Assembly (NCBI GenBank): GCA_014879845.1
Contig: JACSRI010000161.1
Coordinates: 1 to 38,077, forward strand
DNA from: Opitutaceae bacterium
GTDB taxonomy: Bacteria > Verrucomicrobiota > Verrucomicrobiia > Opitutales > Opitutaceae
Length of the DNA: 38,077 bases
Reading direction: 5' to 3'
The position numbers and the translations under genes were made by a program. Under the pieces are notes generated by a model that ran no database searches, was not told where the DNA came from, and saw nothing but the letters and a program-made list of their open reading frames with translations. This document shows positions 1 through 38,077 of this stretch, piece after piece; the first letter of the stretch is position 1, and each line of letters begins with the position of its first letter.

Positions 1-1887
1 GGGCTGGGGTGCGGACGCGGCCACGGCGGCTCCGCCCGCGGCGGCGACCATCGTCGCGACGCTCGACCCTGCTGCGGGCGTGATGCGGAAGCGCTTGAGC
101 GCGCCGTCGTCGATCGCGAGGATCGTCAGGACGCCGTCGGCGCCCATGGCCCAGGCCTGGTTCATGTTGTCGAGCGGCGAGCTCGTGTAGGTCAGCACTT
201 TCTCACCGTCGAAGAAGATCTCGTAGGCGCCCATGTTGTTCTTGAGGCCTGCCACAGCCCACGCGACATGCTGGCTGTCGGGCGTGAAGGTCACGCGGTT
301 GAACTGCGGCCGTGTCGAGGGCGTGATGAACGCACCGTCCATCCAGACGCCGGACTTCGTGAAGCCCGTGGACTCGCGCGCAGCGTAGGCGACGTGGCGA
401 CTGTTGGGGCTGAATTTCACCGTCGTGTTGGTGCCGTCGATCGCCTCGGCGCCGACGAAGCCTGTGCCCGCCACGCCGGGGAGCGGCGCGCCGTCGACGA
501 TGAGTGTGAGCCCGTTCGGCGGGCCGAAGCTCCAGGTCGTGCGCGATCCGTCCGGGCTGAAACGGAAGGTGGAGCCGGGCAGCATATTGTTCGGCAGCGG
601 GACGGACTTGCCGTCGATGAAGAACACCGGCTTCTGCGCGGGCGTCGTGCCGCCCCAGGCGAGGCGCGCCTTGCTTCCCGGCAGCCACACGGGCGAGGTC
701 GGGATCGTCTGCATGCCGTCGGACTCCTCGCCGTTGTGCACGAGGAAGAGCTGACCCTGAGACGACATCGCCACGTAGTAGAACTGCGTCGAGTCGGGGC
801 TGAACGACGGCTCGAACGGCGCGCTCGTGTAGATGCTCTGGTAGCCGAGGTCGCGTTTGCCGTCGACGAGCATGAACGTCTCCATGCGCGGCGCCGTGCG
901 CTGACAGAGCGCGGCGTAGCGTTTGCCGTCGGGACTGAACCAGACCTTCGTCACGATGATGCCCTCCGTCTCGGCGATGATCTGGCCATCGACCGTGAGC
1001 ACGCTGGGCTTGGCCGTGGGCGGAGTGCCTGCCGGCGGTGTCACCGCCATCACGATACGCCCGGTAACCGGCGCGGTCGCGAGGTGGTTGATGGTGCCGA
1101 CCTGCGAGATGGGTTTGCCGTTGGCCAGCAGGATGGTGAGCCCCTGGGCCTGCGCGCGGCTGAGCAGCGTGCCGTTGGGCAGGAAGCCGACGAGATCGCC
1201 GATGAACTTCACCTGCCGCCCGTCGACCACGGTCCAGCGGGTTTGCTGTGCGTCGTTCTGTCGACCGCTGTAGGCGTAGTGCGCGCCGTCCGGTGTGAAG
1301 AACACCTCGCCGATCTCCGCGCCCCACGGGCCGGGCTTGCCGTCGATGATCAGGCAGTTCTGGCCGGTGTCGACGCTGGTCGCCGTGGCGACGAGGCGGG
1401 CGCTGCCAGGTGAGAAGGCCATCCAGGAAATCTGCTGGTACGGGCCGCGGTGCACCTCTTGCCCGTCGTGCATGAGCATGAACTCGTTGCCGATGCGGGC
1501 GGCGTAGGCCCAGTGCTGGCCGTCGTCGCTGAAGAGTACGGGCCTGTTCCCTCCGCCACCGAGGGCGCCGAACGTCGCTGAGGTTGCGCCGGCGTAGTTG
1601 CGCGGCTCGGCGCGTCCACCGTTGCCGGTGAAGAGGTATTCTCCCGGCTGCATTTGCACTTGGTCGAAGCGCGGGCCCTCCACGCCGTCGAAGACGACTG
1701 CCTGCCGGCTCCCTTTCGGGATTACGACCGCGGCGTGAGCGCCGCGTGGGCTGAGATTGATCGTGGCTGAGGTGACGTCGGCGACGAGCGTCGTTTCTTC
1801 AACCGAGGGAGCAGCGGACAACGCGACCGGGTGAGTCGCGGCGAACAGGCTCGCGAGCGCGAGCAACGGGCGGGGGGACGAGTTCAT
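1..1887 (-). CDS. Secreted beta-propeller (PD40/TolB-like repeat) protein, C-terminus beyond window
   Basis: The frame is open from an ATG at 1887 to the window edge (629 codons, no stop), so the C-terminus is missing. The N-terminus MNSSPRPLLALASLFAATH followed by small residues to about residue 30 looks like a signal peptide. The rest is made of repeats of the form FSPDGxxYAY / FTPDSQHVAWA, alternating with 'DGK' turns (for example FSPDGKRYAAL, FSPNSRHVAYAAR, FTPDSQHVAWAV). This is typical of PD40/WD40-like beta-propellers such as TolB. No catalytic motif is visible, so I infer a secreted or periplasmic binding or scaffold protein. The next gene is also leftward, 180 bp away. No clear Shine-Dalgarno precedes the ATG. 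The signal peptide and regular repeats make it a real gene; its function is unknown. Confidence 0.85.
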   Translation of the reverse strand, partial: MNSSPRPLLALASLFAATHPVALSAAPSVEETTLVADVTSATINLSPRGAHAAVVIPKGSRQAVVFDGVEGPRFDQVQMQPGEYLFTGNGGRAEPRNYAGATSATFGALGGGGNRPVLFSDDGQHWAYAARIGNEFMLMHDGQEVHRGPYQQISWMAFSPGSARLVATATSVDTGQNCLIIDGKPGPWGAEIGEVFFTPDGAHYAYSGRQNDAQQTRWTVVDGRQVKFIGDLVGFLPNGTLLSRAQAQGLTILLANGKPISQVGTINHLATAPVTGRIVMAVTPPAGTPPTAKPSVLTVDGQIIAETEGIIVTKVWFSPDGKRYAALCQRTAPRMETFMLVDGKRDLGYQSIYTSAPFEPSFSPDSTQFYYVAMSSQGQLFLVHNGEESDGMQTIPTSPVWLPGSKARLAWGGTTPAQKPVFFIDGKSVPLPNNMLPGSTFRFSPDGSRTTWSFGPPNGLTLIVDGAPLPGVAGTGFVGAEAIDGTNTTVKFSPNSRHVAYAARESTGFTKSGVWMDGAFITPSTRPQFNRVTFTPDSQHVAWAVAGLKNNMGAYEIFFDGEKVLTYTSSPLDNMNQAWAMGADGVLTILAIDDGALKRFRITPAAGSSVATMVAAAGGAAVAASAPQP

Positions 1888-2067
1888 GGCAGTCGCTGGA
1901 CGGGAAGGGACGCATCGGGTGCACGGGGCGGATGGGTGGATCGCAGCGGTCCGGTGTGACGCCAGGAGTCTACGAGCTATTCACGGAACTGCACGAGCGG
2001 ATAAGAAAAACTGTCCAGCGCGGGGAAAGTGCTCCGGAGGGTCGCGGGTGGAGCGCGTTCCGGATGC

Positions 2068-2793
2068 CTACCGCTCGAGGTCGGCTATGTAGTCCAGCGA
2101 GTCGACAAATACCTGCCGTGGGTTGGGCTTGAGAAATTTCGCCGGGAGCTCCGGGGGCGTGCCGTTACGCGTACAGAAGACGGCGAGTGCGAAGCCAAGC
2201 TCGGCAGTGTTGAGGTAACCTTGCGTGCGCGCCTGCCAGCCCTGGTGGGATGTGTCGGTCCACTGGCCGAAGGAGAAGGAGGAGTTGGCGAGGAAGATGC
2301 CGAAACCCTCGACCACGGCCGTGAGGTCGGTGAGCGGTTCGAGTTCGTCCCAGCCGGCGGGCGGTTCGGTGGCGACGTGGGCGAGCAGGTAATGGCAGAG
2401 CTCGTGCGCCAGAGTGGCGACTAGACCGACGGGGTCGTTCAGGAGGGTGGTGGCGTAGGTGATCTCAACCTCCTCGGCGGCCTGGAACGTCCCGGCCGCG
2501 CCGTGCGACCTCGACTCGCCGAAGAGGCCGGCCCGGCGCAGGGCGGCCTGTTCCTCCTCGTGGTCGTCGCGGCGCGGCACGAGGCGGCATGGCCAGGTGC
2601 TCAGGCCGAGCCACGCCCTCGTCTGGTCGAACACGGCCGAGGCAAAGGCGTGGTCGCGCGTGTTCCGCATCGGGTAGTACTGCGGTGTCGGGGCGATGAG
2701 CACGCGCGGGGCCTTGTCGTCGCGCGGCGGCAGGTGCTCCTCGAGCCAACGGTAGTGCGAGTAGAGCCAACGCGCGCGCTCCTCGGTGAACAT
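2068..2793 (-). CDS. Putative HExxH zinc metalloprotease-like protein
   Basis: A 241-residue protein with no signal peptide. It contains TLAHELCHYLLAHV, an HExxH motif at residues 130-134, and a later Glu in DLTAVVEGFGIFLAN (about residue 163) that could be the third zinc ligand as in gluzincin-type folds. I infer a metal-dependent peptidase-like function; the substrate is unknown. The frame extends upstream through an Arg-rich stretch into the neighbouring gene, but the ATG at 2793 is chosen because GGAGGG lies 7 nt before it and it clears the upstream gene, whose stop is 22 bp away. It is probably co-transcribed with that small membrane protein gene. Confidence 0.8.
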   Translation of the reverse strand: MFTEERARWLYSHYRWLEEHLPPRDDKAPRVLIAPTPQYYPMRNTRDHAFASAVFDQTRAWLGLSTWPCRLVPRRDDHEEEQAALRRAGLFGESRSHGAAGTFQAAEEVEITYATTLLNDPVGLVATLAHELCHYLLAHVATEPPAGWDELEPLTDLTAVVEGFGIFLANSSFSFGQWTDTSHQGWQARTQGYLNTAELGFALAVFCTRNGTPPELPAKFLKPNPRQVFVDSLDYIADLER

Positions 2794-2800
2794 GTGGCGG

Positions 2801-2806
2801 CCCTCC
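2801..2806 (-). promoter_or_regulatory. Ribosome binding site for the HExxH protein
   Basis: GGAGGG on the minus strand, 7 nt upstream of the ATG at 2793. It decides the start, because the reading frame continues upstream into a basic stretch that overlaps the neighbouring gene. Few starts in this window have so clear a Shine-Dalgarno sequence. Confidence 0.7.
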
Positions 2807-2815
2807 GTATCGACC

Positions 2816-3310
2816 TCAGACTCCCGGGAGGACTGGCGGCGCCGACGGTGGTGGCGGCGGCGCCGCCGGGCCACCTTCGTAGAGTTCCCGCACTGAGTCG
2901 CGCGCGAGCACGATGAGCGTGAACACGCCGAGCACCGTGCCGAAAGGGAAGGCCATGCAGTCGAAGCCGGCGACGACCATCGAGAAGAGGCGCGCCTTGC
3001 GCCGGAGCAAGCAGAACCCGGAGATGAGGTTCGCGATCCCGGCGGCGATCATCACGCCGGCCATGATGACATAGAACCAACGGAAGAAGGCGAAGAACGC
3101 CTCCGGATCCGGCGGCGGAGGACCACCCTGCGGCGCTGGGAACATCGCCGGGTTGGTCATGATCGAGTGCATCATGAGGTAGTGCAGCGCCAGCCCGCCG
3201 ATTCCCAGGATCGAGAAGCCGGCGAGGACGAAGTGGAAGATGGCAAGCAGCCGCACATTGGCGGCGTCAGTCTTGCGCTGGTCGCGCATCAGCGGAGGCA
3301 GCGTGGGCAT
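2816..3310 (-). CDS. Small integral membrane protein, unknown function
   Basis: A 164-residue protein. Three or four hydrophobic segments are visible: residues ~20-45 (LLAIFHFVLAGFSILGIGGL), ~78-103 (FFRWFYVIMAGVMIAAGIAN) and ~112-145 (MVVAGFDCMAFPFGTVLGVF). A Pro-rich loop (PQGGPPPPDPEAF) follows the first segment and the C-terminus is Pro-rich (APPPPPSAPPVLPGV). The frame is open upstream for about 100 more codons, but that part lacks protein-like composition and covers the intergenic region. I therefore take the ATG at 3310; the ATG at 3289 is an alternative. No Shine-Dalgarno supports either. It lies 22 bp before the HExxH gene, so the two probably form an operon. I do not recognise the family. 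Confidence 0.7.
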   Translation of the reverse strand: MPTLPPLMRDQRKTDAANVRLLAIFHFVLAGFSILGIGGLALHYLMMHSIMTNPAMFPAPQGGPPPPDPEAFFAFFRWFYVIMAGVMIAAGIANLISGFCLLRRKARLFSMVVAGFDCMAFPFGTVLGVFTLIVLARDSVRELYEGGPAAPPPPPSAPPVLPGV

Positions 3311-3565
3311 GGAGGGGAGATGGTTCGAGAAGGGGGCTTCGGGCCTTGAGGCCGCGAAGAGCGGTGCGCGGGGGAGACGCGGCAGGGAGCCTTGGCGCAG
3401 GCGGCATCGGTGTCGATGCCCAGATGGCCGGCCGGACGGGCAAAGGGCCCTTCGCCCGGGTGATAAAACAATTTCACAACACGGGCTTGGTGTTGCATAG
3501 TGGCTTTCAGCCCCGGCCTGCCCGGTCGGAATCCTGCGTCCATGCCCTTGCCCCGCCTCTTTCCC

Positions 3566-5908
3566 ATGTCCGCTCGCCGCATCGTGTCGTGTTTCCGTCC
3601 CGCTCGCCGCCTCCGCCACCCGGCAGTCTGGCTCGCCGGCGTCCTCGCGGCGGTCGCGCCCGCGGGCCGGGCCGCGATCGAGCGCTTCTACTTCGGCAAC
3701 GACCTATCCTACGTGAACCAGATGGAGGACTGCGGCGCCGTGTATCGGGAGAATGGTGTCGCGAAGGACCCTTTCGAGATCCTGCGCGACCACGGCACCA
3801 ACCTCGTGCGCGTCCGCCTCTGGCACGACCCGTGGTGGCAGCCCCTCATCCCGCAGACCGCGCCGAACGCGAAGCCGCAGTACTCCGATCTCTCCGACGT
3901 GATCGAGACGATCACCCGCGCCAAGGCCTTCGGCATGCCGGTGATGCTCGACCTGCATCTCTCCGACTTCTGGGCCGATCCCGATCGCCAGGTGGTTCCG
4001 CGTGCCTGGGCACCGCTCCTCGGCAACGACGCCGCCCTCGAGACCGCCGTGCACGACTACGTGCGCGACGTGCTCGCCGAGCTCGAGGGTCGCGGCCTGA
4101 TGCCCGAGATCGTGAAGATCGGCAACGAGGCCAACCCTGGCATCCTCGCGGATCCCACGCTCACCGCGACCTGGAACTCCGCCACCCAGCGGCTCGACCT
4201 CGCCGTCGTCGGCGCGCGCCGCACCGACGGCGCCTACTTCGGTCGCCTGTGGAACGCCGCGATCCGCGCCGTGCGCGAGACCGGCTCCACCTCGACCATC
4301 CGGCCCCGCGTCGCGCTCCACGTGGCCGGGCCGAACCGCGTCGTCGGCTTCTGCGACTGGATGCAGCAAATCGGCGTGACCGACTTCGACATCCTCGGCT
4401 TCTCCTACTACTACGCCTGGCACAGCGGCTCGATCGCCGACATGGGCGCGGTCATCCGGGCGCAGCGCGCGAAGTATCCGCAGTACGATGTCATGTTGGT
4501 CGAGACCGGTTACCCCTGGGACCAGGCTAACATCGACGGCCTGGTGAACATCATCAACACACCCGACCCGGCCTACACCCCGGTGAGCCCGGCGAACCAG
4601 CGCCGCTACATGGTCGATCTCACCCAGGAGGTGATCGATGCCGGCGGCATCGGCGTGGTCTTCTGGGAGCCGTGCTGGGTGTCGACGCCGTGCCGCACGC
4701 CCTGGGGCGTGGGCTCGTCGCACGAGCACGTGGCGTATTTCGATCATCGCGACGGGAATAACTTTCACGTGGGCGGCACCTGGATGGAGGCCGCCTACGC
4801 CGGCCTGCCTCCCGGTCCGGCGATCACCGTGCAACCGGTGGCGATGCGCGCGCTCGCGGGTGGGGACGCGTTCTTCGCCGTGACGGCCTCGGGCGACCAC
4901 CTGGCGTATCAGTGGCTCAAGGACGGGGCTCCCATCGCCGGCGCGACGGGGCCCTCGCTGTTCCTCGCTGGGGTGGGGGCCGGACAGGCCGGCGGCTATG
5001 CGGTCGAGGTGAGCAACGGCTTCGGCCGGGTGACCAGCGCCCCGGCCGTGCTCACGGTCGCGTCCAGCGGTGCCGCGCGCCTCGTCAATCTCTCCGCCCG
5101 GGCGCAGATCGGCACGGGCGATGGATGGCTCATCCCGGGGTTCGTGGTTGCCGGCGCCGGCTCGAGGCCGCTGCTCATCCGCGCGGTCGGCCCGGGTCTC
5201 GTGCGGTTTGGCGTGGGCGGAGTACTGGCCGATCCGCAGATGCAGGTCGTGCCGCAGGGCGGCGGTGCAGTGGTCGCGGCCAACGACAACTGGATCGATT
5301 TTTCCGATCAGCCCGGGCTCGAGGCGGCGCGCACGGCGGTGTCGGCGTTTTCGCTCGGCACCTCGACGCTCGATGCGGCGCTCCTCGTCACGCTGTCGGC
5401 CGGCGGATTCACGGCGCCGACTTCGGGCGTGGCCGAGGGCACGGGTGTGGCGCTGGTCGAACTCTACGACCTCGGCCCGGCCGATGCCACGGCGGGCCTG
5501 GTGAACATCTCCGCGCGCGCGCAGGTCGGGGCCGGCGACGACATCCTGATCCCGGGTTTTGTCATCGAGGGTGATGTCGCGCTCACCGTGCTCGTGCGTG
5601 GCGTGGGCCCGGGCCTCGGGCGGTGGATCTCCTCGGGCCTGCTCGCCGATCCGGTGATGACCCTGCACCGCTCCCTTCCCGGCGGCGGGAGCGAGCGGGT
5701 GACGACCAACGACGACTGGGGCGACGCCCCGAACCCCGCGGCGTTGGCGCAGGCCTTCGAGGCCGTGCACGCGTTTGCGCTCCCGGCCGGCAGCACGGAT
5801 GCGGCGATGCTCGTGGCGCTCAATCCCGGCGCCTACACCGTCGCCATCGCGGGAGCCGACGGCGGCACGGGCCTGGCGCTCATGGAACTCTATCGCGTGA
5901 GTCCGTGA
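3566..5908 (+). CDS. Secreted GH53 arabinogalactan endo-beta-1,4-galactanase with Ig-like and tandem C-terminal repeats
   Basis: A 780-residue protein. An N-terminal signal region (VWLAGVLAAVAPAGRAA) precedes a GH53 catalytic domain at about residues 40-415. The motifs KIGNEANPG (Glu at ~188, acid/base) and VETGYPW (Glu at ~313, nucleophile) match the two catalytic glutamates known in GH53. The family cleaves beta-1,4-galactan or arabinogalactan. Residues ~418-500 resemble an Ig-like domain (YQWLKDGAPIAGATG, GGYAVEVSNGFG). Two related repeats follow, starting LVNLSARAQIGTGD and LVNISARAQVGAGD, each with a VGPGL and ND[ND]W motif. Such repeats are common on secreted Opitutaceae proteins. The start could be ATG 3542 instead; 3566 gives the more compact signal peptide. 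It stands alone on this strand. Confidence 0.9.
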   Translation: MSARRIVSCFRPARRLRHPAVWLAGVLAAVAPAGRAAIERFYFGNDLSYVNQMEDCGAVYRENGVAKDPFEILRDHGTNLVRVRLWHDPWWQPLIPQTAPNAKPQYSDLSDVIETITRAKAFGMPVMLDLHLSDFWADPDRQVVPRAWAPLLGNDAALETAVHDYVRDVLAELEGRGLMPEIVKIGNEANPGILADPTLTATWNSATQRLDLAVVGARRTDGAYFGRLWNAAIRAVRETGSTSTIRPRVALHVAGPNRVVGFCDWMQQIGVTDFDILGFSYYYAWHSGSIADMGAVIRAQRAKYPQYDVMLVETGYPWDQANIDGLVNIINTPDPAYTPVSPANQRRYMVDLTQEVIDAGGIGVVFWEPCWVSTPCRTPWGVGSSHEHVAYFDHRDGNNFHVGGTWMEAAYAGLPPGPAITVQPVAMRALAGGDAFFAVTASGDHLAYQWLKDGAPIAGATGPSLFLAGVGAGQAGGYAVEVSNGFGRVTSAPAVLTVASSGAARLVNLSARAQIGTGDGWLIPGFVVAGAGSRPLLIRAVGPGLVRFGVGGVLADPQMQVVPQGGGAVVAANDNWIDFSDQPGLEAARTAVSAFSLGTSTLDAALLVTLSAGGFTAPTSGVAEGTGVALVELYDLGPADATAGLVNISARAQVGAGDDILIPGFVIEGDVALTVLVRGVGPGLGRWISSGLLADPVMTLHRSLPGGGSERVTTNDDWGDAPNPAALAQAFEAVHAFALPAGSTDAAMLVALNPGAYTVAIAGADGGTGLALMELYRVSP

Positions 5909-5933
5909 TTCGCCGGCTGCAAGCGCGCCGAGC

Positions 5934-6332
5934 TCACGGGAGCGCGAGCTGCCGCACCACGGCCGCTCCCCACGGGGCCAGGGCCACGGCGGCGAGCACG
6001 AGCGGCCAGAGATTGCCGTCGCGGAAACGGTAGGCGCCGATCATCTCACGCCACGAAGCGCGGGCGACGAACCGGCCGAAGGAAAACTCAAACACCACCG
6101 TGGCGGCGAGCCACGCGGCGCCGACGAGCAGGTATCCGGTCTCGGTCGTGCGGGGCAACCAGCCGATCGTCGCGACCGCGAACGCCGCGATCAGCGCCAT
6201 GAGCGCGAGCCCGGAGACCGTGTTGGCCCATCGCGATCCCAGACGGGGGCGCAGGAGTTTTTCGCGCAGCAGGCCATTGATGATGGCGATGGGAAGGATC
6301 GCCAGCCAGAGGAGGATGACACGTGCGATCAT
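5934..6332 (-). CDS. Four-helix membrane protein, unknown function
   Basis: A 132-residue hydrophobic protein. Four membrane segments are likely: residues ~4-21 (RVILLWLAILPIAIING), ~38-60, ~66-85 (YLLVGAAWLAATVVFEF) and ~107-128. Basic residues lie between segments one and two (REKLLRPRLGSRW). Its ATG overlaps the stop of the upstream Cys-rich gene by 4 bp (ATGA, 6332-6329), so translation is probably coupled. It converges on the galactanase gene with a 25-bp gap. No catalytic motif is visible and I do not recognise the family with certainty. Confidence 0.75.
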   Translation of the reverse strand: MIARVILLWLAILPIAIINGLLREKLLRPRLGSRWANTVSGLALMALIAAFAVATIGWLPRTTETGYLLVGAAWLAATVVFEFSFGRFVARASWREMIGAYRFRDGNLWPLVLAAVALAPWGAAVVRQLALP

Positions 6333-6550
6333 CGCTCGTGGGCGGGGTGTGCACGGGTGGGCGGCGCCAGGAGTCGGGCCCGTTCACGCGCGGCCCGGGC
6401 CTCGGCGGCGAGCCGGATGCGCTCTTCGACCGGCACGAGGAAAACGGAGTTGTGCCGCATGACGCAGCCGGGGCGGCCGCAGACGCAATCGGTCTTGAGC
6501 AGCAGGCACCACTCGTCCTCGGGCCGGAGATGCGGGCAGGTGAAGGTCAT
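6329..6550 (-). CDS. Small Cys-rich protein
   Basis: A 73-residue protein with cysteines in CPHLRPEDEWC, then C-x-C-x4-C in DCVCGRPGC, followed by MRHN. The spacing suggests one small metal site (zinc or Fe-S), which is inference. The C-terminal half is an Arg/Ala/Glu-rich helix. It ends in a 4-bp ATGA overlap with the membrane protein downstream, and this coupling is the main reason to believe it is translated. Function unknown. Confidence 0.6.
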   Translation of the reverse strand: MTFTCPHLRPEDEWCLLLKTDCVCGRPGCVMRHNSVFLVPVEERIRLAAEARAARERARLLAPPTRAHPAHER

Positions 6551-6663
6551 CGCACGGCCAGAGATTTACGGCGGACCCGCCCACGCTGGCAACAGCGCGC
6601 GTCCGACGCGATTTGCAGCAAACGCGGATTGCAGGAGTGGCGCTGATCCTGCTGATTAGCGGC

Positions 6664-6942
6664 ATGGCAAACTCCGGCGAAGGCGGGGCCTGGCAGCGCA
6701 TCAAGACGAAGATCGTCGATGCGGTGGTGCAGGACTGCCCGCCGTCGCTCGCGGCGTGCGAGGTGTGCCGTCGGATGCATTGTGACGACCCGCACTGGCT
6801 CGCGTGCGAGCGGCGGCTCGCGGCCGAGCGCCATCTCCGCGCAGGCGAACACGCGGCGCTGGAGTCCCTCCGAGCGGGGCATCGCTGCACCTGCGTCGGG
6901 CCGGGTGCAGAAGGTTTGCGCGACGACAACGCGGCCTGCTGA
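6664..6942 (+). CDS. Small Cys/His-rich protein, unknown function
   Basis: A 92-residue protein starting MANSGEGGAWQRIKTKI. Cysteines occur in DCPPSLAACEVCRRMHC, then WLAC and RCTC, with His in MHCDDPHW and GHRC, suggesting a small metal-binding protein. The frame could start at an upstream TTG (6613), but ATG 6664 is preferred. It diverges from the other small Cys-rich gene at 6329-6550 and converges on the sulfatase with a 19-bp gap. No homologue recognised. A competing leftward frame covers the same bases but has shadow-like composition. Confidence 0.55.
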   Translation: MANSGEGGAWQRIKTKIVDAVVQDCPPSLAACEVCRRMHCDDPHWLACERRLAAERHLRAGEHAALESLRAGHRCTCVGPGAEGLRDDNAAC

Positions 6943-6961
6943 CGCCCCCGGGCGGGCGGCC

Positions 6962-8470
6962 TCAGCGCGCAGTCGACTCGGTCGTGCCGTCGGCGTAGCG
7001 ATGCAGCACGGCGGAGAGTTCGGCCACGATCGCAGCGTAACGTGGATCGCCCGCGAGATTCTGCGTCTCGTAGGGATCGTGGAGCGGATCGGTGAGCATC
7101 GCTCCCGCCCCGGGTCCGAAAAACTCGGCGTAGCGCCAGCGTTCCGTGCGCACGACGACGCCGCTGAGCCCGCGGTTGCGCTCGCTCCAGACGGTGAAGG
7201 CCGGGTGGTCCCAGGGTGCGTGTGGATCATGCAGGAGCGGCGCTAGGCTCAGGCCCTCGATACCGTCGGCGCGGGGCAGTCCGCACAGATCGAGCAGGGT
7301 CGGGTAGATGTCGACGGCCTGCACCACGCGCGGGGAGGCGCGGCCGTTGCCGGCCACGCGCGGATCGTGGACGATGAAGGGCACCCGCGTGCCCTGTTCC
7401 CAGAGCGAGCCGGCCTTGGACCACTTGCCCTTCTCGCCGAGTTGGTAGCCGTGGTCGCTCCAGAACACGACGATGGTATTCTCGCGCAGGCCGAGCCGGT
7501 CGAGTTCGGCGAGGACGCGGCCGACGTTCCAGTCGACGTAGGAGATGCAGGCGAGGTAGGCGCGGATCATCGCGCGCGCGGCCTCCGGCGTGGCGTCGCG
7601 CCGGATGAAGAGATCGGCGTTGATCGGGCGGATCGCGCCGCGCGGAAATCCCTCGGGCACGGTCGGCCGCGCGGCAAAGTCCGGCGGCAGGATGATGTCG
7701 TCCACGTCGTAGAGGTCGAAAAACTCCTTCGGCGCGACGAGCGGGCTGTGCGGCTTGGAGAAGCCACACATCAGGAAGAACGGTGTCGTATCCTGGGCGT
7801 GGGCACGCAGGTAGTTGACCGCGCGGTCGCCGACCTGGGTGTCGCCGAGCGCGGAGATGGCGGCCGGGTCCTCCACCGCCTCCCAGCGGTCGGAGGACGG
7901 CGCCCGCGCGACATCGGCGGCGAGCATGCGCTCGATGCGCGCGAGTTCCTCGGCCTCCGGGATTGGCGGCAGCGTGGCCGGGTCGGGCGGCGGCTGGGTG
8001 TTGTCGCCGTAGAGGCGTTTCTCACCGCCCTCGTGCCAGGCTTCGGTGTCGTCGATACCCGCGTGGAAGATCTTGCCCGTGCGCAGCGTCGTGTAGCCGT
8101 GATTCTTGAAATGGCGCGGGAGCGTGACCCAGTCGGGATGCCAGGCGCCGATCCACTCGCGGTTGCCGTAGAGCCGGGTGGTGGTCGGGTGGCGCCCGGT
8201 GAGCATGGAGGTGCGCGAGGGGCAGCAAAGCGGGTAGTTGGTGTAGGCGCGCTCGAAGAGCACGCCCTGCCGCGCGAGGCGGTCGATGTTCGGCGTCCGT
8301 GCGAGCGCGTGGCCGTAGGCGCCGAGGTCGCAGCGCATGTCGTCGGAGATGAGGAACAGGACGTTCATCGGCCGGGGCCGATCTGCGGCGGCGCGGGCTG
8401 AAGGGGCGGCGGCGGTCGAAGCCAGCACGACGACCGCGAGGAAGAGGCGGGGGATGTGGGGAAACGCCAT
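6962..8470 (-). CDS. Secreted sulfatase, formylglycine (type I) family, iduronate-2-sulfatase-like
   Basis: A 502-residue protein starting MAFPHIPRLFLAVVVLAST, a signal peptide ending near ARAAAD. The sulfatase signature CCPSRTSMLTGR is at residues 82-93; Cys82 is in the C-x-P-S-R position that is converted to formylglycine. The metal-site motif NVLFLISDDMR and the later WSDHGYQLGEKGKWSK fit the iduronate-2-sulfatase/choline-sulfatase group. It should hydrolyse sulfate esters on polysaccharides outside the cytoplasm. The modifying enzyme is not in the window. The frame is open 67 codons upstream but that part is basic and shadow-like. It diverges from the acetate transporter; the 199-bp gap between them holds nothing I can name. 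It may work with the galactanase in polysaccharide use. Confidence 0.92.
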   Translation of the reverse strand: MAFPHIPRLFLAVVVLASTAAAPSARAAADRPRPMNVLFLISDDMRCDLGAYGHALARTPNIDRLARQGVLFERAYTNYPLCCPSRTSMLTGRHPTTTRLYGNREWIGAWHPDWVTLPRHFKNHGYTTLRTGKIFHAGIDDTEAWHEGGEKRLYGDNTQPPPDPATLPPIPEAEELARIERMLAADVARAPSSDRWEAVEDPAAISALGDTQVGDRAVNYLRAHAQDTTPFFLMCGFSKPHSPLVAPKEFFDLYDVDDIILPPDFAARPTVPEGFPRGAIRPINADLFIRRDATPEAARAMIRAYLACISYVDWNVGRVLAELDRLGLRENTIVVFWSDHGYQLGEKGKWSKAGSLWEQGTRVPFIVHDPRVAGNGRASPRVVQAVDIYPTLLDLCGLPRADGIEGLSLAPLLHDPHAPWDHPAFTVWSERNRGLSGVVVRTERWRYAEFFGPGAGAMLTDPLHDPYETQNLAGDPRYAAIVAELSAVLHRYADGTTESTAR

Positions 8471-8669
8471 GGCTGAGGAGACGTCGGTGGACTCGGCGTG
8501 TTGCGGCAGAGTAGGGCGAACGGCCGCCGGCGCAATCTTCCGGTCAGATCGCGCCTGCGGCCGGCTAATGGGCGCCAGTAGACGGGCGCGTTTCGCACTG
8601 CGCCTCCCGGTGCACTCTGGACGGGAGGGGCCGCGACCCGTTTCGTCGCCGGTTTTTCGTCCGTCCACC

Positions 8670-9314
8670 ATGGCTCACGCGAACTCGTCCGCTCCCAAGA
8701 TGTGCAATCCCGCCGCCGTCGGCCTCGCCGGCTTCGGCCTCACCACGCTGGTGCTCCAGCTCCACAACCTCGGCCTGGTCGGCTGGGGCCCGGTGCTCTG
8801 GCTCGGCCTCGTCTTCGGCGGGCTCGCGCAGATGATCGCCGGTCTCCAGGAAATGAAGACGGGAAACAACTTCGGCTACTGCGCCTTCACCTCTTACGGG
8901 GCGTTCTGGATCGCGCTCTGCGCGATGAAGCTCGCGGGCAGCTTCGGTGTCTTCACCGCGAGCGAGACCGACGTGGGCTGGTTCCTCGTGGCCTGGACGC
9001 TCTTCACCTCCATCCTGTGGGTCGGTGCGCTGCGTATCCACGGGGCCATGGCGATGACCTTCACCCTCCTGCTGGCCGGGTTCATCCTGCTCGATCTCGG
9101 CCATTTCGGCTATCCCGCGCTGAACAAGGCCGCCGCCTGGGTGTTGATCGGCTGCGCACTGAGCGCCTGGTACATGATGGCCCGGATCATCCTCAACGAG
9201 ATCTACGGCCGCGACCTGCTGCCCGCGGGTCGCCCTTGGGTGGGCGCGCGCCGGACGACCGCGCCTCGTCGCGAGGTCGCCGCCAACGGCGTGCCGGCCC
9301 GCGCGCGCGGCTGA
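8670..9314 (+). CDS. Acetate uptake transporter, GPR1/FUN34/YaaH (SatP) family
   Basis: A 214-residue protein with six likely membrane helices. The family signature near the N-terminus, NPAAVGLAGFGLTTL (residues ~12-26), matches the NPAPLGL-type motif. GLVFGGLAQMIAGLQEMKTGN and FTSYGAFW also match conserved blocks. SatP-type proteins move acetate and succinate with protons across the inner membrane. The C-terminal tail (about 25 residues) is basic and probably cytoplasmic. The frame is open far upstream into the sulfatase promoter region, but ATG 8670 starts immediately before the family motif. Confidence 0.92.
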   Translation: MAHANSSAPKMCNPAAVGLAGFGLTTLVLQLHNLGLVGWGPVLWLGLVFGGLAQMIAGLQEMKTGNNFGYCAFTSYGAFWIALCAMKLAGSFGVFTASETDVGWFLVAWTLFTSILWVGALRIHGAMAMTFTLLLAGFILLDLGHFGYPALNKAAAWVLIGCALSAWYMMARIILNEIYGRDLLPAGRPWVGARRTTAPRREVAANGVPARARG

Positions 9315-9327
9315 GCGCGACGCCTGC

Positions 9328-9348
9328 GCCCGTGCCTACGGCACGGGC
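9328..9348. terminator. GC-rich hairpin between convergent genes, possible bidirectional terminator
   Basis: GCCCGTGCC, a 3-nt TAC loop, then GGCACGGGC: a perfect 9-bp stem. It lies at the convergent ends of the acetate transporter and the sugar dehydrogenase genes. The TAG stop of the dehydrogenase (9338-9336) falls in and beside the loop. There is no T-run on either side, so intrinsic termination is not certain. Confidence 0.5.
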
Positions 9349-10751
9349 ACGAGCCGCACGATCTTGTCGGGGCCGTTGAGCGCCGCGTAGATCGCGCCGT
9401 CCGGGCCGCAGCCGACGTCGCGCACGCGGCCCGCGCCGCGCAGGAGCGAATGCTGCGCGACCACCTTGCCACCCTCGAACCGCAGGAGCCGCAGGTCCTG
9501 TCCGGCCAACGCGGTGACCAGGAGCGCACCCTCCCACTGCGGGAAGGCGGCACCCTCATAGAAGTCGATGCCGCACACCGCGATCGACGGTGTCCAGTGC
9601 AGCACGGGTTGCTCCATGCCGGGTGCGCTCGTGCGCTCGGTGATCGGCGTGCCATTGTAGTTGATCCCGTAGGTGATCACCGGCCAGCCGTAGTTTTTCC
9701 CCCGTTGCACCAGGTTGAGTTCGTCGCCGCCGCGTGGGCCGTGTTCGGTCGACCAGAGCGAGCCGTCGGCGGGGTTGAAATCGAGACCCTGCGGATTGCG
9801 GTGCCCGAAGCTCCAGATCGTCGGGAGCGCGCCGGCCGTGCCGACGAAGGGATTGTCGGCCGGCACGCGGCCGTCGTCGTGGATGCGGTGGACCTTGCCG
9901 TTGGGCCGGTCGAGCTGCTGCGCCTGGTCCTGCGCGCCGCGGTCGCCGATCGTGAAGAAGAGGTAGCCCTGGCCGTCGAAGGCGATGCGGCAGCCCCAAT
10001 GGTGGCCTGCGGTGCGGAACGTGCCCTCGGGCGCGACGTAGATCTTCTCCTCGTCGACCCAGCGGCCGTCGCGCAGGCGTCCGCGCACAAGCGTGGTCAT
10101 GCCGTCGCGCTCGCCGCCCTTCGGGGCGCGCCCACTGTAGGCCAGGTAGATCCAGCCGTTGTCCTTGAAAGCTGGATGCAGCGCCACCTCCATCAGTCCG
10201 CCCTGGCTGGCGTCGAGCACGGCGGGCGTGCCCGACACCGGGGCGCTGAGGCGGCCGTTCTCGAGCACGCGCAGGCGGCCGGGCTTTTCCGTGATGAGCA
10301 TGCGGCCGTCGGGCAGGAAGGCCATCGACCACGGCGTCTCGACGCCGCTCACCACGTCCTCCACGCGGTAGGTATGCCCGGCGACGGTGCGCGCAGGGCC
10401 GCCGCTGGCGGTGTGCGTGGCGTCGGCCTGGGCCGCGGCGTTGCGACGCTCGCGGATGAAGACGACGAGGGCGCGGACCTCCGCTTCGGAGAGCGCGCCT
10501 TCCCAGGCGGGCATGCCGTTGTCGAGGCTGCCGAGGCGGATCGTGCGGGCGATCTCCTCGTCGGTGCCGCCGAGTGTCCAGGCGTCGTCGAGCATGCTCG
10601 GCGCGGAGCCGCCGCCGAGGTCGTCGCCATGGCAGGAGGCGCAGTTGTTCTGGTAGATCTTGCCGACGTCCTCAGCGTGGGCCGCGAGCGGGAGGGCTGC
10701 GGTGCACCAAGTCAGGACGCGCACGGGGGGGAGGATGGAAGCGAGACGCAT
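9336..10751 (-). CDS. PQQ-dependent sugar dehydrogenase with N-terminal cytochrome c domain
   Basis: A 471-residue protein. A signal peptide (to about residue 27, ending LAAHAED) is followed by a class I cytochrome c domain with the haem motif CASCH (Cys37, Cys40, His41) and a likely Met80 ligand in NGMPAW. From about residue 127 the sequence matches the soluble glucose/aldose dehydrogenase beta-propeller: GVETPWSMAFLPDGRMLITEKPGRL, ATIGxR-type FFTIGDRGAQDQAQ, FGHRNPQGLDF, and EHGPRGGDELN. The family oxidises aldoses in the periplasm using pyrroloquinoline quinone. The fused cytochrome would take the electrons directly. The start at 10751 is chosen because the signal peptide begins there; the frame is open 22 codons further. 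Confidence 0.9.
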   Translation of the reverse strand: MRLASILPPVRVLTWCTAALPLAAHAEDVGKIYQNNCASCHGDDLGGGSAPSMLDDAWTLGGTDEEIARTIRLGSLDNGMPAWEGALSEAEVRALVVFIRERRNAAAQADATHTASGGPARTVAGHTYRVEDVVSGVETPWSMAFLPDGRMLITEKPGRLRVLENGRLSAPVSGTPAVLDASQGGLMEVALHPAFKDNGWIYLAYSGRAPKGGERDGMTTLVRGRLRDGRWVDEEKIYVAPEGTFRTAGHHWGCRIAFDGQGYLFFTIGDRGAQDQAQQLDRPNGKVHRIHDDGRVPADNPFVGTAGALPTIWSFGHRNPQGLDFNPADGSLWSTEHGPRGGDELNLVQRGKNYGWPVITYGINYNGTPITERTSAPGMEQPVLHWTPSIAVCGIDFYEGAAFPQWEGALLVTALAGQDLRLLRFEGGKVVAQHSLLRGAGRVRDVGCGPDGAIYAALNGPDKIVRLVPVP

Positions 10752-10842
10752 CGGGCCCGCAGTGAGGGCAGAACCCGCACAAATGCAACCCGCCCGAGCG
10801 GTGCAACGGATGAACAACCCGGCCGGCGGGCACCGGCACCGG

Positions 10843-11502
10843 TCAGGCTTCGGGCGGCGGCTCGACGGTCACACGCAGCACGCCGCGCCACTCTCCGGGC
10901 TTGTAGTCGACCGCGGGTTGCGGGCCGGCGCGCTCGATGAGCAGCGTGCGCAACCGCGGCGACTGCGTCTCGGTCGGTCCATGGCAGGCCACGCACATGG
11001 GCAGCAGCCCGAGCGGACGGTAGCCGCGCCACTCCTCCGTGCCGTCGGGGCGGGTGATATGCTGCACCAGCACGTCGGGCGGCTTGGAGGACGCACGCAG
11101 GCGGCGCTCGATCTCCTCCAGCACCTGTTCCTCGGCGAAATCCGGCGAGTTGGCGACATTGAGCACGCGTCGGCTGGTGAGTTTGAACGCCGTGATCGCG
11201 GGCATTCCCGGCAGGGCCTTGCCATCGGTCGAGAGACGCCGCAGGTGGGCGAGCGCGACGGCGTCTTCCGGCGACCCGGACTTCAGGGCCGCATTGATCT
11301 CACCGACGAGCCGCTGACCCAGGAAGTTGGTGGCGGCTGCGGCCAGGCGGTGCACCTGGGCCGCCTGAGGATGGATCAGCGGGTCGGTCAGCTGCACCTC
11401 CAACCCTTTGACCGCGGCCGGGTCGGCTCCGACGCCGCCGCGCGGGACGATCGCTGTGATCGCCATGATCGCGAACACAGCCACGGGGTAACGCGCTCTC
11501 AT
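10843..11502 (-). CDS. Periplasmic monohaem Tll0287-like (DUF3365) protein
   Basis: A 219-residue protein with a signal peptide (MRARYPVAVFAIMAITAIV). One c-type haem motif, CVACHG, is at Cys170-His174. The pattern of an alpha-helical N-terminal half, then NVANSPDFAEEQVLEEIE and the late CxxCH followed by a C-terminal strand, fits the Tll0287/DUF3365 haem domain, which is often attached to sensors. Here it stands alone as a soluble periplasmic protein, so a redox or haem-sensing role is inference. It lies downstream of the nap-operon genes in the same direction (108-bp gap to the MOSC gene). Confidence 0.8.
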   Translation of the reverse strand: MRARYPVAVFAIMAITAIVPRGGVGADPAAVKGLEVQLTDPLIHPQAAQVHRLAAAATNFLGQRLVGEINAALKSGSPEDAVALAHLRRLSTDGKALPGMPAITAFKLTSRRVLNVANSPDFAEEQVLEEIERRLRASSKPPDVLVQHITRPDGTEEWRGYRPLGLLPMCVACHGPTETQSPRLRTLLIERAGPQPAVDYKPGEWRGVLRVTVEPPPEA

Positions 11503-11609
11503 GGGACTCCGCTGTACCAGTAGTCAGAGTGCACGATGCCGCGAGCGGCCACGGCACTTTTTCGCGCGAGCGCGTCAGGCTGATCGACCGGGCGGGGCCG
11601 GGTCGATGC

Positions 11610-12071
11610 TCAGCTGATGTCGCGCCGCAGCACCCCGTCCGAGAGGATGCGACAGCGCAGGCCGCCGCGGCCCTTCAGCCACGTCTCCGCGCCGGCGCCG
11701 ATCGCCTGGTCCATCCAATAACAGGGCCGGCACTCCTCGGTCCCGAGCAGGCGCACGCCCTGCAGCGCGAACTCCGCCCCCACGAGCGTGTTGAGGTCGG
11801 CGCCCTCGACGATGAGGTTGCGCCGCAGACGCGCGGGCGAAGTGTTGCCGTCGCCGTGCGCGGCGCAGAGCTGCTGGTAGATCTCCCAGGAGAAGAGCGT
11901 CACCTGGCCCTTGTAGTCGCTCTTGAACCCGAAGAACCGATCGCCGCGCAGCCCCTGCCCGGCGACACACTCGACCGAGTCAACTTCCTCGATGCCGTGC
12001 TTGCCTGCCGGCCCGCCGTGGTGGCCGAAGTAGTTGTGCCCGGGGGAAATGAAGATGTGGCGGATGCGCAC
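11610..12071 (-). CDS. MOSC domain protein
   Basis: A 153-residue protein with the MOSC pattern: VAGQGLRGDRFFGF near residue 40, a central RRNLIVEGADLNTL, and the conserved cysteine block TEECRPCYWMDQAIG around residues 112-126. MOSC domains bind molybdenum cofactor or carry sulfur. Placed directly after a nitrate-reductase operon, a role in supplying or maturing the Mo-bis-MGD cofactor of NapA is plausible (inference). A palindromic repeat element separates it from the upstream gene. Confidence 0.88.
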   Translation of the reverse strand: MRIRHIFISPGHNYFGHHGGPAGKHGIEEVDSVECVAGQGLRGDRFFGFKSDYKGQVTLFSWEIYQQLCAAHGDGNTSPARLRRNLIVEGADLNTLVGAEFALQGVRLLGTEECRPCYWMDQAIGAGAETWLKGRGGLRCRILSDGVLRRDIS

Positions 12072-12093
12072 GGTGGACGTGAAGGCCTGATCA

Positions 12094-12238
12094 TTGAACC
12101 ACGGAGAACACCGAGGGCACAGAGAAAAGCAGGTCTCCGGGAAGGGTCTGAGATGCTCGAGGATGCGGCGCTTGTCAGCCGGGGAGAATAGCCCTCCTGA
12201 TTCCTGGCTCTGTGCCCTCGATGTCCTCTGTGGTTCAA
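12094..12238. repeat. Palindromic repeat element with AACCACAGAGG-type ends, copy 1
   Basis: The left end reads TTGAACCACGGAGAAC and the right end is its near-inverse, GTCCTCTGTGGTTCAA. Both ends continue inward with the same theme (GAGGGCACAGAG / CTCTGTGCCCTC). The 80-odd bases between are not obviously palindromic. Its right end provides the TGA stop of the 106-residue gene at 12235. Two more copies are at 21664 and 24073. Confidence 0.85.
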
Positions 12239-12555
12239 ACCGTCTGGACGATTTCGTCCGTGCAGATGCGCACGAGGCGGGCGGTGCCGTCCGGCAGCGG
12301 CATGAGCGTGTCGCACCACTCGCGGCCCTCGTAGCGGTAGCGGATCTGCACGCCGCGCAGCGAACCGTCGCGCAGGCCGGCGTGCGCGGCCGCGAGGTCG
12401 ATCGGCGCCTCCTCGGTCATGGTGCGGGCCGCGCGGCGCGGCACGACGGCCAGCACGCGCGTGCAGGAGGCGAGATCACTGAAGAGCGCATCGACGGTCG
12501 CGGCGTCGAGGATGGCCTGCTGGAGTGGCGGGAGCTTGAGCGGCGAGTCAGGCAT
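12235..12555 (-). CDS. Small protein of unknown function in the nap operon
   Basis: A 106-residue soluble protein. The N-terminal half is helical (LPPLQQAILDAATVDALFSDLASC). A hydrophobic/basic strand VLAVVPRRA and a C-terminal block follow (RYRYEGREWCDTLMPLPDGTARLVRI). Its ATG overlaps the stop of the NapF-like gene by 8 bp, and the MOSC gene follows, so it is probably part of the nap operon. Its TGA stop lies in the terminal arm of a palindromic repeat element, so the original C-terminus may have differed. No family recognised; a chaperone or cofactor-insertion role would be a guess. Confidence 0.72.
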   Translation of the reverse strand: MPDSPLKLPPLQQAILDAATVDALFSDLASCTRVLAVVPRRAARTMTEEAPIDLAAAHAGLRDGSLRGVQIRYRYEGREWCDTLMPLPDGTARLVRICTDEIVQTV

Positions 12556-12910
12556 GATCGGAGTGGAGCAGGCTTCCAGCCTGCGTTCGGGCGGGCAGGC
12601 TGGAAGCCTGCGGCACGGTCATCAGCACCGCGTTCACCGGCGCCGGGCAGAGGTCGTGGCAGATCCGGCAGCCGTCGCAGAGCGCGGGATTCACGTGGGG
12701 CAACCCGCGCTCGACCACGATGGCGCCCGGGATCGGACAACGCTCGCGGCAGGTCGAGCAAAACGAACCCTGATAGGCGAGACAGTGCCGGCCGGCGATG
12801 ACGGCGACCGCCGGAGTCGAGGGATCTCGCTCCGCGAGCACGGGCGCCGACGTCGGACGCTGGGCCCAGCGCGACGGCAGCATGCTCGAGAAGAAATCCC
12901 GTCGTGTCAT
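12548..12910 (-). CDS. napF: NapF-like ferredoxin with two [4Fe-4S] motifs
   Basis: A 120-residue protein starting MTRRDFFSSML. Cysteines at 43, 51, 54 and 58 (CSTCRERCP preceded by a Cys eight residues earlier) and at 78, 81, 84 and 88 (CDGCRICHDLCPAP) can each hold a [4Fe-4S] cluster. This layout is like the C-terminal part of NapF, a cytoplasmic ferredoxin linked to NapA maturation. Its ATG overlaps the stop of the cytochrome gene by 4 bp (ATGA). The last ~20 residues (QASSLPARTQAGSLLHS) are encoded by a perfect inverted repeat, so the tail appears to come from a repeat insertion. NapF is shorter here than usual; the symbol is by similarity and position. Confidence 0.75.
   Translation of the reverse strand: MTRRDFFSSMLPSRWAQRPTSAPVLAERDPSTPAVAVIAGRHCLAYQGSFCSTCRERCPIPGAIVVERGLPHVNPALCDGCRICHDLCPAPVNAVLMTVPQASSLPARTQAGSLLHSDHA
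12568..12611. repeat. Perfect 17-bp inverted repeat inside the napF-like 3' end
   Basis: GCAGGCTTCCAGCCTGC (12568-12584) and its exact inverse GCAGGCTGGAAGCCTGC (12595-12611), 10 bp apart. It is read in frame as the C-terminal tail of the ferredoxin and can form a strong hairpin in the mRNA between the two overlapping genes. Confidence 0.9.
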
Positions 12911-13803
12911 CGGAAGGAACCGATCTCGCGCTGGGCCGACGGCGGCAGCGGCGGCGGGAGTTCGCTCGAGCCGATGCTGGCGCGGGCGAACATCGGACTC
13001 TGCTCCGCACGCGCGTCGGTGGCGTGGCACTGCAGGCAGTTCTGCCGCTCGGGGTGACTCGTGCGAAACGCCGCCGTGCCGCCGGGACCGTGGCAGGTGA
13101 TGCAGCTCTGGCGCATCCACGTCGTGTGCGAGATCACGGGCGGGGCGCCGACATAGGCCCGGCTGCCGTAGCCCGACGCCGTCGTGCCCTGGAAGCGATT
13201 GCCGTCCGAGAGCGCGACCTCGCGCGAGCGCCACGTGCTTGTCGGACCGGAGGAGGAGACATGGCACTGCAGGCAATTGGCGTGAAGCTTGTGGCTCATC
13301 TGCGGGACCATCACCCCGGAGATCGAGGTCGGTTTGCCGTGGCACTCGAGGCAGGCGGCGGGGTTGAGCTGGTCGAGCGGGTGGGGCGCGGTCGGCGGTG
13401 CGCCGTCGTAAAGCCGCCGCGAGGCGCGCTGGCGGCGCACGAGCGCCTGCTCGTCGGCGGAGAGGAAGGCGTAGCCGGCCTTGGGGGCCGCGGGCGAGGC
13501 CAGCTTGTCGAGCGAGTTCACCCAGTCGCGGTTGGCGTGGAGCGAGCCCTCGCCGAGGCGCGCGTATTCAACGATCGGAGGCGCAGTCTCGGAGCCGTCG
13601 CCGGTCGCGCCGGGGCCCGGCATCCCGCCGGTCGCGGCGGCCCATTCCTCGCGCTGCTCGGTCGTGGCGCGGCCGGTCTGGCGCAGGCCCATGAAGAAGC
13701 CGCTCAGGCCGATCGTGAGCGCGATCACGCCGGCGAGTGCCGCGCCGTGCCAGCCGGTGCGGCGCGGCGGGGGTGTGGGGGTGTGTCCGGGTCGTGGTGA
13801 CAT
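12907..13803 (-). CDS. napB: Membrane-anchored tetrahaem NapB-like cytochrome (duplicated diheme unit)
   Basis: A 298-residue protein with one N-terminal membrane helix (AALAGVIALTIGLSGFF, residues ~21-37), uncleaved by appearance. Four haem motifs: CLECH (151-155), CLQCH (177-181), CITCH (234-238) and CLQCH (256-260). The second half (YVGAPPVISH ... CITCHGP ... SHPERQNCLQCH) matches the diheme NapB electron-transfer subunit. The first half repeats it (YDGAPPTAPHP ... CLECHG ... HKLHANCLQCH). So it looks like a tandem NapB duplication, about twice the usual haem count. It should pass electrons to NapA in the periplasm. It follows napA by 27 bp and overlaps the napF-like gene. Confidence 0.85.
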   Translation of the reverse strand: MSPRPGHTPTPPPRRTGWHGAALAGVIALTIGLSGFFMGLRQTGRATTEQREEWAAATGGMPGPGATGDGSETAPPIVEYARLGEGSLHANRDWVNSLDKLASPAAPKAGYAFLSADEQALVRRQRASRRLYDGAPPTAPHPLDQLNPAACLECHGKPTSISGVMVPQMSHKLHANCLQCHVSSSGPTSTWRSREVALSDGNRFQGTTASGYGSRAYVGAPPVISHTTWMRQSCITCHGPGGTAAFRTSHPERQNCLQCHATDARAEQSPMFARASIGSSELPPPLPPSAQREIGSFR

Positions 13804-13813
13804 GGTGCGAGGG

Positions 13814-13828
13814 CGGGCCGGAAGCCCG
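13814..13828. repeat. Short hairpin, possible repeat half-element, beside the napA stop
   Basis: CGGGC, five bases, then GCCCG. It lies in the 27-bp gap between napA and the cytochrome gene. The napA TAG stop (13833-13831) adjoins it. It resembles the other short GC-rich repeats of the window, but only one copy is seen here. Confidence 0.35.
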
Positions 13829-13830
13829 TG

Positions 13831-16293
13831 CTACGGGGCGACGAGGCGCGGACGATCGCCGAGGCCGGGCTGGCGGGCGGGCTGGGCGCCCTTGGCGTAG
13901 ACGCGCACGGCGCACTTTTTGTAGTCCGGCTCCTTCGAGATCGGGCACGGCTCGCCGAGCGTGACCTCGTTGATGAGCAGGCGTTCGTCGAAGAACGGCA
14001 CGAAGACTGTGCCGCGCGGCGGCGTGGCGCGGCCGTTGATCCAGACGGGCAGCTCCAGCTTGCCGCGGCGCGATTCCACGATGGCGATGTCGCCATTGGC
14101 GAGGCCGGCAGCGGCGGCATCCTCGGGGTTCATCTCCACGTAGGCGTTGGGCATGGCGTTGCGCAGCTGCGGCACGCGCATGGTCATCGTGCCGCTGTGC
14201 CAATGCTCGAGCACGCGGCCGGTGTTGAGCCAGGTCGGATAGTCGGCGTCGGGCGCCTCCGCGGCGGGCTCGTAGGCGCAGAACCAGATGAGCGCGCGGT
14301 CGTCCTTGGTTACGGAGTGGTAGAACTGGATGCCGGCGCCGGGCTTCACGTACGGGTCGGAGAACTCCATGAAGCGGAACGGGGTCTCGTGCCACGAGCC
14401 GTCCTCCTTTTGCACCACCGGCCAGCGCAGGCCGCGCGCCTGGGCGAGCACGTCGTAGGGCGCGAGGTCCTTGTGCTTCATGCGCGTGAACTGCCGGTAC
14501 TCCTCGTAGAGCGCGCGGTCCACGTTGACGTCGTAATAGTGCTCCCACTGCCAGGCGGGCACCTCCTTGCCGGCGTCGTCGCGCACGGTGAAGAGGAAGT
14601 TGCCGTCCCGGTCCTTCATGCCGGGATGGCCGAGCTCGAAGAGCCGGCGGGCCACGGCGATGGTCTGCCAGGCATCGTCACGCGCCTGGCCGGGCGGCAT
14701 CACCTGGCGGTACCACTGCTGCGTGCGGCGCTCGGAGTTGCCGTAGATGCCGTTCTTCTCGACCCACATGGCGGACGGCAGGACGAGGTCGGCGAGTTCG
14801 GTCGTGGCGGTCGGGTAGACCTCCGAGACGATGAGGAACTTGTCCTCGAGGCCCTGCTTGCCGCGGAAGAGCTTGTGCAGGTTCGGGAGCGTCTGCCCGG
14901 GATTGGTGACCTGTACCCAGATCGTGGAGATATCGCCGCCCTTGCTGGTGGGCGTGCAGAACTTCTCCCACATGAGCACGGTGTGGTGGCCGGGCTTGGG
15001 GTTGATGCGGCCCTCGGGCAGGTTCCAGAATTTCTCGGACTCGCGGCGGTGCGCCTCGTTGGCCACGAGACGGCCACCGGGCAGGAAGTGGCACATCGTG
15101 CCGACCTCGCGGGCCGTGCCGCAAGCCGACGGCTGGCCGGTGAGCGAGGTGGGCGCGTCGCCGGGGCGGCCGAAGTGACCGCTGAGCAGGTGCACGGAGT
15201 GCACGAGGCGGTTGATCGCCGTGCCCCGCGTGTGCTGGTTCATGCCCATGCACCAGAGGCTGGTGATGCGCACGTCGCGGCGGCCGAAGAGGTCGGCGAG
15301 CATGCGGATCTTCGCGGCCGGCACGCCGGAGATCTTTTCCACGAACTCGGGCGTGTAGGGCGCCACCAGCGCCTTGTACTCGTCGAAGGTGATGGCCTTG
15401 CCGTTGAGGTCGAGGGGCTGGTTGTCGCCGCGGAAATTGCAGTGCCTGCTGACGAACTCCTGGTCCCACGTCCCGTTCGCGATGAGCAAGTGGGCGATGC
15501 CGTTGGCGATCGCCATGTCGCTCTGCGGCTGGAACTCGAGATACTCGTCCGCGTACTCCGTCGTGCGCGTGCGGCGCGTGCCGATGTCGATGATCGTGAT
15601 CTTCTCGCCGCGGGCCCGGCGGTCGATGATGCGCGAGAAGAGGATCGGGTGCATCTCGGCGGGGTTGTTGCCCCAGAGGATGACGACGTCAGCGGCGTCG
15701 AGGTCGTCGTAGCAGCCGGCGGGTTCGTCGACGCCGTAGACGGAGAGGTATCCGGTTACTGCCGACGCCATGCAGAGGCGGGCGTTGGGCTCGATGTGGT
15801 TGTTCGAGAGGCCGCCCTTCATCAGCTTTTGCGCGGCATAACCTTCGGGCACCGTCCACTGGCCGCTGCCGTAGATGGCGAACGTCTCGGGCCGCGCCAT
15901 GATGCGCTGGGCGATGATCTCGATCGCCTCGCTCCAGGCGATCGGCTCGAGCACGCCGTTGCGGCGCAGCATCGGCTGGGTGAGGCGGTCGCGGCCGTAA
16001 AGGATGCCGCCGACATGGTAGCCCTTCACGCAGAGCAGTCCCTTGTTCACCTCGGCGAGGCGCTCGCCCTGGATGGCGACGACCCGGCCGTCGCGCACAC
16101 CCACGCGCACGTGGCAGCCGGTGCCGCAAAAGCGGCAGGGCGCCTTGTCCCAGCGGATGCCGTCGGGCGTGGTCGTGGGACCGGCGGCCTCGGCGGCGGC
16201 GGTCGACGTGGTGGCACCGAGGCGCTGGGAGACGACGGCCGTGGCGGCGGCGAGGGCGGAGGTGCGGAGGAAGTCGCGACGATCGAAGTGCAT
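13831..16293 (-). CDS. napA: Periplasmic nitrate reductase catalytic subunit NapA
   Basis: An 820-residue protein, close to the usual length of NapA (about 830). A Tat signal begins MHFDRRDFLRTSALAAA. The [4Fe-4S] motif CRFCGTGC ... C uses Cys53, 56, 60 and 88. The molybdenum ligand is Cys174 in ARLCMASAVTGY, and GMNQHTRGTAINR and the C-terminal WLNTGRVLEHWHSGTMT blocks match Nap rather than Nar or Nas. It reduces nitrate to nitrite in the periplasm with Mo-bis-MGD. The frame is open 134 codons upstream over napD, but the Tat signal fixes the start at 16293. It lies downstream of napD (82-bp gap) and upstream of the tetrahaem cytochrome. Confidence 0.96.
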   Translation of the reverse strand: MHFDRRDFLRTSALAAATAVVSQRLGATTSTAAAEAAGPTTTPDGIRWDKAPCRFCGTGCHVRVGVRDGRVVAIQGERLAEVNKGLLCVKGYHVGGILYGRDRLTQPMLRRNGVLEPIAWSEAIEIIAQRIMARPETFAIYGSGQWTVPEGYAAQKLMKGGLSNNHIEPNARLCMASAVTGYLSVYGVDEPAGCYDDLDAADVVILWGNNPAEMHPILFSRIIDRRARGEKITIIDIGTRRTRTTEYADEYLEFQPQSDMAIANGIAHLLIANGTWDQEFVSRHCNFRGDNQPLDLNGKAITFDEYKALVAPYTPEFVEKISGVPAAKIRMLADLFGRRDVRITSLWCMGMNQHTRGTAINRLVHSVHLLSGHFGRPGDAPTSLTGQPSACGTAREVGTMCHFLPGGRLVANEAHRRESEKFWNLPEGRINPKPGHHTVLMWEKFCTPTSKGGDISTIWVQVTNPGQTLPNLHKLFRGKQGLEDKFLIVSEVYPTATTELADLVLPSAMWVEKNGIYGNSERRTQQWYRQVMPPGQARDDAWQTIAVARRLFELGHPGMKDRDGNFLFTVRDDAGKEVPAWQWEHYYDVNVDRALYEEYRQFTRMKHKDLAPYDVLAQARGLRWPVVQKEDGSWHETPFRFMEFSDPYVKPGAGIQFYHSVTKDDRALIWFCAYEPAAEAPDADYPTWLNTGRVLEHWHSGTMTMRVPQLRNAMPNAYVEMNPEDAAAAGLANGDIAIVESRRGKLELPVWINGRATPPRGTVFVPFFDERLLINEVTLGEPCPISKEPDYKKCAVRVYAKGAQPARQPGLGDRPRLVAP

Positions 16294-16375
16294 GGCGGGG
16301 CGGACGGGGAAAGGATGAAGGACTGCGGGGCGGAAGAATCTGAGGCGGACGGTCGCCGGGTGCTCGGAACGCGTC

Positions 16376-16762
16376 TCAGGCGGATGGGAAATCGGGATCG
16401 GCCTCGGTCGCCGGGCCGGAGTCGGGGAGCGGTGCGTCGTCGAGCGGGTCACGCGAGCGACGCCGGCGCGGTCCGCGCCGGTGGCCGGCAAGCGCCTCCT
16501 CGGCGAGCACCTCGACGAAAACCACATCGACCGCGAGCACGCCCGCGAGCGACTCGAGCCACGCGTGGTCGCCGCGCGGATCGGTCGTCTCAAGCGCCAG
16601 CGCGGCAAACGGCATCTGCGGCTCCTCGAGCACCAGGCCCGGGCGCGCGCGCAGTGTCGCCAGGGTCTCCGGCAACTCCGGCGCGGTAGGATCAAAGGTC
16701 AGGGCGAGGCCCAGCACCGATGTGGGTGCAGTGGAAAGCGAGGCCGACATCGGCTCCATCAT
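16376..16762 (-). CDS. napD: NapD-like chaperone for NapA
   Basis: A 128-residue protein, first gene of the leftward nap operon. It has a ferredoxin-like beta-alpha-beta pattern: VLGLALTFDP, LPETLATLRARPGLVLEE, FAALALETTD, AWLESLAGVLAVDVVFVEVLAEE. The last block is like the end of the NapD fold. NapD binds the Tat signal of NapA and holds it back until the cofactor is inserted. The C-terminal ~35 residues are an Arg-rich then acidic tail absent from enterobacterial NapD. It starts MMEPMSAS; the ATG at 16750 has a GGAG 4 nt before it and is an alternative. Identity is by position and fold pattern, as NapD is poorly conserved. Confidence 0.75.
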   Translation of the reverse strand: MMEPMSASLSTAPTSVLGLALTFDPTAPELPETLATLRARPGLVLEEPQMPFAALALETTDPRGDHAWLESLAGVLAVDVVFVEVLAEEALAGHRRGPRRRRSRDPLDDAPLPDSGPATEADPDFPSA

Positions 16763-16781
16763 CGCCGGCGGACGGGATGAC

Positions 16782-16809
16782 TCAAGAATAAAAGACAGTT
16801 TATTCTTGA
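16782..16809. promoter_or_regulatory. Perfect 11-6-11 palindrome in the divergent nap promoter, likely operator
   Basis: TCAAGAATAAA, six bases (AGACAG), then TTTATTCTTGA. It sits in the 82-bp gap between the divergent napD and tetrahaem cytochrome starts, in an AT-rich patch of an otherwise GC-rich region. A regulator dimer bound here could control both arms. The Rrf2-type regulator encoded at the end of the rightward arm is the obvious candidate (inference). It does not match the FNR box TTGAT-N4-ATCAA. Confidence 0.75.
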
Positions 16810-16844
16810 ATAGGCGCGGCAAAGTCCGATTGTCTCGTGGCGTG

Positions 16845-17534
16845 ATGCCCCGGAAGCACGTCGTCCTCCGCTCGAGTTTCGCTGCCCTCGCGCTGGTGGC
16901 TTTGCTCGGCGCCTCCTGGCTCCTGCGCGCCGCGCCGGGTGACGGCGCTTCCGGTGGGCAGACTGCCACCGGCGCCCCGGGTGTCGCCGACGCCTCGCCG
17001 ACGCTCCACCCCGTCCACGTCCGTCCCGGTCCGGCCACGCCGAAGGTCATGGCCACGTTGCCGCAGACCGGCGGCGTGCCGGCCATGGTATCCTGCTCGA
17101 CCTGTCACGCGACCCGTCGGCCCGATGTGACCAACGCCAGCGCGGAGGCGCTCAATGAGTTTCACCAGGGCCTGCAGTACCGGCATGGCGGCCTGAGCTG
17201 CCTCAGCTGCCACAATGCCGCCAACTACGACACGCTGCGCCGCGCCGACGGCACGGCGCTCGAGTACCCGAATACGGTGCAACTCTGCGCGCAGTGTCAC
17301 GGTCCGCAGTACCGCGACTACCTCAACGGCTCGCACGGCGGCATGACCGGCCACTGGGATCTCCGCGTGGGTGGACGCGTGCGCAACACGTGCACGGATT
17401 GCCACGATGTCCATGCGCCCGCCTACCCGCAGGTGCGGCCCGTCTTCCCGCCGCGGGACCGCGGTGCACGCCAGCAGCTCGAGCGCAGCGCCGCCGAGAC
17501 GCACGAGACTTCCTCCCATGCCGCCCAGCACTGA
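16845..17534 (+). CDS. Tetrahaem c-type cytochrome, electron carrier of the NrfD-type module
   Basis: A 229-residue protein with a hydrophobic N-terminus (VVLRSSFAALALVALLGASWLL) that is a signal peptide or anchor. Four haem motifs: CSTCH (84-88), CLSCH (119-123), CAQCH (148-152) and CTDCH (183-187). It starts the rightward arm, divergent from napD. The ferredoxin gene overlaps its end by 17 bp. In related complexes a multihaem cytochrome receives electrons from a ferredoxin plus NrfD-type membrane subunit. I infer that it links quinol oxidation to the NapB-like cytochrome. It has no NapC/NrfH-type sequence features that I can see. Confidence 0.85.
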   Translation: MPRKHVVLRSSFAALALVALLGASWLLRAAPGDGASGGQTATGAPGVADASPTLHPVHVRPGPATPKVMATLPQTGGVPAMVSCSTCHATRRPDVTNASAEALNEFHQGLQYRHGGLSCLSCHNAANYDTLRRADGTALEYPNTVQLCAQCHGPQYRDYLNGSHGGMTGHWDLRVGGRVRNTCTDCHDVHAPAYPQVRPVFPPRDRGARQQLERSAAETHETSSHAAQH

Positions 17535-18471
17535 CGATCCCGCGCCCGCCGAGGGCGCCCCGTCCCCCGAGGGCGGGATGACGCGCAGGACCGCGCTCAA
17601 GGTCGCGGGTGCCACGCTTGGCGCCGCCGCCTTCGCCAAGGCGATCGCCCCGATCGTGAGCTGGACCGCGGACCAGTCGGTCGACGAGTTTCTCCAGAAG
17701 CACTACCGCAAGCTCTCGAGCGACGAGCTGGAGCGCATCATGGCGCGCCTCGAGGCGGAGACCAAGCGCGACTACGGCGCCGACGTGGAGATCTCCGACG
17801 CGCGCCCGCAGGAGGGCGTGAAGTTCGGCTACGCCCTCAACCTCTCCATTTGCATCGGCTGCCGCAAGTGCGCGCAGGCCTGCCACGTCGAGAACAACCA
17901 CGACCGGCCGTCGGGCAACTCCTACATCCGCGTCCTCGAGATGCAGAAGGGCACGAACGACCTCGAGCAGGGCAACGTCAACTACACGCACCCGGTTCCG
18001 CATCCGGACAAATACTACATGCCGGTGCAGTGCCAGCAGTGCGACCGGCCGCCCTGCGTGAACGTCTGCCCGGTCGACGCGACGTGGAAGGAGGACGACG
18101 GCGTCGTCGTCATCGATTACAACTGGTGCATCGGGTGCCGCTACTGCGAGGCCGCGTGCCCCTACCACGCCCGCCGCTTCAACTGGACCAAGCCGCAGAT
18201 CCCCGCCGAGGAGATCAACCCCGTCCAAGCCTACCTTTCCAACCGCATCCGCCCGCAAGGCGTGATGGAAAAGTGCACGTTCTGCCTGCACCGCACGCGC
18301 AACGGAAAGCTGCCCGCCTGCCTCGAGGCCTGCCCGACCGGTGCGCGCGTATTCGGAAACCTGCTCGATCCCAACTCCGAGATCCGCCGCGTGCTGGCGA
18401 ACAAGCGCGTGTTCGTGCTCAAGGAGGAACTCGGCACGCGGCCGAGCTTTTTCTACTTCTTCGATGAGTAG
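17518..18471 (+). CDS. Four-cluster ferredoxin subunit (NrfC/PsrB/DsrO-like), Tat-exported
   Basis: A 317-residue protein. Near the N-terminus MTRRTALKVAGATLGAAAFA is a probable Tat signal, placing it in the periplasm. Four [4Fe-4S] motifs are visible: CIGCRKCAQACH, CQQCDRPPCVNVCP, CIGCRYCEAACP, and CTFC ... ACLEACP. This is the standard DmsB/PsrB/NrfC arrangement. It should carry electrons between the NrfD-type membrane subunit and the tetrahaem cytochrome. Start 17518 overlaps the cytochrome stop by 17 bp; ATG 17578, at the Tat motif itself, is an alternative start. A palindromic repeat separates it from the membrane subunit gene. Confidence 0.9.
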   Translation: MPPSTDDPAPAEGAPSPEGGMTRRTALKVAGATLGAAAFAKAIAPIVSWTADQSVDEFLQKHYRKLSSDELERIMARLEAETKRDYGADVEISDARPQEGVKFGYALNLSICIGCRKCAQACHVENNHDRPSGNSYIRVLEMQKGTNDLEQGNVNYTHPVPHPDKYYMPVQCQQCDRPPCVNVCPVDATWKEDDGVVVIDYNWCIGCRYCEAACPYHARRFNWTKPQIPAEEINPVQAYLSNRIRPQGVMEKCTFCLHRTRNGKLPACLEACPTGARVFGNLLDPNSEIRRVLANKRVFVLKEELGTRPSFFYFFDE

Positions 18472-18496
18472 TCACTGGTCGCCTTCGTCGTCCGAC

Positions 18497-18570
18497 GGTA
18501 GGGCGCGCACTCCGAGCGCGCCGCGGATGTCGTCGCGCGTACGCGGCGCGCTCGGAGAGCGCGCCCTACC
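18497..18570. repeat. Large inverted repeat (29-bp arms) between ferredoxin and NrfD-type genes
   Basis: The left arm (18497-18525, starting GGTAGGGCGCGC) and right arm (18542-18570, ending GCGCGCCCTACC) are inverse copies with one mismatch, separated by 16 bp. It fills most of the 111-bp gap inside the operon and would form a very stable RNA hairpin. It may set the ratio of the two subunits or protect the upstream mRNA (inference). Confidence 0.9.
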
Positions 18571-18582
18571 GGCACACCTCCC

Positions 18583-19881
18583 ATGACCCCAGCCACACCC
18601 GTCTCACCCTCCGCACCAGTGTCGCACCCGACCGCACGCGGACACTTCGCGGGATACCTTCGTTTCCTCTGGCGCGTGATCGTCGACGCCACCGACGGCT
18701 CCGGCTGGTTCTATGCGTGGATGACGCTGCTCACCGCCGTGGCGCTCGTCGGGCTCAACGCTTGGTCCACGCAGGTGCGCGACGGCATGATCGTCACCGC
18801 CATGACCGACCACGTGTCGTGGGGCCTCTACATCGCGAACTTCACCTTCATGGTCGGGCTCGCCGCCGGCGGCGTGATGATGGTCATCCCCGCCTACCTC
18901 TACCACGACGAGGAGATGCACGATGTCGTGATCGTGGGCGAGATGCTCGCCATCGCGGCCATCGCGATGTGCATCGCGTTCGTCGTCGTCGATCTCGGGC
19001 GGCCCGATCGCTTCTGGCACATCATCCCCGGCCTCGGTGAGTTCAACTGGCCGGTCTCGATGCTGACCTGGGACGTGATCGTGCTCAACGGCTACCTGGC
19101 GCTCAACCTGCACATCTGCGGTTACCTGCTCTACATGCGTTTCCTAGGCCGCCGGCCGGAGCCGCGCTGGTATGTGCCGTTTGTCTTCCTTTCCATCATC
19201 TGGGCGGTGTCGATCCACACCGTGACGGCGTTTCTCTACTGCGGCCTCGGCGGCCGGCCGTTCTGGAACACCGCGCTGCTCGCGCCGCGCTTTCTCGCCT
19301 CCGCCTTCGTCTCCGGGCCAGCCTTCATCATCGTGGCGCTCCACGTGCTCCGCCGATTCGGGCGCGTGCATATCGGCGATCGGCCGGTCGCGATTCTCGC
19401 GAACATCATGCGGGTGACGATTCTGATCAACCTGCTCATGGTCGCCTCCGAGGTGTTCACTGAGTTCTACAGCGGCTCGAGCCACACCGCGGCGGCGCGC
19501 TACCTCTACTTCGGGCTCCACGGGGCCGACGGCTTGGTGCCGTGGATCTGGACGTCAGTCATCTTCGGCGTGGTCGCGGCCGTCCTCCTCCTGCGGCCCG
19601 GCGTGGCGAAGCACCCCGCCCAGCTGACGGTCGCCTGCGTGCTCGCCTTCGTGGCGGTGTGGATCGAGAAGGGCATGGGCCTGATCATCCCGGGTTTCAT
19701 CCCTTCGACGCTGCATGAGGTTGTTGAATACGCACCCAGCGTGATCGAGTGGCAGATCAGCGCCGGCATCTGGGCGTTCGGGCTGCTCGTCTATACCGTG
19801 GCGCTCAAGATCGGCCTGCCCATCCTCGCTGGCCCGCGCGGCCTCGAGGCCACGGGTACGCCGTGGAAGAAAGCCGGCTGA
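18583..19881 (+). CDS. nrfD: NrfD/PsrC-type integral membrane quinol-interacting subunit
   Basis: A 432-residue protein with about ten membrane helices. VSWGLYIANFTFMVGLAAGGVMM is the hallmark NrfD block and DLGRPDRFWHIIPG matches the conserved loop after the third helix. The family oxidises or reduces quinol in the membrane and passes electrons to a partner ferredoxin. With the upstream ferredoxin and tetrahaem cytochrome it forms a three-subunit module. Since no napC or napGH is present, it probably replaces them in feeding NapAB. It is longer than E. coli NrfD (about 320) and closer to DsrP/PsrC-like members. The symbol reflects the family only. Confidence 0.88.
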   Translation: MTPATPVSPSAPVSHPTARGHFAGYLRFLWRVIVDATDGSGWFYAWMTLLTAVALVGLNAWSTQVRDGMIVTAMTDHVSWGLYIANFTFMVGLAAGGVMMVIPAYLYHDEEMHDVVIVGEMLAIAAIAMCIAFVVVDLGRPDRFWHIIPGLGEFNWPVSMLTWDVIVLNGYLALNLHICGYLLYMRFLGRRPEPRWYVPFVFLSIIWAVSIHTVTAFLYCGLGGRPFWNTALLAPRFLASAFVSGPAFIIVALHVLRRFGRVHIGDRPVAILANIMRVTILINLLMVASEVFTEFYSGSSHTAAARYLYFGLHGADGLVPWIWTSVIFGVVAAVLLLRPGVAKHPAQLTVACVLAFVAVWIEKGMGLIIPGFIPSTLHEVVEYAPSVIEWQISAGIWAFGLLVYTVALKIGLPILAGPRGLEATGTPWKKAG

Positions 19882-19926
19882 CGCATTGACCGCTCGGCCT
19901 CGTCCGTCCCACCATCCCCTCCGGAA

Positions 19927-20340
19927 ATGCTTCGCTGTGGAAAAACCGCCCAGACCGCCATCTCAGCCATGAGCCTGCTCGCCGAGCGTTTCGACGCCGG
20001 CAAGACCCGGCTCAGCTCCGAGGATGTGGCGAAGGCAAGGAAACTTCCGCAGCCGCTCGTCGCCAAGGTGCTTTCCATCCTCTCCACCGCGGGCCTGGTC
20101 AACGGCACGCGCGGACCGGGTGGCGGCTACTGGCTCGCCCGGGCGCCGCGCGAGATCTCGCTCGCCGACATCTGCGCGCGCTTCGAGAAGGAGTCGGAGG
20201 GCGTGATGTGCCCGTTCGGCCCGAAGTGGTGCGGCGTCGGCGATCCGTGCCCGATGCACGACGACATCGTCGAGATGAGCAAGCAGTGGGAGGACTACAT
20301 GCGCGACACGACGCTCGCCGTCTTCGTGCGCAAGAAGTAG
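19927..20340 (+). CDS. Rrf2-family transcriptional regulator with three-cysteine Fe-S motif
   Basis: A 137-residue protein. The N-terminal winged helix includes AISAMSLLAERF and LPQPLVAKVLSILSTAGLVNGTRGPGGGYWLAR, the Rrf2 recognition-helix and wing signature. Three cysteines follow in MCPFGPKWCGVGDPC, spaced C-x6-C-x5-C. NsrR and IscR hold an Fe-S cluster with a similar set, so this protein may sense NO, redox state or iron (inference). It is the fourth gene of the rightward arm, 45 bp after the membrane subunit. The palindrome at 16782-16809 is a likely target. Confidence 0.9.
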   Translation: MLRCGKTAQTAISAMSLLAERFDAGKTRLSSEDVAKARKLPQPLVAKVLSILSTAGLVNGTRGPGGGYWLARAPREISLADICARFEKESEGVMCPFGPKWCGVGDPCPMHDDIVEMSKQWEDYMRDTTLAVFVRKK

Positions 20341-20367
20341 CTCCCGCGCGCTGTTCGCATTTCCCGT

Positions 20368-21639
20368 ATGCAAACCACATCCACTCGCATGCTCCGCCGC
20401 GCTTTCGGCGGATTGATCGTTTCGCTCGCCGCCGCGGGCCTGTCCGCGGCCGAGCCCGCGCAGAAGCCCACGGTCCCTGCCGCCGCCCCGGCTGCGCCCG
20501 CCTCCGAGGGCGCATTCGTCGACGCGCTCAAATCCGGCAAGCTCTCGCTCAACCTGCGCGCCCGTTGGGAGAATGCGGATCAGAGCAACCTCGAGCCCTC
20601 CGATGCCGTGACGTTGCGCACGCGTCTCGGCTACACCACCGGCGCCTTCCACGGCTTCAAGCTCTCCGCCGAGTTCGAGGATATCAGCGCACTCGATGCC
20701 GACTCCTACAATCAATCCGGCCTCAACCCCGGCGGCGCCGGCAAGACCGTGATCGCCGACCCCGAGACGACCGAGGTCAACCAGGTCTGGCTCGGCACCA
20801 CGCTCGACAAGACCGACGTGAAGGTCGGCCGCCAGCGCCTCGTCCTCGACAACCAGCGCTTCGTCGGCGACGTCGCCTGGCGCCAGAATATGCAGACCTT
20901 CGACGCGGTCGGCATCACCGACAAGACGGTCGACAAGCTCACCCTCAACTACGCCTACCTCTGGCAGATCAACCGCGTCTTCGGCCACGAGCACCCGCAG
21001 GGCACGTGGGACTCCGATTCGCACCTGATCAACGCGAGCACCACCGGCATCCCCGGCGGCACGCTCGCCGGCTACATCTACCTGCTCGATTTCGAGAACT
21101 CCGCCGCGAACAGCTGCGCGACCTACGGTATCAGCTTCGCGGGCACGCGCGAGATGGGCGAGGACTTCAACCTCGCCTACCGCGCCGAGTACGCCACGCA
21201 GAGCGACTATGGCTCCAGCACGTTCAGCTACCGCAACGACTACCTGCTCGGCGAGTTCGGCGCCGGCACCGACATGGTCACCGGGCTGCTCGGCTACGAG
21301 GTGCTCGGCACGGACAACAACGTCGGTTTCAAGACGCCGCTCGCCACGCTCCACGCCTTCAACGGTTGGGCCGACGTCTTCCTGAATACACCCAATGCCG
21401 GTCTCGAGGACCTCTACCTCAAGGCCAACGCCACGCTCCCGCGCGGCTGGACGGTCACGGCGCTCTACCACCAGTTCGAGACCGACCTCGGTGACGACCT
21501 CGGCGACGAATGGGACCTGCTCGTGAGCTGGAAGATCAACAAGCAGTTCACGACCCTGGCCAAGGCCGCGTCCTTCAACAGCGACTCCACGCTCCCCGAC
21601 GTCACCAAATTCTGGGTGCAGGTGGACTTTGTGTTCTAG
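20368..21639 (+). CDS. Outer-membrane beta-barrel porin, alginate-export-like family
   Basis: A 423-residue protein. A signal peptide (RRAFGGLIVSLAAAGLSAAEP) is followed by alternating beta-strand sequence and a C-terminal WVQVDFVF, ending in Phe as outer-membrane barrels do. LRARWENADQSNLEPSDAVTLRTRLGY and the block KVGRQRLVLDNQRFVGDVAWRQNMQTFDAVGI match the alginate-export barrel group. The substrate is not known; a nitrate/nitrite or general anion path is inference from position after the nap-linked genes. It starts 27 bp after the regulator stop. A palindromic repeat follows 24 bp after its stop codon. Confidence 0.85.
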   Translation: MQTTSTRMLRRAFGGLIVSLAAAGLSAAEPAQKPTVPAAAPAAPASEGAFVDALKSGKLSLNLRARWENADQSNLEPSDAVTLRTRLGYTTGAFHGFKLSAEFEDISALDADSYNQSGLNPGGAGKTVIADPETTEVNQVWLGTTLDKTDVKVGRQRLVLDNQRFVGDVAWRQNMQTFDAVGITDKTVDKLTLNYAYLWQINRVFGHEHPQGTWDSDSHLINASTTGIPGGTLAGYIYLLDFENSAANSCATYGISFAGTREMGEDFNLAYRAEYATQSDYGSSTFSYRNDYLLGEFGAGTDMVTGLLGYEVLGTDNNVGFKTPLATLHAFNGWADVFLNTPNAGLEDLYLKANATLPRGWTVTALYHQFETDLGDDLGDEWDLLVSWKINKQFTTLAKAASFNSDSTLPDVTKFWVQVDFVF

Positions 21640-21663
21640 GCGAATTGCAGTGGCTCAGGCAGG

Positions 21664-21795
21664 TTGAACCACAGAGGACACAGGGATCACAGAGAGAGGT
21701 GGATGAGGCAGAAAGGTACTGGGACTTCCAGGTCCGGGCGTTTCCACCTTCTCTCGGTTCGGGTCTCTGTGCGCTCTGTGAACTCTGTGGTTCAA
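21664..21795. repeat. Palindromic repeat element with AACCACAGAGG-type ends, copy 2
   Basis: It begins TTGAACCACAGAGGACAC and ends with the inverse theme GAACTCTGTGGTTCAA. It lies between the convergent ends of the porin and nasA, three bases beyond the nasA stop. The inner part has a purine-rich stretch (GAGGTGGATGAGGCAG). In this position it could also act as a bidirectional terminator. Confidence 0.85.
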
Positions 21796-21797
21796 AT

Positions 21798-24059
21798 TCA
21801 GCCTTCATCCGCCCGCTCCACCGCCACCGCGCACGCCTTGTAGCTCGGCTGGCGCGAGTGTGGATCGAAGGCGGGGAAGGTGAGCTGGTTCACGCCGTCG
21901 AAGTGCATCGGCACGAAGACCTGGCCAGGCTGGACGGTCGCTGTGAGCAACGCCGCCGCGCGCAGTCCGCCGCGCCGCGAGCGCACGACGACGGTTCCAC
22001 CCGGCTCGATGCCGAGGCGGTCGGCGTCCTCGGGATTGATCTCCACGTAGACGGATCGGGGCGCGAGCTTGCGCAGCACGTCGCTTTTGTTCGTGCGCGT
22101 GCCGGTGTGCCACTGCGCCGAGGATCCGCGCCCCGTGTTCAGCCAGAACGGGAAAGTCTCGTCCGGCATTTCCGGCGCCGGCCGCGGCGGATCGAAGAGG
22201 ATCCTGGCGCGACCGTCGGCGGTGAAGAAGCGGCCGTCGGCAAACAAGCGACGCTCCTGGAGTGCGGAGTGCGGAGTGCGGAGTGCGGAGTGATCTGAAT
22301 TGGCTGAGTCCGGGGTCAGGCCATTCCGCGTTTCCGGCCACGGCCACTGGATCCCGCCGGCCTCATCCAGGTGGGCGTAATCACGGATGCCCGTGATGTC
22401 GCAGGGCCGGCCGCGCGAGAGCTCCTTGATGGTCTGAAACACCGCCTCCGGCGACGACCACGTGCGGAACATCTCGCCGCAGCCCCAGGCCTGCGCGATG
22501 AGCTGAAGGATGGCGAAGTCGCTCAGGGCCTGCCCGGGCGCACGCGCTACTTTTCGCGTCACGCCGATGCGACGCTCCGAGTTGATGAACGTGCCTTCCT
22601 TCTCGCCCCAGCCGGCGGCGGGCAGGATGAGGTCGGCGGCGCGGGCGGTTTCGGTCGTCGTGTACATGTCCTGCACGACGAGGAACTCGAGCCGGTCGCG
22701 CAGCGCCTTGAAGCGGCCGTGGTTGATCCACGAGTGGGCGGGATTGGTCGCGACGACCCAGAGGCCGCGGATCGCGCCGCGCTCGATGCCGTCGATGATC
22801 TGGTCGTAGGCCCACGAGTTTTCCCGCGGGATGTGGGCTTCGGAAAAGCCGAGGATCGAGGCGACGTCGGCGCGGTGCTGCACCTCTTCGAAGCTGCGGC
22901 CGCCGAGCAGCGAGGTGGCGTTGGCGTAGAGGCGCGAACCCATCGCGTTGCACTGGCCGGTGATCGAGTTGGCGCCGGTGCCTGGGCGGCCGATGTTGCC
23001 GGTGATGAGCGCGAGGTTGATCAGCGATTGCGCGACGCGCGTCGACTCGTGTCCTTGGTTCACCCCCATCGTCCACCAGAACGACACGGCCTTGCCCGCG
23101 GCGATGATCGAGGCGAGATCGCGTATGTCCTCCGCGGACACACCGCAGCGCGGCGCGCAGGCCTCGGGCGTGTAGTCGTCGAGAAACGCGGCAAAGGACT
23201 CAAAGCCCGTCGTGTGCGTCTCGACAAACGCTCGGTCGATCAGGCCGCGGGCGATCAACGCGTGCGAGATACCGTAGAAGAGCCAGAGGTCGCCCCTGGG
23301 CTGGATCGCGACGTGTCGCGTGGCGCACATCGCCGTCTCGGTGCGGCGCGGGTCGACGACGATGATCTGCGGACTTCTCCGGTTGCGCATGACCCGCTGC
23401 CACATGATCGGGTGCGCGATGGCGGGATTCGCCCCGACGAAGACGAGGACGTCGCTCTCTTCGAAGTCAGCGTAGGTGTAGGGCGGCGCGTCGAAACCGA
23501 AGGCCTGCTTGTAGGCGACGTGGGCGGTGGCCATGCACTGGCGCGTGTTGCTGTCGCCATGCAGCCCGCCCATGCCGAACTTGAAGAGCGAGCCAAGGAA
23601 CATCATCTCCTCGGTCGGGATCTGCCCGGTGGAGAGGAAGGCGATGCTGCGCTTCCCGTGCGCGGCCTGGATCGCCTTCATGCGCGCGACGAAGGTCTGC
23701 AGCGCGCGCGGCCAGTCGACGGGCTCCAGCTGCCCGTTGAGCGGATTGCGCAGCAGTGGCGTGGTCGCGCGGTCGGGCGCGGCGAGAGGAGTGAGCGCCT
23801 CCCAGCCCTTCGGGCAAGCCATGCCGAGGTTGACCGGGTAGTCGACCTGCGGCGACAGGTTGATCGCGGAGCCGTCGGCGCCGAGATGGACCTTCAGGCT
23901 GCAGCCTGTCGCACAAAAGCCGCAGACCGAGTGCGTGACCGCGGCGGGTGCGAGGCGCTCGGGGATGCGCCCGAGCCCGAACTCACCGGGTCGCTGCACG
24001 AGTTCGCTCGTCATCGGGCCTGTGTGCGCGCGCAGGAGCTTCGTGAGCGTGGTGGTCAT
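21798..24059 (-). CDS. nasA: Assimilatory nitrate reductase catalytic subunit (cytoplasmic, NasA/NarB type)
   Basis: A 753-residue molybdopterin oxidoreductase without a Tat signal, so cytoplasmic. The N-terminal cluster motif is CGFCATGC ... C (Cys46, 49, 53 and 82). The Mo ligand is Cys175 in [13 protein letters not shown], and [44 protein letters not shown] is typical of NasA/NarB. It reduces nitrate to nitrite for assimilation. It lacks the C-terminal [2Fe-2S] extension of some NasA proteins. At about residues 589-600 a 35-bp, 7-bp-period array is read in frame as [11 protein letters not shown], between the catalytic core and the C-terminal dinucleotide-binding domain. It is the last gene of the leftward nir-nas operon, next to the DmsBC fusion. 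Confidence 0.93.
22259..22293. repeat. 7-bp tandem array (GGAGTGC x5) inside nasA
   Basis: Five units of 7 bp: GGAGTGC four times, then GGAGTGA. It is read in frame in nasA as a linker before the C-terminal domain. It is the cleanest of the four heptamer arrays in this operon. Confidence 0.95.
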
Positions 24060-24072
24060 CGGGAGGATCGGA

Positions 24073-24175
24073 TTGGAACCACAGAGGACGCAGAGGGCAC
24101 AGACAGATAGAAGAGGCGGAAACCGGTGACTCGTCGGCTTGGACCTCGGTGCTCTCTGTGTCCTCTGTGGTTCAA
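24073..24175. repeat. Palindromic repeat element with AACCACAGAGG-type ends, copy 3
   Basis: The left end is TTGGAACCACAGAGGACG (one base more than the other copies) and the right end GTGTCCTCTGTGGTTCAA. It is the shortest copy, 103 bp. Its right end supplies the TGA stop of the DmsBC fusion gene, and it fills the gap before the nasA start. Confidence 0.85.
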
Positions 24176-25782
24176 TTCAGGACAGAGTTGGTTGAGACCC
24201 CCGGCATCTTTGGTGCATCGACCGCGCGGAAGTAGAGATAACGCTCCGCCAGTTCGCCTGCGAGTGCCAGGCCGAGTCCCAGGGTGGGCGCGAACACCAG
24301 ACCGACGACGGCCATGGCGCCGAGCGTGAGGCGAAGAGCGGTCGCGGACCGCAGCGGCCCGCGCTGCAGTCGGGCTGAAGGAGAACGTCCGATAAACGAA
24401 AGGGCCTCGCCCCCCAGCTTTGCGGCAAGGACCAGTGCGGCGGCGAGCGGGAGCGAGAACCCAAGGGCGAACACGGCGACCGTGCCGCCCATGCGCAGTG
24501 CCGTGAGCGGCGCGCGCCAGAACCGGCGGCGCGTATCGATATAGATCATCATCGAGCAGAAGACGGAGGCTGCGCCGATCGTGCCGGCGACCGGCGCGGC
24601 CAGTGTCAGGAAGCGATAATCCACGGCCAGAAGCGAAGCAGCCGCCGCCACGAGAAGGGCCGGCAGATACGCACCAAAGAGAACCGCCTCGCGCGAGAGC
24701 CACGAGCGACGCAGACCCAGGAACACGCGCCACGCGCGCAGCGGCTGGCCGAGGTGGGCGACGCTGGCTGCGATGCCAAACAGTCCGCAGATCGCAGCGT
24801 AGCGCAGTGCGTCTGGACGCGCCGCGACGAGATGTGAGAGCAGCGCCCCGATACTCACCTGCGTGAGCACCAGCATGACCACGAGCGGCCAGTGCGGGGG
24901 TTGCGGACGGAGCGTATCCGCATCCGCGGCACGGAGGTTGGCCGGAAGCGGACGCCTCGAGACGTAGCGTGTGGTCGGGCGGGTGATGGCTGGGTCGGGG
25001 AATACGGGCAGGAACGTGGGTTGAGGGCGGGGATGCCTCGCCAAGGCATCCGCGTTGGATGCATCGGTAGCGCGAGCGAACGGCGGCCTCGGCGAGGCCT
25101 CCCTGCCAAGAGAAGCCGTCACCTTCGTGATCTTGATCGCGTGCGTCGGGCACGCCTGCACGCAGGCCGGCGCCTCGCCCGCGGCGAGGCGGCCATGGCA
25201 CATGTCGCACTTGCGCACGATGCCGAGGCGCTTGGAGAACTTCGGCACGTCGTACGGGCACTTCAGGATACAGTAGCTGCACCCGATGCACTGGTCGTCG
25301 AGGTGGCGGACGATGCCGGTGACCGGGTCCTTCTCGTAGGCGAGGACCGGGCAGCCGTTCATGCAGCCGGGGTCCTCGCAATGATGGCAGGCGCTCGTGA
25401 TCGTCTGCTGAAACGGATACGCGGCATCGCCGCCAAGGACGAGGCCGACCTCGCGCCACGTCTCCTCCTCGTCGAGGCCGTTGAGCGAGTGGCAGCCGGC
25501 GACGCAGGCCTTGCAGCCGGAGCAGGCGTCGAGATCGACCTCGAAGGCGTATTGCTCGCCGGGGACCGGAGCAGAGAGAGGGATGAGGTCGGTATGAACT
25601 GCCGAATGCGGAATGCCGAAGTCCGAGCGGTCGAGCGCCCCGAATCGCGCGATTGGAGTCTGCAGGCGCTGCTGCTCGGCGAGGAGTTCGTCGAGGAATT
25701 CATGCAGCGACGGCGCGCGTGGCGGCGAGGCCATGCTCGCAACCCGCTCCGTGCTACTTGCTACCTCCACTTCAGTAGACAT
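24172..25782 (-). CDS. DmsB-DmsC fusion: four-cluster ferredoxin joined to quinol-binding membrane anchor
   Basis: A 536-residue protein. Residues ~85-220 hold four [4Fe-4S] motifs: [38 protein letters not shown] and CDMC ... ACVQACP. Residues ~290-520 form about eight membrane helices like DmsC, the quinol-oxidising anchor ([22 protein letters not shown] at the start). There is no Tat signal, so the clusters face the cytoplasm, matching NasA. I infer that it feeds quinol electrons to NasA. Its ATG overlaps the diflavin reductase stop by 11 bp. Two repeats are read in frame: a heptamer array at residues ~52-63 and a palindrome at ~223-253 between the two halves. Its TGA lies in a third repeat. 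Confidence 0.88.
25024..25112. repeat. Imperfect palindromic element in the DmsB-DmsC linker
   Basis: The two arms share a GCCTCGCC(A/G)AGGC core: 25024-25053 contains ATGCCTCGCCAAGGCAT and 25083-25112 contains CGGCCTCGGCGAGGCC. About 29 bp lie between. It is translated in frame as the low-complexity linker [20 protein letters not shown] and onward, between the Fe-S and membrane domains. Confidence 0.75.
25593..25627. repeat. 7-bp-period array (TGCCGAA-type x5) in the DmsBC fusion gene
   Basis: Units TATGAAC, TGCCGAA, TGCGGAA, TGCCGAA, GTCCGAG. They are read in frame as the stretch around [11 protein letters not shown], before the first cluster motif. Confidence 0.85.
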
Positions 25783-27472
25783 CGCGCTGGTAGCGTTTGG
25801 CGGCGCGCAGGGCGTTCACGTACTCGACGGCGCCCTCGGTGGTCTTCCCGCCGGCGGCCTCGACGACCTTGTGCAGCGCGGCATCGACATCCTTGGCCAT
25901 GCGCGAGGCGTCGCCGCAGACGTAGAAACTTCCGCCTTGGTCCAGCCATGCGAAGAGCTCCTTCGCGTGCTCGAGCATGCGATTCTGCACATAGATCTTC
26001 GCGGCCTGGTCGCGCGACCACGCGAGGTCGAGACGCGTGAGCGTGCCGTCGGCGCGCATCGCGTCGAGTTCCTCGCGGTAGAGAAAATCCGAGGCTTCCT
26101 TCTGGTCGCCGAAAAAGAGCCAGTTCTTCCCTCGCGCGCCGATGGCGCGGCGCTCCTCGAGGAAGGCGCGAAACGGTGCGATCCCGGTGCCCGGGCCCAC
26201 CATGATCATGGGTGCGTCGGGATTGGCCGGGGGCCGGAACGCCTTGTTCGCATGCACAAACACGCCGACCGTGCCGAGCGCGGCCCCACGTTCGGGGAGG
26301 AAGGTCGAGCACACGCCTTTGCGCGCGCGCCCGGCGAGCTCGTAGCGCACGGCGCCGACGGTCAGGTGGACCTGACCGGGATGGGCCTTGGGTGAGGACG
26401 AGATCGAGTAGAGGCGCGGCTGCAGGCGCTTGAGGCGCGCGAGCAGGTCGGCGGGCTTGAGCGCGAGGCCGCCGGTGGTCGCAAGCGCGTCGATGACATG
26501 GTGCGCACCGACGGGTGTGCCGATCGCTTGGAGCAACTCCGGCGTGGGTTTGCCGAGGTCGTAGAATTCCGTGAGCGCGCGACGCAGCGGGACGTCGCCG
26601 CCGCCGACAGGCGAGATGACCGCCTCCTCGCCATCACAACCGATGGCGGCGAGCACGTCATTGACCAGCCCGGGGCAGTTGTGCGGGTAGACACCCAGCG
26701 CGTCGCCCGCCTCGTAGGAGAGACCGGAACCCTCGAGCGAGAACTCGACGTGGTTCACCTCCTTGGCCGAGCCATCACCATTGAGCCGGCGCACGGTGAG
26801 GAGCGGAGCGGGGAAGGGATTGGCTCGGCTGAACGCCGAGCCATTGTCGATTTGGGATTCTCGATTGCCGATTGAGAGCGCGCCTGCCGAGGGCGTGGAG
26901 GCACCGAAGCCGCCGAGCGCCGCGACGAGCCACGTGGTGAACTTCTCCTCGTAGTCGATATCGCAGTCGGCGCGCGGGGCGACGCGGGTGGCGCCGCGTT
27001 TCTCGAGGAAGGCATCGAAGTCCTTCCCGCACTGGCAGAAGTGGACGTAGTTCGAGTCGCCCAGCGCGCAGACGCTGAAGCGCACATTCGTGAGTGATGA
27101 GGCGATGTCGGTGCGGAGCGCCGCGTGCAGTGCCTTCGCGTTGTCCGGAGGCTCGCCATCGCCGTAGGTGCTGGTGATCACGAGCACGTTCTTCTCGGTG
27201 GCGAGGCGCGGGGCGTCGACTGAGCCCATGTCGAGCAGCGTGGCGGCGAAGCCGCGTTTGCCGGCTTCCTTGGCCGCGCGTTTGGCCAGCGCCTCGGACG
27301 AGCCGGTCTGCGATCCCCAGAGGATCGTGAGCGGCATCAGCGCCGGCGCGGCGGGAACGGCTGCCGCGCCGGCTTGACTGCGTGAGAACACGCCGGCAAA
27401 GAAGCCGTTGAGCCAGGCGCGCTGCTCAGCGGTGAAGGGAGCGGAGTCTGGAATGAAGGGAGCGGAAGACAT
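25772..27472 (-). CDS. CysJ-like NADPH diflavin reductase (flavodoxin + FAD + NADPH domains)
   Basis: A 566-residue protein. The FMN-binding flavodoxin domain is at residues ~45-190 (ILWGSQTGSSEALAKR, TSTYGDGEPPDNA, VCALGDSNY). The FAD domain includes RLYSISSSP and GVCSTFLPER. The NADPH domain includes MVGPGTGIAPFRAFLEER, WLFFGDQ and FYVCGDASRMAKDV, ending in the conserved DVY. This is the sulfite reductase flavoprotein/bifunctional nitrate-sulfite reductase alpha family. Placed after the NirA-type gene it probably supplies NADPH electrons to it. A 7-bp-period array is read in frame at residues ~199-210, between the FMN and FAD domains. The ATG at 27472 is chosen because the frame before it overlaps nirA with shadow-like sequence. 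Confidence 0.92.
   Translation of the reverse strand: MSSAPFIPDSAPFTAEQRAWLNGFFAGVFSRSQAGAAAVPAAPALMPLTILWGSQTGSSEALAKRAAKEAGKRGFAATLLDMGSVDAPRLATEKNVLVITSTYGDGEPPDNAKALHAALRTDIASSLTNVRFSVCALGDSNYVHFCQCGKDFDAFLEKRGATRVAPRADCDIDYEEKFTTWLVAALGGFGASTPSAGALSIGNRESQIDNGSAFSRANPFPAPLLTVRRLNGDGSAKEVNHVEFSLEGSGLSYEAGDALGVYPHNCPGLVNDVLAAIGCDGEEAVISPVGGGDVPLRRALTEFYDLGKPTPELLQAIGTPVGAHHVIDALATTGGLALKPADLLARLKRLQPRLYSISSSPKAHPGQVHLTVGAVRYELAGRARKGVCSTFLPERGAALGTVGVFVHANKAFRPPANPDAPMIMVGPGTGIAPFRAFLEERRAIGARGKNWLFFGDQKEASDFLYREELDAMRADGTLTRLDLAWSRDQAAKIYVQNRMLEHAKELFAWLDQGGSFYVCGDASRMAKDVDAALHKVVEAAGGKTTEGAVEYVNALRAAKRYQRDVY
26841..26875. repeat. 7-bp-period array (CGATTNN-type x5) in the diflavin reductase gene
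   Basis: Units CCATTGT, CGATTTG, GGATTCT, CGATTGC, CGATTGA. They are read in frame as SIGNRESQIDN, in the linker between the flavodoxin and FAD domains. The array is AT-rich compared with the surrounding gene. Confidence 0.85.
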
Positions 27473-27516
27473 GGCGGGATTTGTGGGCAGGGCGAACCCT
27501 CCGGGTGAGCCGCGGC

Positions 27517-29331
27517 TCAGGCGCTGAGCTTCTCCTGCAGCTGGCCGACCGTGTGGCGGCGCGACCACTGCACGAAGGTCTCGCCGGTCGTGCGCGAGGC
27601 GAGATAGGCGGCGAGGAGCTTGTCGACCGTGGCGTTGACTTCGGAGGCGCGCACACCCTTGAGCACTTCGGGGGCGATGCCCTGCTCGTGGTCCATGCCT
27701 CCGCCGACCACCATGTGGTAACCCTCGGAGCCGTCGGCGAGCTTGGCGCCGATGAAGCCGATGTCGCCGCAGTAGTGCTGGGCGCAGGAGTGCGCGCAGC
27801 CGGTGAAGTGGATGTTCACCGGCGACTGCAGCTCGGGGAACTTCTGGTGCAGGTGCTTGAAGAGCGCGGTGGCGTGGCCCTTGGTGTCGCTGGCGGCGTA
27901 ATTGCAGCCCTTGTTGCCGGTGCAGGCGATGATCCCGCCGGCAGCGGACGAGGCTTCGGTGAAAAAACCCAGCCGGATCGCCGCGCGGCGCACGGTCTCG
28001 ACGAAGGCGTCGGCGATGTGCGGCACGATCACGTTTTGCCACACCGTGAGCCGCAGTTCCCCCGTGCCGTAGGTTTCGGCGAGATGGGCGAGTCCGTGCA
28101 TCTGCTTGGATGACATGCGGCCGACGGGGATGCCGATGCCCAGCGAGTTCTTCCCGGACTGGGATTGGCGACGCACACCCAGCCAGGCATGTTTCTCGAC
28201 GGGCCGGCGTGGCTCGCAGCCGTCGATCGGCAGGCGACCGAGCGGGAAGGCGAGGCGCTTCGCCGTCTCGTCGATGAACTTCGCGTCGCCCCACCCCTCG
28301 AGCAGGTACTTCAGGCGCGCCTTCTTGCGGTTGGTGCGGTCGCCGTGCTCCGCGAAGACGCGTATCATGGCAGCGGCGACGGCGACGGCCTCGGAGGGCC
28401 GGATGAGCAGGCCGGTGTCGCGGGCAAAATCCTTGTGGCCGGTGATACCGCCCAGCATCACCCGGAAGTACACGCCCGGGGCGGGCGGATTTGAGATCTC
28501 AGATTTGAGATTTGAGATCGAGCGGTCGGTCACACGCACGGCGAAGAACCCGATGTCGTTGGTGTCGGCGGCGGCGGAGATCGATCCGCCACTGTCGAAG
28601 GCGACGTTGAACTTGCGCGGCAGGCCGTAGAGGTCGCGGTGATTGAGGATGTAGTGGTGGAGCGCCTTCGCGTAAGGGCGCACGTCGATCAACTCATCTG
28701 GCGCGAATCCACTATCCGGCGACGCCGTGATATTGCGGATGTTGTCGGCGCCGGCGCCGCGCGAGGTCAGCCCGAGTTCCTGCACGCGCGTGAGGACCTT
28801 CACCAGGCTGCGCGGGGGGAACTCGCGGATCTGGAGGTTGCCGCGCGTGGTGACGTGGACATAGCCACCGCCGAGCTCGGCCGCGAGATTGGCCAGCCCG
28901 TGGAACTGGTGCGCGCTGATCTCGCAGGCCGGCACGCGCAGCCGGATCATGAAGCTGTCCTGGGCCGGAGCGACATAGAACAGGCCGTGCGTCTTGAAAC
29001 GGTAGATGTTTTCCGCGTCGGGAGTCTTGTCTGCCTCGGCGTGGGCGAGCAGGCGCTCCCAGGCGTCGAGCGGATTCTCGTCGTGTTTCCAGCGCTCCTC
29101 CTTGCAGAGCTCGGAGAGCGGGGTGCCGAAGACCGTGTCCTCAGCGGGCGGATTCGCGAGGTTGCCGGACACGGCGACGGCCGGGTCGACGGTCAAGGTG
29201 CCGGCCGCGGTGTGACCGGTGAAGGGCCACTGTCCGGAGGCCGCGACGCCAGCCATGAAACCCTGAAGGTACTCCTTCTGGGACGGAGAAAACGCGGTGG
29301 AACCGGGAATGGTGTCGAGGACGTCGGGCAC
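27517..29331 (-). CDS. nirA: NirA-type sirohaem [4Fe-4S] nitrite (or sulfite) reductase
   Basis: A 604-residue protein with two sirohaem-reductase half domains. The cluster/sirohaem cysteines are Cys470 and Cys476 (CTGNKGC) and Cys512 and Cys516 (CAHSC), the usual C-x5-C ... C-x3-C. It reduces nitrite to ammonium in the cytoplasm by six electrons; sulfite activity cannot be excluded by sequence. The diflavin reductase follows 44 bp downstream. The start is a GTG at 29331, since an in-frame stop lies close upstream. The N-terminus FSPSQKEYLQGFMAGV resembles that of the diflavin partner. A heptamer array is read in frame at residues ~270-281 (SISNLKSEISN). It is the first gene of the nir-nas operon, behind a sigma-54-like promoter. 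Confidence 0.9.
   Translation of the reverse strand: MPDVLDTIPGSTAFSPSQKEYLQGFMAGVAASGQWPFTGHTAAGTLTVDPAVAVSGNLANPPAEDTVFGTPLSELCKEERWKHDENPLDAWERLLAHAEADKTPDAENIYRFKTHGLFYVAPAQDSFMIRLRVPACEISAHQFHGLANLAAELGGGYVHVTTRGNLQIREFPPRSLVKVLTRVQELGLTSRGAGADNIRNITASPDSGFAPDELIDVRPYAKALHHYILNHRDLYGLPRKFNVAFDSGGSISAAADTNDIGFFAVRVTDRSISNLKSEISNPPAPGVYFRVMLGGITGHKDFARDTGLLIRPSEAVAVAAAMIRVFAEHGDRTNRKKARLKYLLEGWGDAKFIDETAKRLAFPLGRLPIDGCEPRRPVEKHAWLGVRRQSQSGKNSLGIGIPVGRMSSKQMHGLAHLAETYGTGELRLTVWQNVIVPHIADAFVETVRRAAIRLGFFTEASSAAGGIIACTGNKGCNYAASDTKGHATALFKHLHQKFPELQSPVNIHFTGCAHSCAQHYCGDIGFIGAKLADGSEGYHMVVGGGMDHEQGIAPEVLKGVRASEVNATVDKLLAAYLASRTTGETFVQWSRRHTVGQLQEKLSA
28488..28522. repeat. 7-bp-period array (GATTTGA-type x5) in nirA
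   Basis: Units GATTTGA, GATCTCA, GATTTGA, GATTTGA, GATCGAG. They are read in frame in nirA as a loop between RVTDR and PPAPGVYFRVMLGG. Confidence 0.9.
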
Positions 29332-29342
29332 GCCCCGAATTT

Positions 29343-29358
29343 AGCAACGGCGATGCCA
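29343..29358 (-). promoter_or_regulatory. Sigma-54-like -24/-12 element of the nirA operon
   Basis: On the minus strand TGGCATCGCCGTTGCT, matching TGGCACG-N4-TTGCW at the TGGCA and TTGCT blocks with exact spacing. The nearly identical element before the nitrate transporter (13 of 16 bases) strengthens it. The predicted transcript start would be at about 29332, next to the GTG, which is an unusually short leader. Confidence 0.55.
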
Positions 29359-29404
29359 GAGGTGGGGTTTGCGCAATCGACACCGTGAATTGTTTCGAGC
29401 GTTG

Positions 29405-29423
29405 CGATGAACAGAGTTCATCG
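29405..29423. promoter_or_regulatory. 8-3-8 palindrome upstream of nirA, likely activator site
   Basis: CGATGAAC, AGA, GTTCATCG: perfect arms. Its edge is 46 bp from the -24/-12 element, so its centre is about 80 bp before the predicted transcript start, where enhancer-binding activators of sigma-54 usually bind. The same palindrome with one mismatch is at 32494-32512. Confidence 0.65.
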
Positions 29424-29428
29424 TTCGC

Positions 29429-31099
29429 TCACCTGCGGGTCAGGGCGATCAACAGGGCGATGTTCCCGAGCAGCAGCACCAGGCACAGCGCTTTGTAGAA
29501 CAGGAGGGGATTGCGCTCCAGCAGGGGTGCGTCTTTGCGGTAGAAAGGTGCCACCTGGGCCGGATGCGCGAGGTCGAAGGCCATTTCCGAGTAGGCCTGG
29601 TAACGGCGGGCCGGGTCGGGCGAGAGGGCGCGCAGGACGATGGCCTCGAGCCACGGAGGCACCGCGGGATTGAGTGTGGTCGGCCGGCGCGGCGGGTGTT
29701 CGAAGCGCGGCGTCTGGAATCGTTCGACCTCTCCGTACGGATACAGGCGCGTCAGGGTCTCGTAGAGCGTCACGCCGATGGCGTAGAGTTCGGTGCGCTC
29801 GCCGGCGGCGGCGCCGCGGAACCGCTCCGGCGCGAGGTAGCTGGGCGTGCCCGCGCGCGTGGTGACGGAAAACACCTCGGCCGCGCTGCCGAGGTCCAGC
29901 AGCTTGAAGCGCGTGCCCTGGCCGCCACGCGCGGCCGCGCCGTCGCCTGCGCGCAGGACGAGGATGTTCTCGGGCTTGATGTCGCCGTGCACGATGTCGT
30001 GCTCCAGCAGCGCCTGCCCGCAGCGCAGCAGGAAGGCGCCGAGCGCGACCGCCTCCTCGACGGCGAGCGGCTTGTCGCGCAGGACCTCGCGCAATGTGGG
30101 CGCGTCGACGAACTCCATCGTGTAGTAGCGCAGCGAGCCCGCGGTCGGGATGGCGCCGCGCACGAAATCGTCGGACTCGAGCCGCGCGGCCTGCCACGCC
30201 TCGTGCGCGAAGGCATCACGCCGGGCCCCGTCGCCGGCGGCGTCGAGCGACGGGAATTTCGCCACCACGCGCGAGCCGTCGGGTCGGCGCGCCTCCCAGA
30301 TGCGCGCGCCGTCCTGCAGCGGCCGCACGAGGGTGAGATCGTCGACCCGGTCGCCGGGGCGCAGTGCGGGCGCCACCTCGACGAGGCGCTCGAACCCGCC
30401 ACCGTGCCGGCCGCTCTCGATCACCTCGAGGACGACGGCGCTTGCGTCGTCGGCGCGCTCCGGGTGCTCGCGGACTGCATCCTGGGCGGCGGCCACGAGC
30501 GTGCGCGCGGTGGCGCGGCGGGCAAGGAGGCCAGCGAGTATCCGATCGTCGAGGACGCGACTCACGCCGTCGCTGCAGAGCAGCACGATGTCGCCGGCGT
30601 CGACCGATGTCTCGAAGAGGTGCGGCTCCAGGTCGACCGAGGCGCCGAGCGCGCGGGTGAGCACGTGCTCCATGCCCGGTTCGGCCACGATGTGATCCTC
30701 GGACAGGCGCACGAGCGAGTCGCGGCGCCGCAGAAACACGGGCGAGTCGCCGACGTTCAATCCGTAGAGCATGCCGCCTTCGATCGCCACCACGCTCAGC
30801 GTGCACATCAGCTCCGGCGTGCCGTGCTGGACTTGCGACTCCATGTAGAGCACGCGGTTGATCCGCGCGGCGAACTCGATGAGGGCGCGGCGTGCGCTCC
30901 AGCCCTGCGGGCGGCCGACGAGGTAGTCGGTGATCATCTCGACCGCGCGGCGCGCCGCCTCGCCGCCGAGTCGCGCGCTGCCCATGCCGTCGGCCAGTGC
31001 AGCGACGAGGCAGCCCTCGCGTTGCTGGACGCGCCAGGCATCCTCGCCCGGCGAGGACGGAGTGCGCGGGGCTCCGTGGCTCGAGGTCTGGATCTTCAT
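29429..31099 (-). CDS. PP2C phosphatase-Ser/Thr kinase fusion with C-terminal membrane anchor
   Basis: A 556-residue protein. Residues ~10-230 are a PP2C domain: GEDAW, ADGMGS (Asp38), VGDSPVF, CSDGVS (Asp177) and ADDAS, the metal-binding aspartates. Residues ~250-520 are a Ser/Thr kinase domain: VVAKF (Lys281), HGDIKPEN (Asp373, with Gly in place of the HRD Arg), LDLGS (Asp402) and LAPERF. A membrane helix (LCLVLLLGNIALLIAL) ends the protein at residues ~538-553, followed by TRR. So one protein carries opposing activities and both domains face the cytoplasm. It lies between the nitrate transporter and the nirA operon. A similar bifunctional gene is known beside nasA/nirB in Pseudomonas. The target is unknown; transporter or reductase control is inference. 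Start at ATG 31099; GTG 31123 is possible. Confidence 0.92.
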   Translation of the reverse strand: MKIQTSSHGAPRTPSSPGEDAWRVQQREGCLVAALADGMGSARLGGEAARRAVEMITDYLVGRPQGWSARRALIEFAARINRVLYMESQVQHGTPELMCTLSVVAIEGGMLYGLNVGDSPVFLRRRDSLVRLSEDHIVAEPGMEHVLTRALGASVDLEPHLFETSVDAGDIVLLCSDGVSRVLDDRILAGLLARRATARTLVAAAQDAVREHPERADDASAVVLEVIESGRHGGGFERLVEVAPALRPGDRVDDLTLVRPLQDGARIWEARRPDGSRVVAKFPSLDAAGDGARRDAFAHEAWQAARLESDDFVRGAIPTAGSLRYYTMEFVDAPTLREVLRDKPLAVEEAVALGAFLLRCGQALLEHDIVHGDIKPENILVLRAGDGAAARGGQGTRFKLLDLGSAAEVFSVTTRAGTPSYLAPERFRGAAAGERTELYAIGVTLYETLTRLYPYGEVERFQTPRFEHPPRRPTTLNPAVPPWLEAIVLRALSPDPARRYQAYSEMAFDLAHPAQVAPFYRKDAPLLERNPLLFYKALCLVLLLGNIALLIALTRR

Positions 31100-31205
31100 G
31101 GCAGCGCGGGGTGGCACGGGCACGACCGACCACCGATGGCCTGGCCGACCGCGGGTGTCGAGGCGGCTCTCCGCCGCAAGTCGCCCTCCGGTGACGCCGG
31201 TGTGC

Positions 31206-32411
31206 TCAAATCCGCGCGGCGGCTACGGCGCCCCAGGTCGTGCGCCAGCGCGTTTTCACGAGCTTGAGGCCGACGAGCGCGACTGCGCACAGTCCCGCGA
31301 AGAAGAGGATGCCCGTGAGGTAGCTGCCGGTGTGCTCCTTGGACGAGCCGAAGAGCATGCCGAGCAGAAAACCGCCGACTCCACCGCCGCATCCCACCAG
31401 CCCGGTCATCACGCTGATGTCCTTCGCGAAGCGCTGAGGCAGGAGCTGGAAGACCGAGCCGTTGCACATGCCGAACGCCCCGGAGGCCACGAAGAATGCC
31501 GCGCCGCAGACCCAGAGGTGGTGCGAGAGCGCGGCCACGACCATCGCCATGCCGGCCACCGAGTAGAACACCCCGAGCGAGCGGATGCCTCCGAGCCGGT
31601 CGGCGAGCGCGCCACCGGCGGGACGCCCGACCGCGCCAACCAGCGTGCAGAACGCCGCGAACTCGCCCGCCTGCACCGGAGCGAGCCCGAACTCGTCGCG
31701 GAAATAGATGGCAAACGCCGTGGCCAGCCCGACGAACCCGCCGAAGCTGATCGTGTAGAAAAAGCAGAACCAGTGTGCGTCGCGCTCCCTGAGCAGGTGA
31801 AGATAGTCGCCGAGTTTCTTCTTCTTGAACTGGCCGGGTGGCTCCTTCGAGAAGGCCACGTAGAGCACGAACGCGAGCGCGAGCGGGATGAGTGCCGCGC
31901 CGAACACCGACTGCCAGCCCCAGGCATGCGCGATGCGCGGCGCCGCGAGGTGGTCGATGACCACACCGATGTTGCCGGCTCCGGCCAGGCCCAGGACGAC
32001 GCCCTGCATGTGCGGCGGATACCACCGCCCCGATTGCGGCAGCGCCACGGCGAAACTCGCCCCGGCCACGCCGAGCACCAGGCCGAGCGCCAGCGCCTGG
32101 CCGAGCGTGGAAATCCCGGCCCGCCACGCGATGAACAGTCCGGCCATGACGACGAGCTGCGCGAGGATGCCGGTCTTCTTTGTGCCGATGCGGTCGACGA
32201 GCAGGCTGAGCACGATGCGCAGGAATGCACCGCTGAGGATCGGCGTGGAGACCATGAGGAACTTCTCCTGCGCGCTCAACCCGAGCGTCGGAGCGATCAT
32301 CGCGCCGAGCGCTCCGAGGAGCGTCCACACCATGAAGCTGACATCGAAGTAGAGAAACGACGTGAGCAGCGTGGGCCAGTGACCGGACTTCTTGAGTTGC
32401 GCGATGTTCAT
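31206..32411 (-). CDS. Nitrate/nitrite MFS transporter, NarK/NasA family
   Basis: A 401-residue protein with 12 likely membrane helices. GHWPTLLTSFLYFDVSFMVW is the typical N-terminus of NarK/NasA transporters. The two nitrate-signature-like motifs are GVAGASFAVALPQSGRWYPPHMQGVVLGLAGAGNIG and SGAFGMCNGSVFQLLPQRF ... GLVGCGGGVGGFLLG. It imports nitrate (or exchanges nitrate and nitrite) at the inner membrane. The frame is open to 32510, but a palindrome and the -24/-12 element overlap those codons, so the ATG at 32411 is chosen. The kinase/phosphatase gene follows 106 bp downstream, probably in the same transcript. Confidence 0.93.
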   Translation of the reverse strand: MNIAQLKKSGHWPTLLTSFLYFDVSFMVWTLLGALGAMIAPTLGLSAQEKFLMVSTPILSGAFLRIVLSLLVDRIGTKKTGILAQLVVMAGLFIAWRAGISTLGQALALGLVLGVAGASFAVALPQSGRWYPPHMQGVVLGLAGAGNIGVVIDHLAAPRIAHAWGWQSVFGAALIPLALAFVLYVAFSKEPPGQFKKKKLGDYLHLLRERDAHWFCFFYTISFGGFVGLATAFAIYFRDEFGLAPVQAGEFAAFCTLVGAVGRPAGGALADRLGGIRSLGVFYSVAGMAMVVAALSHHLWVCGAAFFVASGAFGMCNGSVFQLLPQRFAKDISVMTGLVGCGGGVGGFLLGMLFGSSKEHTGSYLTGILFFAGLCAVALVGLKLVKTRWRTTWGAVAAARI

Positions 32412-32430
32412 GGACGGGCGCGCATCCATG

Positions 32431-32446
32431 AGCAACGGGCATTCCA
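32431..32446 (-). promoter_or_regulatory. Sigma-54-like -24/-12 element of the nitrate transporter gene
   Basis: On the minus strand TGGAATGCCCGTTGCT, with the TGG and TTGCT blocks at the sigma-54 spacing, and 13 of 16 bases shared with the nirA element. The predicted transcript start is at about 32420, 9 nt before the chosen ATG. Confidence 0.5.
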
Positions 32447-32493
32447 TGGCATCAGGTTGCACCCAATTCCGCCGCGAATTAAATCGGTCGATA

Positions 32494-32512
32494 CGATGAA
32501 CGAAGTTCATGG
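32494..32512. promoter_or_regulatory. 8-3-8 palindrome upstream of the nitrate transporter gene
   Basis: CGATGAAC, GAA, GTTCATGG, one mismatch from the perfect copy before nirA. It lies 47 bp from the -24/-12 element, against 46 bp at nirA. It overlaps codons at the start of the longest reading frame, which argues for the shorter protein start. Confidence 0.6.
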
Positions 32513-32718
32513 GTGCCGAGGCGACGCAGCCGCATCACGTTGCGCGTGATGCGACTGGCGGGATGGGCGATCGTTGCTCGGGCGAGGACTCTGGCCGAGC
32601 CGCGGACGGACGCATATCGCTGACGCGGCCCGGTCGGACGCTTCGCCCGATCTTGGACTCGGTGCGCGGCCCGGCCGATGTCACGTACTGGATGACATTG
32701 GCGCGGGTGCGCGGCGGC
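32513..32718. other. Non-coding interval between porin 3' end and transporter promoter
   Basis: Together with the promoter region this makes a gap of about 300 bp without a gene. Apart from the promoter elements annotated separately it holds a perfect 9-5-9 palindrome at 32531-32553. I see no convincing reading frame, RNA gene or terminator with a T-run in the rest. Confidence 0.5.
32531..32553. promoter_or_regulatory. Perfect 9-5-9 palindrome, operator or hairpin
   Basis: CGCATCACG, TTGCG, CGTGATGCG. It lies 18 bp upstream of the activator-type palindrome of the transporter gene and downstream of the porin stop. It could be a second regulator site or a transcript-end hairpin for the nrt operon; no T-run follows. 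Confidence 0.45.
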
Positions 32719-34248
32719 TCAGAAGTTCGTGGTGAGCTGCAGGTACATGTAGCTTGCGTCGCTCGAGCCGACGGAGCGGAGGCTCTGCTTGATGTACTCG
32801 CCGCGGACGAAGTAGCTCAGGCCGAGTTCGACCTGTGAGTGCGTGGCGAAGGCCCAGCCTGTGACGAGGTCGAACTCATAGCCGAGCTGGCTCTCGTAGC
32901 CCGGGTTGATGCGGTAGCCGTTGCCGCTGCCGACGGGGTTGGCCGCGGTGGCGACATTGCGAGGCACGCCGGCGACGTTGTACCAGAAGTCAGTCGTGCG
33001 CGCGAGCTGCTGCACGTGCGCCTCGAGGGCGACGCTGACGACCGGCTTGGGCTTGAACGAATAGACCAGTCGCAGGTCGTGCATGTTCTGCAGGCTGGAG
33101 AGGTCCATGTAGCCGTAGAAGAGATGGTTCGTCGGAAACAGGTTCTGGAAGGTCCCGCTCTCGTCGTCAGTCGCGCTCTTGTCGCCTGAGCCGTGGCTGT
33201 AGAGCAGGCTGAGGCGCGGCTGCCAGGCGTGTTCGGTCCAGGTGTATCCGCCCTGCACGACGACGGCGTAGGCCATGTGGTCGAGCATCGGCGCGACCGC
33301 GGCGACAGCCGGCGGCGTGGCGGGAAACACCGCTGTGCGTTCGCCGAACTGATACATCAGCTCGAAACCGTAGTCCCAGGGCCCGTAGGCGCCGGGCTTG
33401 GACTTCCAGCGCAGGCCGAGCGTGTAGAGGTCCTGTGGCGCGGGGAAGCGGAACGGTGCGGCCACATCGGACCAATCGTCCCAGACAATTGCGCGGTCGA
33501 CGTTGCGTGCGAAGGCGTAGGCCTCGACCGTGTTGTTCGTGCTCACGCGCGGGAAGTTGAAGTACGCGCCGGAGAAGAGGTCGTCGAAGTTTGCGGTGTT
33601 GAACTCATCATGCGCGTTGTAGACCACGCCTCCGGTGAACACATCGACACCGAAGATCGGGTTCTGCCAGCGGAGCTTGGCCGCGTCGAAAGTGCGGGCG
33701 TTGTTGTTCCAGCGAAAGTGTCCGACGAGGCGCTGGTCGCCGTAGACGAGTTCCTGGCGGCCGAGCTTCAGCGAGACGGGAAACTCCTTGTGATTGCCGA
33801 GGTAGAGGTAGGCCTGGTGCAGGTCGATGGGCCCGTCGCGTTCGGCGAGGCCCTCGCCGGGGGCGGCGGCGTTGTAGCGCTCGTCCCCATACGAGTAGCT
33901 CGTGCGTGCTTCGACGAGGAAGGCCCAGCGCTTGTCCGTGTAGCCGACGCGCGGCATGAGGCGCAGGAGCGAGTAGGTGTTGTCGTTGTCGTCCTGCGGG
34001 CGGTCGGAGAAGTCCCAGTTCGAACCCGCGTCGGTGAAGCCGGCGTTGTGCTTCGACTCGATGCGGAAGCGGCCGCCGACGGCGATGTCCCAGGCGCTCA
34101 TGTAGGGATTGTCGGCGCGGAGCTTTTCGTTGGCGAAGCCCGGGAACGGCCGCGGCGGGGGCGGCGGCGTGTACTGGGCGAGGGCGCTGGTGACGCCGGC
34201 GATGGACAAGCCAAAGGCCAGCGCCGAGACGAGGTGTCTGGCGTTCAT
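32719..34248 (-). CDS. Outer-membrane beta-barrel porin, alginate-export-like family
   Basis: A 509-residue protein. A signal peptide (HLVSALAFGLSIAGVTSALAQ) precedes a Pro-rich stretch (YTPPPPPRPFPGF) and then barrel sequence. LKLGRQELVYGDQRLVGHFRWNNNARTFDAAKLRW matches the alginate-export barrel group and resembles the block in the other porin of this window (KVGRQRLVLDNQRFVGDVAWRQNMQTFDAV). The C-terminus YMYLQLTTNF ends in Phe, as expected for barrel insertion. It follows the ATPase genes by 33 bp, so it is probably the last gene of the nrt operon. Passage of nitrate through the outer membrane is a plausible but unproved role. Confidence 0.88.
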   Translation of the reverse strand: MNARHLVSALAFGLSIAGVTSALAQYTPPPPPRPFPGFANEKLRADNPYMSAWDIAVGGRFRIESKHNAGFTDAGSNWDFSDRPQDDNDNTYSLLRLMPRVGYTDKRWAFLVEARTSYSYGDERYNAAAPGEGLAERDGPIDLHQAYLYLGNHKEFPVSLKLGRQELVYGDQRLVGHFRWNNNARTFDAAKLRWQNPIFGVDVFTGGVVYNAHDEFNTANFDDLFSGAYFNFPRVSTNNTVEAYAFARNVDRAIVWDDWSDVAAPFRFPAPQDLYTLGLRWKSKPGAYGPWDYGFELMYQFGERTAVFPATPPAVAAVAPMLDHMAYAVVVQGGYTWTEHAWQPRLSLLYSHGSGDKSATDDESGTFQNLFPTNHLFYGYMDLSSLQNMHDLRLVYSFKPKPVVSVALEAHVQQLARTTDFWYNVAGVPRNVATAANPVGSGNGYRINPGYESQLGYEFDLVTGWAFATHSQVELGLSYFVRGEYIKQSLRSVGSSDASYMYLQLTTNF

Positions 34249-34281
34249 AGGTGGTGGGTGCGGTCTGTCAGGTTGGTCTGG

Positions 34282-35115
34282 TTACGCGGTGGCGGTGGCG
34301 AGGGCAGGCTGGTGCGCGCGGGCGGCCTGCGATGGCCGCTCGTGCGCCCGGTGTTCAAGAAAGTCGATGAGCTGTTCGCGGAGGCGGTAGTACTCGGGAT
34401 CCTCCATGAGCGCCTTGCGGTCGCGCGGGCGCTCGAAGGGAATGTGGAGGATCGCGCCGACCTCGGCGGCGGGGCCGTCGGTCATGCAGACCACGCGGTC
34501 GGAGAGGAAGATCGCCTCATCGACGTCGTGCGTGACCATGAGCGCGGTGATCTGATTGCGCCGCCATAGCTCGAGGAGCACGCCGTGCAGCTCCACGCGT
34601 GTGAGCGAGTCGAGCATGCCGAAGGGCTCGTCGAGCAGCAACATCTTGGGCGAGAGCGCGAACGCGCGCGCGATGCCGACGCGCTGGCGCATGCCCTGCG
34701 AGAGCTCGTGCGGGCGCTTGTGCATGGAGTCGCCCAGGCCGACGACCGTGAGGTAATACTCGACGATGGCAGCGCGCTCGCTCTTGTCGGCGGTCCAGAA
34801 GGCCTGGTCCACGCCGAGCATCACGTTTTCGAAAGCGGTGAGCCACGGCAGCAGGCAGGGCGACTGAAACACCACCCCGCGGTCGGGGCCCGGGCCGTCG
34901 AGTTCCTTGCCCGCGAGCACGATGCCGCCGTCGGTGATGTCATTGAGCCCGGCCACCATCGAGAGCACGGTGGACTTGCCGCAGCCGGAGTGCCCGATGA
35001 GCGAGACGAACTCACCCTTGGCGATCTTCAGGTCGAAGTCCTTCACGATCACCGCGGGACCCTTCGGCGTGGTGTAGGTCTTGGTGACCCTGGAGATTTC
35101 GAGGTAGGAACTCAT
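34282..35115 (-). CDS. nrtD: Nitrate ABC transporter ATP-binding protein, NrtD-like
   Basis: A 277-residue ATPase. Walker A GHSGCGKS (41-48), Q-loop [11 protein letters not shown], signature LSQGMRQR (138-145), Walker B LLLDEP (159-164) and an H-loop VTHDVDEA are all intact. The nitrate/sulfonate/taurine ATPase family fits well. With the companion ATPase (18-bp gap upstream) it powers import of nitrate through the permease. Length is normal for NrtD. Confidence 0.92.
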
Positions 35116-35133
35116 GGGTTTGGATCCTCGCGA

Positions 35134-36057
35134 TCAGGAGCGGACGACGATCTCCTCGCGCTTGAGTTCGCCGCGGCGCACGGGGCGGCGGCGCGGGGCG
35201 AAAAGGCCGGGCCCGCCGCTGCGTGTCAGATCCTCGGGTACGAGGTCAGGGAGGAGAAGATTCTTCGAAAGCGTGGTTTTGCGCATTTCCTGGAAGCTGA
35301 GCAAAAAATCGAGCACGCGCGTGCGGATGGCCTTGAAGGCCGGGTCGTGGTTGATGGCGGCACGGTCGCGCGGGCGCGGCAACGGGATCGGGATGGACGG
35401 GCCGAGCGTGGCGCGCGGACCGGGGGTGAGCGGGATGATGCGGTCGGCGAGGTAGATGCCCTCGTCGGGATCGTTGGTGATGAGCACGACCGTCTTCTTC
35501 TCGCTCTCCCAGATGCGGGCGATCTCGTCCTGGAGCGTCGCGCGGGTGAGCGCGTCGAGCGCGCCGAGCGGCTCATCGAGGAGCAGGATCTTCGGGTTCA
35601 TCGCCAGCGTCCGAGCCACGGATACACGCTGGCGCATGCCGCCGGAGAGCTCGCGCGGCACCTTGTTGCGCGCGGGCGTGAGGTTGACCATCGCGATGTG
35701 CCGCTCGATGTGCTCGCGGCGCTGCTCCGCGGTCCAGCTGGGAAACACCTGGTCGACGGCAAGGGCGATGTTCTCGTAGACTGTGAGCCAGGGCAGCAGC
35801 GAGTAGTTCTGGAACACGATGCCCCGGTCGGGCCCGGGCTCGGTGATGGGCTGGCCGGCGAGCGTGATCGTGCCGGAGTCAGGCTGGAGCAGGCCGGCGA
35901 GCAGGCTCATCAGCGTGGTCTTGCCCGTGCCCGAGTAGCCGACGATGGCGACAAACTCGCCCTCCTCGATCGAGAGGTTGATGTTGCCGAGGATCTCGGA
36001 CCGCGCGTGGGCGGGGCCGAAACCTCTGTTGACGGAAGTGACTTCGAGAAGACTCAT
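35134..36057 (-). CDS. nrtC: Nitrate ABC transporter ATP-binding protein, NrtC-like without solute-binding domain
   Basis: A 307-residue ATPase. Walker A GYSGTGKT (40-47), signature LSGGMRQR (137-144) and Walker B LLLDEP (158-163) are intact, but the H-loop reads LITNDPDEG, with Asn where His is usual. Cyanobacterial NrtC is about 660 residues because of a regulatory NrtA-like C-terminal domain; that domain is absent here. The C-terminal ~60 residues are an extension with no recognised motif. Its ATG overlaps the stop of the small NrtS-like gene by 4 bp. The Asn may be a family trait and may make the ATPase pair asymmetric. Confidence 0.9.
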   Translation of the reverse strand: MSLLEVTSVNRGFGPAHARSEILGNINLSIEEGEFVAIVGYSGTGKTTLMSLLAGLLQPDSGTITLAGQPITEPGPDRGIVFQNYSLLPWLTVYENIALAVDQVFPSWTAEQRREHIERHIAMVNLTPARNKVPRELSGGMRQRVSVARTLAMNPKILLLDEPLGALDALTRATLQDEIARIWESEKKTVVLITNDPDEGIYLADRIIPLTPGPRATLGPSIPIPLPRPRDRAAINHDPAFKAIRTRVLDFLLSFQEMRKTTLSKNLLLPDLVPEDLTRSGGPGLFAPRRRPVRRGELKREEIVVRS

Positions 36058-36311
36058 GAGGCGTCGTGCTTGGACTTGCTGCGCACCGTCGCCGTGGCGG
36101 CGACGAGGGCGATGCCGATGCTGATGGCGGGGGCGGCGATCGTCTTGATCACCACGGCGGATGTGACATGGCCGGTGAGCCAGTGGTCACCCTGGTTGAC
36201 GGCGATCTGCAGGGCGCCGACGGGCAGACCGATGCGGAGCGATCGAAGCCAGACCGAGCGATCGCGGAGGGTGGCGCGCCACATGGAGGGAAATGTCGTG
36301 GCGACGATCAC
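36054..36311 (-). CDS. Small membrane protein, NrtS-like nitrate/nitrite transporter
   Basis: An 85-residue protein with two membrane helices: LRIGLPVGALQIAVNQGDHWL and AVVIKTIAAPAISIGIALVAATATV. The centre, VNQGD followed by a small-residue block and a second helix, resembles the NrtS family of small nitrate/nitrite transporters. It fits exactly between nrtB and the nrtC-like gene with 4-bp overlaps on both sides (GTGA at 36311, ATGA at 36057), which supports the GTG start. The ATG at 36284 is an alternative (76 residues). A much longer frame runs upstream through nrtB but is a shadow. Identity is from pattern memory only. Confidence 0.7.
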   Translation of the reverse strand: MIVATTFPSMWRATLRDRSVWLRSLRIGLPVGALQIAVNQGDHWLTGHVTSAVVIKTIAAPAISIGIALVAATATVRSKSKHDAS

Positions 36312-37099
36312 GCGGTCTTGAAGCGGGCCTCGACGAGGCTCATGAGCCGGTCGAGGACGAAGCCGACGAGGCCGATGGTCAGGATGCAGAGGATGATCTG
36401 CTCGTAGACGAGCGAGTTGTACTGCTGCCAGAGGAAGCCGCCGACGCCGGGGCGTCCGGTCAGCATCTCGGCGGCCACGATCACCAGCCAGGCGATGCCG
36501 AGGCTGAGGCGGAAGCCGGTGAACATGTAGGGCAGCGTCGCGGGCACGAGGACCTTGAAGAGCGTCTTCGTGCGCGAGAGCTTCAGCACCTTGGCGACGT
36601 TCAGGTAATCCTGCGGGATCGAGCGCACGCCGACCGCGGTGTTGAGCACTGTCGGCCACATCGAGCAGATCGCGATGGTGAACAGTGCCGCCATTTCGGA
36701 TACGCCTTTGCCCGTCTTCATGAACAGGATCATGCCGAGCGGCAGCCAGGCGAGTGGTGAGACCGGGCGCAGCACCTGGATCATCGGGTCGCAGATCTTC
36801 GTCGCGACCTTGGAGAGCCCGAGGATGAAGCCGAGCGGCGTGCCGACGATCAGCGCGATGGCGTAGCCCTTGGCCACGAGCACGAGCGAGAGCCAGGTGA
36901 AGCGCAGGATGCCCTGGTCCATCTCGCCGCGGTAGGCGAAGGGTTCCACCACGACAGGCTTGCTGGATACCCATGTCGCGGTCGGATCGGGCAGGTCAGG
37001 CGAGACGGTGGCGCTGAGACCGAACCAGAGGGCGACGAAGGCGACCACGCCGATGAGCGGCAGGAGGAGCGAGTCGAGTTTGAGTTTCGAGAAGATCAT
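36308..37099 (-). CDS. nrtB: Nitrate ABC transporter permease, NrtB-like
   Basis: A 263-residue protein with six or seven membrane helices. The cytoplasmic coupling loop LGIAWLVIVAAEMLTGRPGVGGFLWQ and PVSPLAWLPLGMILFMKTGK are typical of NrtB/SsuC/TauC permeases. It forms the channel of the nitrate importer. AAAGG lies 7 nt upstream of the ATG, overlapping the nrtA 3' end, and the gap from nrtA is 3 bp. Its stop overlaps the NrtS-like gene by 4 bp. Confidence 0.93.
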   Translation of the reverse strand: MIFSKLKLDSLLLPLIGVVAFVALWFGLSATVSPDLPDPTATWVSSKPVVVEPFAYRGEMDQGILRFTWLSLVLVAKGYAIALIVGTPLGFILGLSKVATKICDPMIQVLRPVSPLAWLPLGMILFMKTGKGVSEMAALFTIAICSMWPTVLNTAVGVRSIPQDYLNVAKVLKLSRTKTLFKVLVPATLPYMFTGFRLSLGIAWLVIVAAEMLTGRPGVGGFLWQQYNSLVYEQIILCILTIGLVGFVLDRLMSLVEARFKTA

Positions 37100-37102
37100 G
37101 GG

Positions 37103-38077
37103 TCAGCCTTTCATGCTGTGGACCTCGAACGAGGTCGCGTAGGCCTCGGGACTGGCCGGGTCGAAGACCTTGCCGTCGAAGAGCGCGAACGAGGAGTCGT
37201 CCTGGACGCGGTCGGTCACGCCGATCTCCTTCATGGCCTCGAGGTAGAGGTCGCCGCGCATCACCTGCTTGGCGACGCCCTCGTAGTCGGGCGCGCCCGA
37301 CACCATGCCCCAGCGGCGGAACTGCGAGAGCCACCAGGTCGCGAACTTGGGCTGCGGGTAGTTGCAGTTGCGCCTCGAGAAGTGCATGGGGAACCCGTCG
37401 GTGATCGTGCGTCCGTCGCCGTAATCGAGCTGGCCGAGGAGGCGGCCGAGGATGATCTCCTTCGGGCAGTTGATGTAGTTGGGTTTCGATACGATCTCGC
37501 ACTGCTCCGGTCGGTTGGCCATGTCGTCGAGCCAGACGCTGGCCTCGTGCAGCGCCTTGAGCACGGCCTTGACTGTCTTCGGGTTCTTCTCGGCGAACTC
37601 GGCGGTGAAGGCACAGACCTTCTCGGGATGATCTTTCCACAGGTCCTGCGTGGTGACCGAGGTGAAGCCGATGCCGTCGGCGATGGCGCGCGCGTTCCAC
37701 GGTTCGCCGACGCAGAAGCCGTCCATCTTGCCGACCTTCATGTTGGCCACCATCTGCGCGGGCGGGATGGTGATAAGGGAGACGTCCTTGTCCGGGTTGA
37801 TGCCGCCGGCCGCGAGGTAGTAGCGCATCCACATCGCATGCGTGCCGGGCGGGAAGGTCATGGCGAAGGTGAGCGGCTCGCCGAGCTTCTTGGCCTGCTC
37901 GGCGAAGGGTTTGATCGCCTTGGGGTCGGCGCCGACCTTGCCCTTCCATTCGGCCTTGAGCGAGATGGCCTGGCCGTTGCGGTTGAGCAGCCACGGGATG
38001 ACCATGGGTTTCTTGGGCGAGCCGAGCAGGCCCATGGTCGAGGCGAGCGGCATGCCGATGAGCATGTGCGTGGCCTG
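37103..38077 (-). CDS. nrtA: Nitrate ABC transporter substrate-binding protein NrtA, N-terminus beyond window
   Basis: The frame is open through the right edge (QATHMLIGMP at the edge), so the first ~100 residues, including the signal sequence, are missing. The ATG at 38065 is an internal Met. GLLGSPKKPMVIPWLLNRNGQAISL, FPPGTHAMWMRYYLAAGGINPDKDV, GKMDGFCVGEPWNARAI and DGFPMHFSRRNCNYPQPKFATWWLSQFRRWG are strongly conserved in NrtA/CmpA. It binds nitrate outside the membrane and delivers it to the permease. It is the first visible gene of the nrt operon, followed by nrtB after 3 bp. Confidence 0.95.
   Translation of the reverse strand, partial: QATHMLIGMPLASTMGLLGSPKKPMVIPWLLNRNGQAISLKAEWKGKVGADPKAIKPFAEQAKKLGEPLTFAMTFPPGTHAMWMRYYLAAGGINPDKDVSLITIPPAQMVANMKVGKMDGFCVGEPWNARAIADGIGFTSVTTQDLWKDHPEKVCAFTAEFAEKNPKTVKAVLKALHEASVWLDDMANRPEQCEIVSKPNYINCPKEIILGRLLGQLDYGDGRTITDGFPMHFSRRNCNYPQPKFATWWLSQFRRWGMVSGAPDYEGVAKQVMRGDLYLEAMKEIGVTDRVQDDSSFALFDGKVFDPASPEAYATSFEVHSMKG

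Follow-up and report, generated by a model that had tools for sequence, protein, structure and literature searches.

Palindromes of LysR-type form at a near-fixed distance from sigma-54-type elements suggest a nitrate-assimilation regulon in Opitutaceae

In an Opitutaceae bacterium, the genes for nitrite reductase (nirA) and for a nitrate transporter (narK) are each preceded by a two-part arrangement on the minus strand, which is their coding strand: an ATGA-N7-TCAT palindrome and, downstream of it, a GG-N10-GC element. Judged from the sequence, the palindrome and the sigma-54-type element would form the promoters of a small nitrate-assimilation regulon in Opitutaceae (Verrucomicrobiota), and a LysR-type regulator, termed here the LTTR, probably occupies the palindrome in place of the usual kind of sigma-54 activator. 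A LysR-type regulator paired with a sigma-54 promoter is an uncommon combination. The window, by which we mean the whole stretch of DNA analysed, comprises 38,077 nt (GCA_014879845.1, contig JACSRI010000161.1, positions 1-38,077 of the forward strand), and the genome to which it belongs was searched as 5,437,556 bases in 277 contigs. The features of the window are collected in Table 1; the LTTR gene of this genome and its divergent promoter region lie outside the window, on contig C107.

Table 1. Features of the two promoters and of the neighbouring genes, in positions of the window
Feature	Sequence	Position	Strand	Remarks
nirA palindrome	CGATGAACTCTGTTCATCG	29405-29423	-	8-3-8; recurs at nirA of relatives
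nirA palindrome core 15-mer	ATGAACTCTGTTCAT	29407-29421	-	proposed LysR-type recognition site, T-N11-A form
nirA second T-N11-A element	ATTCACGGTGTCGAT	29376-29390	-	proposed second LysR-type site; T17 and A29 both present
nirA sigma-54-type -24/-12 element	TGGCATCGCCGTTGCT	29343-29358	-	48 bp past the 15-mer
nirA, ferredoxin-type nitrite reductase		27517-29331	-	GTG start 11 nt past GCT of the -12 element
narK palindrome	CCATGAACTTCGTTCATCG	32494-32512	-	nitrate transporter gene
narK palindrome core 15-mer	ATGAACTTCGTTCAT	32496-32510	-	nitrate transporter gene
narK degenerate second element	ATTCGCGGCGGAATT	32465-32479	-	T17 present, A29 absent
narK sigma-54-type -24/-12 element	TGGAATGCCCGTTGCT	32431-32446	-	49 bp past the 15-mer
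narK/nasA-type nitrate transporter		31206-32411	-	identity from sequence and position, without a Pfam scan of the frame
PP2C phosphatase / Ser-Thr kinase fusion		29429-31123	-	between the transporter gene and nirA
Flavodoxin/NAD(P)H reductase-like gene		25772-27517	-	after nirA
4Fe-4S/DmsC-like gene		24172-25782	-	after nirA
NasA-like reductase gene		21798-24059	-	after nirA; identity from position and conservation, without a family scan
Alginate-export-type porin and nitrate ABC transport genes		32719-38065	-	close to the window end

Results

Sigma-54-type elements and start codons

Both palindromes and both 16-mers of the original prediction were recovered on the minus strand; 13 of 16 positions are identical between the two 16-mers, and the spacing from palindrome to element differs by 1 bp between the two promoters. 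Each 16-mer carries GG at -24 and GC at -12 with ten bases between them, lies near the consensus TGGCAC-N5-TTGC and recurs in relatives, and a single rpoN gene, for which a search had been proposed, was found in the genome (PF04552, 204.6 bits, E 2.4e-60, contig C125). At the level of sequence, the sigma-54 half of the first reading is well supported. With the transcript start predicted 12 nt past the C of the -12 element, transcription would begin approximately at the GTG of nirA and about 9 nt before the ATG of narK, and the palindrome centre of nirA would lie at about -82, in agreement with the anticipated 80 bp or so. The oddity that the predicted starts fall at or within 9 nt of the start codons holds, and relatives show comparably short distances: at nirA the start codon follows the GCT of the -12 element by 10-12 nt in six genomes out of eight (by 15 and 18 nt in L125 and L128), and at narK by 19 nt in four of four (here as in L116, L118 and L119). 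Misplaced start codons, which had been offered as an explanation, are therefore unlikely. On these predicted starts the leaders of nirA and narK would be about 0-9 nt long, with no room for a NasT/NasS-type leader hairpin.

Rarity of the motif

When up to three mismatches were allowed, CGATGAACNNNGTTCATSG was matched five times in the window, against 0.80 expected from shuffles, and none of 100 shuffles reached five; four of the five matches are the nirA and narK sites, each read on both strands. Exact matches to GATGAACNNNGTTCAT in the whole genome were confined to the nirA and narK sites, and its reversed control gave no match there. A looser two-part pattern found nirA, narK and one further site of the genome, on contig C219, while a stricter one found the nirA and C219 sites only; a fourth site, adjoining the LTTR gene on contig C107, was missed by both. 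Among 141 relatives, a tool-chosen and mutually related sample, the stricter pattern matched at 16 places in 12 genomes, with no control match among the matches listed, and the looser one at 68 places in 48 genomes, with few control matches; some matches of both outside nitrate clusters are probably due to chance. A further pattern (GAAC..GTTC with TTGC) matched in 25 of the 141 genomes and gave the two window sites in the own genome, but it was dropped because it is too narrow for relatives and because its reversed control also matched.

Conservation and spacing in relatives

The expectation of a two-part nitrate-regulon motif in the genome and its relatives was borne out, with further sites in the nrt/LTTR region and at a BBP2 porin gene and with a near-fixed spacing. 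In related nitrate clusters the palindrome mostly stands 48/49 bp (or 38/39 bp) before GG-N10-GC at the nirA, narK and nrt promoters. The gaps at 23 sites classed as non-LTTR, a class assigned by text match in which some LTTR-side sites may be included, were 49 (11 sites), 48 (six), 50 (two), 39 (two), 38 (one) and 47 bp (one). Upstream regions of nirA were scored for 35 of 38 matches, L077, L080 and L082 being left out for lack of an anchored match; among the 15 regions with GGCA-N7-KGC, seven (L022, L028, L038, L039, L049, L050 and L078) are without a palindrome within one mismatch.

The LTTR loci were counted from 86 loci (L115-L154 and L195-L240), of which 59 had an LTTR match at E <= 1e-50 and enough flank, and 56 remained after removal of three duplicates; L241-L245, at most 37% identical or very short, stand outside this count. 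A perfect palindrome is present in 41 of the 56 distinct loci and absent from 15. GG-N10-GC follows at a gap of 48-50 bp in 34 of these 41, whereas the 37 other gaps scanned together gave 13 such elements. In 29 loci aligned at a gap of 49, which were selected on the palindrome arms and the forward GG and GC, the remaining columns being unselected, all columns but one at or above 95% belong to the palindrome arms, a reverse AGCA..CCA or a forward GGCA..GCT. Two Roseibacillus loci (class Verrucomicrobiia), in which the LTTR is 48% identical, keep the palindrome together with the forward and reverse elements.

The LTTR, its candidate sites and its own promoter

Targets of LysR-type regulators contain a T-N11-A box inside an interrupted dyad, a form that the ATGA-N7-TCAT palindrome fits. 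In 27 of the 41 loci the palindrome lies 2 bp from the LTTR start codon, whose place was extrapolated from the alignment, and by reading the own copy is alike. In a domain scan the LTTR showed LysR domains only. It was matched in 37 of 38 nirA-positive and in 14 of 103 nirA-negative genomes (p 3e-21, over 141 mutually related genomes); eight of the 14 genomes with an LTTR and no nirA match were fetched, and the layout was seen in five (L197-L201) and not in three (L202-L204). The T-N11-A form of the palindrome, its place beside the LTTR gene and its co-occurrence with the LTTR all argue against the earlier view that a sigma-54 activator uses it as an enhancer.

Closer to the promoter by two to three helical turns, LysR-type targets also carry a weaker second site. 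In about half of the sites a weaker T-N11-A element is found 31 bp inside the palindrome, and at nirA the two centres are 31 bp apart. For these counts, 48 palindrome/element pairs were found, and two LTTR-side pairs (gap 39) and four other pairs (gaps 33, 61, 64 and 75) were set aside. At offset 17 the T-N11-A form is present in 10 of the 23 non-LTTR sites, where this is the best offset (the next best has 8 of 23), and in 11 of 19 LTTR-side sites, where offsets 13 and 16 score higher (12 of 19 each) and offset 8 equally. The middle element resembles an IHF site (ATxAA-N4-TTG) and was considered as one; it differs between the promoters.

A reverse GG-N10-GC at offset 22 is present in 33 of 41 LTTR loci as opposed to one of 23 other sites, and forward and reverse elements occur together in 32 of the 41. 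This fixed place of the reverse element suggests that the LTTR gene has a sigma-54 promoter of its own. By position, the reverse element overlaps the second-site offsets 16-30. In the LTTR/nrt region the -24 elements of the two proposed opposed sigma-54 promoters are about 14 bp apart; one bound polymerase should then exclude the other, and the region might act as a switch.

Candidate sigma-54 activators

The genome encodes about a dozen sigma-54 activators, and near nirA the one clear activator gene was that of a core NtrC-like protein, in one of 40 regions. When 12 of the own activators were compared by tblastn with these 40 regions around nirA, nothing was matched beyond a weak partial hit in L124 and, in L138, the core NtrC-like protein, whose gene lies about 17 kb after nirA in that one genome. 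Distribution was tested for three own activators. The core NtrC-like response regulator (L103, contig C157) is present in 109 of 141 genomes and in 36 of the 38 with nirA, an enrichment (p 0.003) that nevertheless says little because this protein belongs to the core. A NifA-like activator (L107), found in 20 of 141 genomes and in nine of the 38 with nirA, and a PAS activator (L108), for which the cut-off applied left a match in the own genome alone, were rejected as regulators on their distribution.

Discussion

We consider it reasonably probable that a general nitrogen activator drives the sigma-54 promoters, that the LTTR gates them from a fixed helical face, and that the LTTR represses its own promoter. 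The LTTR would recognize the palindrome, and an LTTR tetramer at about -82 and -51 would lie on one helical face beside the sigma-54 polymerase, permitting or blocking firing depending on nitrate or nitrite. A sigma-54 activator that reports nitrogen limitation would supply the ATP-driven opening; the core NtrC-like response regulator is the likeliest candidate and would work with no enhancer nearby. The LTTR would repress its own back-to-back sigma-54 promoter, since the second LTTR site would cover the -12 region of that promoter. A bolder version, which we hold to be doubtful, makes the LTTR a positive, obligatory fixed-face partner of the sigma-54 polymerase across the nitrate regulon, whether it serves as adaptor to an NtrC-like activator that lacks an enhancer or is itself the activator, with the LTTR gene and nrt forming two back-to-back sigma-54 promoters as a switch.

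Enhancers of sigma-54 promoters lie about 80-150 bp before the start, as dyads. The position of the palindrome fits the original model, in which a sigma-54 activator with a Fis-type DNA-binding domain uses it as enhancer and loops to the polymerase, the LTTR being a bystander or using other sites, and the dozen or so activators of the genome and the presence of the core NtrC-like protein in nearly all nirA-positive genomes are in its favour. However, the regions around nirA yielded only the weak partial and NtrC-like matches, the NifA-like and PAS activators misfit by distribution, and the near-fixed spacing, the T-N11-A form and the place beside the LTTR start codon point elsewhere, so that this model appears unlikely. 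At the opposite extreme, the LTTR would be the direct and sole activator of the sigma-54-type promoters, without any AAA+ activator. The palindrome is the single enhancer candidate recognized, it lies close behind the preceding gene at nirA in several genomes, the LTTR and the nitrate genes co-occur, and the near-fixed spacing varies by one helical turn, as in direct contact; yet a sigma-54 polymerase requires ATP hydrolysis by an enhancer-binding protein, according to one source (PMC4987338), the LTTR showed LysR domains only, and activation by NtrC without an upstream activating sequence is documented in another (PMC5263251), all of which makes a sole role of the LTTR very improbable.

Instead of being of the sigma-54 type, the GG-N10-GC element could be one more binding site, or a sigma-70 promoter whose -10 is extended (TGCTAAA..), but this is likewise improbable: although the -12 block of nrt is mostly GGCT rather than TTGC and GCA-N7-TGC is a dyad in itself, the element lies at promoter distance from the start codons of nirA, narK and nrt, its -24 block is of TGGCA type in most cases, rpoN is present in the genome, and no -35/-10 pair was seen by eye.

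LTTR gating of promoters driven by a general nitrogen activator can be set beside several known systems. NtcB of cyanobacteria is a LysR-type regulator of nitrate/nitrite assimilation that works with a global partner, the CRP-type NtcA, and is not known to involve sigma-54; the combination of a nitrate LysR-type protein with a global nitrogen regulator is alike, whereas the NtcA partner and the lack of a known role for sigma-54 set the NtcB system apart. NAC of Klebsiella, a nitrogen-related LysR-type protein, is said to have been described by Feng et al. in 1995 as repressing its own sigma-54 promoter. The targets of NAC use sigma-70, as does the atzDEF operon of Pseudomonas, and nitrate sigma-54 promoters of Pseudomonadota have NtrC sites. 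The LTTR would resemble NAC in the repression of its own sigma-54 promoter, but it falls below the family cut-off: the NAC model NCBIfam NF008410 gave 86.6 bits with the LTTR of relative L118, against a cut-off of 309.

The nearest precedent (PMC5263251) is AtzR of Pseudomonas sp. ADP (spelt AtrZ in the source), a LysR-type protein divergent from its target operon atzDEF. Acting from one site, AtzR switches the operon on while repressing its own gene's sigma-54 promoter, which NtrC activates without an upstream activating sequence. Alike are the divergent LysR-type gene and the proposed self-repressed sigma-54 promoter, and the layout of AtzR and NAC recurs here in that the reverse sigma-54-type element of the LTTR gene overlaps its proposed site. 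Unlike AtzR/atzDEF, the present system belongs to a nitrate regulon and to Verrucomicrobiota, and sigma-54-type promoters also precede its divergent operon, nirA and narK, with a near-constant spacing to the LTTR site. For Pseudomonadota, a further source reports that genes for nitrate ABC transport and nitrite reductase are preceded by predicted sigma-54 promoters and also names NasT antitermination in a leader (PMC12316311), in contrast to the predicted leaders of about 0-9 nt at nirA and narK of the window. A coupling of a LysR-type gene, 'cbbR', to nitrate genes has been suggested for Methylacidiphilum strain V4 (PMC3404531). The literature searched, of which the coverage was partial, contained no description of a nitrate regulon in Verrucomicrobiota that combines LysR and sigma-54.

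In conclusion, sigma-54 promoters are usually described with an AAA+ activator whose enhancer lies at a distance and tolerates changes of position, whereas here the upstream site appears to be held by a regulator family without an AAA+ domain, at a spacing kept near the base pair or shifted by one helical turn. If this is true, the question becomes how a LysR-type protein and the sigma-54 polymerase cooperate, and a poorly studied phylum would gain a defined nitrate regulon together with its regulator. The back-to-back sigma-54 promoters would be a simple switch that may be rebuilt in a reporter.

Promoter elements in the nitrate cluster

On re-reading of the sequence, the two palindromes (ATGA-N7-TCAT, the proposed LysR-type site) and the two 16-mers that carry the sigma-54-type −24/−12 element (GG-N10-GC) were found exactly as described in the original prediction, and in a search of the whole host genome (5.44 Mb in 277 contigs, the window being contig C272) GATGAACNNNGTTCAT was confined to its window sites, with no match for the reversed control. 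The gene order is given in the table, in which the names narK, NasA and nrt are based on sequence, between-genome homology and position. The PP2C/kinase fusion has matches at the corresponding position in four of the fetched relatives (L115, L116, L118 and L119), and the alginate-export-type porin, which lies amid the nitrate transport genes, is matched in three (L118, L119 and L120).

Features of the nitrate loci, window features in minus-strand order
Feature	Location	Coordinates
Nitrate ABC transport genes	window, minus strand	
Alginate-export-type outer-membrane porin	window, minus strand	32719-34248
Palindrome, −24/−12 element	window, minus strand	
Nitrate transporter (narK)	window, minus strand	
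PP2C phosphatase/Ser-Thr kinase fusion	window, minus strand	29429-31123
Palindrome, −24/−12 element	window, minus strand	
nirA	window, minus strand	
Flavodoxin/NAD(P)H reductase	window, minus strand	
4Fe-4S/DmsC-like protein	window, minus strand	
NasA-like reductase	window, minus strand	
Third site, before BBP2-type porin gene	contig C219 (L101)	7429-8559
Second, divergent NrtA-like (NMT1-type) protein	relative, L118	7396-8208
Second, divergent NrtA-like (NMT1-type) protein	relative, L126	15015-16100
Second, divergent NrtA-like (NMT1-type) protein	relative, L132	8629-9660

For nirA, the start codon follows the GCT of the −12 block by 10–12 nt in six of eight genomes, by 15 nt in L125 and by 18 nt in L128; for narK the distance is 19 nt in 4/4. 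The nirA transcript in the window is therefore predicted to be leaderless or nearly so. The closeness of predicted transcript starts to start codons, earlier regarded as an oddity, holds and is usual in relatives. The host genome contains two further sites: the third has a gap (palindrome to forward element) of 39 bp and, unlike at nirA and narK, the porin start codon lies 89 nt past the element, and the fourth, on contig C107, lies beside the gene of a LysR-type regulator (LTTR) with a gap of 50 bp.

Conservation and spacing

Among the 141 genomes searched, nirA is present in 38. A palindrome with at most one mismatch, followed by GG-N10-GC at a gap of 48 or 49, precedes nirA in nine of the 35 upstream regions scored, and GGCA-N7-KGC occurs between −61 and −19 in 15, seven of which (L022, L028, L038, L039, L049, L050 and L078) have no palindrome with at most one mismatch. 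In many of the remaining regions nirA closely follows another gene and may lack its own promoter. For perfect palindromes with a good −24/−12 element at nitrate-cluster loci that were not classed with the LTTR regions, the gaps are 49 (11 sites), 48 (6), 39 (2), 50 (2), 38 (1), 47 (1) and 33, 61, 64 and 75 (one each); the distance is therefore mostly kept or shifted by one helical turn.

The LTTR and its divergent promoter region

The LTTR, in which a domain scan showed only LysR domains, is encoded in 19 of 40 fetched nirA regions; 18 of these 19 are among the 20 upstream regions and the other is L154. In the regions with genes listed, it is encoded divergently from an NrtA-like gene. It was found in 51/141 genomes, comprising 37/38 nirA-positive against 14/103 nirA-negative genomes (p = 3e-21), and the sole nirA-positive genome with no match (G103) is 75% complete. 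Eight of these 14 nirA-negative genomes were fetched; the palindrome and both elements described below are present at the LTTR gene in L197–L201 and were not found there in L202–L204. By pattern search, the gap-48/49 pair occurs in 11/51 LTTR-positive against 0/90 LTTR-negative genomes, with 14 places seen in the former where other gaps lead one to expect about two by chance (about one in the latter), and some hits in the 11 genomes look like chance matches within coding DNA.

The palindrome is perfect in 41 of 56 distinct LTTR loci. Of these 41, 34 have a forward element at a gap of 48–50, 33 have GG-N10-GC in reverse orientation at precisely offset 22, and 32 have both; in 27 the palindrome stands 2 bp before the LTTR start codon, as extrapolated from alignment. 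The reverse element occurs in one of 23 other sites. When 29 loci were aligned at gap 49, the columns conserved to at least 95% fell, with one exception, in the two elements and in the arms of the palindrome. The loci had been selected for these arms and for the forward GG and GC, but not for the reverse element. Both fetched Roseibacillus (class Verrucomicrobiia) loci, with an LTTR of 48% identity, keep the palindrome and both elements. Three LTTR loci (L122, L129 and L130, from G006, G020 and G123) retain both elements with one or two palindrome mismatches. The second NrtA-like protein encoded beside the LTTR gene in three relatives is possibly a NasS-like sensor.

The T-N11-A box is the signature of LysR-type sites, and ATGA-N7-TCAT fits this form. 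A second T-N11-A, its centre 31 bp beyond that of the palindrome, occurs in 10/23 non-LTTR sites, for which this is the best offset tried (next best 8). It is also present in 11/19 LTTR-side sites, but there offsets 13 and 16 reach 12 each and offset 8 equals it with 11; as a further LysR-type site it is only suggestive. Judged by position, transcription from the reverse element would start about 29 nt before the LTTR start codon, the palindrome would lie within the LTTR leader and the second T-N11-A would cover the −12 region of the reverse element. About 14 bp separate the forward from the reverse −24 element, a distance at which two polymerases would hardly be able to bind simultaneously.

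Candidate sigma-54 activators

The host genome encodes a single RpoN by profile search and 15 PF00158 matches, about 12 of which are full-size activators. In the 40 fetched nirA regions no linked activator was found, apart from the core NtrC-like gene about 17 kb after nirA in one and a weak partial match in another. Three activators of the host were compared. The NifA-like L107, present in 20/141 genomes and 9/38 nirA-positive ones, does not fit, and neither does the PAS activator L108, matched at the cut-off used in the host genome only. The NtrC-like L103, in 109/141 genomes and 36/38 nirA-positive ones, is by elimination, not by proof, the best candidate of the three. Its score of 506 bits falls below the NCBIfam ntrC cut-off of 559. 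L107 (contig C149 and 19 relatives) likewise scores 474.9, below the nifA cut-off of 528.85. A GAF-domain sigma-54 activator, L105 (contig C19), lies directly after a gene that by eye resembles one for PTS enzyme I.

Relation to known systems

In Pseudomonas sp. ADP, the sigma-54 promoter of a LysR regulator gene is described as repressed by the regulator itself and as activated by NtrC with no need of an upstream site (PMC5263251); this is a close match to the LTTR side proposed for the present regulon. Among the papers listed in literature searches, none showed a nitrate regulon whose structural genes, too, combine sigma-54 promoters and an LTTR site at a constant distance. What would be new relative to the Pseudomonas sp. 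ADP case, judging from sequence, is that the nitrate structural genes too appear to carry an LTTR site and a sigma-54-type promoter at fixed spacing.
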